A stretch of 64,000 nucleotides of DNA from Cliona cf. orientalis (Eukaryota > Porifera > Demospongiae > Clionaida > Clionaidae), in NCBI GenBank assembly GCA_963930775.1, contig OZ005699.1, positions 3,865,501 to 3,929,500 on the forward strand, given 5' to 3'. Below are positions 1 through 64,000 of the stretch, one piece after another. A program made the translations under genes and the position numbers. The notes beneath the pieces were generated by a model. It had not been told where the DNA came from. It did not search any database and worked only from the letters and a program-made list of their open reading frames with translations. The stretch's first letter is position 1; every line of letters starts with the position of its first letter.

Positions 1-907
1 GGCATATCCCCCATTCCGATATCCCATGTCAGTCGATATCCATAGGGTGTCTTTTCTCTCTTGCATCGTTGAAGGTTAACATGTAATGCAACCTCCAAAA
101 GTGATAAAAGCTGCAATCCAAACTCCTGAATCTGAGTATCGTTGATGGCTCCATCAAAGAAAATATGCGATTCGTATCTGTCATAAGTTCCATTGTCCCT
201 AGCAGCATCATCCTTTTGTGTGGAATAGTGGTTAGCCAAATTATAAATTGACTTTAGCATCTGTTTCATTTCAGTTTCATTTTCACGATACATGGTCGAG
301 CATACAAAGATTGTTCTGGGATGTCTGTGAATCGTTTCCCCTCTTCCAGACTCACGGTCGAGCTCATCATACATAACATGTTTTTTAGTCTGTCTATTCA
401 GAATCATATACTGCTCAAAGAATACACCATCATAGTGAGGATTTATGAACATTTCACTATCATCTGAGAGAATGATATTGGTCTTCACTAGAAGAAAGTA
501 GCCCATGGAAATTACCTCAACAAACCACAGCAGAAGAATGATGAACGGTGCATACTTATCAACAGTTGCAAAGGGAGTTTCTTCTCCTATGCTGAACTGT
601 GGAAAGGTGCCGGTTTTCATTTTGTATACATCAAGATAGTACCAAGTGACGGCAACTGGTGTTGACAACAGCAGTGGTAGCGCTAGACTGAATCGACTTA
701 AGGCCATTGCACAGGCGACCCAACCAATGATGTATGCTATGAATGTAGCAACGATCTGAACTACTACAGTTGAAATGTGATCACTATTTAAAGTGATGCC
801 GCATTCATTAAGGCACCATGGATCTGTTTGATGGACAGAGGCATATCGAAAGATAACATGGCTGATAAATGGATAGAAGAAGAGCCGCAGACCAGAATTT
901 ATGTAAC
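1..907 (-). CDS. chs-A exon 4: start of glycosyltransferase domain
   Basis: Open reading frame running off the left edge. The acceptor is ttctctag before position 907, and the exon begins with two bases that complete a Gly codon from exon 3. Matches to chs-B are dense: INSGLRLFFYPF against INSGIRLLLYPF, then DPWCLN, SLALPLLLSTPV, MGYFLLVKTNIILS, PHYDG, RQTKK, CSTMYREN and ESHIFFDGAIN. The N-terminal portion holds membrane helices followed by the first conserved block of the catalytic domain. Confidence 0.9.
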
Positions 908-3900
908 CTAGAGAAGCATGCAATAATAGTGTGATGAAGATGAATAATATAATAACTAGAGCTCTGTAGAGCACATACCCCGCGCGCTCTGTAGCCACTG
1001 TAGAGTAGTACTGCAACACTCTGCGGCATAGCTGTTTTATGACCTGACGACCCTTTCCAACACTGAGCTTGAGCATGCGCAGTCGCATCAGCATGCTAAG
1101 TGAGTGGGTGAGGTCGATAAACCACAGGCATGTTGAACAGAAAATGGACGATTTGTAGCACTAGTAAGCCCTTTTGAGCAATTCGAAGCCCGTATAAACC
1201 AGTTTTTCACCGATATCTATCGATTGGTTGTGCTTACAGTATGCACAGACGCCTAGAACTCGAGATCTGGCGATTATCGTGTCGACGACGACGACAACAA
1301 CGACAGACGGACCACTTTACCCCTTGCGCGACAGACGGACAAACCGACTGCTTTACCCCTTGCGCATGCGCGCGGGGTAATAATAATTATTATGGTCTGA
1401 TTCGTGAATCTTCCAATTAGCTATTACCAGGAGTACATTACTAGGAGTGTGCAACCCACATAGTAGTAGTACAGTCCAACCTCGATTATCCGAACCCCTT
1501 TGGCCAAGGGGAAATTTGGAACCGTTCGGATAAGCAAAAAGTTCGGATAACGTTGACCACACCCACTAGATCGATCATGCATGCAAAAACGTATCATTGA
1601 CAGATTATCGAGCATTTTGATGATTTTAATCCCCTCCTCGATTGATAGAACGCTTACCATGCGTTTCTTTTACTTCTTTGAGCGTTAAAACTAGATTTGA
1701 TAGCAGTGCAACAGCTGGTTCTCGCGTGGCAACGATGCGACGTACGTTTACTGCGCATGCGCATTCCAGTCACGTGGTCGCAATGTGTACTTTGACCCTG
1801 AATTTTCTTTGCATCTCGAGTTCGGATAATCGAGGTTCGGATAATCGAGGTTGGACTGTACAATCATCTCTTCCAGGTTTGACATCACAGAATATCATTA
1901 AGGTACCATTTAATTGCGTGGGCGTGAGGTGGGGGATATGACACCTAAACCACATCAAAGTCATTAGTGAGGTGCATGTTGTGTAACCACGCCCTTTTAA
2001 TTGCACAGGTCTCAGGGGTGTGGCTGCTAGAGCCGGAAGTGTTCATTTAATATCCTCCATGGACCGGAAGCCGAGCCGGAAGGGAGGGGCCAGGCCACGC
2101 CCAAAACAGCACCACCCTGTGCCTCAAGGACCACCATTCTCAATCAAGTGCCGACTGGCCACCGGATGTCCACCGGAAGCCCACAATCAATCCCAATTAA
2201 AATCCACAGCTTCCTCAAGGCCAAAACACACACAAACACTTAGAGGCCGTTCTGCCACACCGCCCACACAAGAGCTCACCTCATTTCCTGTGTGGGCGGA
2301 GTAACAACACGTCATCGCAACCACATCCGCTTCAAACCATCGTCAGCTTCCATCCAGCCGTACAATCCCCTCGATCGCACCGGCGTACAGTGCCTCATTA
2401 ACTGACATGGCCTCACCTTTGACCTTCTGCCACGCCCCCAAAGCCTCCTGGCAGGGTTCAAAGGTCACCACCGCATCCGGGACACGCCCACCTATCGCCG
2501 AGGTCAAGTCTTAGGCGCCGATATCCAAGCACTGGCCCGTGAGGCCACGCCCAATCGGAAGCAATAAAACCTACATTAACGCACATGCACACACTCCACA
2601 CAGTGCCAGGAACACGCCCACATGCTTAATTAGGCCTAATTAAGCTTTTTTTTTTTTTTTTTTTTTTTTTTTCAAGGCGACCAGAACACTAAGCAGAAAA
2701 AAAAATTATCCAAAAACCACCATATAATGGAGCTGGGTGCATAGTGGAACCATACAATGCAAGCAGGCAGCCTAAATTTCTATTTTGTCAAAAAGTTGGT
2801 AAAGGTCGTCACGTTTATGTGCGGGCGTGGCCCCGCCCCTCACGTAGCGCGTGGGCGGAAACATTGCAAACGCATGGCTTCCCTGTACAAACATATGGGG
2901 AAACTTCAAAGGGCCGTAACTTTGATTCTAAGGCGTGAATCAAAATTTTCTCATGTCAAATCTCGTGTTTTGACCCATTCTGCGTGCCGGTGTAAAAATT
3001 ATCTCCCCAAGTGTTCCCAATTCCTCCAAACATTTTTCGCGCAGGAAATCTTTTTTTTTTTTTCTACTTAGTGTTTAATTAAGTCGTTGCGGTTAATAGT
3101 TAAGAAAGAATGCTTTGATCTTGCTTTGATGTGGGCAATTACCGGTCTTTTCTTCAGGGGCCATTTCCGGTCGCTAATTACACGCGCATAATCATCCCTG
3201 GCCGATTCTGGACACGCCCACCTTCAACCAAAAGCACTCGTATGGCCTCTTCGGCCACGCCCCTTCACGATTCGCTAATTGAATTAGCCAATCCTGACGC
3301 TCACGCCCACGCAATTAAATGGTACCTTAATATGCAACCACTAAAACCATGAAGCCATGAAGGTTGTGCACTGTCCTATCAGTGTTTTAATAGTAACTAA
3401 CTGCAGCTCAGTGCAGCCATCATAGTCTAGTACAGAATGTAACTCAGTGGTTGCAACTAAGTACGTTCTAATGATGTTCAGGCCCATGTACAAGGGAAGT
3501 TGTGATGTCACATTTGGAAAGAGATGTTTGTACTAGCTACTATTGTGTGCGTTGCACACACCTTGTAATGTACTCCTGCTTTACCATATAGCCGGAAATA
3601 TTAGCGGGGAATTAAATTTGGCGGTTTGGCGGTCTACATCACAACTGCCAAATTAAAATCTGCCAAAATTTCCTACTCGCATATATATGTATGGCGATCC
3701 CGTATGGAACCACCAAATTTAAATGCACTAATATTCTTGCAATAGCGATTTTTGGCTCAACCACCAAATTTAATTCCCGCCAATATTTCTGGCTATACAG
3801 TATTATCCTTATAAATGACTATCTCTGCTTTTACATCTGATATATCATAGCATACAAATTAGGCGAGTATTAAAACTGGAGAAAAAGTTCTCCACAAGTT

Positions 3901-6900
3901 GGTATTAATTTTGGCAATCCAATACCTACTGCCGTTCTATCACTTTTTAGCCAATCATGACAAGGGTGACGGTCAATGGATACAATACTTATTACATGTA
4001 CACATATCACAATATTGCATGGTAGACACGTTTGCCCCAGGGCCCTCTCAGTTTGTCTTGAATTGACTGTAAGGGGAAGTTCTGGATCTGGTATACTCCC
4101 CTATAGGTCCAATGAATTATCAGATATGCCATAATCACATAATAATAATAAGCATTTACTAAGTTAAGCTATGAACAATGTTTAACAATCTCTGTACAAA
4201 TTAGAGTGAACAGTTCGTCTGTTTGGCATGTAGCTACTTACCTCAGTACACACTCTCCTGCCACCTAAGAAAGGAGGCCAGAGCCTATGACTAGCTATTG
4301 TATTAGCAGCTGCCATACAATTTTAGTCACATGCACTTCAATTAATAATATTATAATGAAGAGTATTATTCCTACTAAAAGTTGTTACAGTATTCAATAT
4401 TATACTACTTCTGAATCATAATAATAATAATATTATTATGATCCACAAAAGTCATTGTAATGACAATCATTACTACAGTACTCAGATATTATAGGTATTA
4501 CATTCAGTTATGGTAGCAACTCTGAATGATGTTCTTATTTGGGGAATGGTTATTGTGAATTTATCATGATAATCACTCTAAAGTATAGTATACTGCATCA
4601 AAGAGCACCTAATTTCTGTTCCATTATTCACAAGTCCATTTGTAGTAATAGTTGCTGTCATGTGAATCAGTTTATGATATTCACTGACATAGTGGATGAA
4701 TATTATTATGAAATTATTGGTATTCACTCGAGACATGACTCATCACATGCTCTCCACTAGCTGAATCATAATAATAAAATGAAAGTGTGTGAGACCATGC
4801 ATACATGTATTATTGCAGCCATTGTTACTAAATACTTGGTACGTATAATGTATTTAAAGTGTGCTAAGGGTACATCTTATGGTTAGGAAGCGGACATGAA
4901 CAGTATACCGGTAATCAGCTTACCTGATTTATACCTTGCTGTAACATCCCCTCCTTTATATGGATCGTTGACTTTTTTCTGAAACCACGAGCTCCATACC
5001 AAAGATAGTGTTAGAATAGCCAGTGGAGCACCAACCATGGGCCGAACCTTATCGTATTCCAAATTGCTGCTATTCATGCCAATAACCCATGCAGCAATGA
5101 ATCCAGCAATGCCAAAAATTTGAAGCAAAAGAGCTATTAACTTCATCACTTTGTTCTCAAGAATGATTTGCACAAATCGTACGAAACGTTCCCTTAACGA
5201 AACATTGTGTCGGGAAGCTCTCAGCCGATCGTATCCATTTCTCTCACCCGCTGCACAGCTGCATCTGTTGTTTTGACACCAATACCAGTGGGGAGTTTTC
5301 AATGCATCAATAATGATCTGGAAGAAGAAAACTCCACAAAGCAACAGCATCCCTACTCCGGGTGAGAGTTGTGGGAGCACCAGGTACATAAGAACAGTCA
5401 TTGCAAGTACTTCCAGAATGGAGCCAAAAATGCCCTGCAGATATCAGTGATGATAGGTATTATTATTAATTATCATGACCTTGTATACACACTAAGTCTT
5501 AGCTAAGAAAACTATAGCTACTTAGCACACTGAGTCTCACGTATAGAATTGCTTTTCCTGTAGGCCATGGAAACGACGTGGTGGTTTTTCCAATCACTCC
5601 AACGATGAAGCACCTTACAAACGTGATGAACGATGGGATAAGAAGTATGAGTTGGATATACCAATAAAAGGTGACTCGGGTGGTTGCACGAGCCTCAGGG
5701 CTGTCCCCTTTGGCGATTCTGAGCTGATCTGTTAAAGTAACTAAAGTTAGTTTGCTTAGAACTGTACAAGCAAGGACCACGATGAGAAAGACAAGGCCAA
5801 TGGCTGCCTTGATGCCAAAGAGCACCCGCTTTGATGTCAACTGCTTTGTAGTTTCCTTTTCCTTTGTTGAAGATGATTTAAATTTCTTCTGATTTGGTGC
5901 ACTTATTCTGTAGTATAATACAAGAGAATAGATTATAGTAATGCACAGCACTGACACTGTGGGTGTGAATAATCTATATAAACATTAAATTTTGGACACC
6001 GGGCCCACGAAAATGGCCAAGGGATTCCTGAGATCATTCCGCATCAAACTACCACTTTAATGTTAATTAAATGCGATGGCTCTAAAGACTGCATAATTTA
6101 GTGCAATGGAATATAATGTAGCTAAATTGAAATTTAATTGTACCTAACTACATTTATAATGATGTGAATCATTATTGGTAGAGCCTGCCAATTACTGTGT
6201 AAAAATAATTAATAAATTAAATATTGGATTATTGTTTAACTGAAGCTGATTTTGCATTTTGGCATACACATTACAGTATCACTTATATTAATATTATTAT
6301 GTTTGACCCATGCAGACAATGCTTGTTTGCATGTAGTTATGTATGTATATACTCGATGTAATCAGGTTGATGCATGCAAATCATTCAAAGTACCTATATG
6401 AACCAGATACCTGAAAGATGATTATTACCAGTATTATAATCCACCTAATAATAATTATTATTATCCAAAAACAGTTATGACATGTTTTATGTCTAGTTGT
6501 ATGAACACTATAATTGGCATCCAGGATCTTGTGTGAAAGGGGAAACATGAATTCCTGATTTGGAGAGTTCTCATTTTCAGAATTATGACTTTGATATTGT
6601 GTAGTGACACCCACTAATAGTAGAGTGATAATGATGATGGTATTCATGGCAGTAGATTTCCTATGAATCAGTGATAGCTAGCTACTATACTATAATAATA
6701 TTATTATTCATTAATTCTTTGTCGCTTCTCTTTAAGGACATGCACCTAGCCTGATTGATGCCCTTTGAACCAGAATGTACAAATTAAACATAGACAGTGA
6801 ATTAAATTATAGTCACATGCAATCACATTCAATTTATATGAATGAAGTGAATATTAATCAACTCTCTAAACTTCATTTCTTTGCAATTGGATATGGTTGG

Positions 6901-7635
6901 GGGTGTGTAGAGTGGAAGAGCTAGCAGACATTTCCCAACTTTATCTCCACTAGATGAAACCCACCTAATGAACGAACAATCTAGTTGCTGCCATGCACTA
7001 GCTACATAGTAAGTGGGTGCTACAGTCAAGCCTCCTAAAGGACACTTTGGGAACAATACAAATTCAGCTGTTTTGTCCGTTATAGAGAGGTTGATGCTCT
7101 TCTTGGAGATTCTCAAGAATAGAAACTATAGGAAATGATAGTTTTTGGGACTCCAAACAGTCACGGTCCCCTATAAGGTTTATCATTCAGTGTCCCTTTT
7201 TCGGAGGGTCCTTTATTAGTGGTATATAAATACGTTTGTACAATATAAATCATCATGACTATCCATGCTATAGCCTGGGATCTTTGCAGTAGTTCAAAAC
7301 AGTTTTATTATTTTCTACTGAATGTAGCTATTAAACACATGAGGTGAAGCTCTCACTATAGCAACGTAACGGCTACAAAGTTAGCTATAATATTATATTA
7401 TTATACCCCTTTTAATACATTAGAAACACCACGAGATTAGTACAAGTATTGCACTGATAACCCTCTTTTGTCTATGATTATTGGTATACCTGTTTTGGCC
7501 ATTGAAGTCACCCTCAGCCTCCTCTGATTGGTGCTTGCTCAGACTGCTAGTATTCCTATGATAAGTATCTGAAATTGGAGAAGCATCACTGAGTTCCAGA
7601 CCACGATGAATCTTGATAGGCTTATTGGAGGCCAT
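1..7635 (-). CDS. chitin synthase chs-A, 5' part (gene cut by window edge)
   Basis: Membrane family 2 glycosyltransferase that would polymerise UDP-GlcNAc into chitin. The exon model (minus strand) is 7635-7490, 5907-5541, 5434-4924 and 907-1, continuing off the left edge. Phases agree: AG|A (Arg), phase 0, then G|GT (Gly). It encodes about 643 residues: a hydrophilic N-terminus of about 49 residues, several membrane helices, and the start of the catalytic core with CSTMYRENE and the WDIGMGDMP segment. No stop interrupts 907-1, which is homologous throughout to the chs-B catalytic exon. The DxD, EDRW and QRRRW motifs would lie outside the window. The start ATG at 7635 is the first in a 49-codon open stretch ending at a GTATAC donor; it is the least certain exon. 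The chs-B gene ends about 400 bp upstream in the same orientation. Confidence 0.87.
952..1382. mobile_element. repeat family with ACCCCGCG/CGCGGGGT ends, copy 1
   Basis: Short member in chs-A intron 3. Left GAGCTCTGTAGAGCACATAC, right CCCCTTGCGCATGCGCGCGG then GGTAATAAT. A GAC/GACA tract at 1283-1340 precedes the right end, as in the 10-kb copy. Confidence 0.62.
1472..1858. mobile_element. TA-flanked CAGTCCAACCTCGATTATCC element
   Basis: 387 bp. Ends CAGTCCAACCTCGATTATCC and its reverse complement with TA on both sides. Extra internal copies of TTCGGATAA sit near both ends. Ends of this kind fit Tc1/mariner-type (pogo-like) non-autonomous elements. Confidence 0.88.
1902..3326. mobile_element. 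TTAA-flanked GGTACC element, full-length copy
   Basis: 1425 bp in chs-A intron 3. Inverted ends of about 28 bp start GGTACCATTTAATTGCGTGG, and TTAA lies at 1898-1901 and 3327-3330. TTAA targets point to piggyBac- or Kolobok-type transposition; no transposase is encoded. It has a T run at about 2646-2672 and a second at 3051-3063. It is rich in CCACGCCC motifs. The same element occurs at 62766. Confidence 0.9.
3584..3800. mobile_element. TA-flanked element with TTTAATTCCCGCC ends
   Basis: 217 bp. Ends CCATATAGCCGGAAATATTA and the inverted AATATTTCTGGCTATACAG, then GAATTAAATTTGGCGG inverted further in. A partial relative is at about 33005-33060. Confidence 0.8.
3801..4923. other. AT-rich rest of chs-A intron 3
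   Basis: Contains short TAATAATATTATTA palindromes but no recognisable element, exon or RNA. Confidence 0.5.
4924..5434 (-). CDS. chs-A exon 3: membrane segments
   Basis: 511-nt exon, acceptor ctgcag before 5434 and donor GTAAGC after 4924 (phase 1). It encodes 170 residues with several hydrophobic helices. It opens GIFGS, contains YLVLPQLSPGVGMLLLCGVFF and ends TARYKSG. It aligns along its length with chs-B exon 3 (22945-23440), including the YKS ending and the splice phase. This is the block of helices that precedes the catalytic domain in animal chitin synthases. Confidence 0.88.
5541..5907 (-). CDS. chs-A exon 2: first membrane helices
   Basis: 367-nt exon, acceptor tactacag before 5907 and donor GTGAGA after 5541 (phase 0). 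It encodes about 122 residues: a lysine/serine/threonine-rich stretch, then helices with VLSKLTLVTL, YWYIQLILLIPSFITFVRC and GVIGKTT. It aligns with chs-B exon 2 (24069-24456). The upstream hydrophobic stretch to 5957 is open in the same frame, but the pairing AG|A with exon 1 favours the start at 5907. Confidence 0.85.
5908..7489. other. chs-A intron 1
   Basis: AT-rich. A mariner-like left end (TACAGTCAAGCCTCCTAAAG, about 7020) lacks a convincing partner. No exon seen; short ORFs here do not look like protein. Confidence 0.5.
7490..7635 (-). CDS. chs-A exon 1: cytosolic N-terminus (predicted)
   Basis: 146 nt, from ATG at 7635 to donor CAG|GTATAC at 7490, leaving two bases (AG) to be completed by exon 2. 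It encodes a hydrophilic peptide beginning MASNKPIKIHRG with no membrane segment, as expected of the cytosolic start of a chitin synthase. Support is positional and by phase: chs-B exon 1 also ends in AG with phase 2. The peptide itself has no recognised domain. Confidence 0.6.
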
Positions 7636-8034
7636 CGCTACGTATGCTGATGTCTGAGCTACTATAGTCTACCAGCCGCACCTAATTATAGCTTTATCGG
7701 GCAGAGCCACACCCTCCTTTTGCATGAGAGAGGGGTGTGGCTCGCCAGACTACAATGTCATGTAGCATGTACGAGCATGCGCAGGTCGATAGCACAATGA
7801 CTACACACGCAAAACACCTCCCTGAAGTACATATCCTGGATACAAAATTTAATTGAGCAATGACTTTGCAGAAAAATCAAAATCTGATGATACCTATCAG
7901 AATCTATAGCTAGCTACAATGTTCATACAAACTAGCTAACAATGTCTTGGAGCATACTAGATGAAAATCATTGATAGTGTGGCTACAATGTCATAGTGTA
8001 TATCAGGGTGGGGTTGGGGGGGGGGGGGGGGAAC
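7636..8034. other. intergenic spacer between chs-B 3' end and chs-A 5' end
   Basis: About 400 bp that must hold the chs-B 3' untranslated region and the chs-A promoter. It contains a G run of about 17 near 8012-8031 (a C run in the transcribed strand, four bases past the chs-B stop). I saw no AATAAA on the minus strand here and no clear TATA box. Confidence 0.6.
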
Positions 8035-8519
8035 TTATGCTGGTTGATTAGGCAAGCTTGAAAGTTCCCAAGGTTCAACTAGGACCGGGTCTTCACTATT
8101 GCCAGGCCCTATCACTTCACTGGGTTGTGTGCGACCAAGGTAGTGTACCAGTGTGACTATGCGGTGGCAAAGTAGAGTGATGAATTGCACAATGATGATA
8201 AACCCATAGACAGCGAGGAAGAGGAGTTGAAACCCTCGAGAGTCCAGGCCATAGTCTTCAAGCTCAGGGAACTCCAATGTGTAGAGAAGAATGATCCATA
8301 AAATGTTTACAAGGAAAAGCAAAGCAAGGGTTTGGTTACGAAGGCTGCGGAGTGACTCCTTTAGATCTTTGATTTGACCTTGGAATCGGACAGAAACTGG
8401 CTTAAGCTTTTGATCAATCAAGGTTTTCCAGAAATCTGCTTCATCAGGTTTAGTTTTACGTATATCCGTATATGGAACGTTTTCAATTCTTGTAGCTGTT
8501 GTTCTTATCTTCAATTCCA
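8035..8519 (-). CDS. chs-B last exon: FWK block and C-terminal membrane pair
   Basis: 485-nt exon, acceptor tttgcag before 8519, stop TAA at 8037-8035. It encodes 160 residues. EADFWKTLIDQKLKP is followed by a charged helix (DLKESLRSLRNQ), a membrane helix (LALLFLVNILWIILLYTL), a short loop, a second helix (LLFLAVYGFIIIVQFITLL) and CHRIVTLVHYL. This is the C-terminal layout of animal chitin synthases (FWKxLI block, two helices, HRxxTLxHxL). It follows the SAM exons in phase (T|TG, Leu), which makes it the 3' end of chs-B and not of a third gene. Confidence 0.85.
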
Positions 8520-11500
8520 CTGCAAATAAATAAAGTAGTATTCAATTTCATGAAATGAAGCACTGTATTGAAATAGTTATTACATCCCGAGTCCCAATCA
8601 ATTTGGCCAACTTATGATGAAATTATATGATGAATTCTATGATGTAATTGCTATGAAGACTGTTTCAAAATGTTTAACTTGAATGAAAGGTTGTTGAGAC
8701 CCAGAATTCGAACCTAGCGTAGAAGAGATCATCGGCTATCAATGATATTATGGCGATTCTCTCAGTGTTGCTTTCTTTGGTGAGCTAGCTCATACTCTGG
8801 GGGATTTCCCTATCCCTATTTAGTGTAACACATGGCAGATGAAGGTCACGTCTGGGTCAATTGATTTGATTTGACTTTGAAATTGGACAGAAACTGGCTT
8901 ATAAGCTTTTGATCAATTAAGGTTTTCCAGAAATCTGCTTTATCAGGTTTTGTTTTACATAATATATCCGAAGAATATTGAAAAGTACTGATGTCGCAGC
9001 CATTGATGCTTGATTTACATGTATATGATTATTGCATAATATACATTACCATATCCCACATACCGTGGATACCATTGATACCGCAATATTTTCTGCACAA
9101 CATATCGTATTTCCAATATTGCCCATTACTAGTCGGGGTCAACCGGCTCAAGCTGTGCGCCGTATACGGAGCATGCGCAGTTTGAGGGATGTAGTCTAAG
9201 TTTTTCATTACATCCCCAGTAGCAATTGTGGTTATGAGGTAATTATGGTGTAATTATGATGAAACATAATAATATTCTCATGGTGTAATCAATAAGGTAA
9301 TCTATGGGATAATTATGAGAAAACTCAGGGCCTCAATGCATTGAGGCCCTGAATTTTCTCATAATCATCCCATATGGAGCCTTTCTGAGACTTGAAAATC
9401 GGTAATTATGTATAGAGTATCTGACGCTAGTATCCAGCGAATAATAATATTAAAGCTGAATGCTGCTTTCTCTGACAAGTACCGCTGGCTGAACTTCACA
9501 CATTCCCTTTGCTGACGTAATTTCGTGGATAAATAAAGCTCTAGCCTTGTGCTATATTTATTATAGTTGTAACGAACACTGTGATCTGATTGGACACTCA
9601 GAGACCTACAAGTTTTCATAGAGACCTACAAGTTTCATAGAGACCTACAAGTATAGCCAGGGGCAAAGAAAGATGCACAGTGCAACAGTAGCCTAGTCCT
9701 CAGGTCAACTACCATGGTTACAGCTAGTTGCTATAATATTCTAAATCAGTTAGAGACCTCGTCCAATGGTCTCTCCCCTTTAAGAGACCCTCAGGCCCTT
9801 AGTAGCACCTTCACTTTCGTTCGGGATGTTACAGCCTCGGGCCTTCAGGTCTCTTAAAATGCGTAGAGACCTTGGACTCAGTCTCTAACTATTATTTAGA
9901 TCATAGCTGTAACAAATACTGCAATTTGGCTCTCATAGAACCCTCGCTTCGCTCGGGATTCTATATAGAGTCCTTCAGTCTTCTAAATCACATAGAAACC
10001 TCCTAAACAGTGTCTAACTAATATATAGTACACACACTGTGTGCGATGCTGCTGTACGGCGCTTTCGAGTTCATCTCCTGTAATTGAAACATCAAAACTT
10101 GTCACTATCGAGATCAATAGTGTTGATCTCCAACTCCATCTCTGTGATTGAGGCGCCGGCATCGATGTGGCTTGTAGATGGTGCACACTTAATCTACATT
10201 GAGGACCTCTACCATAACTAGAGCTCTGTAGAGCACATACCCCGCGAGCACATTGCACAATCTATAGATTTATTTTCAGTGCATGGCTATACTTTTGAAC
10301 TTGAGAGGAATAAGGCCCCAATTCGTTGATTATTAGTTTCTCATCAACCGCCCGCATCAATTTTTCAAGTTAGAACTTATTACCATTATTTCATTAGTGC
10401 ATTCCAATGACGTAATAAAAGGCATGGACAATCACGTGACCGACCGTGTGCAGCATGCAGTTAGCTAGCTACAATGTTGTTGAAGATCTAGGGGGTGCTA
10501 TGGCTCTGGTAAGCATCTGTGTACTGCCTAACCATGCTACTTTCATGACTGACACACTTGATGCCACTTTTGTGACTAGTATACTGTTTGTGTGTGCCAA
10601 TAGCAATGTTAGCCAGTGAGCCTGGGTTCGAGGCTATGTTTGCCCAGGCAGCACCATGCATTTTATGTGCCTTTCAAGTGTTGCATAAGTTGTGGTCAAC
10701 ATTAATTAAATAATGGTAATACCCGCCCGCCCGCATGGTATGTTGGGAAACTACCTGATGAGAAACTAATAATCAAGGAATTGGGGCCTAATGGAAATGC
10801 TGCTGAGTTGTTCTGGTGACACTTGAAACAGCCCTCTCTGCACCCAGACTAGGAAGACATGAACTTGTGCCTATATTTTGTTGTAATAATAGTATAGCTA
10901 TCTTACATACTGATTGGTTCCATGGGGCTTCAGATTTCAGTCACAATAGACGTCACAAGCATTATTTAGAACATCGACGATCTTTACCAGTCATACGCTT
11001 GTTAGTTGTGCGCATGAGCAGAAAGCACAATGGGCATGCATGCATGGCTATGGTGGCCAACAAATAGACACTATTTGTGACGCTCGTGGACCGTATGCCT
11101 CGATTTGACGCGTACTGAAGCCATTTTTTCGCCGAATTCGATTGATTCCTTGTGCTTACGAGTCGCTTAGACGCCTACATCTCGAGATATGGCAATTTTT
11201 GTGCTATTAAACAACGACAACGACGACGATGACGACGACACAACCGGTTACTTTACCCCTTGCGCATGCGCGCGGGGTAATTATTATCCACCACAAGAAC
11301 TATGCAGCTACTGGGGATGTGGTCAAGTTTTCATAACATCATAATATTATCGGATTCTAGAAGAGTGATCAGCATTTTATAGATACAATACCACTCAGTG
11401 TCTCCAAGGGACACGTAGGAAAATTGGATCCATTGCTTATTAGCTGGAGGAATTCTTGAGCTCAAGCTGCCAGTGGGTTTACAGTAAGTATTACAAGAGG

Positions 11501-14500
11501 CCAGTACAAATTAATAGAAGTGATGATGAAAGATACCTCGATTCTACCTACATATTCAAATAGATGTAACAGCCACTTACAAGGAGTGGGTTTAACAAGA
11601 TTGTTAATCCCTGCCTTCAACCTTTGAAGATGAGCTGAATAAAGAATAAAGAGCAATGAAATCTCTGATAGGGAGCATTTGGAAATAGGGACACCATAAA
11701 GGACATCATTCATAGTTCTATTTCTTAAAAGTGTCTTTTATTTGAAGTTAATAAGCCATTATATGGTGTCATTCAGCCAAATTATTGTGTCAGATACTAT
11801 AAAGTTCATACCCCTCTTTGATATTCCCATTGCCTTGAGGTCATTCTCCTGTAGATCTTTAAGGTTTTCAATATCGGCACCAGTACTGTAGCCTTCTTGC
11901 TCAAATAGCTCTGAGTATTCATACAACTGTAGCCGTTTAAGCCATGTTCTCACATCTTCCTGTATGAGAAAAAAGCTGTAAGTATCCACTGAGAGGTTGT
12001 CAATGAAATCCATACGATCATATCTTGAAAGTACCGTAAAAAGCCTAATGGCACAAGTTGTTGCAGCTAGCGTAAGTCATCAGCACCTGACCATTTATGA
12101 CGTTCGTGACTGTATTTCGGCTCTGTATGTGCTATAAACCCGGAGTCAAATAAAATCCATTTAGTAGATAAGTCATTTATCTAATAAAGGTCACTATGAG
12201 CGAGTATGCTAGACCCATGATTTTATAAATAATTATTGGTGATCATTTCCACCTGTCGTCGACCGCCCAGTAGTTTGTAACAGTGCCGCGTAATGTTGAC
12301 CAATCGCTGATTTTTGTAATAAATCATAGAGTCGGTAGACTCTATAAGTAGAGATGGCACGGATACTCCATGTATATAATACATTACAAACATCCAAATA
12401 TCTCAAAAACAGGTAACTTTGTGAAATTCTAAGTGTCAAAATCAGAATCTACAGCAAATTATCTATCTAATAAGACCAAGATTATTCACTAGATGTTAAA
12501 AAAAAGCTATTTGTCAATCTTTCTTTCTTCTTTCTTTCTTTCTTTCTTTGTTTCTGTTTTCCTGGCCTAACTCAAGACTACCATGACCACTCACCTTAGT
12601 TTGAGTATAAATCCACTCAAATTTGGAGCGCCCACATCTGTGGCACGCTCGTTTTGTATTATCAGGATAGCGATTTAATTGTGTGTGTCTGATTAGCCAT
12701 TTTGTCATATAATGCGTATGCTCATGCAGTGTTGCCATGGTGAAGTCATGTGACCGATGTCAGTGGCGCGCATGCGTCGGCGCATCCACGATTGATCCAG
12801 GACCTGCTCAAGCACTCAGCAGATCGCTCAGTGAACTGTCGATTATGGTGGCTACTACAGGCCCGTAGCCAGACTTTTTAAAAGGGGGGTGCACATGTGT
12901 ATGGGTTTAATTACTATAATGTACTCGCAACAAGGGTTGGAATATTTCTTGCTGTTGTACTATACAATTTCAATGTACTACATGTAAAAAAGGGGGGTGC
13001 ACGTGCACCCCCCTGCACCCCCCCCCCCTGCCTACGGGCCTGTACTACCAATAGTAAACTTACAGGCCTATAAAATACGCTCCCGAAATAGAAGGTTTTC
13101 GTTGCTACTTGATTCTAAACAGCCTTCTAATCTTTCAAGTTTGCCAATCTAGCCAGCTTCAAGATCGAGATACCAAGGTGCGTGGTTTCAATCACAGTTC
13201 TCGAGTTGTCTCGAGAATCCCACAGAGGTGTGTTCAATAGTGTGTAATGCAAAAGAAGACATCCTAGCTAGCTATCAAAAGACTGCCTGGGATTTGCACT
13301 TAGAGAAGTATTCAAGTTTGAACTCACGGTGTGTTTGGGACACCATAGCTGCCTGACAAAAAGGCTAGGATCACACAAATATTATGCTGAATCAGTGATG
13401 TACCTGCTTCCCTATAATATTGTAGTATGTATTATTGTTAGAGCACGGTTGGATGTAGCTAGGTCCAGAAAATTTTTTTTGTAGTTGTAGCTGGTTCCAT
13501 GCATTTTATAACGATAAATAGGCAAACCATAATATCTGGTCACCATGGTGAGTCTCATGCCGGGCTTCTGTCCCCACGAGATTAGTCAGCTAGGTGGCAT
13601 TGATGAAAATTAATGACTATCATGCATGAACTACCCTGGGGGCACTAAAAAAAGAACAGTAACAAGTATAAAAAAACAATTGAATATGAATGCACAGGAG
13701 TGCAGAACCCTCACCGCTACACATACATGACTCATGCACATGTAGATCTATAGCATGTCTCAATGTGTATGCCTGCTCAATATCAGGAGTATTGAACTAG
13801 CCACATACCCTGCACCTGAGGTACTTGGGTTTTCTTTTGAGTCAGTGCATGATATACGCGTAGGGGGAAGGCACCTGGCTATGTTACTGAAAGCCTCTAT
13901 GACTTGTTACTTTAACTGAATTATGCACTTGAGAGCCATTGCCTATTTATACTGTCACTGCATTGACAACTGACCAGCAAGGCACAGAATGGCAACCACA
14001 GCTGCACACTACTACACAACTGGCTGGACAGGACTTAACGTGACCACTCCTCCTTGATGCCTTGTAATCCTCGGATGCGAACTTTCTCTCAGATGACCCT
14101 TACCATACAGACGGTTGGACTGATAGACAAACGGACGGACAGACGGACGGATGGACAGACAGACGGATGGACAAAAATCGCCAAATGATTGCAGTAACCC
14201 TCTGCCTACGCTTTGCGGTGAGGGTTAAAAATTGAAGGATAAAGTAGGGATGGCAGTGTGAAAAAATACACGAACAAGGTTTGTAGGAATAACGTATCAC
14301 ATCCACTATACATCCCTACACTTGCTTTTGAGTAGCCGTTCTCACACGTACTATATATGGGGCACATGCATGCAGGAATGGAGAAGCAATACATGGATCA
14401 ATGTCAAGTGACACTTTACATACTGAATCAGGAGTTTATGATGTTAATTATTGAGAAAAGCAAGCGTAGGAATGTATAGTGGATGTGATATGTTATCCCT

Positions 14501-17500
14501 ACAAACCTTGTTTGTGTATTTTTTCGCACTGCCATCCCTACTTCATCCTTTAATTTTATTATTATACTTGTGTACACTAAATACTTCCACCATCATCATG
14601 AATATCAAGTTTTATATCGAGTGAAACTTTCACATACGCAGAATGCACAAAATTAATACCATTGCCATACGTATATAATGCATGGTAAAACATGACCACA
14701 CCTGAGACCATGTATGGTATAGCTATATCGGTTGACAATAAAAGGTGGTCAACTATAATGATGACATACGCTAGCTTGATAACAGATACAAAATAATATG
14801 GAACATTTCAATTAGCCACAAACACGCCAAGGGTTCTTAATTTTACATTGCTCAACCTACTGGGTCATCCTTGTATATACGTAGTGATGGAAGCCTTTTA
14901 GCTGCCTTTTGAAGGCGTAGCCTAAAGCCTTTCTTGTCAATACCGATAGCTAGAAAATCCTGCAAAAAATACAATATCATTATTTTCATGTATCTAGGGT
15001 TCACCCCCATCATATTATGTTTGTGAATACATTTTTAAGTCTTGAAAAATTTTGCAATGATTCTTACCTCTGATCCCATTGCTGCAATGAAATGCAAATT
15101 GACATAACCATGCCTTTTGAAGTTGTCTTTGTACTCCTGTATGGAGAAAATATTTGATCAAACTGCTACAAGTAAGTAAACCTTAAGGTGATTAGTCTTT
15201 GTGGATATTAATGTTTGATACTTTTTTAGCTAAATTTTTGTACACCTGCTAATATTAGCTATACTAGGGGTGTGGTCTCAAAAGTTATGCACCTCTGGAA
15301 CCTTCCAAAACACATAATATTGCTTTCCTCCTAGATTTGCCCCAGGAGTAGATCATATTACATTATCTGGCATTACTTCTCTCAATCATGATGAAGGCTA
15401 TTGATAATCATCATAATGATTTTTTTCAGAGAGAAATAATGCCAGATTGAATCTAGTCATGGGAATGATGGAAATATACACAGAGTGTGTTCCCAAAATG
15501 CTCCTTCCCCCCCTCCCCTCACAATGGTAGCCTGGGTTCAAGGCTTAGACTGTGTACTAAGGATTACAAATCAGGAACTTACCAGACACTCTTGCTTTCG
15601 CAACCATTGAAGAGTTTCTTTCCACTTTAACAATTTCCGTTTCTTTTCTAACGGTTTAAGTTCTTCCTCTTTCTGTTTAATTTCTTGTTTGATTTGCTCT
15701 ATCAGTCGTTTCCATTCTTCTTCTGACCATTTTGACTGTTGACATTCGTTGTGATATCTTATTTTCAGTTGTCTATGCTCTTGTTCCAATTGTTCAAATT
15801 CTTCCTCCACCTGGTCCAGGTTCTCATCTAATTGTTGAAACTCCTCATCTGAATCCACTAGCAGAGAGTCTGTGTCTTCTAGATCTTTAGGTGATGGTGC
15901 TGAAAGCAATACTGAAAGAGCTAATCAGAAAGGTATGTGATTTGATTACAAACTAGAGCTCTGAGAGCACATACCCCATGCTGACGTTGCACAATATGTA
16001 GATCTACTTTTGTGTGCATGATTATAATTAATTTTAGTAATTTTAAGTGGAAATGCTGTTTAGTCCCAGTGATGTTAGCTGCAAAAAATAACTCTGTACC
16101 AAACTAGACAAGGAAGATATATATGAACTTCTATTATGTATAATATAATATTATAGCTACCGTAGGACGGGTTTTAATTGCGTAGTTTAATAATTGCGTT
16201 GTAGTCAAGTCAGGCCAAATTGCGAATCCAATAATTGCGATAGACGACCCCGTACCGTACTGTAGTTTACATGCACGTTTACGTTTGCGAATCTATTAAT
16301 TGCGAAGCGTACAAACACTCGTAATTCGCAATTAATAGATACTCGCAATTAAAACCCGACCTACAGTATCTTATTATTTTGGATCCATAGGTCTTCAGAT
16401 TTCAATCATTAGATTTGGATAGCTAGCAGCCAAATATTATACATGATATCGCGAGCATTCGATGATTTCATATAGTTGTGCGGCAGAAAGCATTATTGTT
16501 ATGCACTCAAATCGAGGGACCAATATTATAGGCACTATTGATAGGTATAATATTATACCGTACCCTCGCGAAAGAGGGCCCACTACGGAATGTCGGCCCA
16601 CTCCCCACTTTGAGCTCAATTTCCTGCTAAGGTCTAGTGTTTACTCGAATATGCACCCATGCGAAGCTGCCTTTGAAAGCACAGTTCAAATGCATGAAAT
16701 GGCTGGACTGTACTTTGAATAATCTATGTAAGATCGATAAGTAACGTGATAAACAGCCGTAAAACTAAGCCTAGCTAACTTTGTGCCACGTTTCAGCACA
16801 AATAAACGATCATACACGGCTAGCGATCGTAGCCACACCCACTGAATATGGCTGCACTCAACGATACACGGTGAAGTATCGTAGCCGCCCTTGCTCTGGA
16901 TTGGTAACCACGCTTGAATAAGGCTGAAGCTAGCGTGGGTAACTTATCTGGGCATTCTTTCGAGCGAAACTGATACCTCGAATATCGGCCCATCCCCCAA
17001 TTTTGGCCTAACGTAAGGTGCACCGCCCGTGGGCCCTCTTTTGCGAGGGTACGGTATTATTATGGCTATGGAAGCCAACAAAAGCACTATTTAATTTTGT
17101 GACACTTGTGGACCCGTGTCCCTCGATTTGAAGAACACTACAGCCAATTTTTCGCTGAATTCAATTGATTCGTTGTGCATACAAGTTGCATAGGTGCCTG
17201 TGTTATATCAAGATGTGGCTATGTTTGTGCTAACAACAACAACAATGCCGACACGACTGACTATTTTACCCCTTGCACATTCGTGCAGGGTAATAATTAC
17301 ATACATACACACATGCAGCTGTACTTACACTGAGTATGATGTGTCGGGACAACTTTTGTCTCTTGTTCTTGTACAGATTTAGGTGGACTCTCTTCAAGAC
17401 TCAGATCTAGAGTTGCTTCCTTCTCACGTGATTCTCTGCGACAACACCAAATACAGCAAGCTACACATTTCCTAAAGCAACCTTGTAGGTGGTCCCACCA

Positions 17501-20500
17501 TCCAAGAAGTCCTTTATCTTTTCCGCTATTTCCTTCTCTCGTTCCCCAGCTCTGGCTGTCCAAGTTAGCAGCTGAGTAAATGAGCAGTAGTAGATAACCC
17601 GAAGGCAAAGCAAGCAGGTACCACACACAGTGTAGAAGGCAGTACCACTCTGGCAAATGGAGTATTGCAGCGACTAAGAAAGTGACAGCAAAAGCTCCTA
17701 GGTAGATTGTACTAGTGCTGACGGGAAGAATAAACTTTGGCTTCCATAGGCTCTTTGATAGTTCTTCAATGTACCTAGCAGCTTTCTTACAATTTTCAAG
17801 AGTTTCGGCATCAGCTGTGATGTTTGAGGTTGAATTAATACAGGAAGGAGGTCTCAGTACTTCTGGCTGATGTCCATGGAAAATACTGTAAATAGTATCC
17901 TTGAAGATCCCAACAATAACTATAGACATAATGATGGCAAATATGAAGGTCAACACTTTGGCCATGTCTAGCTGAGTCTGAGAACTGCTTAGCAAACACA
18001 CTATACCATAAAAGACACTGACAATGACTAGAATAGTTATTATCACCAATGTATCGGAAAGCGTGAGCTTAAATGCTGACTGCAATCCACTGGAAATGAC
18101 CAAAATGACAGTTGCTGGAGAAATTGCTGTGGAGAAGACCATTATAGCCTGGAATATAATGAAGAGAATGGAAACAGTATCATTCCTTCTGGTGATACTT
18201 CCAGCTTCAGATATGAGCTGAGCTAAATTGGCGATTGTTGAAGGAATCCAGCGACGCCGTTGCTTAAAAAACTCATTAAATTCTGTTGGGCAGTAGGTTT
18301 GATCTTCTGATATGGCACAGTATTCAAGTCGCCAACCTGCTTTGATTAGGAGTGTGCATAGCCAGCGATCTTCACCCATGTCCTTCATCAGAAACTCCAT
18401 TGCTCCTATTGCTTCAGTCGAATATGTTTCCAAGACATCCTTCAGTGCACTACAACGAAATACACTAAAGCATCCAGGAGAGCAGAGCACACACCCAAGA
18501 ATGTGTTCAGCAGGCTTTTGGAACCAGTGGCCAATGGCGTAATCAAAGATCTGATACCAGTATAAGACTCCAAATCCCTTGGGATGAGTCCGAGCACAAA
18601 CAGCTCCAACTCGCTCATTTGAAGCAAGCATATCTAAGAGCACATCTGCAGATAGAGGAGTGAAGTCAATATCAGCATCTGTAGTCAAAATAAAGGTATC
18701 ACTGGCGTTTAAATGTTCCGTTCTAATTCTGTGGTTCAAAACATAGTTCATGTACATGACTTGGCTCCATCGCTTCTTTGGCTTGACCAAGGATTTGTCT
18801 TTGAAGTGAACAGTGAAGGGCATTTCCCCCATTCCAATATCCCATGTCAAACGGTATCCATAAGGTGTCTCTTCTCTTTTACATCGTTTGAGGTCAACAT
18901 GCAGAGTCTCTTCTAGTAGTGACAAGAGTTGCAGTCCAAACTCTTGGATCTGAGTGCCATTGATTGCTCCATCGAAAAAGATATGAGATTCATATTTATC
19001 ATGGGCTCCCCTTTCTCTAATAGTTGCTGAATAATTGCAAGCCAGGTTGTAAATTGAAGAGAGCATTTGTTTCATTTCAATTTCATTTTCTCGATACATT
19101 GTTGAACAAACAAAAATTCTTCTTGCATTTCGGCGTATTACATCTCCCCTGCCATCTTCCTGGCCAAGATCTTGGAATACACTTTTCTTTTTAGTCTGCC
19201 TATTTAGAATCATGTGTTGCTCAAAGAAAATTCCATCATAATGTGGTGTCAAGAACATTTCACTGTCCCTTGAAAGAATAATGTTGGTTTTTACTAAGAG
19301 AAAATAACCCATAGCAATTAGTTCACCAAACCATAGCAATAACGTCAGTATGCACATAAGAACGTACTTGTCAATCTTTCTTACTGGATTCTGGTCATCT
19401 GATTCAATTGTGAACGTGGGAAATACTCGATTCTCAAGTTTAAAGGAATATGTGCTTAGATAGTACCAAATGATAGTCACTGGAGTTGAGAGGAGCAAAG
19501 GAAGAGCAAGACTCAGTCGACTAAGGATCATGGTGCAAGCAACCCAGCCTACAAGGTATCCAATGAATGTAGCCACCACCTGAACTATCATTACTGGTAA
19601 GTGATCATTACGCAGTGTTATGTGACATCCAGAATTGAGACACCAAGGATCAATGTGGTGTTCAGACAGATACCGGAAGATAATGTAGCTGACGAAGGGA
19701 TAGAGCAGGAGTCGTATGCCAGAGTTTATAAAACCTATGATGGTTTAATATCTTACATATTGGGGATGCAAATAATATGTAGCGTTATTAAGTGCATGCT
19801 GTAGCCATTAGCTATTATTTATTAAGCGCATGCGCTTATTAGGTGTGGTATTACAGATAGCTGCCGCTCAAGATGGTAAGTGCCGGTGATTTGTTCTGTT
19901 TACCATTATAAGCATATGTGCTTTAATTAACCAGAGTATACGGTATGTACCTACATCAAAATAAGAATGTATTCGCTCGATCAGATGCCGCGGCTGCTAT
20001 TATTAGATTTTTATCGCCCGAATTTGTGTAGCGTTTATTCGAGAGCGGTGACTATTCGAGAAGGGCATTAATTAACACAAGTAGCTGCCAAAAAGGCAAT
20101 CTGTAGAGAAATGGTTGATTGACACCACTGAACTAGGAGATTCTGGTCCCTTTGCTGATGTAGAAGAAGGTTAGAACTTGTTCTAGAAGACTTCTAAGTA
20201 TTTATCTTGTAGATACCTGCCATCAAGAACGAAGGCATGTTCACATGCTATCGTGCTTCTAGAATGGTAGGCGTGGCGCAGCTACTATTCGAGAGCAGCG
20301 ACTATTTTGTTCAACACTTCCAGATGTGTGGCGATTAATCGAGTCTGATCAAGAGAATACGGTATTCCATATGTAGCCTCATTGATATACCACAGTATAC
20401 AACCATTATCAGTATCCAATGAATAGGGAGTATACTAATAATTGTGCACAATGTCATGCTTTTATCAAATGTACATTTCTGGCTGCTGATTTCCGATGAA

Positions 20501-23500
20501 TTGTACAAGATTCTCAGCTAGGCTAAGGACTGCCTAGCCTACGTATACGTTTGCACAGCGCTTCACTATTATTAAATTCTTCACACTACAATGACGTAAT
20601 ATTGTCAAATAGAAACCATACATGTACACTTTACGGCCGTGCTTGAACGTTCACGAGTCATAAGCCATAGTCTGTGGTAATACTGACATCTATGAATATA
20701 ATTAACATGCAAACGGCCGCATGGAGAGCCATAGATGGCCTCCAGCTCGAGAAGCGGCCAAAAAAGCGATGTCTGATGGTTACCTCCACATGCTCAACAG
20801 ATACTATACAATTGGTTTAGCATGATCAATGGAGTGCTTGTCCTAAAATTTTATACAAGCCGAGTTACAATCCCAAAAGTACCGCACAAGTGGCATAAAA
20901 AAACACATTTTCACTCGTAACTTTTGTCCAAAGAGATATTTTTTGAAGCGCTCCATTGAGTAAGCAGTACTTAGTCCTGCTACCTTCGGTATTGCTAAGG
21001 ACGCCAGCCTGTGTCTGCAAGTTCACCGCATCAGCGGATCAAATCTTCCAACATACCGTATATGTTCTAATACAAGGGTGTAGACAGGTGGGGGCTTGGG
21101 GGGGGGCTTTAGCCCCCCCCCCCCCCCCCCCCCCCCCCACTTTTTGAGCAATAATTTATGTACTATATATGGGATTGTTAAAGTTAGATGAAATTCTCTG
21201 AAATTCTAGTTGTAATCATAGTTGGATAGCAAAAATGTGCAACAAATTTGGGAAATAATTGCTGGAAATAGCTGTTTTTAAGGTTCTGGACACAATAGGA
21301 TCAAAATTTTTCGCGCGCTTCGCGCACAGTTGTCACAAAGCCCCCCCACTTTGAAATTTGTGTCTATACCCTTGTAATATAGGCGCCACCCTAATTTTGG
21401 CGCCCTTTGAGACCTGCGCAATTTTTTCGGTTCTAATTTAAGACGCCTTTCTGGAGATCAATTATTTTTAGGCAGCGCCTATTTAATTGGAACGTATTGC
21501 CACGTGAAATATGCATATGGCAATACCACGATACCGTACCGCCGTACCATCGATTGATCTATCGAGCTAGCAGTTTAGATGTCAAACTAAGCTGTCTCCT
21601 ACACTTATATGGGCACTTACTGACTACTTTGATGAGTCTTTCTGGAGTTAGAGACAACCATTCTGATGGCTACGGTACCGATAACTCGAGAATGATTCAG
21701 TGATCAGAGTAAAATTTCCAAACAGAACTGAAACCAGAACCATATTTTTGTTGTTCTCGCCACATATTGATTGCCACTAAATAGGACCGATTAGTGATAG
21801 CGCTTGTGCTCTGGCAAAACTTACAGCACCATTCTAATTTGCAGCTCTTAGGCGCCTCCCTAATTTAGGCGCCCTTTGACCTGCTCGTGAATTTTTCAGT
21901 TCTAATTGGAGGCGCCTGCACAATCTGTAATTAATTTTTGGGGGCGCCTATATTAGAAAGTATACGGTAGGTTTGTTTATTGCATCATATGATGAGTATA
22001 ATGACGTCATATTGAGGGCGTGCCCATCTTAATTAAATTCTTTTGGTCTGTTGTTTACATCTATACTTTCAATTTTAATTTATGATCAAGTGATATGGAG
22101 ATATAGTGTTACAACCATGCACGACAAAACATGTCTTCAACAGGCCTCCCAGTCCTTAATGCTGCCGAGTTTGCAACACTGGGACCACATATGGGTATAT
22201 AGCATGCGGTAAAAATGTACTAATGTGACGAGGGTTTTGCACTGTAATATATAGGTGTGCACTTAATTACTGAATACATAGAAATTTTTACCACGAAAAA
22301 ATTTTTGTTCTGCATTAAAGATTGTGTAGAGGATATGGTGAGCATTGGTGCAGTGAAATTTCTCTGCAATACAAGCTGGGCTTGGCGAAATTTTTATTCA
22401 GCATAACTTTCACGTATACAGTATTAGATAAACCACTGATGGAAGCGGTTTCGCTATCAGTTTAGCCTAGGTAATAAAAATGGTCACATACCGTAGAAAC
22501 TGGTTGTTAAGTGCTGCTCGCTGTTAAGCGCATTGTTTTGTGCGAGCTTTACTGCTCTTCGTTAGGCATATATACCCAGCAAGCAACTGAACGACGAGCA
22601 ATCGGTTACGTGAGCCCAGAAAGAAAGCTAGAAGTATATAGGCTGGAGAAGAAAATGTCGAGAATTACACTCTCTGGTCGCTTCTTGGCCATCACTGTAG
22701 GCCATTCTACCCTCGACACATTCTTTACGCACGCCCCACCTACCGTGTTTTAGCACTTCTAATTAAGTGTATGCTTCCCGTTACTTGAAGCGCATACTTT
22801 TTGTTAAGTGCATATTTTCTTGCTGCCGCGTGTTATAAGCGCATGCGCTTAACAACCAGTTTCTACGGTATAACATTATGTAGTCCACTACTCACATAAT
22901 TTAAGATACATAGAATCTTGCAGTTATTGCTAATTACCACCTACTTGATTTGTATCTCGCTGTGTTGTTCTGTTGTTCCCTCCTGTGTGGCACAGCAATG
23001 TTCTCCTGGAACCATGTACTCCATAAGAAAGATAGAACAATAATGCATAGAGGATATCCAACCATCGGTCTGACCATATTGTATCCACGATGCTTCATGT
23101 GGACAACCCAAACACCAATGAATCCAAAAATACCAACTATTTGAAACACCAGGGCTATGATTTTCATTACTCGATTTTCAAGTAGAAGTTGTACAATGCA
23201 GACCACGTACTCCACCTTTGATTTCTGATGTATGTGAGAAGAGTCATGTCTCTGCTGTGTACGTAAACATTCATCATGTTGACACCAGAACCACTTTTGA
23301 GTGTAATAACAGTCCACAATTATCTGACAGAAGAATACTCCACAAAGAAGAAAAATTCCGGCTCCAGGTGAGATTTCAGGCAGAACAAGATAAACAAATG
23401 TAGTCATGGCTACAACTTCTGCACCAGAACCAGCAATACCCTGGAAAAACATACACTGATAAATCTACAACATGTACATCATTATAGAGCTAACCTGCGC

Positions 23501-26500
23501 TTTGTTTGCAATTGTGCCACACCCTGGAGAAATTACGGTCCAAAGGTGTTGCTATGCATGCGTATGGCATTTGCACATACTACGCGTGAACCGGAAATCA
23601 ATTATATAGATGGACCTGGGCAGAGCCATTTGAAATGAATGTAAAGATCGAGCAAGGGTCAAATTTCATCATTCGTAACGAAAGCTGATTATTCTTCGAT
23701 GCCCAAGAAGTTTAAAAGGTGAGCAAACGTACAGTAGCTAATTTGATGAATCTAGCTGTATCCAGATACCCCGCTGGCAGGAATTCTAATTAACACCCAT
23801 AGCAACGGGCTTTGTGTATAGCAGCTGTACAGACTACGTAGGTCAAGATGATGGCTTATCAAGTTCGCCATTGTAACTTATGGTCAGCCTCCGTAGACGA
23901 TAGCAATAGTTAGTAGAAAGGTTCTTTGACATGAATACGACAAAAAACTCAACTAAGTCCCATACGCCGGATTTTGTCAAAATTAATACGGTACCATCAC
24001 ATAATATTAAGGAATTGAAATTAGTTGTACCCCCATCCCACTTTATTTCCAATGTACTCCAGACTTACCCAGAATATAGCCCTTGCTTTGGGCCATGGAT
24101 AAGTTCTGGTTGTTTTTCCGATCACTCCAAATGCTAGACACCGTACTAGTGTTATGAAGTTAGGAATGAGCAATACCAATTGAAGATACCAGTAGAGAGT
24201 CACGGCAGTAGTGCGCTCATGTTCAGTGGTATCTTTCTTTGATGCGTTTGGATAATAGGTGACATTCCTAAGTCGATCAGCTAAGCTAACAAGAGTAAGC
24301 TTGCTGAGCACTGATGATACAAGGACTATAACCAAGAACACAACTCCAATGAAGCCTTTAATGCACAATAGCATCCTCTTTGTTCTCACTGTATCCACTG
24401 GGGTTGCATTTTGTTTTGCTTGAGTCCTGTTTAAGGAAGATTCTGGATCTGGTGTCCTATTGTGACGATCGTAATATAATATCAGATCTACATGTTATAA
24501 TTATGGCACAGGGCCACGGATTTATGGCAGTAAACCCATCCGAGTCCGAGGGCTGTTTACGTTGCCATAAATCCCTGGCAATTATGCTATAGTTATAACT
24601 ATTATAATATATCCCATCTTATTGGTCAGTAGTGCGGTGCGCTCCTAATTACGAATCAGGAATCAATCATCCATTACTCGATCTGGCAGTTCTGCCACAT
24701 GGCAAGTTCAATAGTGAAGAAGCTGTTAGCTATAGCTAGCTAGATGCTATATAGCCGAGTTTGTCACAGTCTTTCTTTGCTGATTTATTTATACTTGATA
24801 GAACTTTACTATGTATGAGTTTCCGTGTCTATGCAAACAATGTCTACTGCCTGTGTTGCATGCATACAGTATGTGTATGGTGCCATAGTACTAGTGCTGG
24901 TGCACATGCAAATGTATTAGGCATAGTGATGTGACTACTTGTGTGAATTAAAACAGTGGTTCTGATTGGTAAAAATAATTGCTACAGGGAGGAATATATG
25001 GATTATATATTCCCTTGTACCCCTCAGGGAGAAAATATAATTATAACAGTTATACCCCACTTGCTATAGTACATAGGTGGGATATAATTACGAATTATTA
25101 TACACAGGAATACACAAAGAATGAAGCACTAGTGCAAAACCCTCGGCGTGCAAGCACTGAGCAATATTATCTGTCCAACATTACTGCAAGATGCTCATAT
25201 GGACTTCCTAGCACAATGTCAGAGTAACCATAAGAAATATACGTTGTACGCGATTGCGTAATGTCCAGCATTATCACGTGTGCAATACTGCATGTGTCAG
25301 CAGTTTATAGCATGTAGAGATAGCCAAGAAGCTTCTCTGCCAGTGTACTACGATCAGTGATGAACCAGTCGTGTTGTTGGATCTGTAACTAACCATATAT
25401 ATTTTTCGAGTTGAAAGGAACCCATTGCTGTCTCATTTAGTTATCTATCGAAAGCTTACCAGGGAGTGAGGAATGGCAGCGATGACCGGCAAATGGCACC
25501 AGAATTCTTGAACAAAGTGTTTTCAAGGGCGAAAACACCATAATGAACCCTATAAAACTTTGTTTGCAACGTAAAAATGAGGTAGACAGACAGACACACA
25601 CACACACAGAACGACTACCGCAACCCTGTGGCACATGCACCGAGGGTTAATTATATATAATATTATATTATACACACATCTTAGTAGGTACATTCTTGCA
25701 GATCAATGTAAAGTACCAATTACCAACAGCTGAGTGAGCAATTAGCACACTTTTGAGTACAATTAGGGCAGTAATCAGTACTCTTAAGTGTATGAGTACA
25801 GTCAGTAATAGTATGAGCGACAGTGAGTGCTACCATAAATTGCGAATATTTCGTTGTTAACATATTTTCGGACAGCCCGGCTTGTGCGAAAATTAAACGC
25901 ACGAAAATACATGCGCAATATTAACGATAATGTGGTACAGGGTTGTTTGTCCGAAAATTGTTTAACGTGAAAATTTATCGCATGAAATATTCTAGACACG
26001 AAATATTCGCGATTTACGGTATTTGGCTGTATGAGTACACATAAGAGTACTGTTACTGTCCTAATTATACAGGATTAGGGTGTATGATTACCGATCAGAC
26101 GCCACTCTCGATTAGTGGCTGCTCTTGAATAGTCGCCGCACCTCCGGAAGTGCTGAACGAAATAGTCGCCGCTTATATGAAAGTAATGTATTATGACTGT
26201 AATCACTTATTATCAGAAATATTATCATCGACATAGGGCCTTTACAGTATTTGGATTTGGTGGACTGGAATGATGGAATGGACTGGACTTGAACAGTGGA
26301 ATGGATTGTGGAAAGCAATGGAGTATTAAGGCGCATGTGCACATGGTACCATCTTTCATCATATAACAACATCACTCAAGTTCTTGGTTTGTGATGCTGT
26401 ATCATTAGGATATTGTCAAGGGGGAGATGGGCTCAGGGGACTCATAGCTACAGTAGGGCCTGGTAGGGCCTAGGCCCTACCAACCGATTCTACCTAAGCC

Positions 26501-29500
26501 ACACCAGGTATATGCGATGGTTGTGATCGAGATCGAAAACGCCGCGTGCTAGTGCGCTCGGTTTACTGGCACGTGACGCTGTAGAACTTACATATTAATT
26601 ATGCAGCGCAGCTTGAAGACGGCTTCTGGGCAACAACTGACTCTCTTTCAGTGTGTGGACTCTCAAAGTCCAGGTACAACACGAGTCAAACTGATGTTAG
26701 AAGATGACTAAAGCAACTAACAGTGACTGTGATGGAGACAGTAGTCCTGTTTTACTCCCTGAAACAGATGAGTTGCTGTTGGACTCAGAAGGCTCACGTG
26801 AGGAATGTGAAACGTCATCACACCATTCAGTACCCGGTAATCAAACTAACAATAATATTACAGTCAAGAACCCTACAGGTCCTACTACTCTCGTTATTAA
26901 TAGCTCCCCATCTACTAGCTCTACTGCAAGAGCTCAGTCAGCTTGCCCGAAAGTACTGGGTGATATTGCATCAACTCCTGCATTTCCTCCCGTACAACCT
27001 ACAAATATTAAGTTCCCAGCTACTGTTATTTCTGGAAAAGCTAGGGCATTTAACCCGACATGGTACAATATCTATCCATGGTTGGAGTACTCCACACAAA
27101 GAGAAGCATGTTACTGTTACAGTTGTCATCTATTTGGCTCTGGAGCTGGTTCCAAATGTGAGCAATCGTTTACAGTGGTGGGGTTTAGGGATTGGAAGCA
27201 TGCTACTGGCAAAGGTGGTCTGGTTTCAAAGCATGATAGCAGCTGTGCTCACAGAAAATCTATTATTGCATGGAATCAGTACAAGATCTATTCACAATGT
27301 AAAACGTCTGATCGTCTTGGAATGTGTAGGGCTGAACATGTTGCACAAAATCGGCACTATATCAAAACACTTGCTGAAATTATCTTGTTGTGTAGTCATC
27401 AAGAGGTTGCACTTCGTGGCCACAGGGAAGGAGAGGATTCAATCAATAGAGGGAATTTTTTAGAATTATAATCTCCTTGCTGCAACTCATGATACAATGA
27501 TAAATGAGCGATTCAAGAATGGTCCAAAGAATGCATAGTATACTTCTCCTGACATACAGAATACTCTTACAAATGTAATGGGTGGTATGATGCAGGAGTC
27601 GATCTGTTCATCTGTTCGAAAGGCCAGTGCATATTCAATCCTTGCTGATGAGACGAAGGATTGTAATAAAAAGGAGCAACTCGCCATTGTAGTGCCTATG
27701 TTGATGTTGAAGCTGTAAAACTCGATGAACATTAATTTTTGTAACTTATGTTGAGGCCACTGCTTTGGATGCTAATAGTCTTTCAGCATTTATCCTTGAT
27801 GCTTTGAGAGAGAATGAGCTAGATCCTCAATGCATCGTGAGTCAGGGATATGATGGTGCGTCGGTCATGAGTGGACGTTGTGCTGGAGTACAGCAGAAAA
27901 TATGCGAAGTTGTTCCCCATGCTACCTATGTGCACTGCTATGCTCACCTTCTCAATTTGGTTCTTGTAGACAGTACAAAATGTGTATCTGAAGCATCTGA
28001 TTTCTTCTCTCTCATGGAAATCCTCCATAGTTTTTTTATCACGGAGCGTTACCCATGCTATTTTCCTCCAGAAGCAGTCTGAATTACAGCCAAACAAGCC
28101 ACAAAGACAATTGCAGGGTACATTTTGGCTCATATCTCCATGACGAATCTCGTTATGTACAGACTTACTCATTGGTATTTAATCACAGGGTTTCCCCCAA
28201 CCTGCCAAGGAGCATCAAGTCTAACCACTTTCATATGGAATTCCACGCCCTTGCGCTCTGATAGTCTTGGGTTTGGGTCTGCTGATAGTCTATGTTCAAT
28301 AGAAATTATATGCGTAGCTATAGTTAATAAATTTATAGTCTCTAGGATTTTGTTAAGTAGACGGAGACGATTGGATGCTGTTTTGCCATCTCTGGAGCTT
28401 CAAGTCTTCAAGAAATTTCAACTTGATATGAAATCCATTAGGTGGTGGAGGTAGGCAATCAGGGGCGTAGCCAGGGGGGGCACAGGGGGCATTTGCCCCC
28501 CCCTTTTTTCCCAGAGTCATGTAATATTTATCACTTCTTACCGTATAAATACCAGCACCAAGTCAAGGGCGGAGAACAGGTAACAAAAGTGGGGGGGCTC
28601 AGACATTTGACTGTGACAGCAGTTAGGCTGTAGGCATATGACCACAGCCCACCTAGGGGGGTCTGGGGGCATGCTCCCCCAGAAAATTTTGGAATTTTCG
28701 ACTTTCTGAGAGCGTTTCTGATGCATTCTGGCAGCAGTTTTTGGACTGATTTAGTAGCAATTTTTACTCGAGCACTCTTTTGCAAACATCTACATATTAT
28801 GACAGAACTATGTTGCTGTACTTTTGTAGTATGGGATTGTGAAAAAATGGGGGGGCTCAGCCCCCCTTGTTTCCAAAGTGGGGGGGCTGAAGCCCCCCCT
28901 GCCCCCCCCTATTTCTCCGCCCCTGCAAGTTGTTACAGCAGTCTTCAGAGTCAAAAATCATCACAGAAAAGCTGACTAAAAAGCTATCTGTAAACGAACT
29001 TTCGAGCTATGCCTCGATCGAGCAGTGTCTAGTCTGGAATCTCGAACGTTTGATGAGTTCAAAGGGCACAAAACGGAGCGCGTGATTTAATTAGTGGGTG
29101 TGGTTTCCGGTCTAAAATTTTTCGCGCGCTTTGCGCGCAATCTTGCCCCTTCTTTTCTAAAATCCTGGCTACGCCCCTGGCAATGCTGTGTTTGTATCTC
29201 ATCCACCCCCAACTTCTGGGTTTATCAAAACCATAGATAAAATTGAAAGATGATTCAGCTGCTCAATATAGATGTAGTTCTGCCTGGGCCAGGGTGCCAA
29301 ATATTGAAGCTTTTCGCTACAGAGACTGCTAGACTCCTCAAATATTATTGAACGCCGGCCCGGCGGGAGACTAGGAGATTTCATATCTTACTGTGGCCAG
29401 CTGAGACAACATGGCCACAGTAAGATACAAAACCTCCTGAGCTAATAGTACCTTGGAGGTAGCTCTGATAAAAAGACAGTTAATTTAATACCACCAGGAC

Positions 29501-32500
29501 TCAAAGCATGGTGTCCACAGGACGTCCTTGAGAGTGAAACATGAGAATTTCTGAAGAAGCAGGGTGGCAACATAGTGGCTAGCTAGATCTACATGTAGCT
29601 ATTTGACTACTAGTGCAGCATGCTATACTGGCTCTGTGCTGGAATGGCTTGCGAGAACTTAGAAATATTTCGACAAAAAAAAACAAGTATAAAGCGAGAT
29701 TTGAACCTGCTACATTCTGTTCCACACACAAGAGCCCCAACCACTACACCACCGCTGTTGCCGCCACTGCCAATCATTATTTCCCCCTATCATAGACAAA
29801 CCCTAGAGACTAACCCTGCTAACCATTGGCAACCCATCCCCAACCCCCCCAGCCCCTCCCATCCATACCACGTATACGTATATTAGTATACATGAACGAA
29901 CCATTAATTGTTGCGCGCGCCTCCCTATGGCCATTCCAGCACGTTGCACAGAGCCATCGTGGCACGGAGCCATTGTGACACGAGTACATGTAGGTGGACT
30001 GAGGCACAACCTAGCCTCTGTTGGATCGGGACTCAAGAGCTCAGCTAAGGCAACTTTGCAAGGCTAGCTTGTTGTGCAGTAGCTACTGACCTGTAACGAT
30101 AAACATCCCCATGAATTTTATAGGGATCGACATAATATTATTATTAGTATGAGTTTTGTAGGGATAGAATATTATTGTTCTGTATAGCAAGCTATTGAAT
30201 GTGTGAAGAGCGGGTGTGAGCGCAAGCGCAAGGGCGTGGAATTTCATACAAAAGGGGTTAAACCTGATGCTCCTTGGTGGGTTGGGGGAACCCCTGTGAT
30301 TAAATACCAATGAGTAAGTCTGTACATAACGAGATTCCTCCATGACTACACAGGCTAGAGACTTCAAATTCGCAGGAGCAATAGTTCAAAGGTTGTACTT
30401 GGTAATGGTGACCTTAACTAAAAATCGGTTGTCAGCGCAATTTGATTGGTTTTGTCATGGAAGGTCACATACCGTAGAAACTGGTTGTTAAGCGCTGCTC
30501 GTTATTAAGCGCATAGTTTTGTGCGAGCCTTACCGCTCTATGTTAGGCGCATATGCCTAGCAGGCCACCTGAACGACGAGCGATCGGTTATATAAGCCCA
30601 GAAAGAAGGATAGAAGTATACTGGAGAAGAAAACGTCGAGAATTACGCTCTCTGGTCGCTTCTTGGCCATCATTGTAGGCCTTTCTACCCTCGACACGTT
30701 CTTTACGCACGCCCCACCCACCGTGTTTTAGCACTTTTAATTAAGCGCATGCTTCCTGTTAAGCGCATACTCTTTGTTAAGCGCATATTTTCTTGCTGCC
30801 GCGTGTTATAAGCGCATGCGCTTAACAACCAGTTTCTACAGTATTATAGGTAGCCTGCGCTATACCGTATAGCGGGAAATTTTCGTTGGTGCTAATTCTC
30901 GTATGATTGACCAAAATACCCGTAGAATAAATTTTCTTTTTTTTTTAATTTGGTATGTTTGCTGAGGGAGATTGTGCGCATGTGCAGCTGCTAGCGCTCG
31001 CACTATATGGAAATGATAGCATCACTGGATTCTCCTTGATCGTAGTGAGGCTAATCGATGTCCACTGGGATCAGGAAGGTCACTCCGTTTTGACGCCTTG
31101 GCAAAGAACCGATAAAGGGACATTGTTCAGTGAGCTAGCCTTGCATTTAGCATCCGCCGCTCGCGCTAGCGACCGCATGTGGCCGTTGTAGACCTATAGG
31201 CACGAAAGAAAAAGTTTCGCACGTTCAAATTTTCGCAGTTTTTATTTTCGTATAAGGGATGGAGCATACGAAATATACGAAAATTAGCACCATACGAAAA
31301 TCATCCCCGCTATACGGTATATAGCATGTACCATGAGCAGTGTGCCGCCGTACTGATCTGAAGTTCGGAGGCTGTACTGCGTTGAGTTTTTCCCTGCTTT
31401 GAAACTTTTCACTATCGAGGTCTAGAGCCACTCTCAGACTCCCGATGATCCGAGTCTAGTCTGCAACTGGCATTGTACTGTACCGTGAACCCACTATATT
31501 AACGACCTTTACCACATACACCACTTTCACTATGAGGACATACTCAAGTTTTCATTGTGAAATAACACCTCACATAACATGCATACACTAATGCACAATA
31601 ATATTATTATAATAACTTAAGTGACAACACTGTGACAATACATCAGCCATACATACTAGCTATGGCCATCAAGTGCTAAGTTAGTACAGTATAAATGTAC
31701 GCACCACAATTGAGATGCCCTCAAGTATAGCAATTAAATACAGCTCCATATTATGTAGGGCAATCGGCAACTTTCAATCACATTTACATGGATGAGAGTG
31801 ATATATTCAAGGCGTGTGATGAATAATAGCTAAGCATGTGCTAAACATAGTTTCATGGCAATTTTTAATGTAATGAACACTTGACCATATCCCTGGTAGC
31901 TGCATAGTGTAATGGTGCGTGTGGTAAAAGGTCGTCAATAGAATGTGTACACATCGATACTGGCGCCAGAAATCCGATGGAGGTGGAGCCTCTCAACCTC
32001 AATAATGACAGATTTCGACGCTTCAATCACAGAGACAAACTCCACAGCACAGTGCACTGCAGTCTTACGTACGAGGCCCTGGATTTTCTCATAGTTACCT
32101 CATCGGTTGCATCATAATTAATTTTCATCATAATTTCACCATAGGTTATACCATAATATTAATTACCTCATAACCACAAAAAAGTTAATTGCTACTGGGG
32201 ATATAGCTATACCTAATGAAAATTTTAGAGACTACATCCCTCGTCCCTCATGAAGAGTATTACACCGCGCTACTGTACGCCGCCATAATTCGAACTAGGA
32301 TACATCGACTAACTGCGCATGCTCCATGTACACGTATATTGGGGCGTGCGGCTTGAGCTGGTTGACCCGGACGTGAGCTCCACCTGCCATGTGCACATGC
32401 TAGACCAGTGGCATAGGAAGACACTCTAGTAAAGGGGTGTACTATTATCAAATTGTGCACAGAATGCACGCGAACATTCGACCACGCCCACTTTCGATCG

Positions 32501-33577
32501 AAGACTCCACCCATTTTGCATAAACAAGGTTGCTCGGCTAGTTTCTCAGCGAAGAAATGAACAGTCAGTCAAGCAGGGGCTCTGGGCTTAGCTACTTCGT
32601 TATGTTATGAGATAACTCTTAGTCAGGTTTGGCCTATGAGGAGGAGGCAGCAGCCTTTGGGCCACTCCTTTCCAGTATGTTACTGTAGGAGCCTTCTATG
32701 TGCCTTTCTTTCTATGGGGGTGCACCAGCACCCGGCGCACCCGTGGTTCCTATGCCACTGTAGACTGAATAGGGAAATCCCCCCCCCCCCCCCCCCCCCC
32801 CCCCCGAGTACAAGCTCGCCAAAGAAAGCAAACTGAGAGAATTGCCATATCTCATCGATAGTCCACGATCACTTCTACACTAGGTTCGAATTTTGGGCCC
32901 AACAAGCTTTCATGCGTGCTAAATATTTTGAAACAGTCTTAACGGTATTTTCGTCATAATTTTATCACAATAATTACCTCATCGGTTGGCCGAATTTTTT
33001 TTTGTTGATTTTAGTAGGAAATTTTGGCGAATTTTAATTTGGCGGTTGCTCGTATATTATAGACCATTAAACCGCATGGTTTTCCTGCCACTCATGTACT
33101 ACACATAAAATTAATACATAACTATATATTTACAGTCATAGCAATTAATGCCCTGCCTTTTGGTCCAAATTTGAAGTTCATGTGATTTTCCTAATAATAA
33201 TAGCATGTGTAGGAGAAACACATGGCCCAATAATTTGTATTAATTTTTACACTAAAACTAATTTGCTGGGCTCGTAATTGGATGAAAATTTTCATCGTAT
33301 TTAATTTTCTAACAGATCGAATCGTTATCATTACGCGCCGAACATGCCGATTATCACGGTCGCCACAAATTAATAATATAAACGCGAATAGATACAGATC
33401 TAGCTATTAAAGATACCTTGTTGCAGGACGTGTGCTCTGAGTCTCAGGAGCTCTTCCACCTGGATGATCACTTTTGAATCGTTGATATGCTACGTTTGAT
33501 CGCGAGCCGCTGTCCGAGGCTACGTTGCTACCATACTGATCGCTTGGAAACGTTAACAGCTTCTGCCTATCGGCCAT
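8035..33577 (-). CDS. chitin synthase chs-B with coiled coil and tandem SAM domains
   Basis: Processive family 2 glycosyltransferase making chitin from UDP-GlcNAc at the plasma membrane. Ten-exon model: 33577-33417, 24456-24069, 23440-22945, 19734-17329, 15911-15583, 15136-15068, 14959-14861, 11959-11812, 11634-11581, 8519-8035. All junctions are GT-AG, all phases match, and the sum is 4635 nt (1544 residues plus stop), a normal length for an animal chitin synthase. Approximate residues: membrane helices 75-470, CSTMYRENE 558, DADID 701-705, SPGCFSVFR 767-775, EDRW 803-806, QRRRW 840-844, membrane bundle to about 1075, SWGTRE 1077-1082, coiled coil 1165-1245, SAM1 1246-1312, SAM2 1317-1383, FWKTLI 1413-1418, two helices about 1448-1503. 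Exon 1 rests on phase and position only; the rest is well supported. It is the tandem neighbour of chs-A. Confidence 0.85.
9312..9365. repeat. 54-bp near-perfect palindrome
   Basis: Two 27-bp arms, 9312-9338 and 9339-9365, are reverse complements with one mismatch and no spacer. The centre reads CAATGCATTG. One arm with its flank matches the repeat at 46856-46900 (TCAGGGCCTCG...), so it arose by a head-to-head rearrangement inside a repeat copy. Confidence 0.85.
10216..11281. mobile_element. repeat family with ACCCCGCG/CGCGGGGT ends, copy 2
   Basis: Left end has GAGCTCTGTAGAGCACATAC then CCCGCG; right end has TTTACCCCTTGCGCATGCGC then GCGGGGTAAT, so the outer ends are partly inverted. A GAC-rich tract precedes the right end. 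Related copies are 952-1382 and about 15953-17293. It has no coding content that I recognise. Internal similarity to the 16-kb copy includes the CAGATTTCA segment. Confidence 0.6.
10313..10788. mobile_element. TA-flanked inverted-repeat element nested in the 10-kb repeat
   Basis: The ends are AGGCCCCAATTC followed by GTTGATTATTAGTTTCTCATCA, and the reverse complement at the right, with TA on each side (10311-10312 and 10789-10790). It is 476 bp and non-autonomous. CCCGCC-rich motifs lie just inside both ends. Confidence 0.75.
11581..11959 (-). CDS. chs-B exons 8-9: second SAM domain
   Basis: Two exons, 11959-11812 (acceptor tcatacag, donor GTATGA, phase 1) and 11634-11581 (acceptor ttattcag, donor GTAAGT, phase 1). 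Joined across G|CT (Ala) they give a full SAM domain of about 67 residues. Helix 1 has VRTWLKRLQLYEYSELF, the middle has NLKDLQENDLKAMGISKR, and the last helix has HLQRLKAGINNL. The conserved W, the L..Y...F pattern and the L..MGI core are all present. Within the exon the frame also runs on past 11812 for about 17 codons, but splicing at G|GTATGA gives the better domain. Confidence 0.85.
12519..12549. repeat. TTTC microsatellite
   Basis: About seven slightly imperfect repeats of TTTC (AAAG on the other strand) in a chs-B intron. Confidence 0.8.
12858..13042. mobile_element. CAG...CTG element with 5-bp target duplication TACTA
   Basis: 185 bp. The ends are CAGGCCCGTAGCCAG and CTGCCTACGGGCCTG. 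TACTA precedes it at 12853-12857 and follows it at 13043-13047. The body carries G-rich and C-rich runs, with GGGGGGTGCAC near both ends. Too short to code. Confidence 0.85.
13690..14226. repeat. repeat with GACG-type microsatellite, copy 1
   Basis: Direct repeat of 57610-58192. Shared landmarks in order are GACTCATGCAC, TGTAGATCTATAGCATG, GAGTATTGAACTAG, AACTGACCAGCAA, GACTTAACGTGACCACTC, a tract of GACG/GACA units, and GCCTACGCTTTGCGGTGAGG ending GGTTAA. The tract lies at about 14109-14173. No coding potential. Confidence 0.75.
14227..14560. mobile_element. fold-back element with about 105-bp inverted arms
   Basis: The left arm (14227-14331) and right arm (about 14452-14560) are reverse complements with scattered mismatches. 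Landmarks are AAAGTAGGGATGGCAGTG and CACATCCACTATACATCC. The central spacer is about 120 bp. Single arms recur near 40740-40850, and a split copy lies at 46714-46765 plus 47326-47375. Confidence 0.8.
14861..14959 (-). CDS. chs-B exon 7: end of first SAM domain
   Basis: 99-nt exon, acceptor ttttttgcag before 14959 and donor CCA|GTAGGT after 14861, both phase 0. It encodes DFLAIGIDKKGFRLRLQKAA and then KRLPSL, the AIGI core and last helix of SAM1. If the donor were not used, the frame would reach a stop (TGA, 14854-14852) after two further codons. Confidence 0.82.
15068..15136 (-). CDS. chs-B exon 6: middle of first SAM domain
   Basis: 69 nt (23 codons), acceptor ccatacag before 15136 and donor GTAAGA after 15068, phase 0 at both ends. 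It encodes EYKDNFKRHGYVNLHFIAA and MGSE, the second and third helices of the SAM fold. It joins WLRKQECL of exon 5 directly. Confidence 0.85.
15583..15911 (-). CDS. chs-B exon 5: acidic linker, coiled coil, start of SAM1
   Basis: 329-nt exon, acceptor ctctttcag before 15911 and donor CTG|GTAAGT after 15583. It joins exon 4 through T|TA (Leu). It encodes about 110 residues: a short Ser/Pro/Asp linker, then a Glu/Lys/Gln-rich heptad region of about 80 residues (for example EEFEQLEQEHRQLKIRY and KQEIKQKEEELKPLEKK), then LKWKETLQWLRKQECL, the first SAM helix. A coiled coil after SWGTRE is usual for animal chitin synthases; the SAM domain is the addition. Confidence 0.85.
16162..16366. mobile_element. 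TA-flanked CCGTA element
   Basis: 205 bp. Ends CCGTAGGACGGGTTTTAATT and the near reverse complement (AATTAAAACCCGACCTACAG), with TA on each side. The body is built of repeated TTGCGAA/TAATTGCG units. No ORF. Confidence 0.82.
16558..17054. mobile_element. TA-flanked CCGTA element, 497 bp
   Basis: Ends CCGTACCCTCGCGAAAGAGG then GCCCAC, and GTGGGC then CCTCTTTTGCGAGGGTACGG, with TA on both sides (16556-16557, 17055-17056). Subterminal CGGCCCA(C/T)(T/C)CCCC motifs are also inverted. Short ORFs here do not resemble proteins. Confidence 0.82.
17329..19734 (-). CDS. chs-B exon 4: catalytic domain and SWGTRE membrane bundle
   Basis: 2406-nt exon, 801 full codons, acceptor catag before 19734 and donor CAGT|GTAAGT after 17329. 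It carries the whole glycosyltransferase core: CSTMYRENEIEMKQML, DADIDF (metal and UDP binding in this family), SPGCFSVFRC, EDRWLC (catalytic acid region) and QRRRWIPSTIANL (product-binding motif of processive beta-glycosyltransferases). Five or more membrane helices follow, then NLDSQSWGTREG, diagnostic of animal chitin synthases, and a cysteine cluster (CVACCIWCCRR) that could be lipid-modified. All catalytic motifs are intact. Confidence 0.96.
21056..21967. mobile_element. TA-flanked CCGTA element interrupted by a second element
   Basis: Ends CCGTATATGTTCTAATA and TATTAGAAAGTATACGG, with TA on both sides. The left arm is split by the inner element 21073-21374. Removing it with one TAATA copy restores TTCTAATATAGGCGCC, which matches the intact right arm. 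GGCGCC-rich segments recur inside. Confidence 0.82.
21073..21374. mobile_element. CAAGGGTGTAGACA element with 5-bp target duplication TAATA
   Basis: 302 bp with ends CAAGGGTGTAGACA and TGTCTATACCCTTG. TAATA flanks it at 21068-21072 and 21375-21379. It contains a C run of about 27 and a GCGCGCTTCGCGC hairpin. Confidence 0.88.
22491..22868. mobile_element. TA-flanked CCGTA element, copy A
   Basis: 378 bp. Ends CCGTAGAAACTGGTTGTTAA and its reverse complement, TA on both sides. Its sister copy is 30472-30841. Contains repeated AAGCGCAT units near the right end. No coding content. Confidence 0.88.
22945..23440 (-). CDS. chs-B exon 3: membrane segments
   Basis: 496-nt exon, acceptor tttttccag before 23440, donor GTAGGT after 22945 (phase 1). 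It opens GIAGSGAEVVAMTTFVYLVL and ends TARYKSS. It aligns with chs-A exon 3 and supplies helices upstream of the catalytic domain. Confidence 0.88.
24069..24456 (-). CDS. chs-B exon 2: first membrane helices
   Basis: 388-nt exon, acceptor cacaatag before 24456, donor GTAAGT after 24069 (phase 0). A hydrophilic start (TPDPESSLNRTQ) leads into helices with GVVFLVIVLVSSVLSKLTLV, YWYLQLVLLIPNFITLVRC and GVIGKTTRTYPWP. It is a close homologue of chs-A exon 2, and both complete an Arg codon begun by exon 1. Confidence 0.86.
25833..26019. mobile_element. TA-flanked element with CCATA/TACGG ends
   Basis: 187 bp. Left end CCATAAATTGCGAATATTTC, right end GAAATATTCGCGATTTACGG, TA on both sides. The body repeats GCGAAAAT-type units. 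Confidence 0.78.
26601..28125 (+). pseudogene. decayed hAT-type transposase (TTF zinc-finger/ZMYM-like)
   Basis: Plus-strand remnant inside chs-B intron 1. Segments in order: an N-terminal piece from ATG 26601; the main open frame 26704-27471 with NPTWYNIYPWLEYS, CYCYSCHLFG, GFRDWKHATGKGGLVSKHDS and ALRGHREGED..NRGNFLEL; after a one-base shift, YNLLAATHD and, following a stop, ILADETKDCNKKEQLAIVV; then 27765-28082 with SQGYDGASVMSGRCAGVQQ and VHCYAHLLNLVLVD, the hAT catalytic region. At least two frameshifts and several stops interrupt it, and an unrelated repeat begins near 28125. It cannot make an intact transposase. A possible left end (CAGTAGGGCC, near 26454) is visible; the right end is not. 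Confidence 0.82.
28133..28258. repeat. repeat module, inverted partner of 30225-30348
   Basis: About 125 bp matching the reverse complement of 30225-30348 with a few mismatches. Landmarks: GAATCTCGTTATGTACAGAC, GGTATTTAATCACAGGG, AATTCCACGCCCTTGCGCT. It lies just past the hAT remnant and probably interrupted it. Confidence 0.75.
28460..29179. mobile_element. CAGGGGCGTAGCCAGG element with 5-bp target duplication GCAAT
   Basis: 720 bp. Ends CAGGGGCGTAGCCAGG and CCTGGCTACGCCCCTG. GCAAT flanks it at 28455-28459 and 29180-29184. It contains the hairpin GCGCGCTTTGCGCGC (about 29123-29137), C runs, and a complete second element at 28564-28925. Confidence 0.9.
28564..28925. mobile_element. CAAGGGCGGAGAA element nested in 28460-29179, duplication CAAGT
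   Basis: 362 bp with ends CAAGGGCGGAGAA and TTTCTCCGCCCCTG. CAAGT is duplicated at 28559-28563 and 28926-28930. It carries repeated GTGGGGGGGCTCAG / CTGAGCCCCCC segments. It is related in design to its host but has different ends. Confidence 0.85.
29690..29770 (-). repeat. tRNA-like sequence, possible SINE head
   Basis: On the minus strand, GGTGTAGTGGTTGG resembles an internal pol III A box and, about 40 nt on, AGGTTCAAATCTCGC resembles a B box. The cloverleaf stems pair poorly, so it is not a functional tRNA. It could be a tRNA-derived SINE fragment. Confidence 0.35.
30225..30348. repeat. repeat module, inverted partner of 28133-28258
   Basis: Reverse-complement match to 28133-28258. It is flanked here by no hAT sequence, which indicates that the module is an independent repeat. 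Confidence 0.75.
30472..30841. mobile_element. TA-flanked CCGTA element, copy B
   Basis: 370 bp, TA on both sides, a close relative of 22491-22868 over its whole length. Its right end reads CTACAG in place of CTACGG. Confidence 0.87.
30865..31317. mobile_element. TA-flanked CCGTATAGCGGG element
   Basis: 453 bp. Ends CCGTATAGCGGG and CCCGCTATACGG with TA flanks. Subterminal units such as TTTTCGTA and ATACGAAAAT are inverted. Same terminal dodecamer type as 38072-38278, different body. Confidence 0.82.
32225..32985. repeat. reversed copy of the 43.4-kb repeat, interrupted twice
   Basis: Reverse-complement homologue of 43390-43865. The element 32406-32760 has inserted at TAGAC, and a C run of about 27 (32779-32805) sits where the other copy has TCCC. 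Further parts of similar sequence appear at 8580-9230. Confidence 0.7.
32406..32760. mobile_element. CAGTGGCATAGGAAG element with 5-bp target duplication TAGAC
   Basis: 355 bp. Ends CAGTGGCATAGGAAG and TTCCTATGCCACTG. TAGAC flanks it at 32401-32405 and 32761-32765. The homologous repeat at 43.7 kb lacks the element and has a single related pentamer (TTGAC on the same strand). Confidence 0.9.
33417..33577 (-). CDS. chs-B exon 1: cytosolic N-terminus (predicted)
   Basis: 161 nt from ATG at 33577 to donor ACAAG|GTATCT at 33417. It encodes a hydrophilic peptide starting MADRQKLLTFPSDQYGSN, rich in Ser/Arg, with no membrane helix. It leaves AG, which exon 2 completes as AGG (Arg), the same phase and codon type as chs-A exon 1. 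Assignment is by phase, position and composition; about 9 kb of intron separates it from exon 2, so a nearer alternative start is possible. Confidence 0.55.
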
Positions 33578-34796
33578 GATAGGCCTAGGAATAGACTAAA
33601 ATTAATTTCAATTTCACCGTTCCGTCGGGTTTACTTGTAGTCGCTGAAGTCAATTTTTTCTTGGATAGGCCTAGCCACTTCGCCGTGTTGCTTAAACTTC
33701 CAGCACTTTCAACTTGCTATATCCCATTATAAATTTTTAATTACGTGTATTATAACTAGAGTAAACGATCAATTGTCGGACAATCAATTATTTGGACCCA
33801 ATATCGGGAGAACGGAAATAGCTACGATTGTCGATCTTGCGACGATGTAGCCCCACCCACGTAAATTGAATGCTTGCAAACCGAATGGGAGCTTGGAGTG
33901 ATGATGCGTTTTTGCGACTAGTATTCCGCCAGAAACACCAGCTAGTGTTCGAAAACTGCAATTTAATATCGGACAAAGCGACCAATTTTCGGACAGCGGC
34001 TTGTCATAGGCGTCCACAAGCAGAGTCAGATATCGAAAGTGCCCAAACGACCCTATTTGCGCTCAGCAGCGTTGCTTGGATTTGCTCGATTTCTAAATCC
34101 AATGTCGGACAAATTAATTCTGAACTATTATATGAATTTATCAGCAATTATTAAACTTCTAATAATTAAAATTAATAGGTATGCATACGGGGGTGAAGAT
34201 TGATCCTGTGGACTTTCTAGAGCTGCATGCGTCATTCTAGAGCGATATCCAATGGTGCCTGAGCGCTGTCCGAAACAAGACGAACAATTAATACGTATAA
34301 TCGGGAGTATTAGACTCTTTTTCCGAAGGTATAGACCTCCATGCAGGCAGGTGGCTGCCTCCACAGAAGAGGAACAGACCATCAGGAGAACGCACACTTC
34401 ACCTGGTGCGCTCACATACATAAGCTTAATATGATCGGCGCATGCGCACGAGCGCTACGGTATGATACCGGTAATACTCTCCAATAAGGCGCTAAAAATT
34501 GCACCAAAAGTTGAACATAAACATTCCACAGGATTTATGCTAATTATATTAGTTCAAAGTGTTCATGAATTCAATTTTGTAATTATTATTCTACCCGGTT
34601 ACTACTGCAATCATGAATATTATTATTGGTTGCTTATAGCTAGCTGAGATCTGCAGCTGAATGATTAGCTGAGACTACAGCTACAAAATAATATTATTAT
34701 AATACATAAATCTTTATAATTATTATTATCAGATTCTATGACTTTTACCATCATAAGAATACCTAGTATTATTAATACCAAATCCAAAATTAAATT
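33578..34796. other. spacer between chs-B 5' end and TTC19-like 3' end
   Basis: Presumed chs-B promoter region plus an element-like stretch (about 33770-34125) containing repeated TCGGACA motifs at 33776, 33970, 33998 and 34105 and similar outer ends (TGTCGGACAA). No TATA box or exon recognised. Confidence 0.45.
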
Positions 34797-37700
34797 TTAA
34801 GCGTTGAACACCGTTTTTTTTATAATTTCATGCAACACTTTGTCTCCTGCTCTCTTTGCAGCTGTCATTGCTTTGTTGCACATCTCCACTGCAGCCTTTT
34901 CGTTCCCTGGAAATATATGTATTTCAAAAATTTAATGATCCAAATTTCTCTTCCTCCCTCACAATCCCCATGCTCTTGCTCTCCTAGCCTCTCCCTATAG
35001 CTATATATACAGCCCTAGCATGCATGGTATGACATTGCCAGGGTATAACTCTCTCCCAGCCCTCTCTGGTATCCCTCTTAATATCTATACCTAACTACAT
35101 GCAGCGAAAACTAATGGAAAGCACACCTTGGTGAGACTGAACTTCGGCGAGATTGCACTGGATGATGGCAAGGTGCTCTTCGACATCTTGAATGTTTTTG
35201 TTCAATTTAGCAATAGCCAAACTCTGCCTCACTACCTCTTCTGCCTCCCTGTACTTCCCCTCTCCATCCAATGCCGTACCAAGGTCATTCTGCATCACTG
35301 CAACCTATACAATAATCTTAAAAAATTTTTATGGAATAGCTATACAGCTTATCTGCATATCTTTTTTATAATAATATTATAATATTTATATACCCTGTAT
35401 ATTGTCGATCTGTCCCTGAGGCTCTAGTTATAGGTACTAATAGTTGTCTGCTAACTCAAACAGTCATTGACAAAGGCGCAAGAGACCTCGATAGCTGTGT
35501 GCACAATATTCTTGTCATAAACAAAACTTGCTGTTTAGATCTTCAGTTGTCATTGAAATGCTTGTTTGATAATCTCATTAAATTTTGTTTATGAGAGTGC
35601 TAATCATAAAATTTGAATAATGACCATGCACATGCATATTATTATGCTCACTAGACTAGTGCTACACCATGGCTCATAATAAATATGGTTCTATTGGTAT
35701 TGGCTAAGTTTAAATTTGGTGATCTGAAAAGTATACTACTGCCTTAGGTGTGTGTGCATTAAATTTAATTAGCGTTAAAACCTCACCAAAGTTTCCTGCT
35801 ATATATACGATTATAATAAATATTCCTCCTGACTGTCACTAGAAGTTTAACTGGTTGTCAGGTAGTGATCTTCGTACTTTTTGAACATTATTTGACTAAG
35901 GATGAATGCACTACTGGAGAATGGTCATAGTAACATTACCATAATAATAATAGTATACTACCAAATCATACACATAGCATGCAGGTGGTCTGCCGGGCAG
36001 GTCTTGCTGGACCAATAATATTTTGAGTTATCACAATACATAATACTGTCATATTATAAGCCGGAATCTCACTGGAAGAAGCCTGAGCTAGACCATTGGT
36101 AAGTGTGAACTCTTTGTCGATTTAGGTGGTCTTCTTGCATGTGGTATGTAAGGACATGCCCACAAATGACATCATGTGACACAATAATTGGAAACGTTTT
36201 GCGGTGCGCTTTTACATGCTGTATTACTTTGCCTTACCAGTGTCAAAACTACTGCTACACCAATTATTATAGTACGCAAATGTACATGTAGCTACCTGGA
36301 TGTCTTCGGGGCCATAGATGTCTTTGGCAATGCCCACAGCCTCTGAGAACGCCTCACCAGCTTCTCTATGCTGCCCAACAATCAGATAATATTGCCCCAA
36401 GCCATGGAGGCACATCCCTAACAGAGCATGGCTACAGTGCATATTATAAAAGGAATAACAGCAATGCACTACAGTGATACAAAACCAGAACCAATGGGCT
36501 TATCTATTTGTACACATAAAAAATCATCTCAGATTTTTGCTTTCTTGAATTGTTGGGACTACGGTTGATAACTGCATGGTACAGGCAGTGTCAGGTACTA
36601 CATAATAATAATATTATAGCTTTCAAATGAATTCCCCATAATATTATTATTATAGCGAACAAAGCTGCAGTATTGTTATCAAAACAACCAGGTGCAAAAG
36701 CGGTAAGTGGTACAAGTACACCTGGAAAGCTTCTGACCATAATTAAGTTAAAGGTACATGTAGAAGAGTAGTGGTATATACTACATGTACATGTACATCC
36801 ATTAGTGCATATTGCCATTATTGGATGCATGTTGATAATGCACAAGGTATGTTTTGACACCGGATGTTGAAGTACACTGAACTTGTACAGAGAGCTGGCA
36901 CGAAATAATAATATCACCTCTAAAAAGTGCATAATATTATTATCAAACTGAAACTGCATTATACAAGTTATGTACTCTCTACCCATGCTATAGGCAACCA
37001 TTCAATTTTAGCATCCTATACTTCTATTATTATAGATACATGTGGGAACCACATGCAATATTTAATTCAGAACTATTATACTGCATATATTATAGCATAA
37101 TAATACATAAATCTGACCTTTCAGGGGACTCTGTCTGCCCCCATCTCTCTCTGGCCTTTTCAACACACCACAAGAAACCCACTGAAGCAACCTCATATCT
37201 ACACATAATACACACACAAAAACACACATTCATGTTCTAAACAAACCTCCTATATATACATGGACACAAACACAATTACTACAAGCTCTGAAACCTGATA
37301 GATGCAGGAAGAATAGGTAGTCAAGTTAGCGCCTGTGCTTGTATATACAGGCTGACCTATAGGCTATTATAGAGTTCTTCACATGCACTCAATATTCAAT
37401 GAACTGGCTATACAGAAGTGAAAGTTAACAACTAACCCCAAACCCATAAGGGAAACCATCCCATTGCCTGCTGGGAAAAGCCCATGCAATGATATGTCAA
37501 CCCAATGAAAGGCACAGCCTTGCACTATGTATATATAATATATATATATACAGGTGCCTATAGATTTAAGGGTAGATTTTGGGACTTCTCCGGCCCTTAG
37601 TCTCAAGCAATGCATTCAGATACTAGATAATAAGAATGTGACATGTTTTAAAAGCATACATGTATGATTTGCTTATTACCTAGCATATGTTTTGGTTAGA

Positions 37701-40165
37701 GATTCAATAAACAAACTTACTTTCTCTGGTTAGAGTAAATCTTTGAGAGCTTGAGGGATATCTCAATGATTGCTTCACTCTCCTAAAAATGAAAAAATAC
37801 AGCATTGTAAGTAGTGTCTTGGTAGGTGCTCTATACAACGTGCATAATGTATACAAAAACACTACAATTATTATTTATTTATAATTATGATTATTATTTG
37901 CATGCATTATAGCTAGTATGCTAAACATTACAAACCTTCATTAATTTTACTCTGAGTCATTGAATTATGCTACATGCACTGATATAAAATTTAAGATCAA
38001 AATAAGAATTAAAGATATTATATCGAGTCCTAACCATTCAGGATTATTATGTGAACACTATAATCAATGTACCGTATAGTGGGAAACTTTCGAGGGAGAA
38101 AATTTTCACGAATTTCACGATTTTTCAGCCATCTGCGAAAGTTTTCTCCACGAACTTCTAGGCATGCCACACCCATTATGCGACTAGTTTTAACATTCCG
38201 CGAAAGTTTTCTCCGCGAAATGCTCTTTTCCTACCGATCCGCGAAAGTTTTCTCCCTCGAAAATTTCCCGCTATACGGTATTATAGCTACCTGCTCCATT
38301 CCAGCAGTGAGCATGATCCTCATTGTCTCCTTGAAGCTGATCTCTGCCTATAGGAAGTCAATAATGTGATACGTGCACTAGTCTCAAGTAAGGTATCATG
38401 TGTAACAATTTCAGGTATCCTGAACATGACAACCACCACCTGTCTACCGTGAATAGGTGCATCAGACTATTATACATGCTAGTATGGTAAACTGACAATA
38501 CAAGTTTACGCAAACAATCAAGATACCACCTAAATTGGTGCCATTGGTGTAATAAGAACAGTCAACCTATAGTAGGTATGTTAAATTCTATTGCTAGTTC
38601 ACAAAATTAATTTCACTGTGTGCAAAAAAAAAGATTAAATTTTTGTGTTGAAAGCCCAAGGCAGGTAACCAGTCTCTAATAAGCTATGGTAAATCATAAG
38701 ATTGTTTCTCTTTTTATTGAAGACTTCTCTACTATCATAGTGGACTGATCAATAATTATTGTCTATGAGACACATATTCAATAACAGTGTTACATGTTGG
38801 GAGGACATCTTAAATGTAGGAAATTTATACAATGTATGCACCATTGAAAGATTGTATAGGTATACTACTGACTACAGATTAGAGTGTTGAACAACTGTGG
38901 AAATATAATACTAGCAATACAAGGGAATGTACTGTTTGGGGGTATGTTTCAATTTGTGTATGGCAAACCAACCTGCTCCAGCTTTCCGGGTTGCTCAAGG
39001 TAAATGTTAGCCATCTGTGAGAACAAACAATGAAGTACCAAGAAGTATTGAGAAACACCAAGACTGGCTTGGTAGTTTATTATAGCAGAATCATTCCAAA
39101 AAACCCAGGCTGAGTTGTTTATTCAAAACTAACGCATTCTTACCTACTTACTGTATCTAGGACATAGGCCCTGGCTTCAGTGTATGTTTGCGAAGATGAG
39201 TGCTTAGACTTGGCCAGTATTTCGAGAGCTTGATGGCAAGCTCTCTCTGCTCTCTGATACGCACCAGATCGACGGTACCTGTTAGCCTTAAGCAGGTAGC
39301 GTTTAACAGAGGAAGGCACCTTAGTGGGATCATCATCATCATCGTCAGAATCACTGCCAAGCAATCCAAAGAACGCTAAAGGAATAATACATGTACACAT
39401 GTAGTATATACATGCAAAAGTATGGTGTATGTATATGTATCAGAGTACATACACACATGTGCAGAACCAATATAATTATTATACCAATCACAAGTCTATT
39501 GAGATTAATCATAGTACCATGTATGCAGTGCTTGCACCATGCATCCCTTGTTTTAGAGTGGGACTACCTGTTTAGAGTACCAACAACTCGGTGCTACTCT
39601 AAACTGTCAAGGGAATTGTGCTAGGAAACACTTGTGTATGCATTGCCAGCTTAAATTAGAGTGGGACCACTTGTTTAGAGTACAGGTGAGGAAGCTACTG
39701 AACTAGTACTCTGAGAAGGTAATGGTAGAAAGAGGGAGTCTCAGAGAGAGCAGGAAAAGAGAAACAAGGCCATAAGCTTTAAAAGGACAGTGCAATTTTA
39801 CTGAGTGTAACTTCTTGATATGCCCAAACACTACATGCAGAGCACAGCAGACCATAACTTAGATTATGGGAGCAACACCCTAACCATGATCTCTTTTATC
39901 TCTGGGAGGCTGGAGGAGGGTCAATACACTTCAAATAGTACACTGAATTGTTTCATGTGGAAAGCTCAAGAAAAAAATGAGTAGCTAACCATACTCTTAT
40001 TGAGGCACCTGCATCAATTTTTAGTCCATAAACACCAGAGGTAACCTCAATAAGACCAATTACAACCCTGATGCCCAGAGTGAGTAGTAACATCTGTCCC
40101 CTCAGGAACAGCCTTCTCCTGAGGAAGCACCACACTCTCAACCTCATAAAAAGGTGACCAGAGAT
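34797..40165 (-). CDS. TTC19-like TPR protein (mitochondrial complex III factor family)
   Basis: Exons: 40165-40067 (tentative), 39375-39152, 39014-38973, 38347-38291, 37782-37721, 37198-37118, 36431-36296, 35304-35127, 34906-34797. All are GT-AG with matching phases; 328 codons plus stop TAA at 34799-34797. The first coding exon is not identified. From the exon at 39375 on, the order of TPR helices matches animal TTC19: an acidic DSDDDDDD stretch, DTMANIYLEQ, FKETMRIMLTAGM, EAIIEISLKLSKIYSNQRKY, ALLGMCLHGLGQYYLIVGQ, YGPEDIQVAVMQNDLGTALD and EHLAIIQCNLAEV. TTC19 family members act in mitochondria, binding complex III during Rieske protein turnover; the targeting peptide would be in the missing exon. 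Paralogous TPR proteins are a weaker alternative. Confidence 0.82.
38072..38278. mobile_element. TA-flanked CCGTATAGTGGGAAA element in a TTC19-like intron
   Basis: 207 bp. Ends CCGTATAGTGGGAAACTTTC and GAAAATTTCCCGCTATACGG with TA flanks. The body has four GCGAAAGTTTTCTCC-type units. It ends only 12 bp from the donor of exon 38291-38347. Confidence 0.88.
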
Positions 40166-42546
40166 CTGTAAAAATTAATACTGGAAGTGCCCAATTTCTT
40201 CTGTAAAGTATAATGTTGTCAGGCACAAAATAATAATTATGTCAAGCCTTGGCGAGCTTTTGGAAGCAAAACTACAGCTATATACATGCATATTCTTGTG
40301 GTAATTTAAAACTTGGGAAAATTGGAAGCTATTTATCATATAATTAGGCTGGGTAGATACTAGAGCATGTAAGCACAATAGTCTGTATACAGAATTAGGT
40401 CATTCAGAGAGGATTCATACAAAAGCTAGCCCATAGACCATAATACTATAGACTATGTAATCAGCATTCCTTAAACTAAAATACAGATGGTCACTACCCT
40501 CAACTTTATCAGTATGGCAGTCAAACCCATTGTGGGATGCTATGAGTACTGATTACCTGCCCAACTGAAAGGGATGTGCCCTTGAGGTAATTGAACACTG
40601 GGCTTGGTGGATGACTGATAAGTTCTGTTCCAGGCATCCCCAGGATAGGTTATCAATCCTTTACTCATTAGTACTCTTACTTTGCACTGTCCATAACCCT
40701 AGATTGTAGGCTTCTCAATTCAACTATTACAAGTATAAAAAAATAAGGGTAAAGTAGGGATGGTAGTGCCAAAAATACACTGAGATAAACAAGATTTGTA
40801 AGGCTAACATATCATATTATATCCACTATTCATCCTTCCTTTGCTTGTCTCAAATATCATACACTTCTGATTCAGTATGTAAAGTGTCACTATACATTAA
40901 TTTTTATAATAGATCCATATACATTGATTGTCCATTCCTGCATGTGCCCCATGAGGTAATATTATGGGATGCTATGAGTACTGATATTATAATAATATTA
41001 TGTATGCGCAGCTACTTATTTCTAGTCTACCAACCACACACTGATATACCACTTTATCAATCTACATCCGATAATAATATCCCCACTCCTCTGCTATCAA
41101 CAGCCAAACATAACCAGCCAATAGCTTCACTCTCAAGTCTTAAATGAATGGTTAAATAAGTGGTAGCATAATTCATTGTACACAATAGTACAAGCTTGTC
41201 AATATATGACACTGTAGCTAGGAGATATCATTTTAATTACACAGGTACAGGTAAAATCACTGAAAATTCAAGCAAAGAACAGCATTCTAACTCGATCTAC
41301 CTCAATCCCCATCAAAACATTCTCATCACACTGCATACACTTTATATAACTCTTGTTGGGTTGATCAAATATTATGTAGTTCAGTTCTCCTTCCTTGGGT
41401 GCAATGGTTCATGGCAATGGATAGTGCTTCCTTCACAGTTAAATTGCCGCATATAATGTATGTATAGTGTACCCGTACAATACTATTAATATTAATTTTT
41501 TCATGAAATATCCAACAAATACAGTGAAAGTTTTCACTAGTCTCATCATATAAATACTAAGTTCCAAAATCAACAACATCCACTCACTGATTGCTTTTTC
41601 ATGAGATGTCATCCAAACAATAATCACCTGATATGCACACATCACTCTTGTATGTAGGTAGGTGAGTGTGTGTGCACATAGTAGAGTACATTGCTGTTCC
41701 TACATATCACACCGACCAACAGAGGTCATCATTACAACCACAGCGGGTACACGAATAGCCAGAGCCAAATGTAGCAAGCAAATACATGCACACATATACT
41801 GTATGCATTCCTGACTGGGATCAATCATGTACATGTCAGTCCAACCAATGTCATGTATGTACATGCATACAGTGCATGTACACTGTGTCCGTGTATGGGT
41901 ACACGTACAATGTATTTCTTGTACACTTACTCAAGATGAGAGAAAATATATAAATCAGTAGTGTCGCCGGGGGGTGCATATGGGTTCATTTGCACCCAAT
42001 CCATGCACCTGTGCACCCATCCTGTGCATTATGTTGTGTAGTTTTGTTGAGCCCGTCACAGTATATGCATATTTCACTACACATCACTACATGTAATAAT
42101 AATAATATTATTATGTAGACTGTCTACATGGAATAGTACCTAGCTATTTGATGCTGGAGCATATCGTATGATGCCAGGCAACATAAGGCTAATGGATATT
42201 TATATCAGTGGCGTCTCTAGGCAATTGATTAACTGGGTGCAAGTTATCAAAGTGACCACACAGGTGGATGCATAAAGCTAGTGGAAGTGTACTATAATAG
42301 TATACATGACATTGTAGTACTATTAATAATGTATACATAACCTACTATTGCTACTATACATGTACACATGTACATGTATATTTGCTATATTATTGTGAGA
42401 TTTGGCGATTTTTGTGCTTACGACAGAGTAACTAGAACACTCTAGAGCTCATACCCCACGCATGCTGCATCTGTATCATGCATCAGATATAAGAGCTGCA
42501 GCAGCATGCATACGACTGTTGACGTCCTTTACCTGCATACATTGTA

Positions 42547-43237
42547 CAGTGCTTCAAGGCAAGAGAGCAAATTTTTTGATTTTGAGCTTAAATGATTGTA
42601 AAGATGGTTCTGTTTGATATTATCGAATGAAATCTGGTTTACACTTTCTACATCCATATTGAAATTTACAGCTGGATTTATGGGATGTAATTTTGATTAG
42701 TTTCACTTCAATGGCTTCACAAGCGGTTCCACTTTGAGAAATACTTTTGGCATAGAAAAAGCTTATTATTTTGAGTTAAGAAACTGCACTTTTTCCTGTG
42801 ATGTGGCACCATATGAAGTTACTTGGACACAAGTTTGAAGGCTAACGGAAGTATAGTTTGTCGGATATCATTAAAAATGTCATTTCAGAGTGTCAAAAAT
42901 TTTTGGCATTTTATTTGAAAAGTACTTTGAGTTAAGAAAATCCACTTGAGCCTCTCAATCTACTTGTATTAGAGTTTCAGATTCCCAAATTTGAAGATTC
43001 AACTCCAAAGTACTCTTGAGATATTGCCACTTTTGTCCAAGATTTGTGAAAAATGGCTCAAAAACTGCCCGAACTTGTGCGGCTTCTCTATTAGCTATAT
43101 ATGGGGATAATGAGTTGTGCAAAAAGATGATAAAAGTGATTTTTATGATATCTGTAGATGTTATTGAGCACAGTGGAGCTCATTTAACCTCAAAAAATAG
43201 AAATTCAAAAAATTTGCTCTCTTGCCTTGAAGCACTG
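42547..43237. mobile_element. TA-flanked mariner-like non-autonomous element
   Basis: 691 bp. Inverted ends of at least 33 bp begin CAGTGCTTCAAGGCAAGAGA and continue to a T run, with TA on both sides (42545-42546, 43238-43239). TA duplication and CAGT ends fit the Tc1/mariner class. The 94-codon ORF at 43016 spans one end and has no transposase motif. Confidence 0.88.
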
Positions 43238-43389
43238 TACATACACTATACTAGGCCAGTTGTGTACATGAGCAGAAACCACATGGCCAGCAGAGGGTAG
43301 AGTTGATAGGTGTGGCCAATAAAATTGTAGTATTGGTGATGCAGCGTCCTATTAACACATCACACCTGTCCATCACACTCACTAATTCT

Positions 43390-43865
43390 GGTTCATTACG
43401 TCCCGAGTCCCAATTCACAAATCGATTCGGCCAACCGATGAGGTAATTATGATGAATAATGATGAAACCTATGATGAAACTTATTATGAAATATGATGAA
43501 ATTGGGATGAAAACTGCTTCAAAATGTTTAGCTTGCATGACAGGGTATTGGGACCCAGAATGCGAACCTAGCGTAGAAGAGACCGTAGACTATCGATGAT
43601 ATATGGTGATTCTCTCAGTTCGCTTTCTTTAGCGAGCGAGCTCTCTGGGAGGATTTCCCTATTCAGTCAAGCACATGGCAGGTGGAGGTCACGACCGGGT
43701 CAACCAGCTCAAGCCGTGCGCCCCAATATACGGGTATATATACGGAGCATGCACAGTTTGTCGATGTGTCCTAGTTCGAATTATGGCGACGTACAGTAGC
43801 GCGGTGTAATACTTTTCATGAGGGACTTGGGATGTAGTCTAAGTTTTTCATAGCATCCCAAATAG
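43390..43865. repeat. repeat with inverted ends CCGAGTCCC/GGGACTTGG
   Basis: Ends TACGTCCCGAGTCCCAATTC and GAGGGACTTGGGATGTAG. It has no insertions, so it serves as the reference for the interrupted copies at 32225-32985 and 8580-9230. No coding content. Confidence 0.7.
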
Positions 43866-44068
43866 CAGCAGCCTCGAAGAGTAGACATACAGTACTTGGA
43901 GCTCCAGCAAGGAATAGTAGCTATGGCAGCTGTTTGGCTATCACACTAGAATAGCTCCTCATGACTCCGTAAGTTTTGATCTGACACTGAAAATTTGACA
44001 TTGAATGTTGAATTATCTGATCAGTGAAAAGATATACGTACTCGGTTGATCATGCTGGTGCAATTTGT

Positions 44069-44639
44069 AGCCTTGAACCCAGACACACTTTCGGGGGGGG
44101 GGGGGGGGGGGAGGGGAAAGAGAGCCTAGTACACACTGTCTGCGCATGCGCAGACTTTACGGAGCAATTTCTAGTATAATTCGCCGGACACTATCGCTAT
44201 CACGCGGTCAGACACATATATATGGACAAGGTATACTAAGCAGCCAAAGTTGGTGAAGCTTAAAGACTTAATATTTCTCTAGACTATTGTATGCAAGACT
44301 TCATTCGCTCTCATCTCACTTTAAACAAACCTTCATGAGCTTCAAAGTCCTGACAAAGTCCCTTTGTTGCCGTTAGACAATCGCCTGTATCGACAGTCCC
44401 AGTTAAAACTAAAAGTGAGTAAAACTCCTTCTTTATTCTTCCTCTATCAATGTTGCTCGCTTGTGACAGCTAGACTTGTCACAACAAATATCCTTAACCC
44501 GAACCACGGTCAACATAGACGATTTTTAGGCATACTTGTGGGATCAAGGTTCACATTTATGGACAGATAAATGGGCAAAAATACAAATTCCCAGGATTTC
44601 TGGGAATTTTGGCGCATGCACAGACAGTGTGTACCAGGC

Positions 44640-44670
<31 letters not shown>

Positions 44671-44692
44671 GTGAGCCAGGGTTCGAGGCTAG
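44069..44692. mobile_element. inverted-end element with G and C runs
   Basis: Left end TAGCCTTGAACCCAG, right end CTGGGTTCGAGGCTA. A G run of about 19 lies near the left end (44093-44111) and a C run of about 22 near the right (44640-44661). I saw no clean target duplication. Single ends recur near 10615-10640 and 15535. Confidence 0.55.
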
Positions 44693-46769
44693 TGCAATTA
44701 GATTCTTCCGAATAAATAGTCCCCATAACAACATTATCCTGTCCAGGTGTATGACAGTCTAGTCCAACTTAACGTCAGTAATAATTATGCTTGTGTTGTT
44801 CTGACTCTTATACATGATAGTATCATTTAGCTACACAGCTGTGATTAAATACCGGTACATATCTAAACTCCTGAATCTTGCCTCCATTGCACAGGTATGG
44901 CATACACTATTTGATTTAATATTATGGTATATAGCACAACATCCATGGAAGTATTCTTATTATATTAATTGAACTTGCATCCTGGGACACTCTAATAATA
45001 GTAGGGGATATAATGTTATGGTACAACCTTTACCTATTGAGCTGTCCAGCTGCAACTTGCAGCCTTAGCGTTCTTTACCTACTGGATTAATACTACTCAG
45101 GAACAGTGGGCGATATGCACGCTCCTGTAGTATATATTGGATACTATAGGGGCATAGCCAGGATGTCAGGTAAGGGGATGTTGGAGTATGTGCATGCAAA
45201 TTTTTACCCACGTCCAATTTATGAACCAGAAAGGTGAAAGTTCAAACTATCACTGAGAATATATTATTCTGAACCTACATTGTAGCTAGCGAGCTAGCTC
45301 AAGGTTTTCAGCCAAATCTTGGGGATTTTGAGTAGCTAAGGGGGTGCTGGATGAGCCTGTGCTATGGACTATGTAAACTAGGCCAACAGCATAGGGGGAA
45401 GTTTGAGCCCCCCCCCCCCTCCCCGATACACCACTGTATTATCCATATACAATGGCTATCTTCGCATACTAAGCTGGTGGTCTCACTAATAATACGATAA
45501 CAGCATGCTTTTTATAATTGTTTCTATTCTTTTTTGCTCCTCTTTTAGCGTAATTCATCTATTATATATGATGTTCTCATTAATTCTTAACTTCATTTTC
45601 AATGGTGCAATGACATAATACCATATACTCTGGTTAATAAGCGCATGCACTTATAGTGGTAAACGGAACAAGGATATGCACTTATATGGTACATAACCAT
45701 GCCCACAAACGTTTGGGCACATGATGGATGCGAGGCCCGCTAGCGCTAGCTAGCTGGCTCGATCGATCGAGTGCTTTAGTGTTTATAGCTGCCACTCAAG
45801 ATGACGAATGCTGGCGTCTGAAACTCGATCTTCTTGCATGACAGCGTCATTCGTGGCCATTATTTCTCCAAAGATATCTGGACTCCACATACTTTCCAGG
45901 GAAGCTGCTATCAACAATAAACTTGGGGGCCTTGTCCAAAGTCCTTGTGGAAAAACTATGACGTTAACATTTTACCCCCTTCCCTCCCCCCTTTCTTATA
46001 TGTCACTACAATTCAGCATAGATTCAATACTGAAACTCTGATTCTACCCCATCTAGCCTACACATTCGACATTCACTTGTACTCTATAGTGCTAGCTATG
46101 TCTTCATGGATTCATTGCATACCTGTGCTTCTTTAACAGTTTCTTGCTTGCCTGTAGCTACATGCACACTTGTAGCTATGCAGTCACTAAAATACAAATT
46201 TTGACACTGCTGGAGGCATGTCTAGACTTGTTCAACCACAAGAATGCATAATCACAACTAAAGCTAAAGTCAATGCAATTGTAAAATGTCATGGACCAAG
46301 ACCCCTGACCCCCTAACGTCATAATGACGCTAATTTTTCCACAAGGATTTTGGACAAGCCCCCTTACGGTTTGCTCCCTAAACAGAAGTTTTTCATGACC
46401 TAGTGCGTTCTCAAAGGTCTCCTCGCATGCAGGATCGATGCGGTGGCACATGGCCGTGGCGCCAGTGCCACTAAACTCCTATCATATGACTTCACCATGG
46501 TAACACATTATGAGCATGTGCATTATTGATAGATATAGGTATTCTGGCGTATGTGAACGTAAAAAATCTTAAATTTAAGTCAATTGCTCTGAGTTAATAT
46601 TTTTGTAATGTATTACAGGGGGGGGGGGGGCGTAATCGCGGAATTCTACGGTATATGTATATGGCGTATCCAGGCCATCCCTACTTATAGAGTCTACCAA
46701 CTCTCGTATGTATAGCTACTCAAACAGCAAGCGTAGGGATGTATAGTGGATATGATACGTTATTATCTC

Positions 46770-47320
46770 CCCAGTAGCAATTTACTTTTCTGTGGTTATG
46801 AGGTAATTATAGTGTAATTATGATGAAACCTATGGTGTAATCTATGAGGTAATTATGAGAAAATTCAGGGCCTCGCTGGAGCCTTTCTGAGACTTGAAAA
46901 TCAGTAAATATGTAGAGTATCTTACGCGTGTATCCAGCGAATAGATTACAAGCTGAGCGCTACTTTCTCTGAGAAGTACTGTTGGTTGAACTTCACGTTT
47001 TCTTGGCTTACGTAATGCCATGGATAAATAAAGCTAGCCTTGCGCTATATATAGCACGCATCACTACCACAAGGGGCTGCCCGCGCGCGACTGCAGCAGC
47101 GTGATCAACCTGAACTTTGGAAGGAATACTGTGTTGTCGAGTTCGTCTCTGTGATTGAAGCATCGAAACTAGTCGCTATCAAGGTTGAGAGTCGATCTTA
47201 GACGATTTCTGGGGCCAGCATCGATCGATGTGTACGCATTCTATTGACGACCTTTTACCACATGCACCATTACACTGTGCAGCTACTGGGGAGATGGTCA
47301 AGGGTTCATATAATATAAAT
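46770..47320. mobile_element. CCCCAGTAGC/GCTACTGGGG element inserted in a fold-back arm pair
   Basis: Ends TCTCCCCAGTAGCA and AGCTACTGGGGAGA are inverted. It separates two arms (46714-46765 and 47326-47375) that match the fold-back element at 14227-14560. Relatives with the same end occur near 9210, 11305, 31890-32200 and 47655. Confidence 0.6.
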
Positions 47321-48699
47321 CCTGTTTGTGTATTTTTTGGCACTACCATCCCTACTTCACCTTTCAATTTTATTTGATTGTTTCTTATACTTATTACTGT
47401 TCTTTTTTATTGCCCTCAGGGTAATTCATGAATTTTCGTCAATGCCACCTATAGCTGATTAATCTCGTGGGGTCAGAAGAGGATGGGCATATGATTACAT
47501 ATACAACATGTACCATGGTGACCTGATATGGTTTGCCCATCCATTGTTAATGTATGGAAATATAATATACAAGTTCAAATTTTTTTTCTGGACTTATAGC
47601 TACCTATCCAACCGTGCTCCCACAATATTATTATACCATAAACAACTTGACCACATCCCCAGTAGCAGCATAGTTATCACAGTGCATAATATGGTAAAGG
47701 TCGTCAATATCATGCGTGCACAGTCTACAAGCCACATCGATGCCGGCGCCTCAATCGCAGAAATGGAGTCTGAAACCGAATCTCAACCTCAATAGTGACA
47801 AAAGAAAGAAAGACAGATTGAAAAATGGCCATTTTTTGAACATTTGGTTCTTTGGTATGACATTAATTTGTACAACTGTTTTGATGAATGACAGATAGAT
47901 AATTAAATTTATTGGAGATTCTGATTTTGATACTTAGAAATTTCACAAAGTTACTTGTTTTGAGACATTTGGGTGTTTGTAATGTATTATAATATGAATT
48001 ATCCGTGCCATCCCTACCTATAGAGTCTACCAACTCTATAATAAAATTAATGCGTTTGTGCAGCACATGTTCAATTTCCACATACTTCTGAATCAGCGGA
48101 CTATAATATTACTATGCTACTTATTATGGTAACAGTGAGCATGCCAATGCTTCCTGTGCCCACATTAATTGAATTCTTGAACTAATGAGCTCATTAATAA
48201 GCACTTAATATTATGCCTTATATCGTACCATAATGCCTTTAAGAGGTTCTGGTATATTATACTCTAGTGACAAACTCTGTTCTCATGGAAACCAAAAGCT
48301 CATACATATAGATATTAAATTCTGGTTATAATTCATTGTGTGGCATGCCCAATGGCAATGAACATTCACTAATTACCTGATGCCAAAATACTGGCAGAAT
48401 AATAATTATTATTGTCTATTTCTTCTCTTGAGACTAAGATCATCTTGTCAATCTTAGATGCTACATCGCCATATGGTAAAGGGTCATTGATAGTACATGC
48501 ACACTTAAGTTAACAAATTTCTAAGCTGATTATTAAGGCAATGCATGTATACTATTTCTACAAAAAAATTTTAGACAGCAATGAGACCATGGAATAATAT
48601 TATTGCAATCACAAAACATGTACGTACACACATACAGTTACATGATGTACATGCACATTTGTACTATTATGCTACATGTACATTAGAACCTGATGACCC

Positions 48700-48990
48700 T
48701 TACCATTATCATGAATTCGACACATGTACATACCAATATACAATGTTACAGTATGAAATGTTTTATTCCAGGATTTAAGACGAGGTTTCTAATACAAATG
48801 GTTGGAACCATAATTACACTATATAGTTGCTTTTAAAATAGTGGCAAAAACTTAAGAATTTGACAATCCTTATCTATAAGATCATGGCTATATATGCTAG
48901 GCATGGTTGATAGGCATATTATAATATTCTAGTAGATAAGAACTCGCTCTCCTTAGCCACAACAATGCTGCTAACACATGGAGGATCAGA
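48700..48990. repeat. direct repeat of 57295-57600
   Basis: Shared landmarks include GAAATGTTTTAT, TCCAGGATTTAAGA, AGATCATGGCTAT, GAACTCGCTCTCCTTAGCCA and GATCAGAGTGGAGGTATG. Divergence and small indels are visible. Confidence 0.7.
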
Positions 48991-50321
48991 GTGGAGGTAT
49001 GCCATCTCTATATATAATGAGAATATAGTTGTAACAAAATTTAATACATCAATCTGACTGGTCAATTGGAGGTCCATTATTCCACTTAGAGACCTCTCAG
49101 TTCACTTATAGACCTCTTAGAGAGGTAGATCTATTATTGGGCTGCCAAGAGCATAAAAAGACACAGTGTAACAGTGGCCCAGTCCCCAGCCCAAATGTCA
49201 TGGATACAGTGTTATATTCTAAATCAGTTAGAGATCTCGTCCAATGGTCTCTACGCTTTTAAGAGACCCTCAGGCCCTTAGTAGCACCCTGGGATACAGC
49301 CTCAGAACTTTGGGTCACTTAAAATGCGTAGAGGCCTTGGACTTGGTCTCTAACTATTATTTAGTGCAGGAGGTGGCACAAGATCATGCATAGACACCAT
49401 GTAAAGGGGGAGGAGCTAGAGGATGGAGAGAACAGTTGTATAATCCAAGATATGTGTTCATTATCAAATATGGGTCACGATGTCATTGATCGATCGTTCA
49501 TTACCCTTGGTAGTTGCCCACAAGTACAGGCATTGCATCGCTTTCACCAGGAGCCTTGCCAAATTTAGGCAATTACTATTCTAGCTGTGGACATGGAGTC
49601 ATACTAGTGATGACTCGGACCTTAGCTGAAAACTTGAGACACTTAAGCATACATGAATGTACATAATAATACCCCGTGTGTGCATGCGCAGCAAGATCTA
49701 GGCATCTGAGTGACTCATAAGCACAGAGAATCCGTCGGAATTGTCGAAAAACTGGCTCAATTATGTTGTGGTGAAATTTCTGACCACTCCTATCAACCCT
49801 ACCCACATCAGGCCATGTGCTTTCTGCTCATGCGCACAAATATGTAAGTAAAGGTCGTCAACAGCACTAGATCTATAGAGGGGTACATGCTCTACAGAGC
49901 TCTAGTTATTGAGCACATACTGGCAATGAGTGATGCCATAATTTTAGGTAAAGGGTTGCTGGAGTATGCACGCGATAATTTACTTATGAAAGTTAATAGA
50001 AAGGTTGAAGTTCAAATTATCACAGAGAGCACATTCTGAACTTGGCTAGCAAGCTAACTCGAGGTTTTCGGCCAAATCTTCATTTCTAACTGTCTTCTAA
50101 CCTGCTCTTTATATAGTAGCTGGTAGTTTGTAGCTAAGGGGTACTGGATAAGGCTGTTCTAGGACTAATAATATTATGTCATCTAGGCCAAGAGCAGAAG
50201 GGAGAGGTGATTGAGCACCCTGAGCATCCCCCTGGCCACGCCACTGAATATATATTATAGTGTAAGCAGCTTCTATATTTAACAAACAAGCAAACTTCTG
50301 CTTGCCTAAATCGTAATATAG

Positions 50322-50672
50322 CAGGGACGTAGCCAGGATTTAGGTAAGGGGGTGCTGGACCACGCATGCAAAGCGTGCGCGTGAAATTTTAAGCCACACC
50401 CACTTCTTAACCAGTAAGGTCGAAGTTCAATTTGTCACAGAGAATATGTTCTGGACGTAGCTAGCGAGCTAGCTCAAGGTTTTTGGCCAAACCTTGGGAC
50501 AAGATATGTTTCCAACTGTCTTATCAGCAGTTATTTTGTAGTAGATGACAGTTTGGAGTAGCTAAGGGGGTGCTGGATGAGGCTGCTGCTCTATGGACTA
50601 TGTCAATTAGTCCAAGAACAGAAAGGGGGTGCTCGAGCACCCTGAGCACCCCCTCCCCTGGCTACGCCACTG
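50322..50672. mobile_element. CAGGGACGTAGCCAGG element in duplicated block
   Basis: Ends CAGGGACGTAGCCAGGATT and CCTGGCTACGCCACTG. ATAG occurs on both sides, a degenerate duplication. The paired copy in block 2 (59348-59913) carries the insertion 59630-59848. Confidence 0.75.
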
Positions 50673-51305
50673 ATAGCAGTGACTGAGGTAGAGTTGTAGT
50701 AGTCATGATTGTCCACTTGCTCTACACATGCACTAGTCTGCAGTACTAGCCCCTTCGCAAGAGAGAGGAAGGGCCTGGTAACATCACTATACTACGCTTG
50801 TGCAACTGGAATGCTGTGAATGTAATTTTTAATACATTGTGGACTGCAACTTAAGTGGCTGCTAATCAAAATCATTGCGTGCTCGCCAATGATCATAACA
50901 CTAATTACTGGTGCGATTCAAAGCTGATTGCGCATTGCGCGAGCAAGTACTGCACATGGCAAAGATGTCGGTCACACACTAGACCACACTCTACTATGAT
51001 CTGATTGGTCATGTCCACATTCCAGACATAAGCACAACACAGGTATAGCAATGTTACCAGACCCTTCCTCTCTCTCACAAAGTGGCTAGTACCCCAGGCT
51101 AACCCATGCACTGGCTCATCTTGCGCATATGTTGTTAATGGTAAGCACCCAGTACAAATCACAACTACAAAATAATTATTATTAGTAAAGCATAAGGTGT
51201 ACAAAAAACACGAAATGCACATAATTAATATTGTATTCCAACAGATCAAAATTAATAAAGACACTGTAGTTTACATGCAAGACTAATGCTGATCCAGCAC
51301 TTCAT

Positions 51306-51581
51306 CAGTGGCGTAAGAAGATGTTTTTGAACAGGGGGGCTGTAAATAAAATTGCGTGCAAAGCGCGCAAAAATTTTTTTTTGGATCACATGGTGCGCCT
51401 TCAAGCCATTCCCATTATTGTGCTAATTCGGCTGTAAAGTAGACTTTACATCACAAATCTGAAGATGTCAAGGCCTAGTAGAATAAATATCTTCCTAGGT
51501 TTAGGCCCACTTGGCTGACAAGATGGGGGGGCTACAGCCCCCCCCCCCCCCCCCCCAGCCCCCCTGCTTCTTACGCCAGTG
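51306..51581. mobile_element. CAGTGGCGTAAGAAG element with 5-bp duplication TTCAT and empty site
   Basis: 276 bp. Ends CAGTGGCGTAAGAAG and CTTCTTACGCCAGTG. TTCAT flanks it at 51301-51305 and 51582-51586. Block 2 has CAGCACTTCATGATGC with a single TTCAT (about 62315), the exact empty site. It carries GTGCAAAGCGCGCAAAAATT and a C run of 17. Confidence 0.95.
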
Positions 51582-51965
51582 TTCATGATGCACCGCTACC
51601 CACTTACGTGGCTACCTTTCTATGTACATAAATTATTGTATGTACCTGCAAAGAGGAGAGATGCTGGAACTGGTGATGAGGAATGTTGATTGGAGAATAC
51701 TCTACTTGCTATCCAATTATTACTGGATTGCTTACATACTGGAGTCTCTAATTTCATATAGTGACTGTGAACATATTGCAGAGCTGAGGTTCCCATTACA
51801 GCACGGCACAAAGTTAAGAGTGAGGCTTGCACCTGATACTCAATAGTGAACAGGTGCCTCACTGTATAACGTAATTGCTGTTGTGAACCCACACGACGAA
51901 GAAGACACCTGAACATACTTATCAAACTCTTGGAATCGTAACAACCGTAGTTATTATCAAGATTC

Positions 51966-52080
51966 TGTGTGTGTGAGAGAGGGGGAGGGAGGGAGGACAG
52001 AGTAAAGCAGGCAGAGAGAGGAATCATGGGGAGAGCAGAGCAGAGGAGAGAAAGAAAGAGAGAGAGATCAAGACGGGCCG
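51966..52080. repeat. purine-rich low-complexity tract
   Basis: GT/GA then GGGAGGGAGGGAGG and GAGA-rich sequence with AAAGAAAGAGAGAG. No coding sense. Confidence 0.75.
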
Positions 52081-52427
52081 GGAGAGAAACTCAGGGTGAG
52101 TGAGAGCAAGCTGATAATCATTCCCCCCATTCAGAATGAATCAGTCAACATACCTAGCGTTCTGGCGGCCAGTACTGGCCTAGTATCTCCAGCATCATGC
52201 ACCTTTCCGCGACACATGATTACAAACGTGACGTAAACAAAGACTAGGTGACGTCGTGCTTACTCACGATTGATCGCACAGCATATACATAATCATTGCA
52301 TGAGTGATTCAGTCTCAAATTAATATACACAACACAACATGCACAATACACTATGAATTAACAATAAAAAGGTAATGGTGGGTAGCTTTTCATAAGATTG
52401 TATCTGGATGATCTGACTGCAGATAGC

Positions 52428-53405
52428 TCATGACATCCGAGTGCAGAGCTGGGGATCACATCCGAATGGTCTGATATCAGTAAGTGCTGGATCACACAGC
52501 TTATTAAGAGTGTCACGATGACCATAGTTTATATTCTGGACTGCACAGTGGTCAAGGACTCTGTGATTCATCCAGGCACAGGTATGGATTTCGTGAGGTT
52601 GAGCTTCATTCAGGAATTCCCGAACATTACCAAATGTACTTTCAAGTCTCTCATAGAGATCAATGCGTTGGTAAATCTCTTCCAGTAGGGATAGATCAAT
52701 GTTGGTGCAGTCAGGAATATGGATGTCAGGAGACTCATTGAGCTGTGTGTGTATTAAATATTTTTAAATGACATAGATACACTAGTGCAATAAATTGTTT
52801 ATTGCAGTACTCACCCATAGACATGACTCTTCAGCAACTTTTCCTAACAGCAGCTGTGCCAATGCAAGTTGAGGGTCTGAATTCATTGCGTCCTTCATTC
52901 TGATCAGTTCTAACACAGACTTAATGGTAGCAGCATGATCCCTGCTATTTTCAATGCCAGGAGTCTCTGGTGAAAACTTGTTTAGTACCTGCGTAATTAA
53001 AGATAATAATTATTATTATCATTGAGTTTATTGCCTGCATTGATTGTGGGAAGTAATTATCATCAAAAGAAACCACTATTTTCACTCGATTGAGCTAATG
53101 AGGATCAAACTTAATACGCTAGCAGTTGAACTGTTGGCTCCCTGCCTTATTAAGACATAATATTATTTTCTTACCCCTATTTGGTTGTTACGAATGAATA
53201 CTTTTTGAGCATAGAGTGCATCAAACACTTTGTGTCCAGAACTAACTCCAGCATCATATGAATCATAGTAGCTACTTTTGGTTTTGCACGCCGTGCTTGC
53301 TTTAGGCCGTTCTGAAGCGCAGCTCTGAAATCTTGTTGCGATTAGGAGCAGTGAGAAGAAAGCAGCTACGTAGAAGAGTGATTGTGACTGCTGCCAGGGA
53401 CTCAT
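52428..53405 (-). CDS. small secreted cysteine-containing protein, family unknown
   Basis: Three exons: 53405-53175, 52988-52815, 52742-52428; both introns are GT-AG and phase 0. They encode 239 residues and end at TGA. A signal peptide is clear (MSPWQQSQSLFYVAAFFSLL then LIATRFQSCA), with cleavage likely near SCA|SE. The mature chain then has eight cysteines: TACKT, ESCLW, DCTNI, HTCAW, DHCAV, KLCDP, GCDPQ and LCTRM, compatible with four disulfides. The middle exon is mostly helical and the last exon holds six of the cysteines. No domain is recognised, and no enzyme motif is seen. A TATA box lies about 105 nt upstream of the ATG. Function unknown; an extracellular or matrix role is a guess from the signal peptide. 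Confidence 0.8.
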
Positions 53406-53506
53406 GATTGTCGTAGTCCAAGTAGCTAATTCAAGTTCTTGTGAGTTGCTTGAAATTTGAATGTAGAAGTAGCTGATCGACTTGCTACTTCCACTTTCAT
53501 TTCCAG

Positions 53507-53516
53507 CCTTTTATAC
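53507..53516 (-). promoter_or_regulatory. TATA box of the secreted-protein gene
   Basis: GTATAAAAGG on the minus strand, about 105 nt before the ATG at 53405. Placement predicts transcription start near 53480 and a 5' untranslated region of about 75 nt. Confidence 0.6.
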
Positions 53517-54613
53517 CCAAGTCAGTGGGTACTAAGCCATACATGTGGATGTGGTCAATTAGGAACCATCTGGTGAAACCTAATCCATGCAGTGCATACC
53601 ACATCTCCCTGGATACCAGTAACACTAGCATCAACAACTTGCAACCGAAACTTACTAACTTACATCCCGGGCCACTCTAAATTAATTTATTGATTTTTAT
53701 CATGATAATTTTAACAATAATATATATTATAATAACATCATAGAGGCAGTAGCATAGGAAGCTATAGTATGAACGTTTCCAGGTACTGTCCCACATTCAA
53801 ACGGAGACACACTTCCAATGATCCCAGAATAAGTAGGCAGGTAGTAATTTTAGTTTTACAACAGGAAATGTTATAGCCTTGTCCCCAGATCCCTTCCCAG
53901 CATTTATACAGGAATAGGAATCGGAAATGTATCATAATGCATACACTACAGTAACTGAGTACTACAGATTTTCATACAGGATAGTATTTATTCTACTGAT
54001 GCATCCTAAAGTCCCCAGTAACAACTCTGCATAGCAAGCAATGTAATAGCTACATATAGTTATTAGCAGGATCATTTTAGGGGAATTGCAAGAACCACGT
54101 TTATTTGCCTCCTCTAGACAGAGCTATGTGACTGTGAGATTATGGTTAGGAATACATGTATACATACAGTGCTTTGCAACTTACTTGGTTTTGATAATCT
54201 GCAAAGAGAATAGACCACTACATCTATTAGCCATTAGCCTTAGTATGGTTTGTTGAAGACTTTACCTATAATCCTGGCACAATCTGAGACTTTTTGAGAC
54301 ATATGCATGCTATTCCTCAAAGACAATGTGATGTTGTAGCAGCCATGAATTTTATATCTTTTGTATTAGTGATTTATGTACTTTTTAGCTATACTCTATT
54401 CAGCTAGTTAGTAACAAAATAATTAATGAGCAGGATTACTATATTATACGCAAAGTATGCCGGAAAACTATAGTCTAATGAAAAGAGTATAGGTATAAGC
54501 ATAAAGTACTAGTCCACGTATCCCAATATGGATTGATGTATTTTGGCTAAGTGCTGGCTAGCTTGTGTGTATATTTTAAATACAGGCCGTGATGTGTGCA
54601 AGCAGATGTAAGC
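53517..54613. other. spacer upstream of the secreted-protein gene
   Basis: AT-rich. I see no exon or complete element; one isolated CAGTAGCATAGGAAG end occurs near 53747. Confidence 0.4.
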
Positions 54614-54801
54614 CTAAAGAAAATTAATGGATACTAATCCATCACCTTGGAATGCATTGTAGTTGCAATTGCCAGCTATTAAGCTTCTCACTGACTGCAC
54701 TGAAATTACTTCCTGAACATAAGTGCCTGATCCATGTTCGAAGTTAGCACTGACTTCCACTTCCACAAGACTATCACTAACATAGGAAACGCTGAGACCC
54801 A
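54614..54801 (-). CDS. orphan terminal exon of an unidentified gene
   Basis: Open stretch of 61 codons ending in TAG at 54616-54614, preceded by a plausible acceptor (aatatttgtag). Codon use looks like real exons, and the peptide alternates hydrophobic and polar residues (VSYVSDSLVEVEVSANF), suggesting beta strands. Upstream exons on the minus strand were not found, so it may be a fragment. Confidence 0.35.
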
Positions 54802-55019
54802 CTACAAATATTATTGACAGCTTTATACAAGTTTCCTGGGAGATATGACGTCATTTCTCAGGGCTAAGACAATTATTTTACTTGCACTTGTAACTACCAT
54901 GCATGATGGAATCAACTTTATTCATCTAGTGCAAATATCATCCTTGCATTTAGGCTAGGATCTGTAGTTAATTTACTATTACTGATCCAGAAAGCAGCAG
55001 AGAAGATCAAATCCAGATG

Positions 55020-55460
55020 TAGGAGAAGGATTAGGATTGTCTTATAACTCAAGCATGTACTCATTCAAAGATCCAGCATCACTAACTGATCAAAGCGATT
55101 CCCAGTCTATATCAAGATCATCAACTCCCGCCACAAAATCTTATATTGGGGCAAAGAAAAGGTGGTTCTGGATCCGCAACAGTCACTCCACCATCTAGGC
55201 TGGGAAATAACCAGTCAGAAGCTGTTGGATCTTACCGTCTTGCAGACATGCTAGATCGCCAGAACAATCTAATTTTAGAACTACTTAGTAAACACGAGCA
55301 ACTCTCTATGTCATTTCAGGAGGTATGGAGTTAACTGCGGGAGACAAAAGAGATTGTAGGAAAAAATGGTGCAAAAGAATAAGGCCACTTCAAGCAAGGA
55401 TGAGGTCCGCAAGAAAATGAAAAGAAAGTACCCCTCTTCATTAACGGTGAGTATACAGTA
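55020..55460 (+). pseudogene. frameshifted coding-like remnant
   Basis: A serine-rich stretch (YSFKDPASLTDQSDSQSISR) is open from about 55030, then the likely frame shifts near 55155 to one with SRLGNNQSEAVGSYRLADML and LILELLSKHEQLSMSFQE. A further shift or intron leads to SKDEVRKKMKRKYPSSLT. The pieces read as one basic, helical protein broken by shifts. No family recognised; a decayed transposon or retrocopied gene is possible. Confidence 0.35.
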
Positions 55461-55530
55461 TCACCTAGTGTTTATTTCAGGATTTCACTCAAGAGAGGGC
55501 AAACACATAGCAGTAAACTTCATGGGAGAG

Positions 55531-55583
55531 GGGGGTGGTGGTGGCGAAAGCACGCCTACCCCCCCCCCCCCCCCCCCCCCCCC
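55531..55583. repeat. G-rich then C-run low-complexity tract
   Basis: GGGGGGTGGTGGTGGCG followed by a C run of about 25. Short ORFs with proline or glycine runs here are artefacts of the homopolymer. Confidence 0.8.
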
Positions 55584-57005
55584 AAATATTGTAGGCTTGT
55601 GGTATGCAAATTATTAATGGTGTACATTGCCTCAAAGGAAAGATTATTAAAATACATGAAGGTTCAGACAAGAAGTTGAATCCTTCATTGAGGTAAAATA
55701 ATAATATTATTATGCTGTTGCTACCATTAAGATACTCTTGTGCTTTCCAGTGGGGTATAACAAACCAAGGGCTTATGGACCCCGCGGTCTGATCATGAGT
55801 ATATGTTTAGTCTCATGGCCAGCCCCTTCTAGACACCTCGCAAGAAAGGGTCTGGGAAGTCATGCACAAGCGGCTGGTCTCTGTTTAGGAATTTTCAGGT
55901 GCCAATTTATTATGTGCAAGGTCATGACCAGTCAAGAAGGCATCTTAGTATACGCTGGATGTGTACAATTCCCCAGGCTCTTTCTCGTGCATGGGGTGTG
56001 TCAAAAGGGCTGGGCATGAGATCAATACATTCCTGTTTACCCAGCAAATCCAACAGTGATTTGTAACTAATTATATATTAACAGCTGCTGTCTGGGGTAT
56101 AATATTGATGATTTGTACTATTTTCAACTAGATACAAATTTTACCAGTGCGTATACAGTTACGTGCCCTCTTCATCTATACGCCCTTGACCAAATTAATT
56201 TGCTATTTCACTGAGGATTCGTATGTTTAAACAATAGACTCTAGGATCATAATTATTATTATTATTATGAATATTCAGTGGTCTCAATATTGTATGACAT
56301 GTACAGTACTCTCAGTGTCTATATTTACCAAATTTAACGTATAGTTCCTGTGATGCTTACAATATGGGAGTCAAAGAAGAGATATGATACAGGGGACGTA
56401 CTCTGATTATACTGATGATCAAGTTAAACGTAAGTTACTACACAATGTGTGATATTAAGCCAAAAATTAATGTCCAGCTATAATTATGTTTAACTGTATC
56501 TATAGACAACTTTTAGTACGTCTGCACATAATTATTATATTGGACATGCAGTAGCCATAAAGAGGCTATATTATGAAAGCCAGAGAAGGACTGTTCTTAA
56601 CCCCAGGCCCGAGAACATCGAGTGAACTCAACTGAATGACCTAAACAAGAAGTCCTCCGTATCTACCTCCTCTGATATGTAGTACAGATTCAAGGAGTCG
56701 CACTTTTTTCATAGTTTGTCAGGGACAAACGTGCTCCTCCTTGCATACAGCTATTTACATGCATGGTATAATAGTATGATAACTTTTGTTCTATAGGTTA
56801 GCAAATATACAGACGAACCCTTTCTCATCGAGCTCTGTAGGGGAATGAGACAAAAGTCATAAGCTAATTATGATTGTGATGAATAATGATTAATATTGTT
56901 TTGTTCAATTTAGTTCAGTTAATTTTCCTTGTTACATGTATGGGCAAAAGATGATGGATTAGTGATGTCAGAAATTGTGTTGTACTATTAAATTTTACTC
57001 TTTTT

Positions 57006-57275
57006 TCATTCAGGCTTCAGTGCCCAGTTAGAGGTGTCAGGTGGAGGCAGCACTGTAGAAGGCTGAGCTACAATCACATGCTCCACTCTGTCAGGGACAA
57101 AATTCTTCTTGGACTTTGCAGCTTCCAGGGCAAAAGTATCCAGCTTCTCCACCAATTGATCTAACTCCGTGTACAATAGAAATAAATGTATCATCAGATT
57201 CTGCAAGTGTGTATGCATGTGCATGTGTATTGAGCAACCACACTTACTCTCTGAGCGCCAGGGGGAGCTTTTTCA
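57006..57275 (-). CDS. last two exons of an unidentified gene
   Basis: Exon 57164-57006 (53 codons, stop TGA at 57008-57006) encodes LDQLVEKLDTFALEAAKSKK, then NFVPDRVEHVIVAQP and a proline-rich tail with DTSNWALKPE. A 28-nt exon, 57275-57248, encodes EKAPPGAQR and joins it in phase 0 (donor GTAAGT). The helix-plus-Pro tail looks genuinely coding. Upstream exons would lie beyond 57.3 kb, where only repeats were recognised, so the gene may be broken or have long introns. Confidence 0.45.
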
Positions 57276-57294
57276 CTAAGATTTTCCCATTACC

Positions 57295-57600
57295 ATAATA
57301 ATGTGTATCATGAACTCTACACATGTACACACCAATATAAAAATATTAATGTCATGGTATGAAATGTTTTATATATTCCAGGATTTAAGATGAGGATTTC
57401 TAATAGAAATAGTTAAACCACACCACTGGTTACTTAATAGTTAGTGGCAAAAATGCGACAATCCTCTATAAGATCATGGCTATGTTAGGTATGGTTGATA
57501 GGCACATATTATTATTATTATAGCAGATAAGAACTCGCTCTCCTTAGCCACAACAATGCTGCCAACACATAGAAGATCAGAGTGGAGGTATGCAATCTCT
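57295..57600. repeat. direct repeat of 48700-48990
   Basis: Second copy of the repeat with TCCAGGATTTAAGA and GAACTCGCTCTCCTTAGCCA. It begins just 20 bp from the short exon at 57248-57275. Confidence 0.7.
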
Positions 57601-57609
57601 ATAATGAAT

Positions 57610-58192
57610 GCAAAGGAGCTCGAGTACAGAACCGTCACTGCTACACACATGCATGACTCATGCACGTGTAGATCTATAGCATGCATCAATGTGCATGCCT
57701 GCTCAAATATCAGGAGTATTGAACTAGCTACATACCCTGCACCTGAACAGGGTTCTGGTACTCAGGTGTTTTTTCAGTGTCAGTGCATGATACAGGCGTA
57801 GGGGGAAGGCACTTGGCTATGTCACTATATTAACTGAAAGCCCCTGTGACTACTTAAACTGAAGTATGCACTTGAGAGCCACTGCCTGTTTACACTGTCA
57901 CTGCATTGACAACTGACCAGCAAAGCACAGAATGGCAATCAGTCATGTAGCTGAGGGTAGGTGCCATGTAAACACAGACTGGCAACAGCTGCACACTACT
58001 ACGAGACTGGGCAGGACTTAACGTGACCACTCTTCCTTGATGCTGGTAAACCTCGGATGCATACTTTCTCTCAGACGACCCTTACAGATGGACGGACGGA
58101 CGGACGGACAGACAGACAGACGGACGGACGGACGGACAAAAAATTGCCAAACGATTGCAGTAACCCTCTGCCTACGCTTTGCGGTGAGGGTT
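57610..58192. repeat. repeat with GACG-type microsatellite, copy 2
   Basis: Direct repeat of 13690-14226, with a longer GACG/GACA tract (58090-58138) before the shared ending GCCTACGCTTTGCGGTGAGG and GTTAA. A shorter relative with GACA/CACA units and a similar AGGGTTAA end is at 25575-25649. Confidence 0.78.
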
Positions 58193-59629
58193 AATTAGAC
58201 TCTACTTGTCACAAATACTGTGATTTGATTGGTTAAAAACAAGGGTTCTAAGTTACTTAGAACCCTTCTACTTAGAATCTATCTACTTAGAAAGCCTAGT
58301 TCTTTAGGCAACAACATACAAGAAGTTACTAAGCAACAGCATGCTACAAGTTAGACACTTCAGCAAATGGGATCTACAGTCTTTAGAATACTTCAGACAC
58401 TTATAAAACCCTCAGGCTTTCCCTTCGGGATTTTATATTAGTGTCTTCAATATTCTAAATCCTGTAGATCCCTTGGCTTCAGTATCTAACTTATATTTAG
58501 TGCGGGAGGTGGCACAAGATCATAGACACCAACGTAAAGGGGGAGGAGCTAGAGGATGGAGAGAACAGTTGTATAATCCAAGAAATGTATTCATTGTCTA
58601 ATATGGGTCACAATATCATTGATCGATCGTTCATTACCCTTGGTAGTTGCCCACAAGTACAGGTATTGCATCGCTTTCACCAGGAGCCTTGCCAAATTTA
58701 GGCAATTATGGAGTCATACTAGTGATGACTCAGACCTTAGCTGAAAATTTGAAACACTTGAGCATACATAATTACCCTGCGTGTGCATGCACAGCAAGAT
58801 TTATAGGCACCTGAGTGACTCATAAGCACAGAGAATCCATCGGAATTGTCGATAAAATGGCTCAATTATGTTTGGTAAATTTCTGACCACACCTATTAAC
58901 CCTACCCACATCAGTCCATGTGCTTTCTGCTAATGCGCACAACTATGTAAGTAAAAATCGTCAACAGGCACTAGATCTATAGAGCAGTACATGCTCTACA
59001 CAGCTCTAGTTATTGAGCACATACTGGCAATGGAGTGATGCCAGAACTTTAGCTAGGTAAAGGGTTGCTAATTAATAGAAAGATTGAAGTTCAAATTATC
59101 ACAGAGAACACGTTCTGAACTTGGCTAGCAACTCAACTCGAGGTTTTCGGCCAAATCTTGGGATACGATAAGTTCTAAGTTAACTGTCTTCTAACCTGCT
59201 CTTTATATAGTAGCTGGTAGTTTGTAGCTAAGGGGTGCTGGATAAGGCTGTTCTAGGACTAACAACATTATGTCATCTAGGCCAAGAGCAGAAGGGGGAG
59301 GTGATTGAGCACCCTGAGCTTCTGCTTGCCTAAATCGTAATATATAGCAGAGGTGTAGCCAGGATTTAGGTAAGAAGGTGCTGGACCATGCATGCAAAGC
59401 GTGCACGTGAAATTTTAAGCCACACCCACTTCTTAACCAGTAAGATCGAAGTTCAATTTGTCACAGAGAACATGTTCTGGACGTAGCTAGCTCAAGGTTT
59501 TTGGCCAAACCTTGGGATAAGATAAGATTCCAACTGTCTTATAGCAGTTATTTTGTAGTAGTAGATGACAGTTTGGAGTAGCTAAGGGGTGCTGGATGAG
59601 GCTGCTGCTCTATGGACCTATGTCAATTA

Positions 59630-59848
59630 CCGTATTTCTTCAAAAAATTCGGCCCTTCTAATAATTCGGCACCCTTTACCGAATGATTGAAAATAGTCTC
59701 TAATTTTCGGCAAAGGTCGCCACGCGTATATGCTATAAACGGGAATAGAATGTGCACGCAGGCAGAATGTTGAATGTTAACCTCTAAAAATTCGGCGAAG
59801 CTAAAGCAATATTATTATTTTCATGCCAAATTTTTAGAAGAAATACAG
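59630..59848. mobile_element. TA-flanked CCGTATTTCTTC element with empty site
   Basis: 219 bp. Ends CCGTATTTCTTCAAAAAATT and the inverted AATTTTTAGAAGAAATACAG. The block 1 sequence TGTCAATTAGTCCAAG (about 50602) is the uninterrupted site, so the duplication is exactly TA. Body rich in AATTCGGC units. Confidence 0.93.
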
Positions 59849-60227
59849 TAGTCCAAGAGCAGAAAGGGGGTGCTCGCGCACCCTGAGCACCCCCTCCCCT
59901 GGCTACGCCACTGATAGCAGTGACTGAGGTAGAGTTGTAGTAGTCATGATCGTCCACTTGCTCTACCCATGCACTAGTCTGGGGTACCAGCCCCTTCGCA
60001 AGAGAGAGGAAGGGCCTGGTAACATCACTATACTACGCTTGTGCAACTGGAATGCTGTGAATGTAATTTTTAATACATTGTGGACTGCAACTTAAGTGGC
60101 TGCTAATCAAAATCATCGCGTACTCACCAGTGATCATAGCACTAATTGTACCATGGTTGTAAATTCTGACCAATCAGATTTCTCCATAATATGAGGTTGA
60201 TAAATCACTTATCAAACCTTGTATTTA

Positions 60228-60643
60228 TCGTATTTATTCGAATAGTAGCCACGGCTACTATTAATTTCAGCCTTGCTGGAGTGCAGCTACTAATCGAGGG
60301 CGGCTCTTATTCGAGGACGGCTTTTATTTATTTTGGAGGGATACCTTTGCACCAATCCGGTTGTATTTTATTGTGATAGACTAGTTTTTCAGGACTACCT
60401 TTCAAATATTTGAGATAAAAACTGCAGCAGAACCAAGCCAGGGACATTTTCTATCATGCTTTTGCCTCAAACTGACAATCCTCTCATGGCGTGCAAACAT
60501 GGCCACACCCACTTAATTGTGTTCACGCACGCGTGCGGCTACTATTCGAGGTTGGCTACTATTTCTTTGGCGGAGCTCCAGATGTGACTGCTATTCGAGG
60601 GCGGCTACTATTCAGGGTGCAGCTTCTATTCGAATAAATACGG
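60228..60643. mobile_element. TA-flanked element of CTATTCGA units
   Basis: 416 bp. Ends TCGTATTTATTCGAATAGTA and TATTCGAATAAATACGG with TA flanks. Built of GGCTACTATTCGAGG-type units in both orientations. Related remnants at 20020-20365 and 26080-26185. Confidence 0.82.
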
Positions 60644-60774
60644 TATGTACAAGGTCTGATAACTACCTCAGGGCACATGAGTAGGACTGTACTGCCACTA
60701 CGCAATTTCATTGTGATAGTACTCTGCATATGGTGAGGTTGAAGGTTAATTGCCATTAGTGGGCAGAGTGATTG

Positions 60775-60966
60775 CAGGGGCGTAGCCAGGATTTTAGGTA
60801 AGGGGGTGCTGGACTACGTATACGCGCGCAAAGCGCGTGCGCAAAATTTTAAGCCACGCCCACTTATTAATCATTTAGGTCAAAGTTCAAATAGACTATG
60901 TCAACTAGTCCAAGAGCTGAAGGGGGTGCTTGAGCACCCTGAGCACCCCCCCTGGCTACGCCACTG
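60775..60966. mobile_element. short CAGGGGCGTAGCCAGG element
   Basis: 192 bp. Ends CAGGGGCGTAGCCAGG and CCTGGCTACGCCACTG. Flanks GATTG and AATTG differ by one base. It carries GCGCGCAAAGCGCGTGCGCA and CACCCTGAGCACCCCC. An internal deletion derivative of the 50-kb type. Confidence 0.85.
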
Positions 60967-61118
60967 AATTGGATGCTGAGTCGGCGAATCTTGGAGCTCG
61001 AGCAGCTGTGGAGGCTAGGAAGGCACATTTTGTGAAGTTTAACACTGCACTGGCCAACAAGAAAGCCATCGCTATGCAAGTTCAAAGCATCTTAGCCTTC
61101 TTGAAGGCCTGGCCATGA
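60967..61118 (+). other. coding-like stretch, possible captured exon
   Basis: Open frame of about 50 codons after the element, ending at TGA 61116-61118: ELDAESANLGARAAVEARKA, then a helix ending SILAFLKAWP. It is alanine-rich, likely helical, with exon-like codon use. Family unknown; it sits inside a mobile composite, so a captured host exon is one reading and chance is another. Confidence 0.3.
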
Positions 61119-61653
61119 GCTGATGGTAGGTGTATCAAATACTAGACGGCTTTCACGGTCATGACGATTCGAAATTTTTATTTTGCTGTGTTGCTGGGTG
61201 CTGCTTGAGCCAACTTTTATAGCCAGCGCTGTCGTTGCTACCGTGAGCATGCATCGTCAGGGCCACCGTAGCCCATGGTACAAGTCCGTTATATACATGT
61301 ACCTCGGTTCGGTCTCTATGCGATTTACACAGCCTCGGGCAACGTTATGTAAATAGCGTAGAGACCTGCACCTCGGTATATAACCTATACTTACTGGTGC
61401 GATTCAAAGCCGCTTTTGCATTGTGCGAGCAAGTATTGCACATGGCAAAGATGTCGGTCACACACTACACCACACTCTACTATGATCTGATTGGTCATAT
61501 CCACATTCATAAACACAACACAGGTATAGCAATGTTACCAGACCCTTCCTCTCTCTCACGAAGGGGCTAGTACCCCAGACTAACCCATGCACTGGCTCAT
61601 CTTGCGCATACGTTGTTAAATGGTAAGCACCCAGTACAAATCACAACTACATA

Positions 61654-62182
61654 CCGTATTTCCTTGATTAAACGCCCGGGCATTTATTTATTAACAGAGT
61701 TCTTTGACCCGGCGTTAAAACAGGGCCAGCGTTAAATCGGGGCCGGCGTTTAATGTTTATGTTCTTCGCACGTGCTAAACCGCAGCTGGTACTGGTCGAC
61801 GAAATCATATGTATTAATAGCAGAATGGCAAGCCAGGGCAGCGTTAGCAAGGACAGGCACGAGGAAGCCAGCGTTATTCGTGGGCATCATGTATACAAGA
61901 GCGTGTGGACTCCTGAGGTAGGCGAAGAGCTGAGTCTTGTAACCGAAGACGGCAATGAACATGACAAGTAGCTATGCTGTCGTTGTAATAAAGACTAGAC
62001 TAGCATATCGCCACACCCACAAGTGTATACGTGGCCCTGTTTGCTTCGCACCACGCCCACTCCGTAATGACGCGGCGTTTATTTGAGGCCCGGTGTTTAT
62101 TACGTACACAGCGCCTTATACCCCCGGCGTATAAACGGGGCCTGTGTTTATTCGAGGGAGGCGTTTATTCGAGGAAATATGG
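61654..62182. mobile_element. TA-flanked CCGTATTTCCTTG element
   Basis: 529 bp. Ends CCGTATTTCCTTGATTAAAC and the inverted CGAGGAAATATGG, TA on both sides, absent from block 1. Subterminal GGCGTTTA / TAAACGCC units are repeated in both orientations. Confidence 0.85.
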
Positions 62183-62345
62183 TATTAGTAAAGCATAAGG
62201 AAATACTATACAAAAAACCACAAAAATGCGCATTAATTATTGCATTTCAACAGATCAAATAAAGATACTGTTGCTTTTCCGGATGCTCACGCAAGACTAA
62301 TGCTGATCCAGCACTTCATGATGCCTCTACCCACTTACCTGGCTA

Positions 62346-62349
62346 CCTA
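62346..62349. other. right boundary of block homology
   Basis: Block 1 continues as TTTCTATGTACAT after GGCTACC, while block 2 resumes TCTATGTACAT only after the element 62350-62749 and is then cut by the TTAA element. Confidence 0.6.
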
Positions 62350-62749
62350 CCGTATGGCGGGTAATTTCTTGGGATGCTAATTTTTGTTATTTCATGGTGA
62401 CTTGGCAGTCACGAAATCCCCCCCCCCCCACGAAAATCAATGCCTACAGTGATATGCACGATATCATGACAGCACGGCTAACACTTCCCAGTATTAGCAA
62501 GCAACAGTAGCCATTGTCATCCACCTGATAGCGTCTTCGACACTAACATCCTTCTATCTCATGCTATTTGTCCAAATCTCTGTAGGTATGGCTTAGTAAC
62601 AAAGAAGATTTTGAGCGCGTGTATCAATTACATCATCACTTAAGCAGCAGTGCCATGCCCCTGGACTGGTTGCTATCACGAAATTTAAAATCATGAAATT
62701 AATTTTGAGGGCCTTTTCGGACTTTCCACGAAAATTATCCGCCATATGT
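62350..62749. mobile_element. TA-flanked CCGTATGGCGGG element
   Basis: 400 bp. Ends CCGTATGGCGGGTAATTT and AAAATTATCCGCCATATG, TA flanks. It lies between the end of block 2 and the TTAA element. Confidence 0.8.
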
Positions 62750-62765
62750 TATCTATGTACATTAA

Positions 62766-64000
62766 GGTACCATTAAATTGCGTGGGCGTGAGGTGGGGGA
62801 TATGACACCTAAACCACATCAAAGTCATTAGTGAGGTGCATGTTGTGTAACCACGCCCTTTTAATTGCACAGGTCTCAGGGGTGTGGCTGCTAGAGCCGG
62901 AAGTGTTCATTTAATATCCTCCATGGACCGGAAGCCGAGCCGGAAGGGAGGGGCCAGGCCACGCCCAAAACAGCCCCACCCTGTTCCCCAAGGACCACCA
63001 TTCTCAATCAAGTGCCTACTAACCACCGGATGTCCACCGGAAGCCCACAATCAATCCCAATTAAAACACACAGCTTCCTCAAGGCCAAAACACACACAAA
63101 CACTTGGAGGCCGTTCTGCCACACCGCCCACGCAAGAGCTCACCTCATTTCCTGTGTGGGCGGAGTAACAACACGTCATCGCAACCACATCCGCTTCAAA
63201 CCGTCGTCAGCTTCCGTCCAGCCGTACGGGCCCCTCGATCGCACCGCCGTACAGTGCCTCATTAACAGACATGGCCTCACCTTTGACCTCCTGCCACGCC
63301 CCCAAAGCCTCCTCGCGGGGTTCAAAGGTCACCACCGCTTCCGGGACACGCCCACCTATCGCCGAGGCCAAGTCCCAGGCGCCGATGTCCAAGCACTGGC
63401 CCGTGAAGCCACGCCCAATCGGAAGCAATAAAACCTGCATTAACGCACACGCACACACTCCACACAGTGCCAGGAACACGCCCACATGCTTAATTAGGCC
63501 TAATAAGCTTTTTTTTTTTTTTTTTTTTTTTTCAAGGCGACCAGAACACTAAGCAGAAAAAAAAATTGTCCAAAAACCACCATATAATCGAGCTGGGTGC
63601 ATAGTGGAACCATACAATGCAAGCAGGCAGCCTAAATTTCAATTTTGTCAAAAAATTGGTAAAGGTCGTCACGTTCATGTGCGCGCGTGGCCCCGCCCCT
63701 CACGTAGCGCGTGGGCGGAAACATTGCAAACGCATGGCTTCCCTGTACAAACATATGGGGAAACTTCAAAGGGCCGTAACTTTAATTCTAAGGCGTGAAT
63801 CAAAATTCCTGAAGGTCAAATCTCTGCATTTGATCCATTCTGCGCGCCGGTGCAAAAATTATGTCCCCAAGTGCTCCCAGTTCCCCCCTGAATTAATTAA
63901 TTAAAAATCTTTTTTTTTTTTCAAGGAGACCACACACTAAGCAGAAAAAAATTGTCCAGAAACCACCACATAGTTCTTAGTAGACCCATACAATGAAGGC
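62766..64000. mobile_element. TTAA-flanked GGTACC element, copy 2 (runs off window)
   Basis: Preceded by TTAA at 62762-62765. Starts GGTACCATTAAATTGCGTGG and follows copy 1 (1902-3326) closely through about 63880. It then repeats an internal unit (T run, CAAGGAGACCAC, ACTAAGCAG) that copy 1 has only once in this orientation. Its right end is outside the window. Confidence 0.88.

Follow-up and report, generated by a model that had tools for sequence, protein, structure and literature searches.

A sponge chitin synthase gene encoding a coiled coil and two tandem SAM domains in a predicted cytosolic loop

Main finding

Within the window, i.e., the 64,000-nucleotide stretch of Cliona cf. orientalis contig OZ005699.1 (GCA_963930775.1, positions 3,865,501 to 3,929,500) analysed here, a chitin synthase gene (gene A) was identified which encodes a coiled coil and two SAM domains ahead of its last membrane pair. 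The explanation to which we incline, by a modest lean only, is that the product of gene A is a metazoan type I chitin synthase whose coiled coil-SAM-SAM cassette would reside in the loop between IF3 and TM5 and give self-association or docking. The sequence-only reading that preceded this work mentioned SAM domains in some animal chitin synthases, which are indeed published (PMC3942024, PMC10216261), and considered their doubling as a possible novelty, which does not stand: one or two C-terminal SAM domains are already stated for most metazoan type I enzymes by Zakrzewski 2014 (PMC3942024), hence two SAM domains in such an enzyme are known and expected. The points worth keeping are the position of the cassette in the IF3-TM5 loop, as suggested by homology, and the coiled coil missing in the neighbouring paralogue, gene B. 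PMC4994250, PMC10252437, PMC9894549 and PMC12431666 served as further literature.

Gene models

The joined exons of gene A, running from position 24456 in an N-terminal exon to a stop at 8035, yield a 1486-aa frame with no internal stops (Table 1), whereby six exons (15899-8035) extend the catalytic exon (CAT) in a single frame. All predicted introns from CAT through the C-terminal exon (CT) are GT-AG with matching phases. Thus, the earlier assignment of coiled coil, SAM1, SAM2 and FWK block to six phase-matched exons of one frame was borne out, whereas the exon boundary at 15911 became one of two options, as an alternative in-frame acceptor lies 12 nt upstream of 15899 and either fits. A similarity search with the gene B first exon revealed no first coding exon for gene A.

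Table 1. Exons of genes A and B (window positions; B continues beyond the window)
Gene	Exon	Positions	Strand	Basis or remark
A	N2, N-terminal membrane	24069..24456	-	frame and gene B alignment; first exon, further upstream, not found
A	N3, N-terminal membrane	22945..23440	-	open frame and gene B alignment
A	CAT, catalytic	17329..19734	-	open frame; Pfam Chitin_synth_2; hydropathy
A	CC, coiled coil	15583..15899	-	splice sites, phase, heptad score; SAM1 starts at its 3' end
A	S1a, SAM1 middle, 69 nt, phase 0-0	15068..15136	-	frame, Pfam, same exon in gene B
A	S1b, SAM1 last, 99 nt, phase 0-0	14861..14959	-	frame, Pfam, same exon in gene B; own-genome search
A	S2a, SAM2 first, 148 nt	11812..11959	-	frame, Pfam, own-genome SAM_1 match, same exon in gene B
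A	S2b, SAM2 last, 54 nt, helix 5	11581..11634	-	frame, Pfam, same exon in gene B
A	CT: FWK block, basic helix, last membrane pair (TM5-TM6 by order), stop	8035..8519	-	frame, gene B alignment, hydropathy, charges
B	First exon, ATG at 7635	7490..7635	-	gene B model
B	N2	5541..5907	-	gene B model
B	N3	4924..5434	-	gene B model
B	Catalytic, in-window part	1..907	-	gene B model; remainder and SAM exons at 8035-6679 of L009

CAT comprises two N-terminal-side membrane helices, the GT2 chitin synthase domain, QRRRW, five hydrophobic segments, SWGTRE and a Cys-rich block. The Chitin_synth_2/GT2 core was matched with 94.5 bits in A and 86 bits in B (cut-off 27), and the catalytic and translocation motifs EDR, QRRRW and SWGTR were read directly in both translations. 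No myosin motor domain, which some type II enzymes possess, was among the Pfam matches, taken at E <= 0.01 for the complete B protein and at E <= 1 for A without its first exon. Comparing the catalytic-exon alignment with bacterial and archaeal genome contigs, 277 stretches matched a pattern, none being a relative, and the same held for the 16 stretches matched in viral contigs.

Gene B adjoins gene A as its paralogue, and its four SAM exons are identical to those of gene A in length (69, 99, 148 and 54 nt) and phase. Identity between A and B amounts to 72.3% for the catalytic exon, 71.7% for SAM1, 59.1% for SAM2 and 27.8% for the coiled-coil exon. The synonymous sites were saturated or incomputable in most segments and dN/dS was not used as a test.

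The SAM pair and its possible partners

The joined gene A protein was matched by SAM_1 in two stretches, and each SAM domain passes the Pfam cut-offs (SAM_1, 23; SAM_2, 20.5) by itself, SAM1 with 41.3 bits for SAM_1 (E 2e-10) and SAM2 with 45.1 bits for SAM_2 (E 1.2e-11) and 41.7 bits for SAM_1. This HMM search, proposed earlier as a check, and the presence of two SAM domains and of the same SAM exons in gene B confirm the tandem architecture formerly placed between the coiled coil and the C-terminal membrane pair. In a tree built from 25 of 30 own-genome SAM loci, the four SAM domains of genes A and B and six solved SAM domains, the SAM1s of both genes cluster (100/98), as do their SAM2s (96/95), which suggests that the pair predates the A/B duplication, a reading that carries a long-branch warning; L019, L024, L032, L033 and L034 (fragments, stop-containing or poorly reading) were omitted.

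The nearest solved SAM pairs, each aligned over both domains, were those of Caskin-1 (E 5.6e-10), ANKS1B (1.9e-8) and Caskin-2 (2e-8), the Caskin-1 alignment running from end to end (query 7-135 on 3sei 14-139). The tandem SAM pairs of Caskin-1 and Caskin-2 are reported to oligomerise, and a glycine in helix 5 was reported to matter in CASKIN2. In both genes, SAM1 still has this glycine where helix 5 starts and SAM2 has alanine instead, while the other SAM stretches of the genome possess at this position glycine in 14 and alanine in none of the 30 loci fetched out of 45 matches listed, a crude count as some loci are partial. SAM1 retains the acidic head position besides its glycine and, by our own reading of the alignments, only some of the charged residues at contact positions in CASKIN2 seem kept. 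Self-assembly through the SAM pair, which the sequence-only reading pictured as possibly ordering synthases into arrays, is plausible, and self-association, a partner and an effect on chitin are inferences.

The strongest competing explanation, to which we assign a substantial though clearly smaller probability, is that the pair forms a closed intramolecular unit, as in ANKS1B (AIDA-1), and binds some other protein, for instance a SAM scaffold or trafficking factor, instead of linking synthases. It would account for ANKS1B being among the closest solved relatives and for the loss of the tail glycine in SAM2, and a possible partner of this type exists, as the same genome encodes a Caskin-like SAM pair at other loci (L002 and L034). 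However, the best match is Caskin-1, i.e., an oligomerising pair, and SAM1 keeps both the glycine and the acidic head position.

The coiled coil and the use of the cassette exons

By a crude heptad score, the value of the gene A coiled coil was reached by 4 of 500 shuffles, whereas that of the matching gene B stretch was reached by 495 of 500, meaning that no coiled coil is indicated in B, where the identity given above extends over 54 aligned residues and 52 residues are missing. The Class A (Kkv-like) layout, in which a coiled coil follows WGTRE and precedes the last membrane pair, is found in A and not in B.

It was considered that the cassette may be skipped in some or most transcripts, yielding SAM-less isoforms. 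The exons from CC to S2b sum up to 687 nt (317+69+99+148+54) and are flanked by two phase-1 introns, hence such a skip would stay in frame; yet SAM1 is as identical between the paralogues as the catalytic exon, suggesting that these exons see enough use to have been retained, and we hold skipping to be unlikely.

Membrane topology and gene limits

Among solved chitin synthases, 7xs6 (E 3.9e-5), 7stl (8e-5) and, weakly, 7wjm (0.086) align with the SWGTRE region, and at E <= 0.01 the catalytic region matched six distinct PDB sequences, among them no solved animal chitin synthase. The SWG motif was reported to reside on a flexible cytoplasmic loop joining IF3 to TM5 (PMC9556331), and dimerisation of solved chitin synthases was reported to occur via TM5 and a swapped cytoplasmic loop (PMC12653383). 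By this homology the coiled coil-SAM-SAM stretch is predicted to lie in the cytosolic loop after SWG, between IF3 and TM5 and beside the dimer-forming elements. The names TM5 and TM6 for the last two helices rest on their order, because the C-terminal exon matched nothing in the PDB at E <= 10. Ahead of TM5, 6 of 25 residues in A and 5 of 25 in B are basic, and an acidic hairpin lies between the last two helices. The cytosolic side, assumed in the sequence-only reading, is thus supported by homology to the fungal and oomycete cryo-EM structures together with this charge pattern of the last membrane pair.

This placement disagrees with insect papers, in which the coiled coil of the same region is predicted to be extracellular. 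If the same were true here, the SAM domains would act in the matrix or lumen, a reading we regard as improbable. Simple hydropathy would indeed place the loop outside, counting five hydrophobic segments after QRRRW, but the segment before SWG corresponds to IF3 of the solved enzyme, which lies at the cytosolic face and is frequently mispredicted as a membrane helix (PMC9556331). The charge pattern of the last membrane pair likewise argues against an outside loop, as does the Cys-rich block beside basic residues, which both A and B retain. We take this block to resemble a putative cytosolic palmitoylation site. N-glycosylation sequons are uninformative, none being seen in the loop where about 1 would be expected in A and 0.8 in B.

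That the SAM exons are a separate gene inside a long intron, for which the long introns of gene A may speak (2.9 kb between S1b and S2a), was rejected as having next to no probability, as gene B holds the same exons within ~0.75 kb between its catalytic and C-terminal exons, with an S1b-S2a intron of only 71 nt and matching phases, and own-genome searches with S1b and S2a (the latter at protein level) matched genes A and B only.

Discussion

The reading of gene A as a type I synthase with a self-associating or docking cassette implies the following mechanism. Coiled coil, SAM1 and SAM2 would be inserted in the cytosolic loop leading from SWG, after IF3, to TM5, i.e., where the dimer of the solved fungal and oomycete enzymes is formed by TM5 and, in yeast, a large cytosolic loop. 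The tandem SAM domains would thus offer, where protomers already meet, a head-to-tail self-association surface or a dock for another SAM protein, and this surface may couple several synthases or anchor synthases to a cortical scaffold. The coiled coil, being present in gene A only, could provide a second contact, tunable separately.

A bolder and rather doubtful extension assumes that in early animals the IF3-TM5 loop, the dimer site of the fungal and oomycete enzymes, became a plug-in site for self-assembling modules, namely the SAM pair and optionally a coiled coil, and that type I synthases form SAM-linked arrays or rings. If true, such arrays or rings would correspond in animals to the cellulose synthase rosettes, and the insect coiled coil would be intracellular, contrary to its published prediction. 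These considerations bear on the way in which chitin synthases of animals are arranged into groups that make fibrils. The IF3-TM5 placement by structural homology is a testable position which questions the extracellular prediction for insects, and the neighbouring genes A and B are a clean natural comparison, both possessing the SAM pair and only one the coiled coil.

Comparison with known systems

In the portions available, Zakrzewski 2014 assigned all its sponge, cnidarian and choanoflagellate enzymes to type I, and the SAM-bearing loop and the coiled coil are not discussed there (PMC3942024). Nearly all full-length cnidarian chitin synthases were reported to possess at least one SAM domain, which they share with genes A and B, some also possessing EGF domains; type II enzymes are said there to be without SAM domains, and what SAM domains do in chitin synthases is reported as not well described (PMC10216261). 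PsChs1, ScChs1 and CaChs2 have the GT2 core, QRRRW and the SWG loop in common with genes A and B, but in them the SWG-to-TM5 loop is either short or makes the swapped contact of the dimer, and the parts available of their reports describe neither a SAM domain nor a long coiled coil. The soluble Caskin-1 and Caskin-2 are scaffolds and not membrane enzymes, and as far as described they possess glycine in both helices 5, where SAM2 of genes A and B has alanine. In Drosophila, a coiled coil follows WGTRE in Kkv and is absent from Chs2, which parallels gene A versus gene B; unlike A and B, the fly enzymes are described without SAM domains in the sources as available, and the likeness is one of layout only, not claimed as common descent of the coiled coils.

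Exon structure and domain content of gene A

The sequence-only reading had claimed that a coiled coil, two SAM domains and a C-terminal block lie in one frame and continue the minus-strand chitin synthase gene (gene A), and this is borne out by splice sites and phases. The catalytic exon ends with a GT donor in phase 1 and is followed by the coiled-coil exon, two exons each for SAM1 (S1a, S1b) and SAM2 (S2a, S2b) and the C-terminal exon, the splice sites conforming to consensus and the phases matching throughout, whereby the predicted joins from the N-terminal membrane exon N2 onwards yield 1486 residues with 0 internal stops. The coiled-coil acceptor chosen earlier (15911) is likewise in frame and as possible as 15899. 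Pfam identified Chitin_synth_2 in gene A (94.5 bits) and, as had been proposed, two SAM stretches in the joined protein; tested apart, SAM1 scored 41.3 bits (SAM_1) and SAM2 45.1 bits (SAM_2) and 41.7 bits (SAM_1), the cut-offs being 23 for SAM_1 and 20.5 for SAM_2. The coiled coil is supported by a crude heptad score, which 4 of 500 shuffles reached. The block from the coiled-coil exon to S2b comprises 687 nt with phase 1 on both sides, and its skipping would keep the frame. As a prediction from sequence, the SAM feature is well supported as a real feature of the gene.

Within the S1b-S2a intron of gene A, an inverted repeat was observed (102-nt arms, 92% complementary, 126 nt between them), which resembles a small mobile element of the hairpin type. 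Directly upstream of gene A locate broken open frames, transposase-like by eye, two of which matched no Pfam family at E <= 0.001. Near-identical translated frames were found close to both window ends and are therefore regarded as a repeated element; the frame at 62895 had no Pfam match.

Location of the features discussed
Feature	Location	Strand	Remark
Gene A	window 24456-8035	-	Chitin_synth_2
Catalytic exon, gene A	window 19734-17329	-	
Coiled coil to C-terminal block, gene A	window 15899-8035	-	
Inverted repeat	window 14228-14557		S1b-S2a intron
Gene B	window 7635-1, on into L009 (neighbouring locus) to position 6679	same as gene A	Chitin_synth_2
Cys-rich block, gene A	window 17359-17393 region		approximate
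Cys-rich block, gene B	L009 around 8120-8180		approximate
Broken open frames	window 26701-28454	+	
Near-identical frames	window about 2031-2600 and 62895-63500		
Neighbouring SAM matches (L002/L034)	G000:C7:9415121-9415294 and 9415782-9415919		Caskin-pair-like

The adjacent paralogue

Only two Chitin_synth_2 matches are listed in the genome (216.8 Mb, 149 contigs), namely gene A and, directly downstream, its paralogue gene B, which is readable as a whole (1445 residues); genome searches with the S2a and S1b peptides gave no further genes. The SAM exons (69, 99, 148 and 54 nt) are equal in length and phase in both genes, whereas the SAM-region introns of gene B are short (71 nt versus 2.9 kb for the corresponding S1b-S2a intron of gene A). 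Tested alone, the gene B domains likewise exceeded the cut-offs (SAM1, 42.1 bits with SAM_1; SAM2, 38.6 bits with SAM_2 and 34.6 bits with SAM_1). Identity between the genes amounts to 72.3% in the catalytic exon, 71.7% in SAM1, 59.1% in SAM2, 63.8% in the C-terminal exon and 50.5% in the N-terminal exons, but to 27.8% across 54 aligned residues of the coiled-coil exon, a further 52 residues being present in gene A only; hence conservation covers the SAM domains and does not extend to the long coiled coil. In a SAM tree carrying a long-branch warning, the SAM1s of both genes cluster, as do the SAM2s, indicating that the pair predates the duplication.

Membrane side of the cassette

In gene A, simple hydropathy places five segments downstream of QRRRW and a further two close to the C-terminus. 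Taking all five as membrane-crossing would place the loop with the coiled-coil-SAM-SAM cassette outside, and the coiled coil of Drosophila Kkv is predicted to be extracellular in this way (PMC9894549). The solved enzymes, however, point to the opposite side. In PsChs1 (PMC9556331), the helix preceding SWG, termed IF3, is positioned flat against the cytosolic face, and predictions frequently mistake it for a transmembrane helix; the SWG motif (741-743) resides in a flexible cytoplasmic loop joining IF3 to TM5, and TM5 is a long helix extending into the partner protomer. The dimer of yeast Chs1 is described as involving TM5 together with a large loop on the cytoplasmic side that is swapped (PMC12653383). 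The gene A stretch ending in SWGTRE aligns with the solved chitin synthases 7xs6 (E 3.9e-5), 7stl (E 8e-5) and 7wjm (E 0.086, residues 682-745), and since SWG resides there on the cytoplasmic IF3-TM5 loop, the cassette is most likely cytosolic, immediately ahead of the dimer helix. Basic residues ahead of the last membrane pair and an acidic hairpin between its helices, found in both genes, support this side. The PDB search matched no solved animal chitin synthase, nor did the C-terminal exon match any entry at E <= 10, results which are neutral on the topology or count against it; sequon counts did not help in deciding. Following SWGTRE, a Cys-rich block (RKCxACCxWCCRRE) is conserved (RKCVACCIWCCRRE in gene A, RKCIACCLWCCRRE in gene B), which we take to resemble a palmitoylation site and which is a possible candidate for lipid attachment.

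Possible function of the SAM pair

The closest solved sequence is the Caskin-1 tandem SAM (3sei, E 5.6e-10, spanning residues 7-135 of the 139-residue query), followed by ANKS1B (2kiv, E 1.9e-8) and Caskin-2 (4is7, E 2e-8). In published work, Caskin-1 pairs are described to form helical oligomers, Caskin-2 pairs dimers which oligomerise and SARM1 pairs a closed octamer ring, and CASKIN2 to require the glycine starting helix 5 in both SAMs. In genes A and B this glycine is retained in SAM1, but replaced by alanine in SAM2, while this column in other SAM stretches of the genome holds glycine in 14 of 30 and alanine in 0 of 30. As a consequence, one of the two interfaces looks able and the other uncertain. 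A possible self-association of the synthases through the SAM pair is the preferred reading. Its main rival is docking of the pair to another SAM protein, in favor of which the same genome encodes a Caskin-like SAM pair (L002, L034); L002 clusters with Caskin SAM1 (support 94/86) in the tree with the long-branch warning.

Comparison with published chitin synthases

According to Zakrzewski 2014 (PMC3942024), most metazoan type I chitin synthases carry one or two C-terminal SAMs, and according to PMC10216261 (2023), almost all full-length cnidarian enzymes carry at least one, their function not being well described as of 2023; the type I/II naming in the text and legends of the latter disagrees with the former. 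SAM doubling in a chitin synthase is already in print and hence not new. In the text of the open-licence literature searched, no statement placing SAMs in the IF3-TM5 loop was found, and no priority is claimed for this placement. Beyond the SAM finding itself, the main value lies in the topology of the cassette and in the natural coiled-coil comparison offered by both genes. With a coiled coil in gene A and no long one in gene B, the pair resembles Drosophila Kkv and Chs2, a likeness of layout only.
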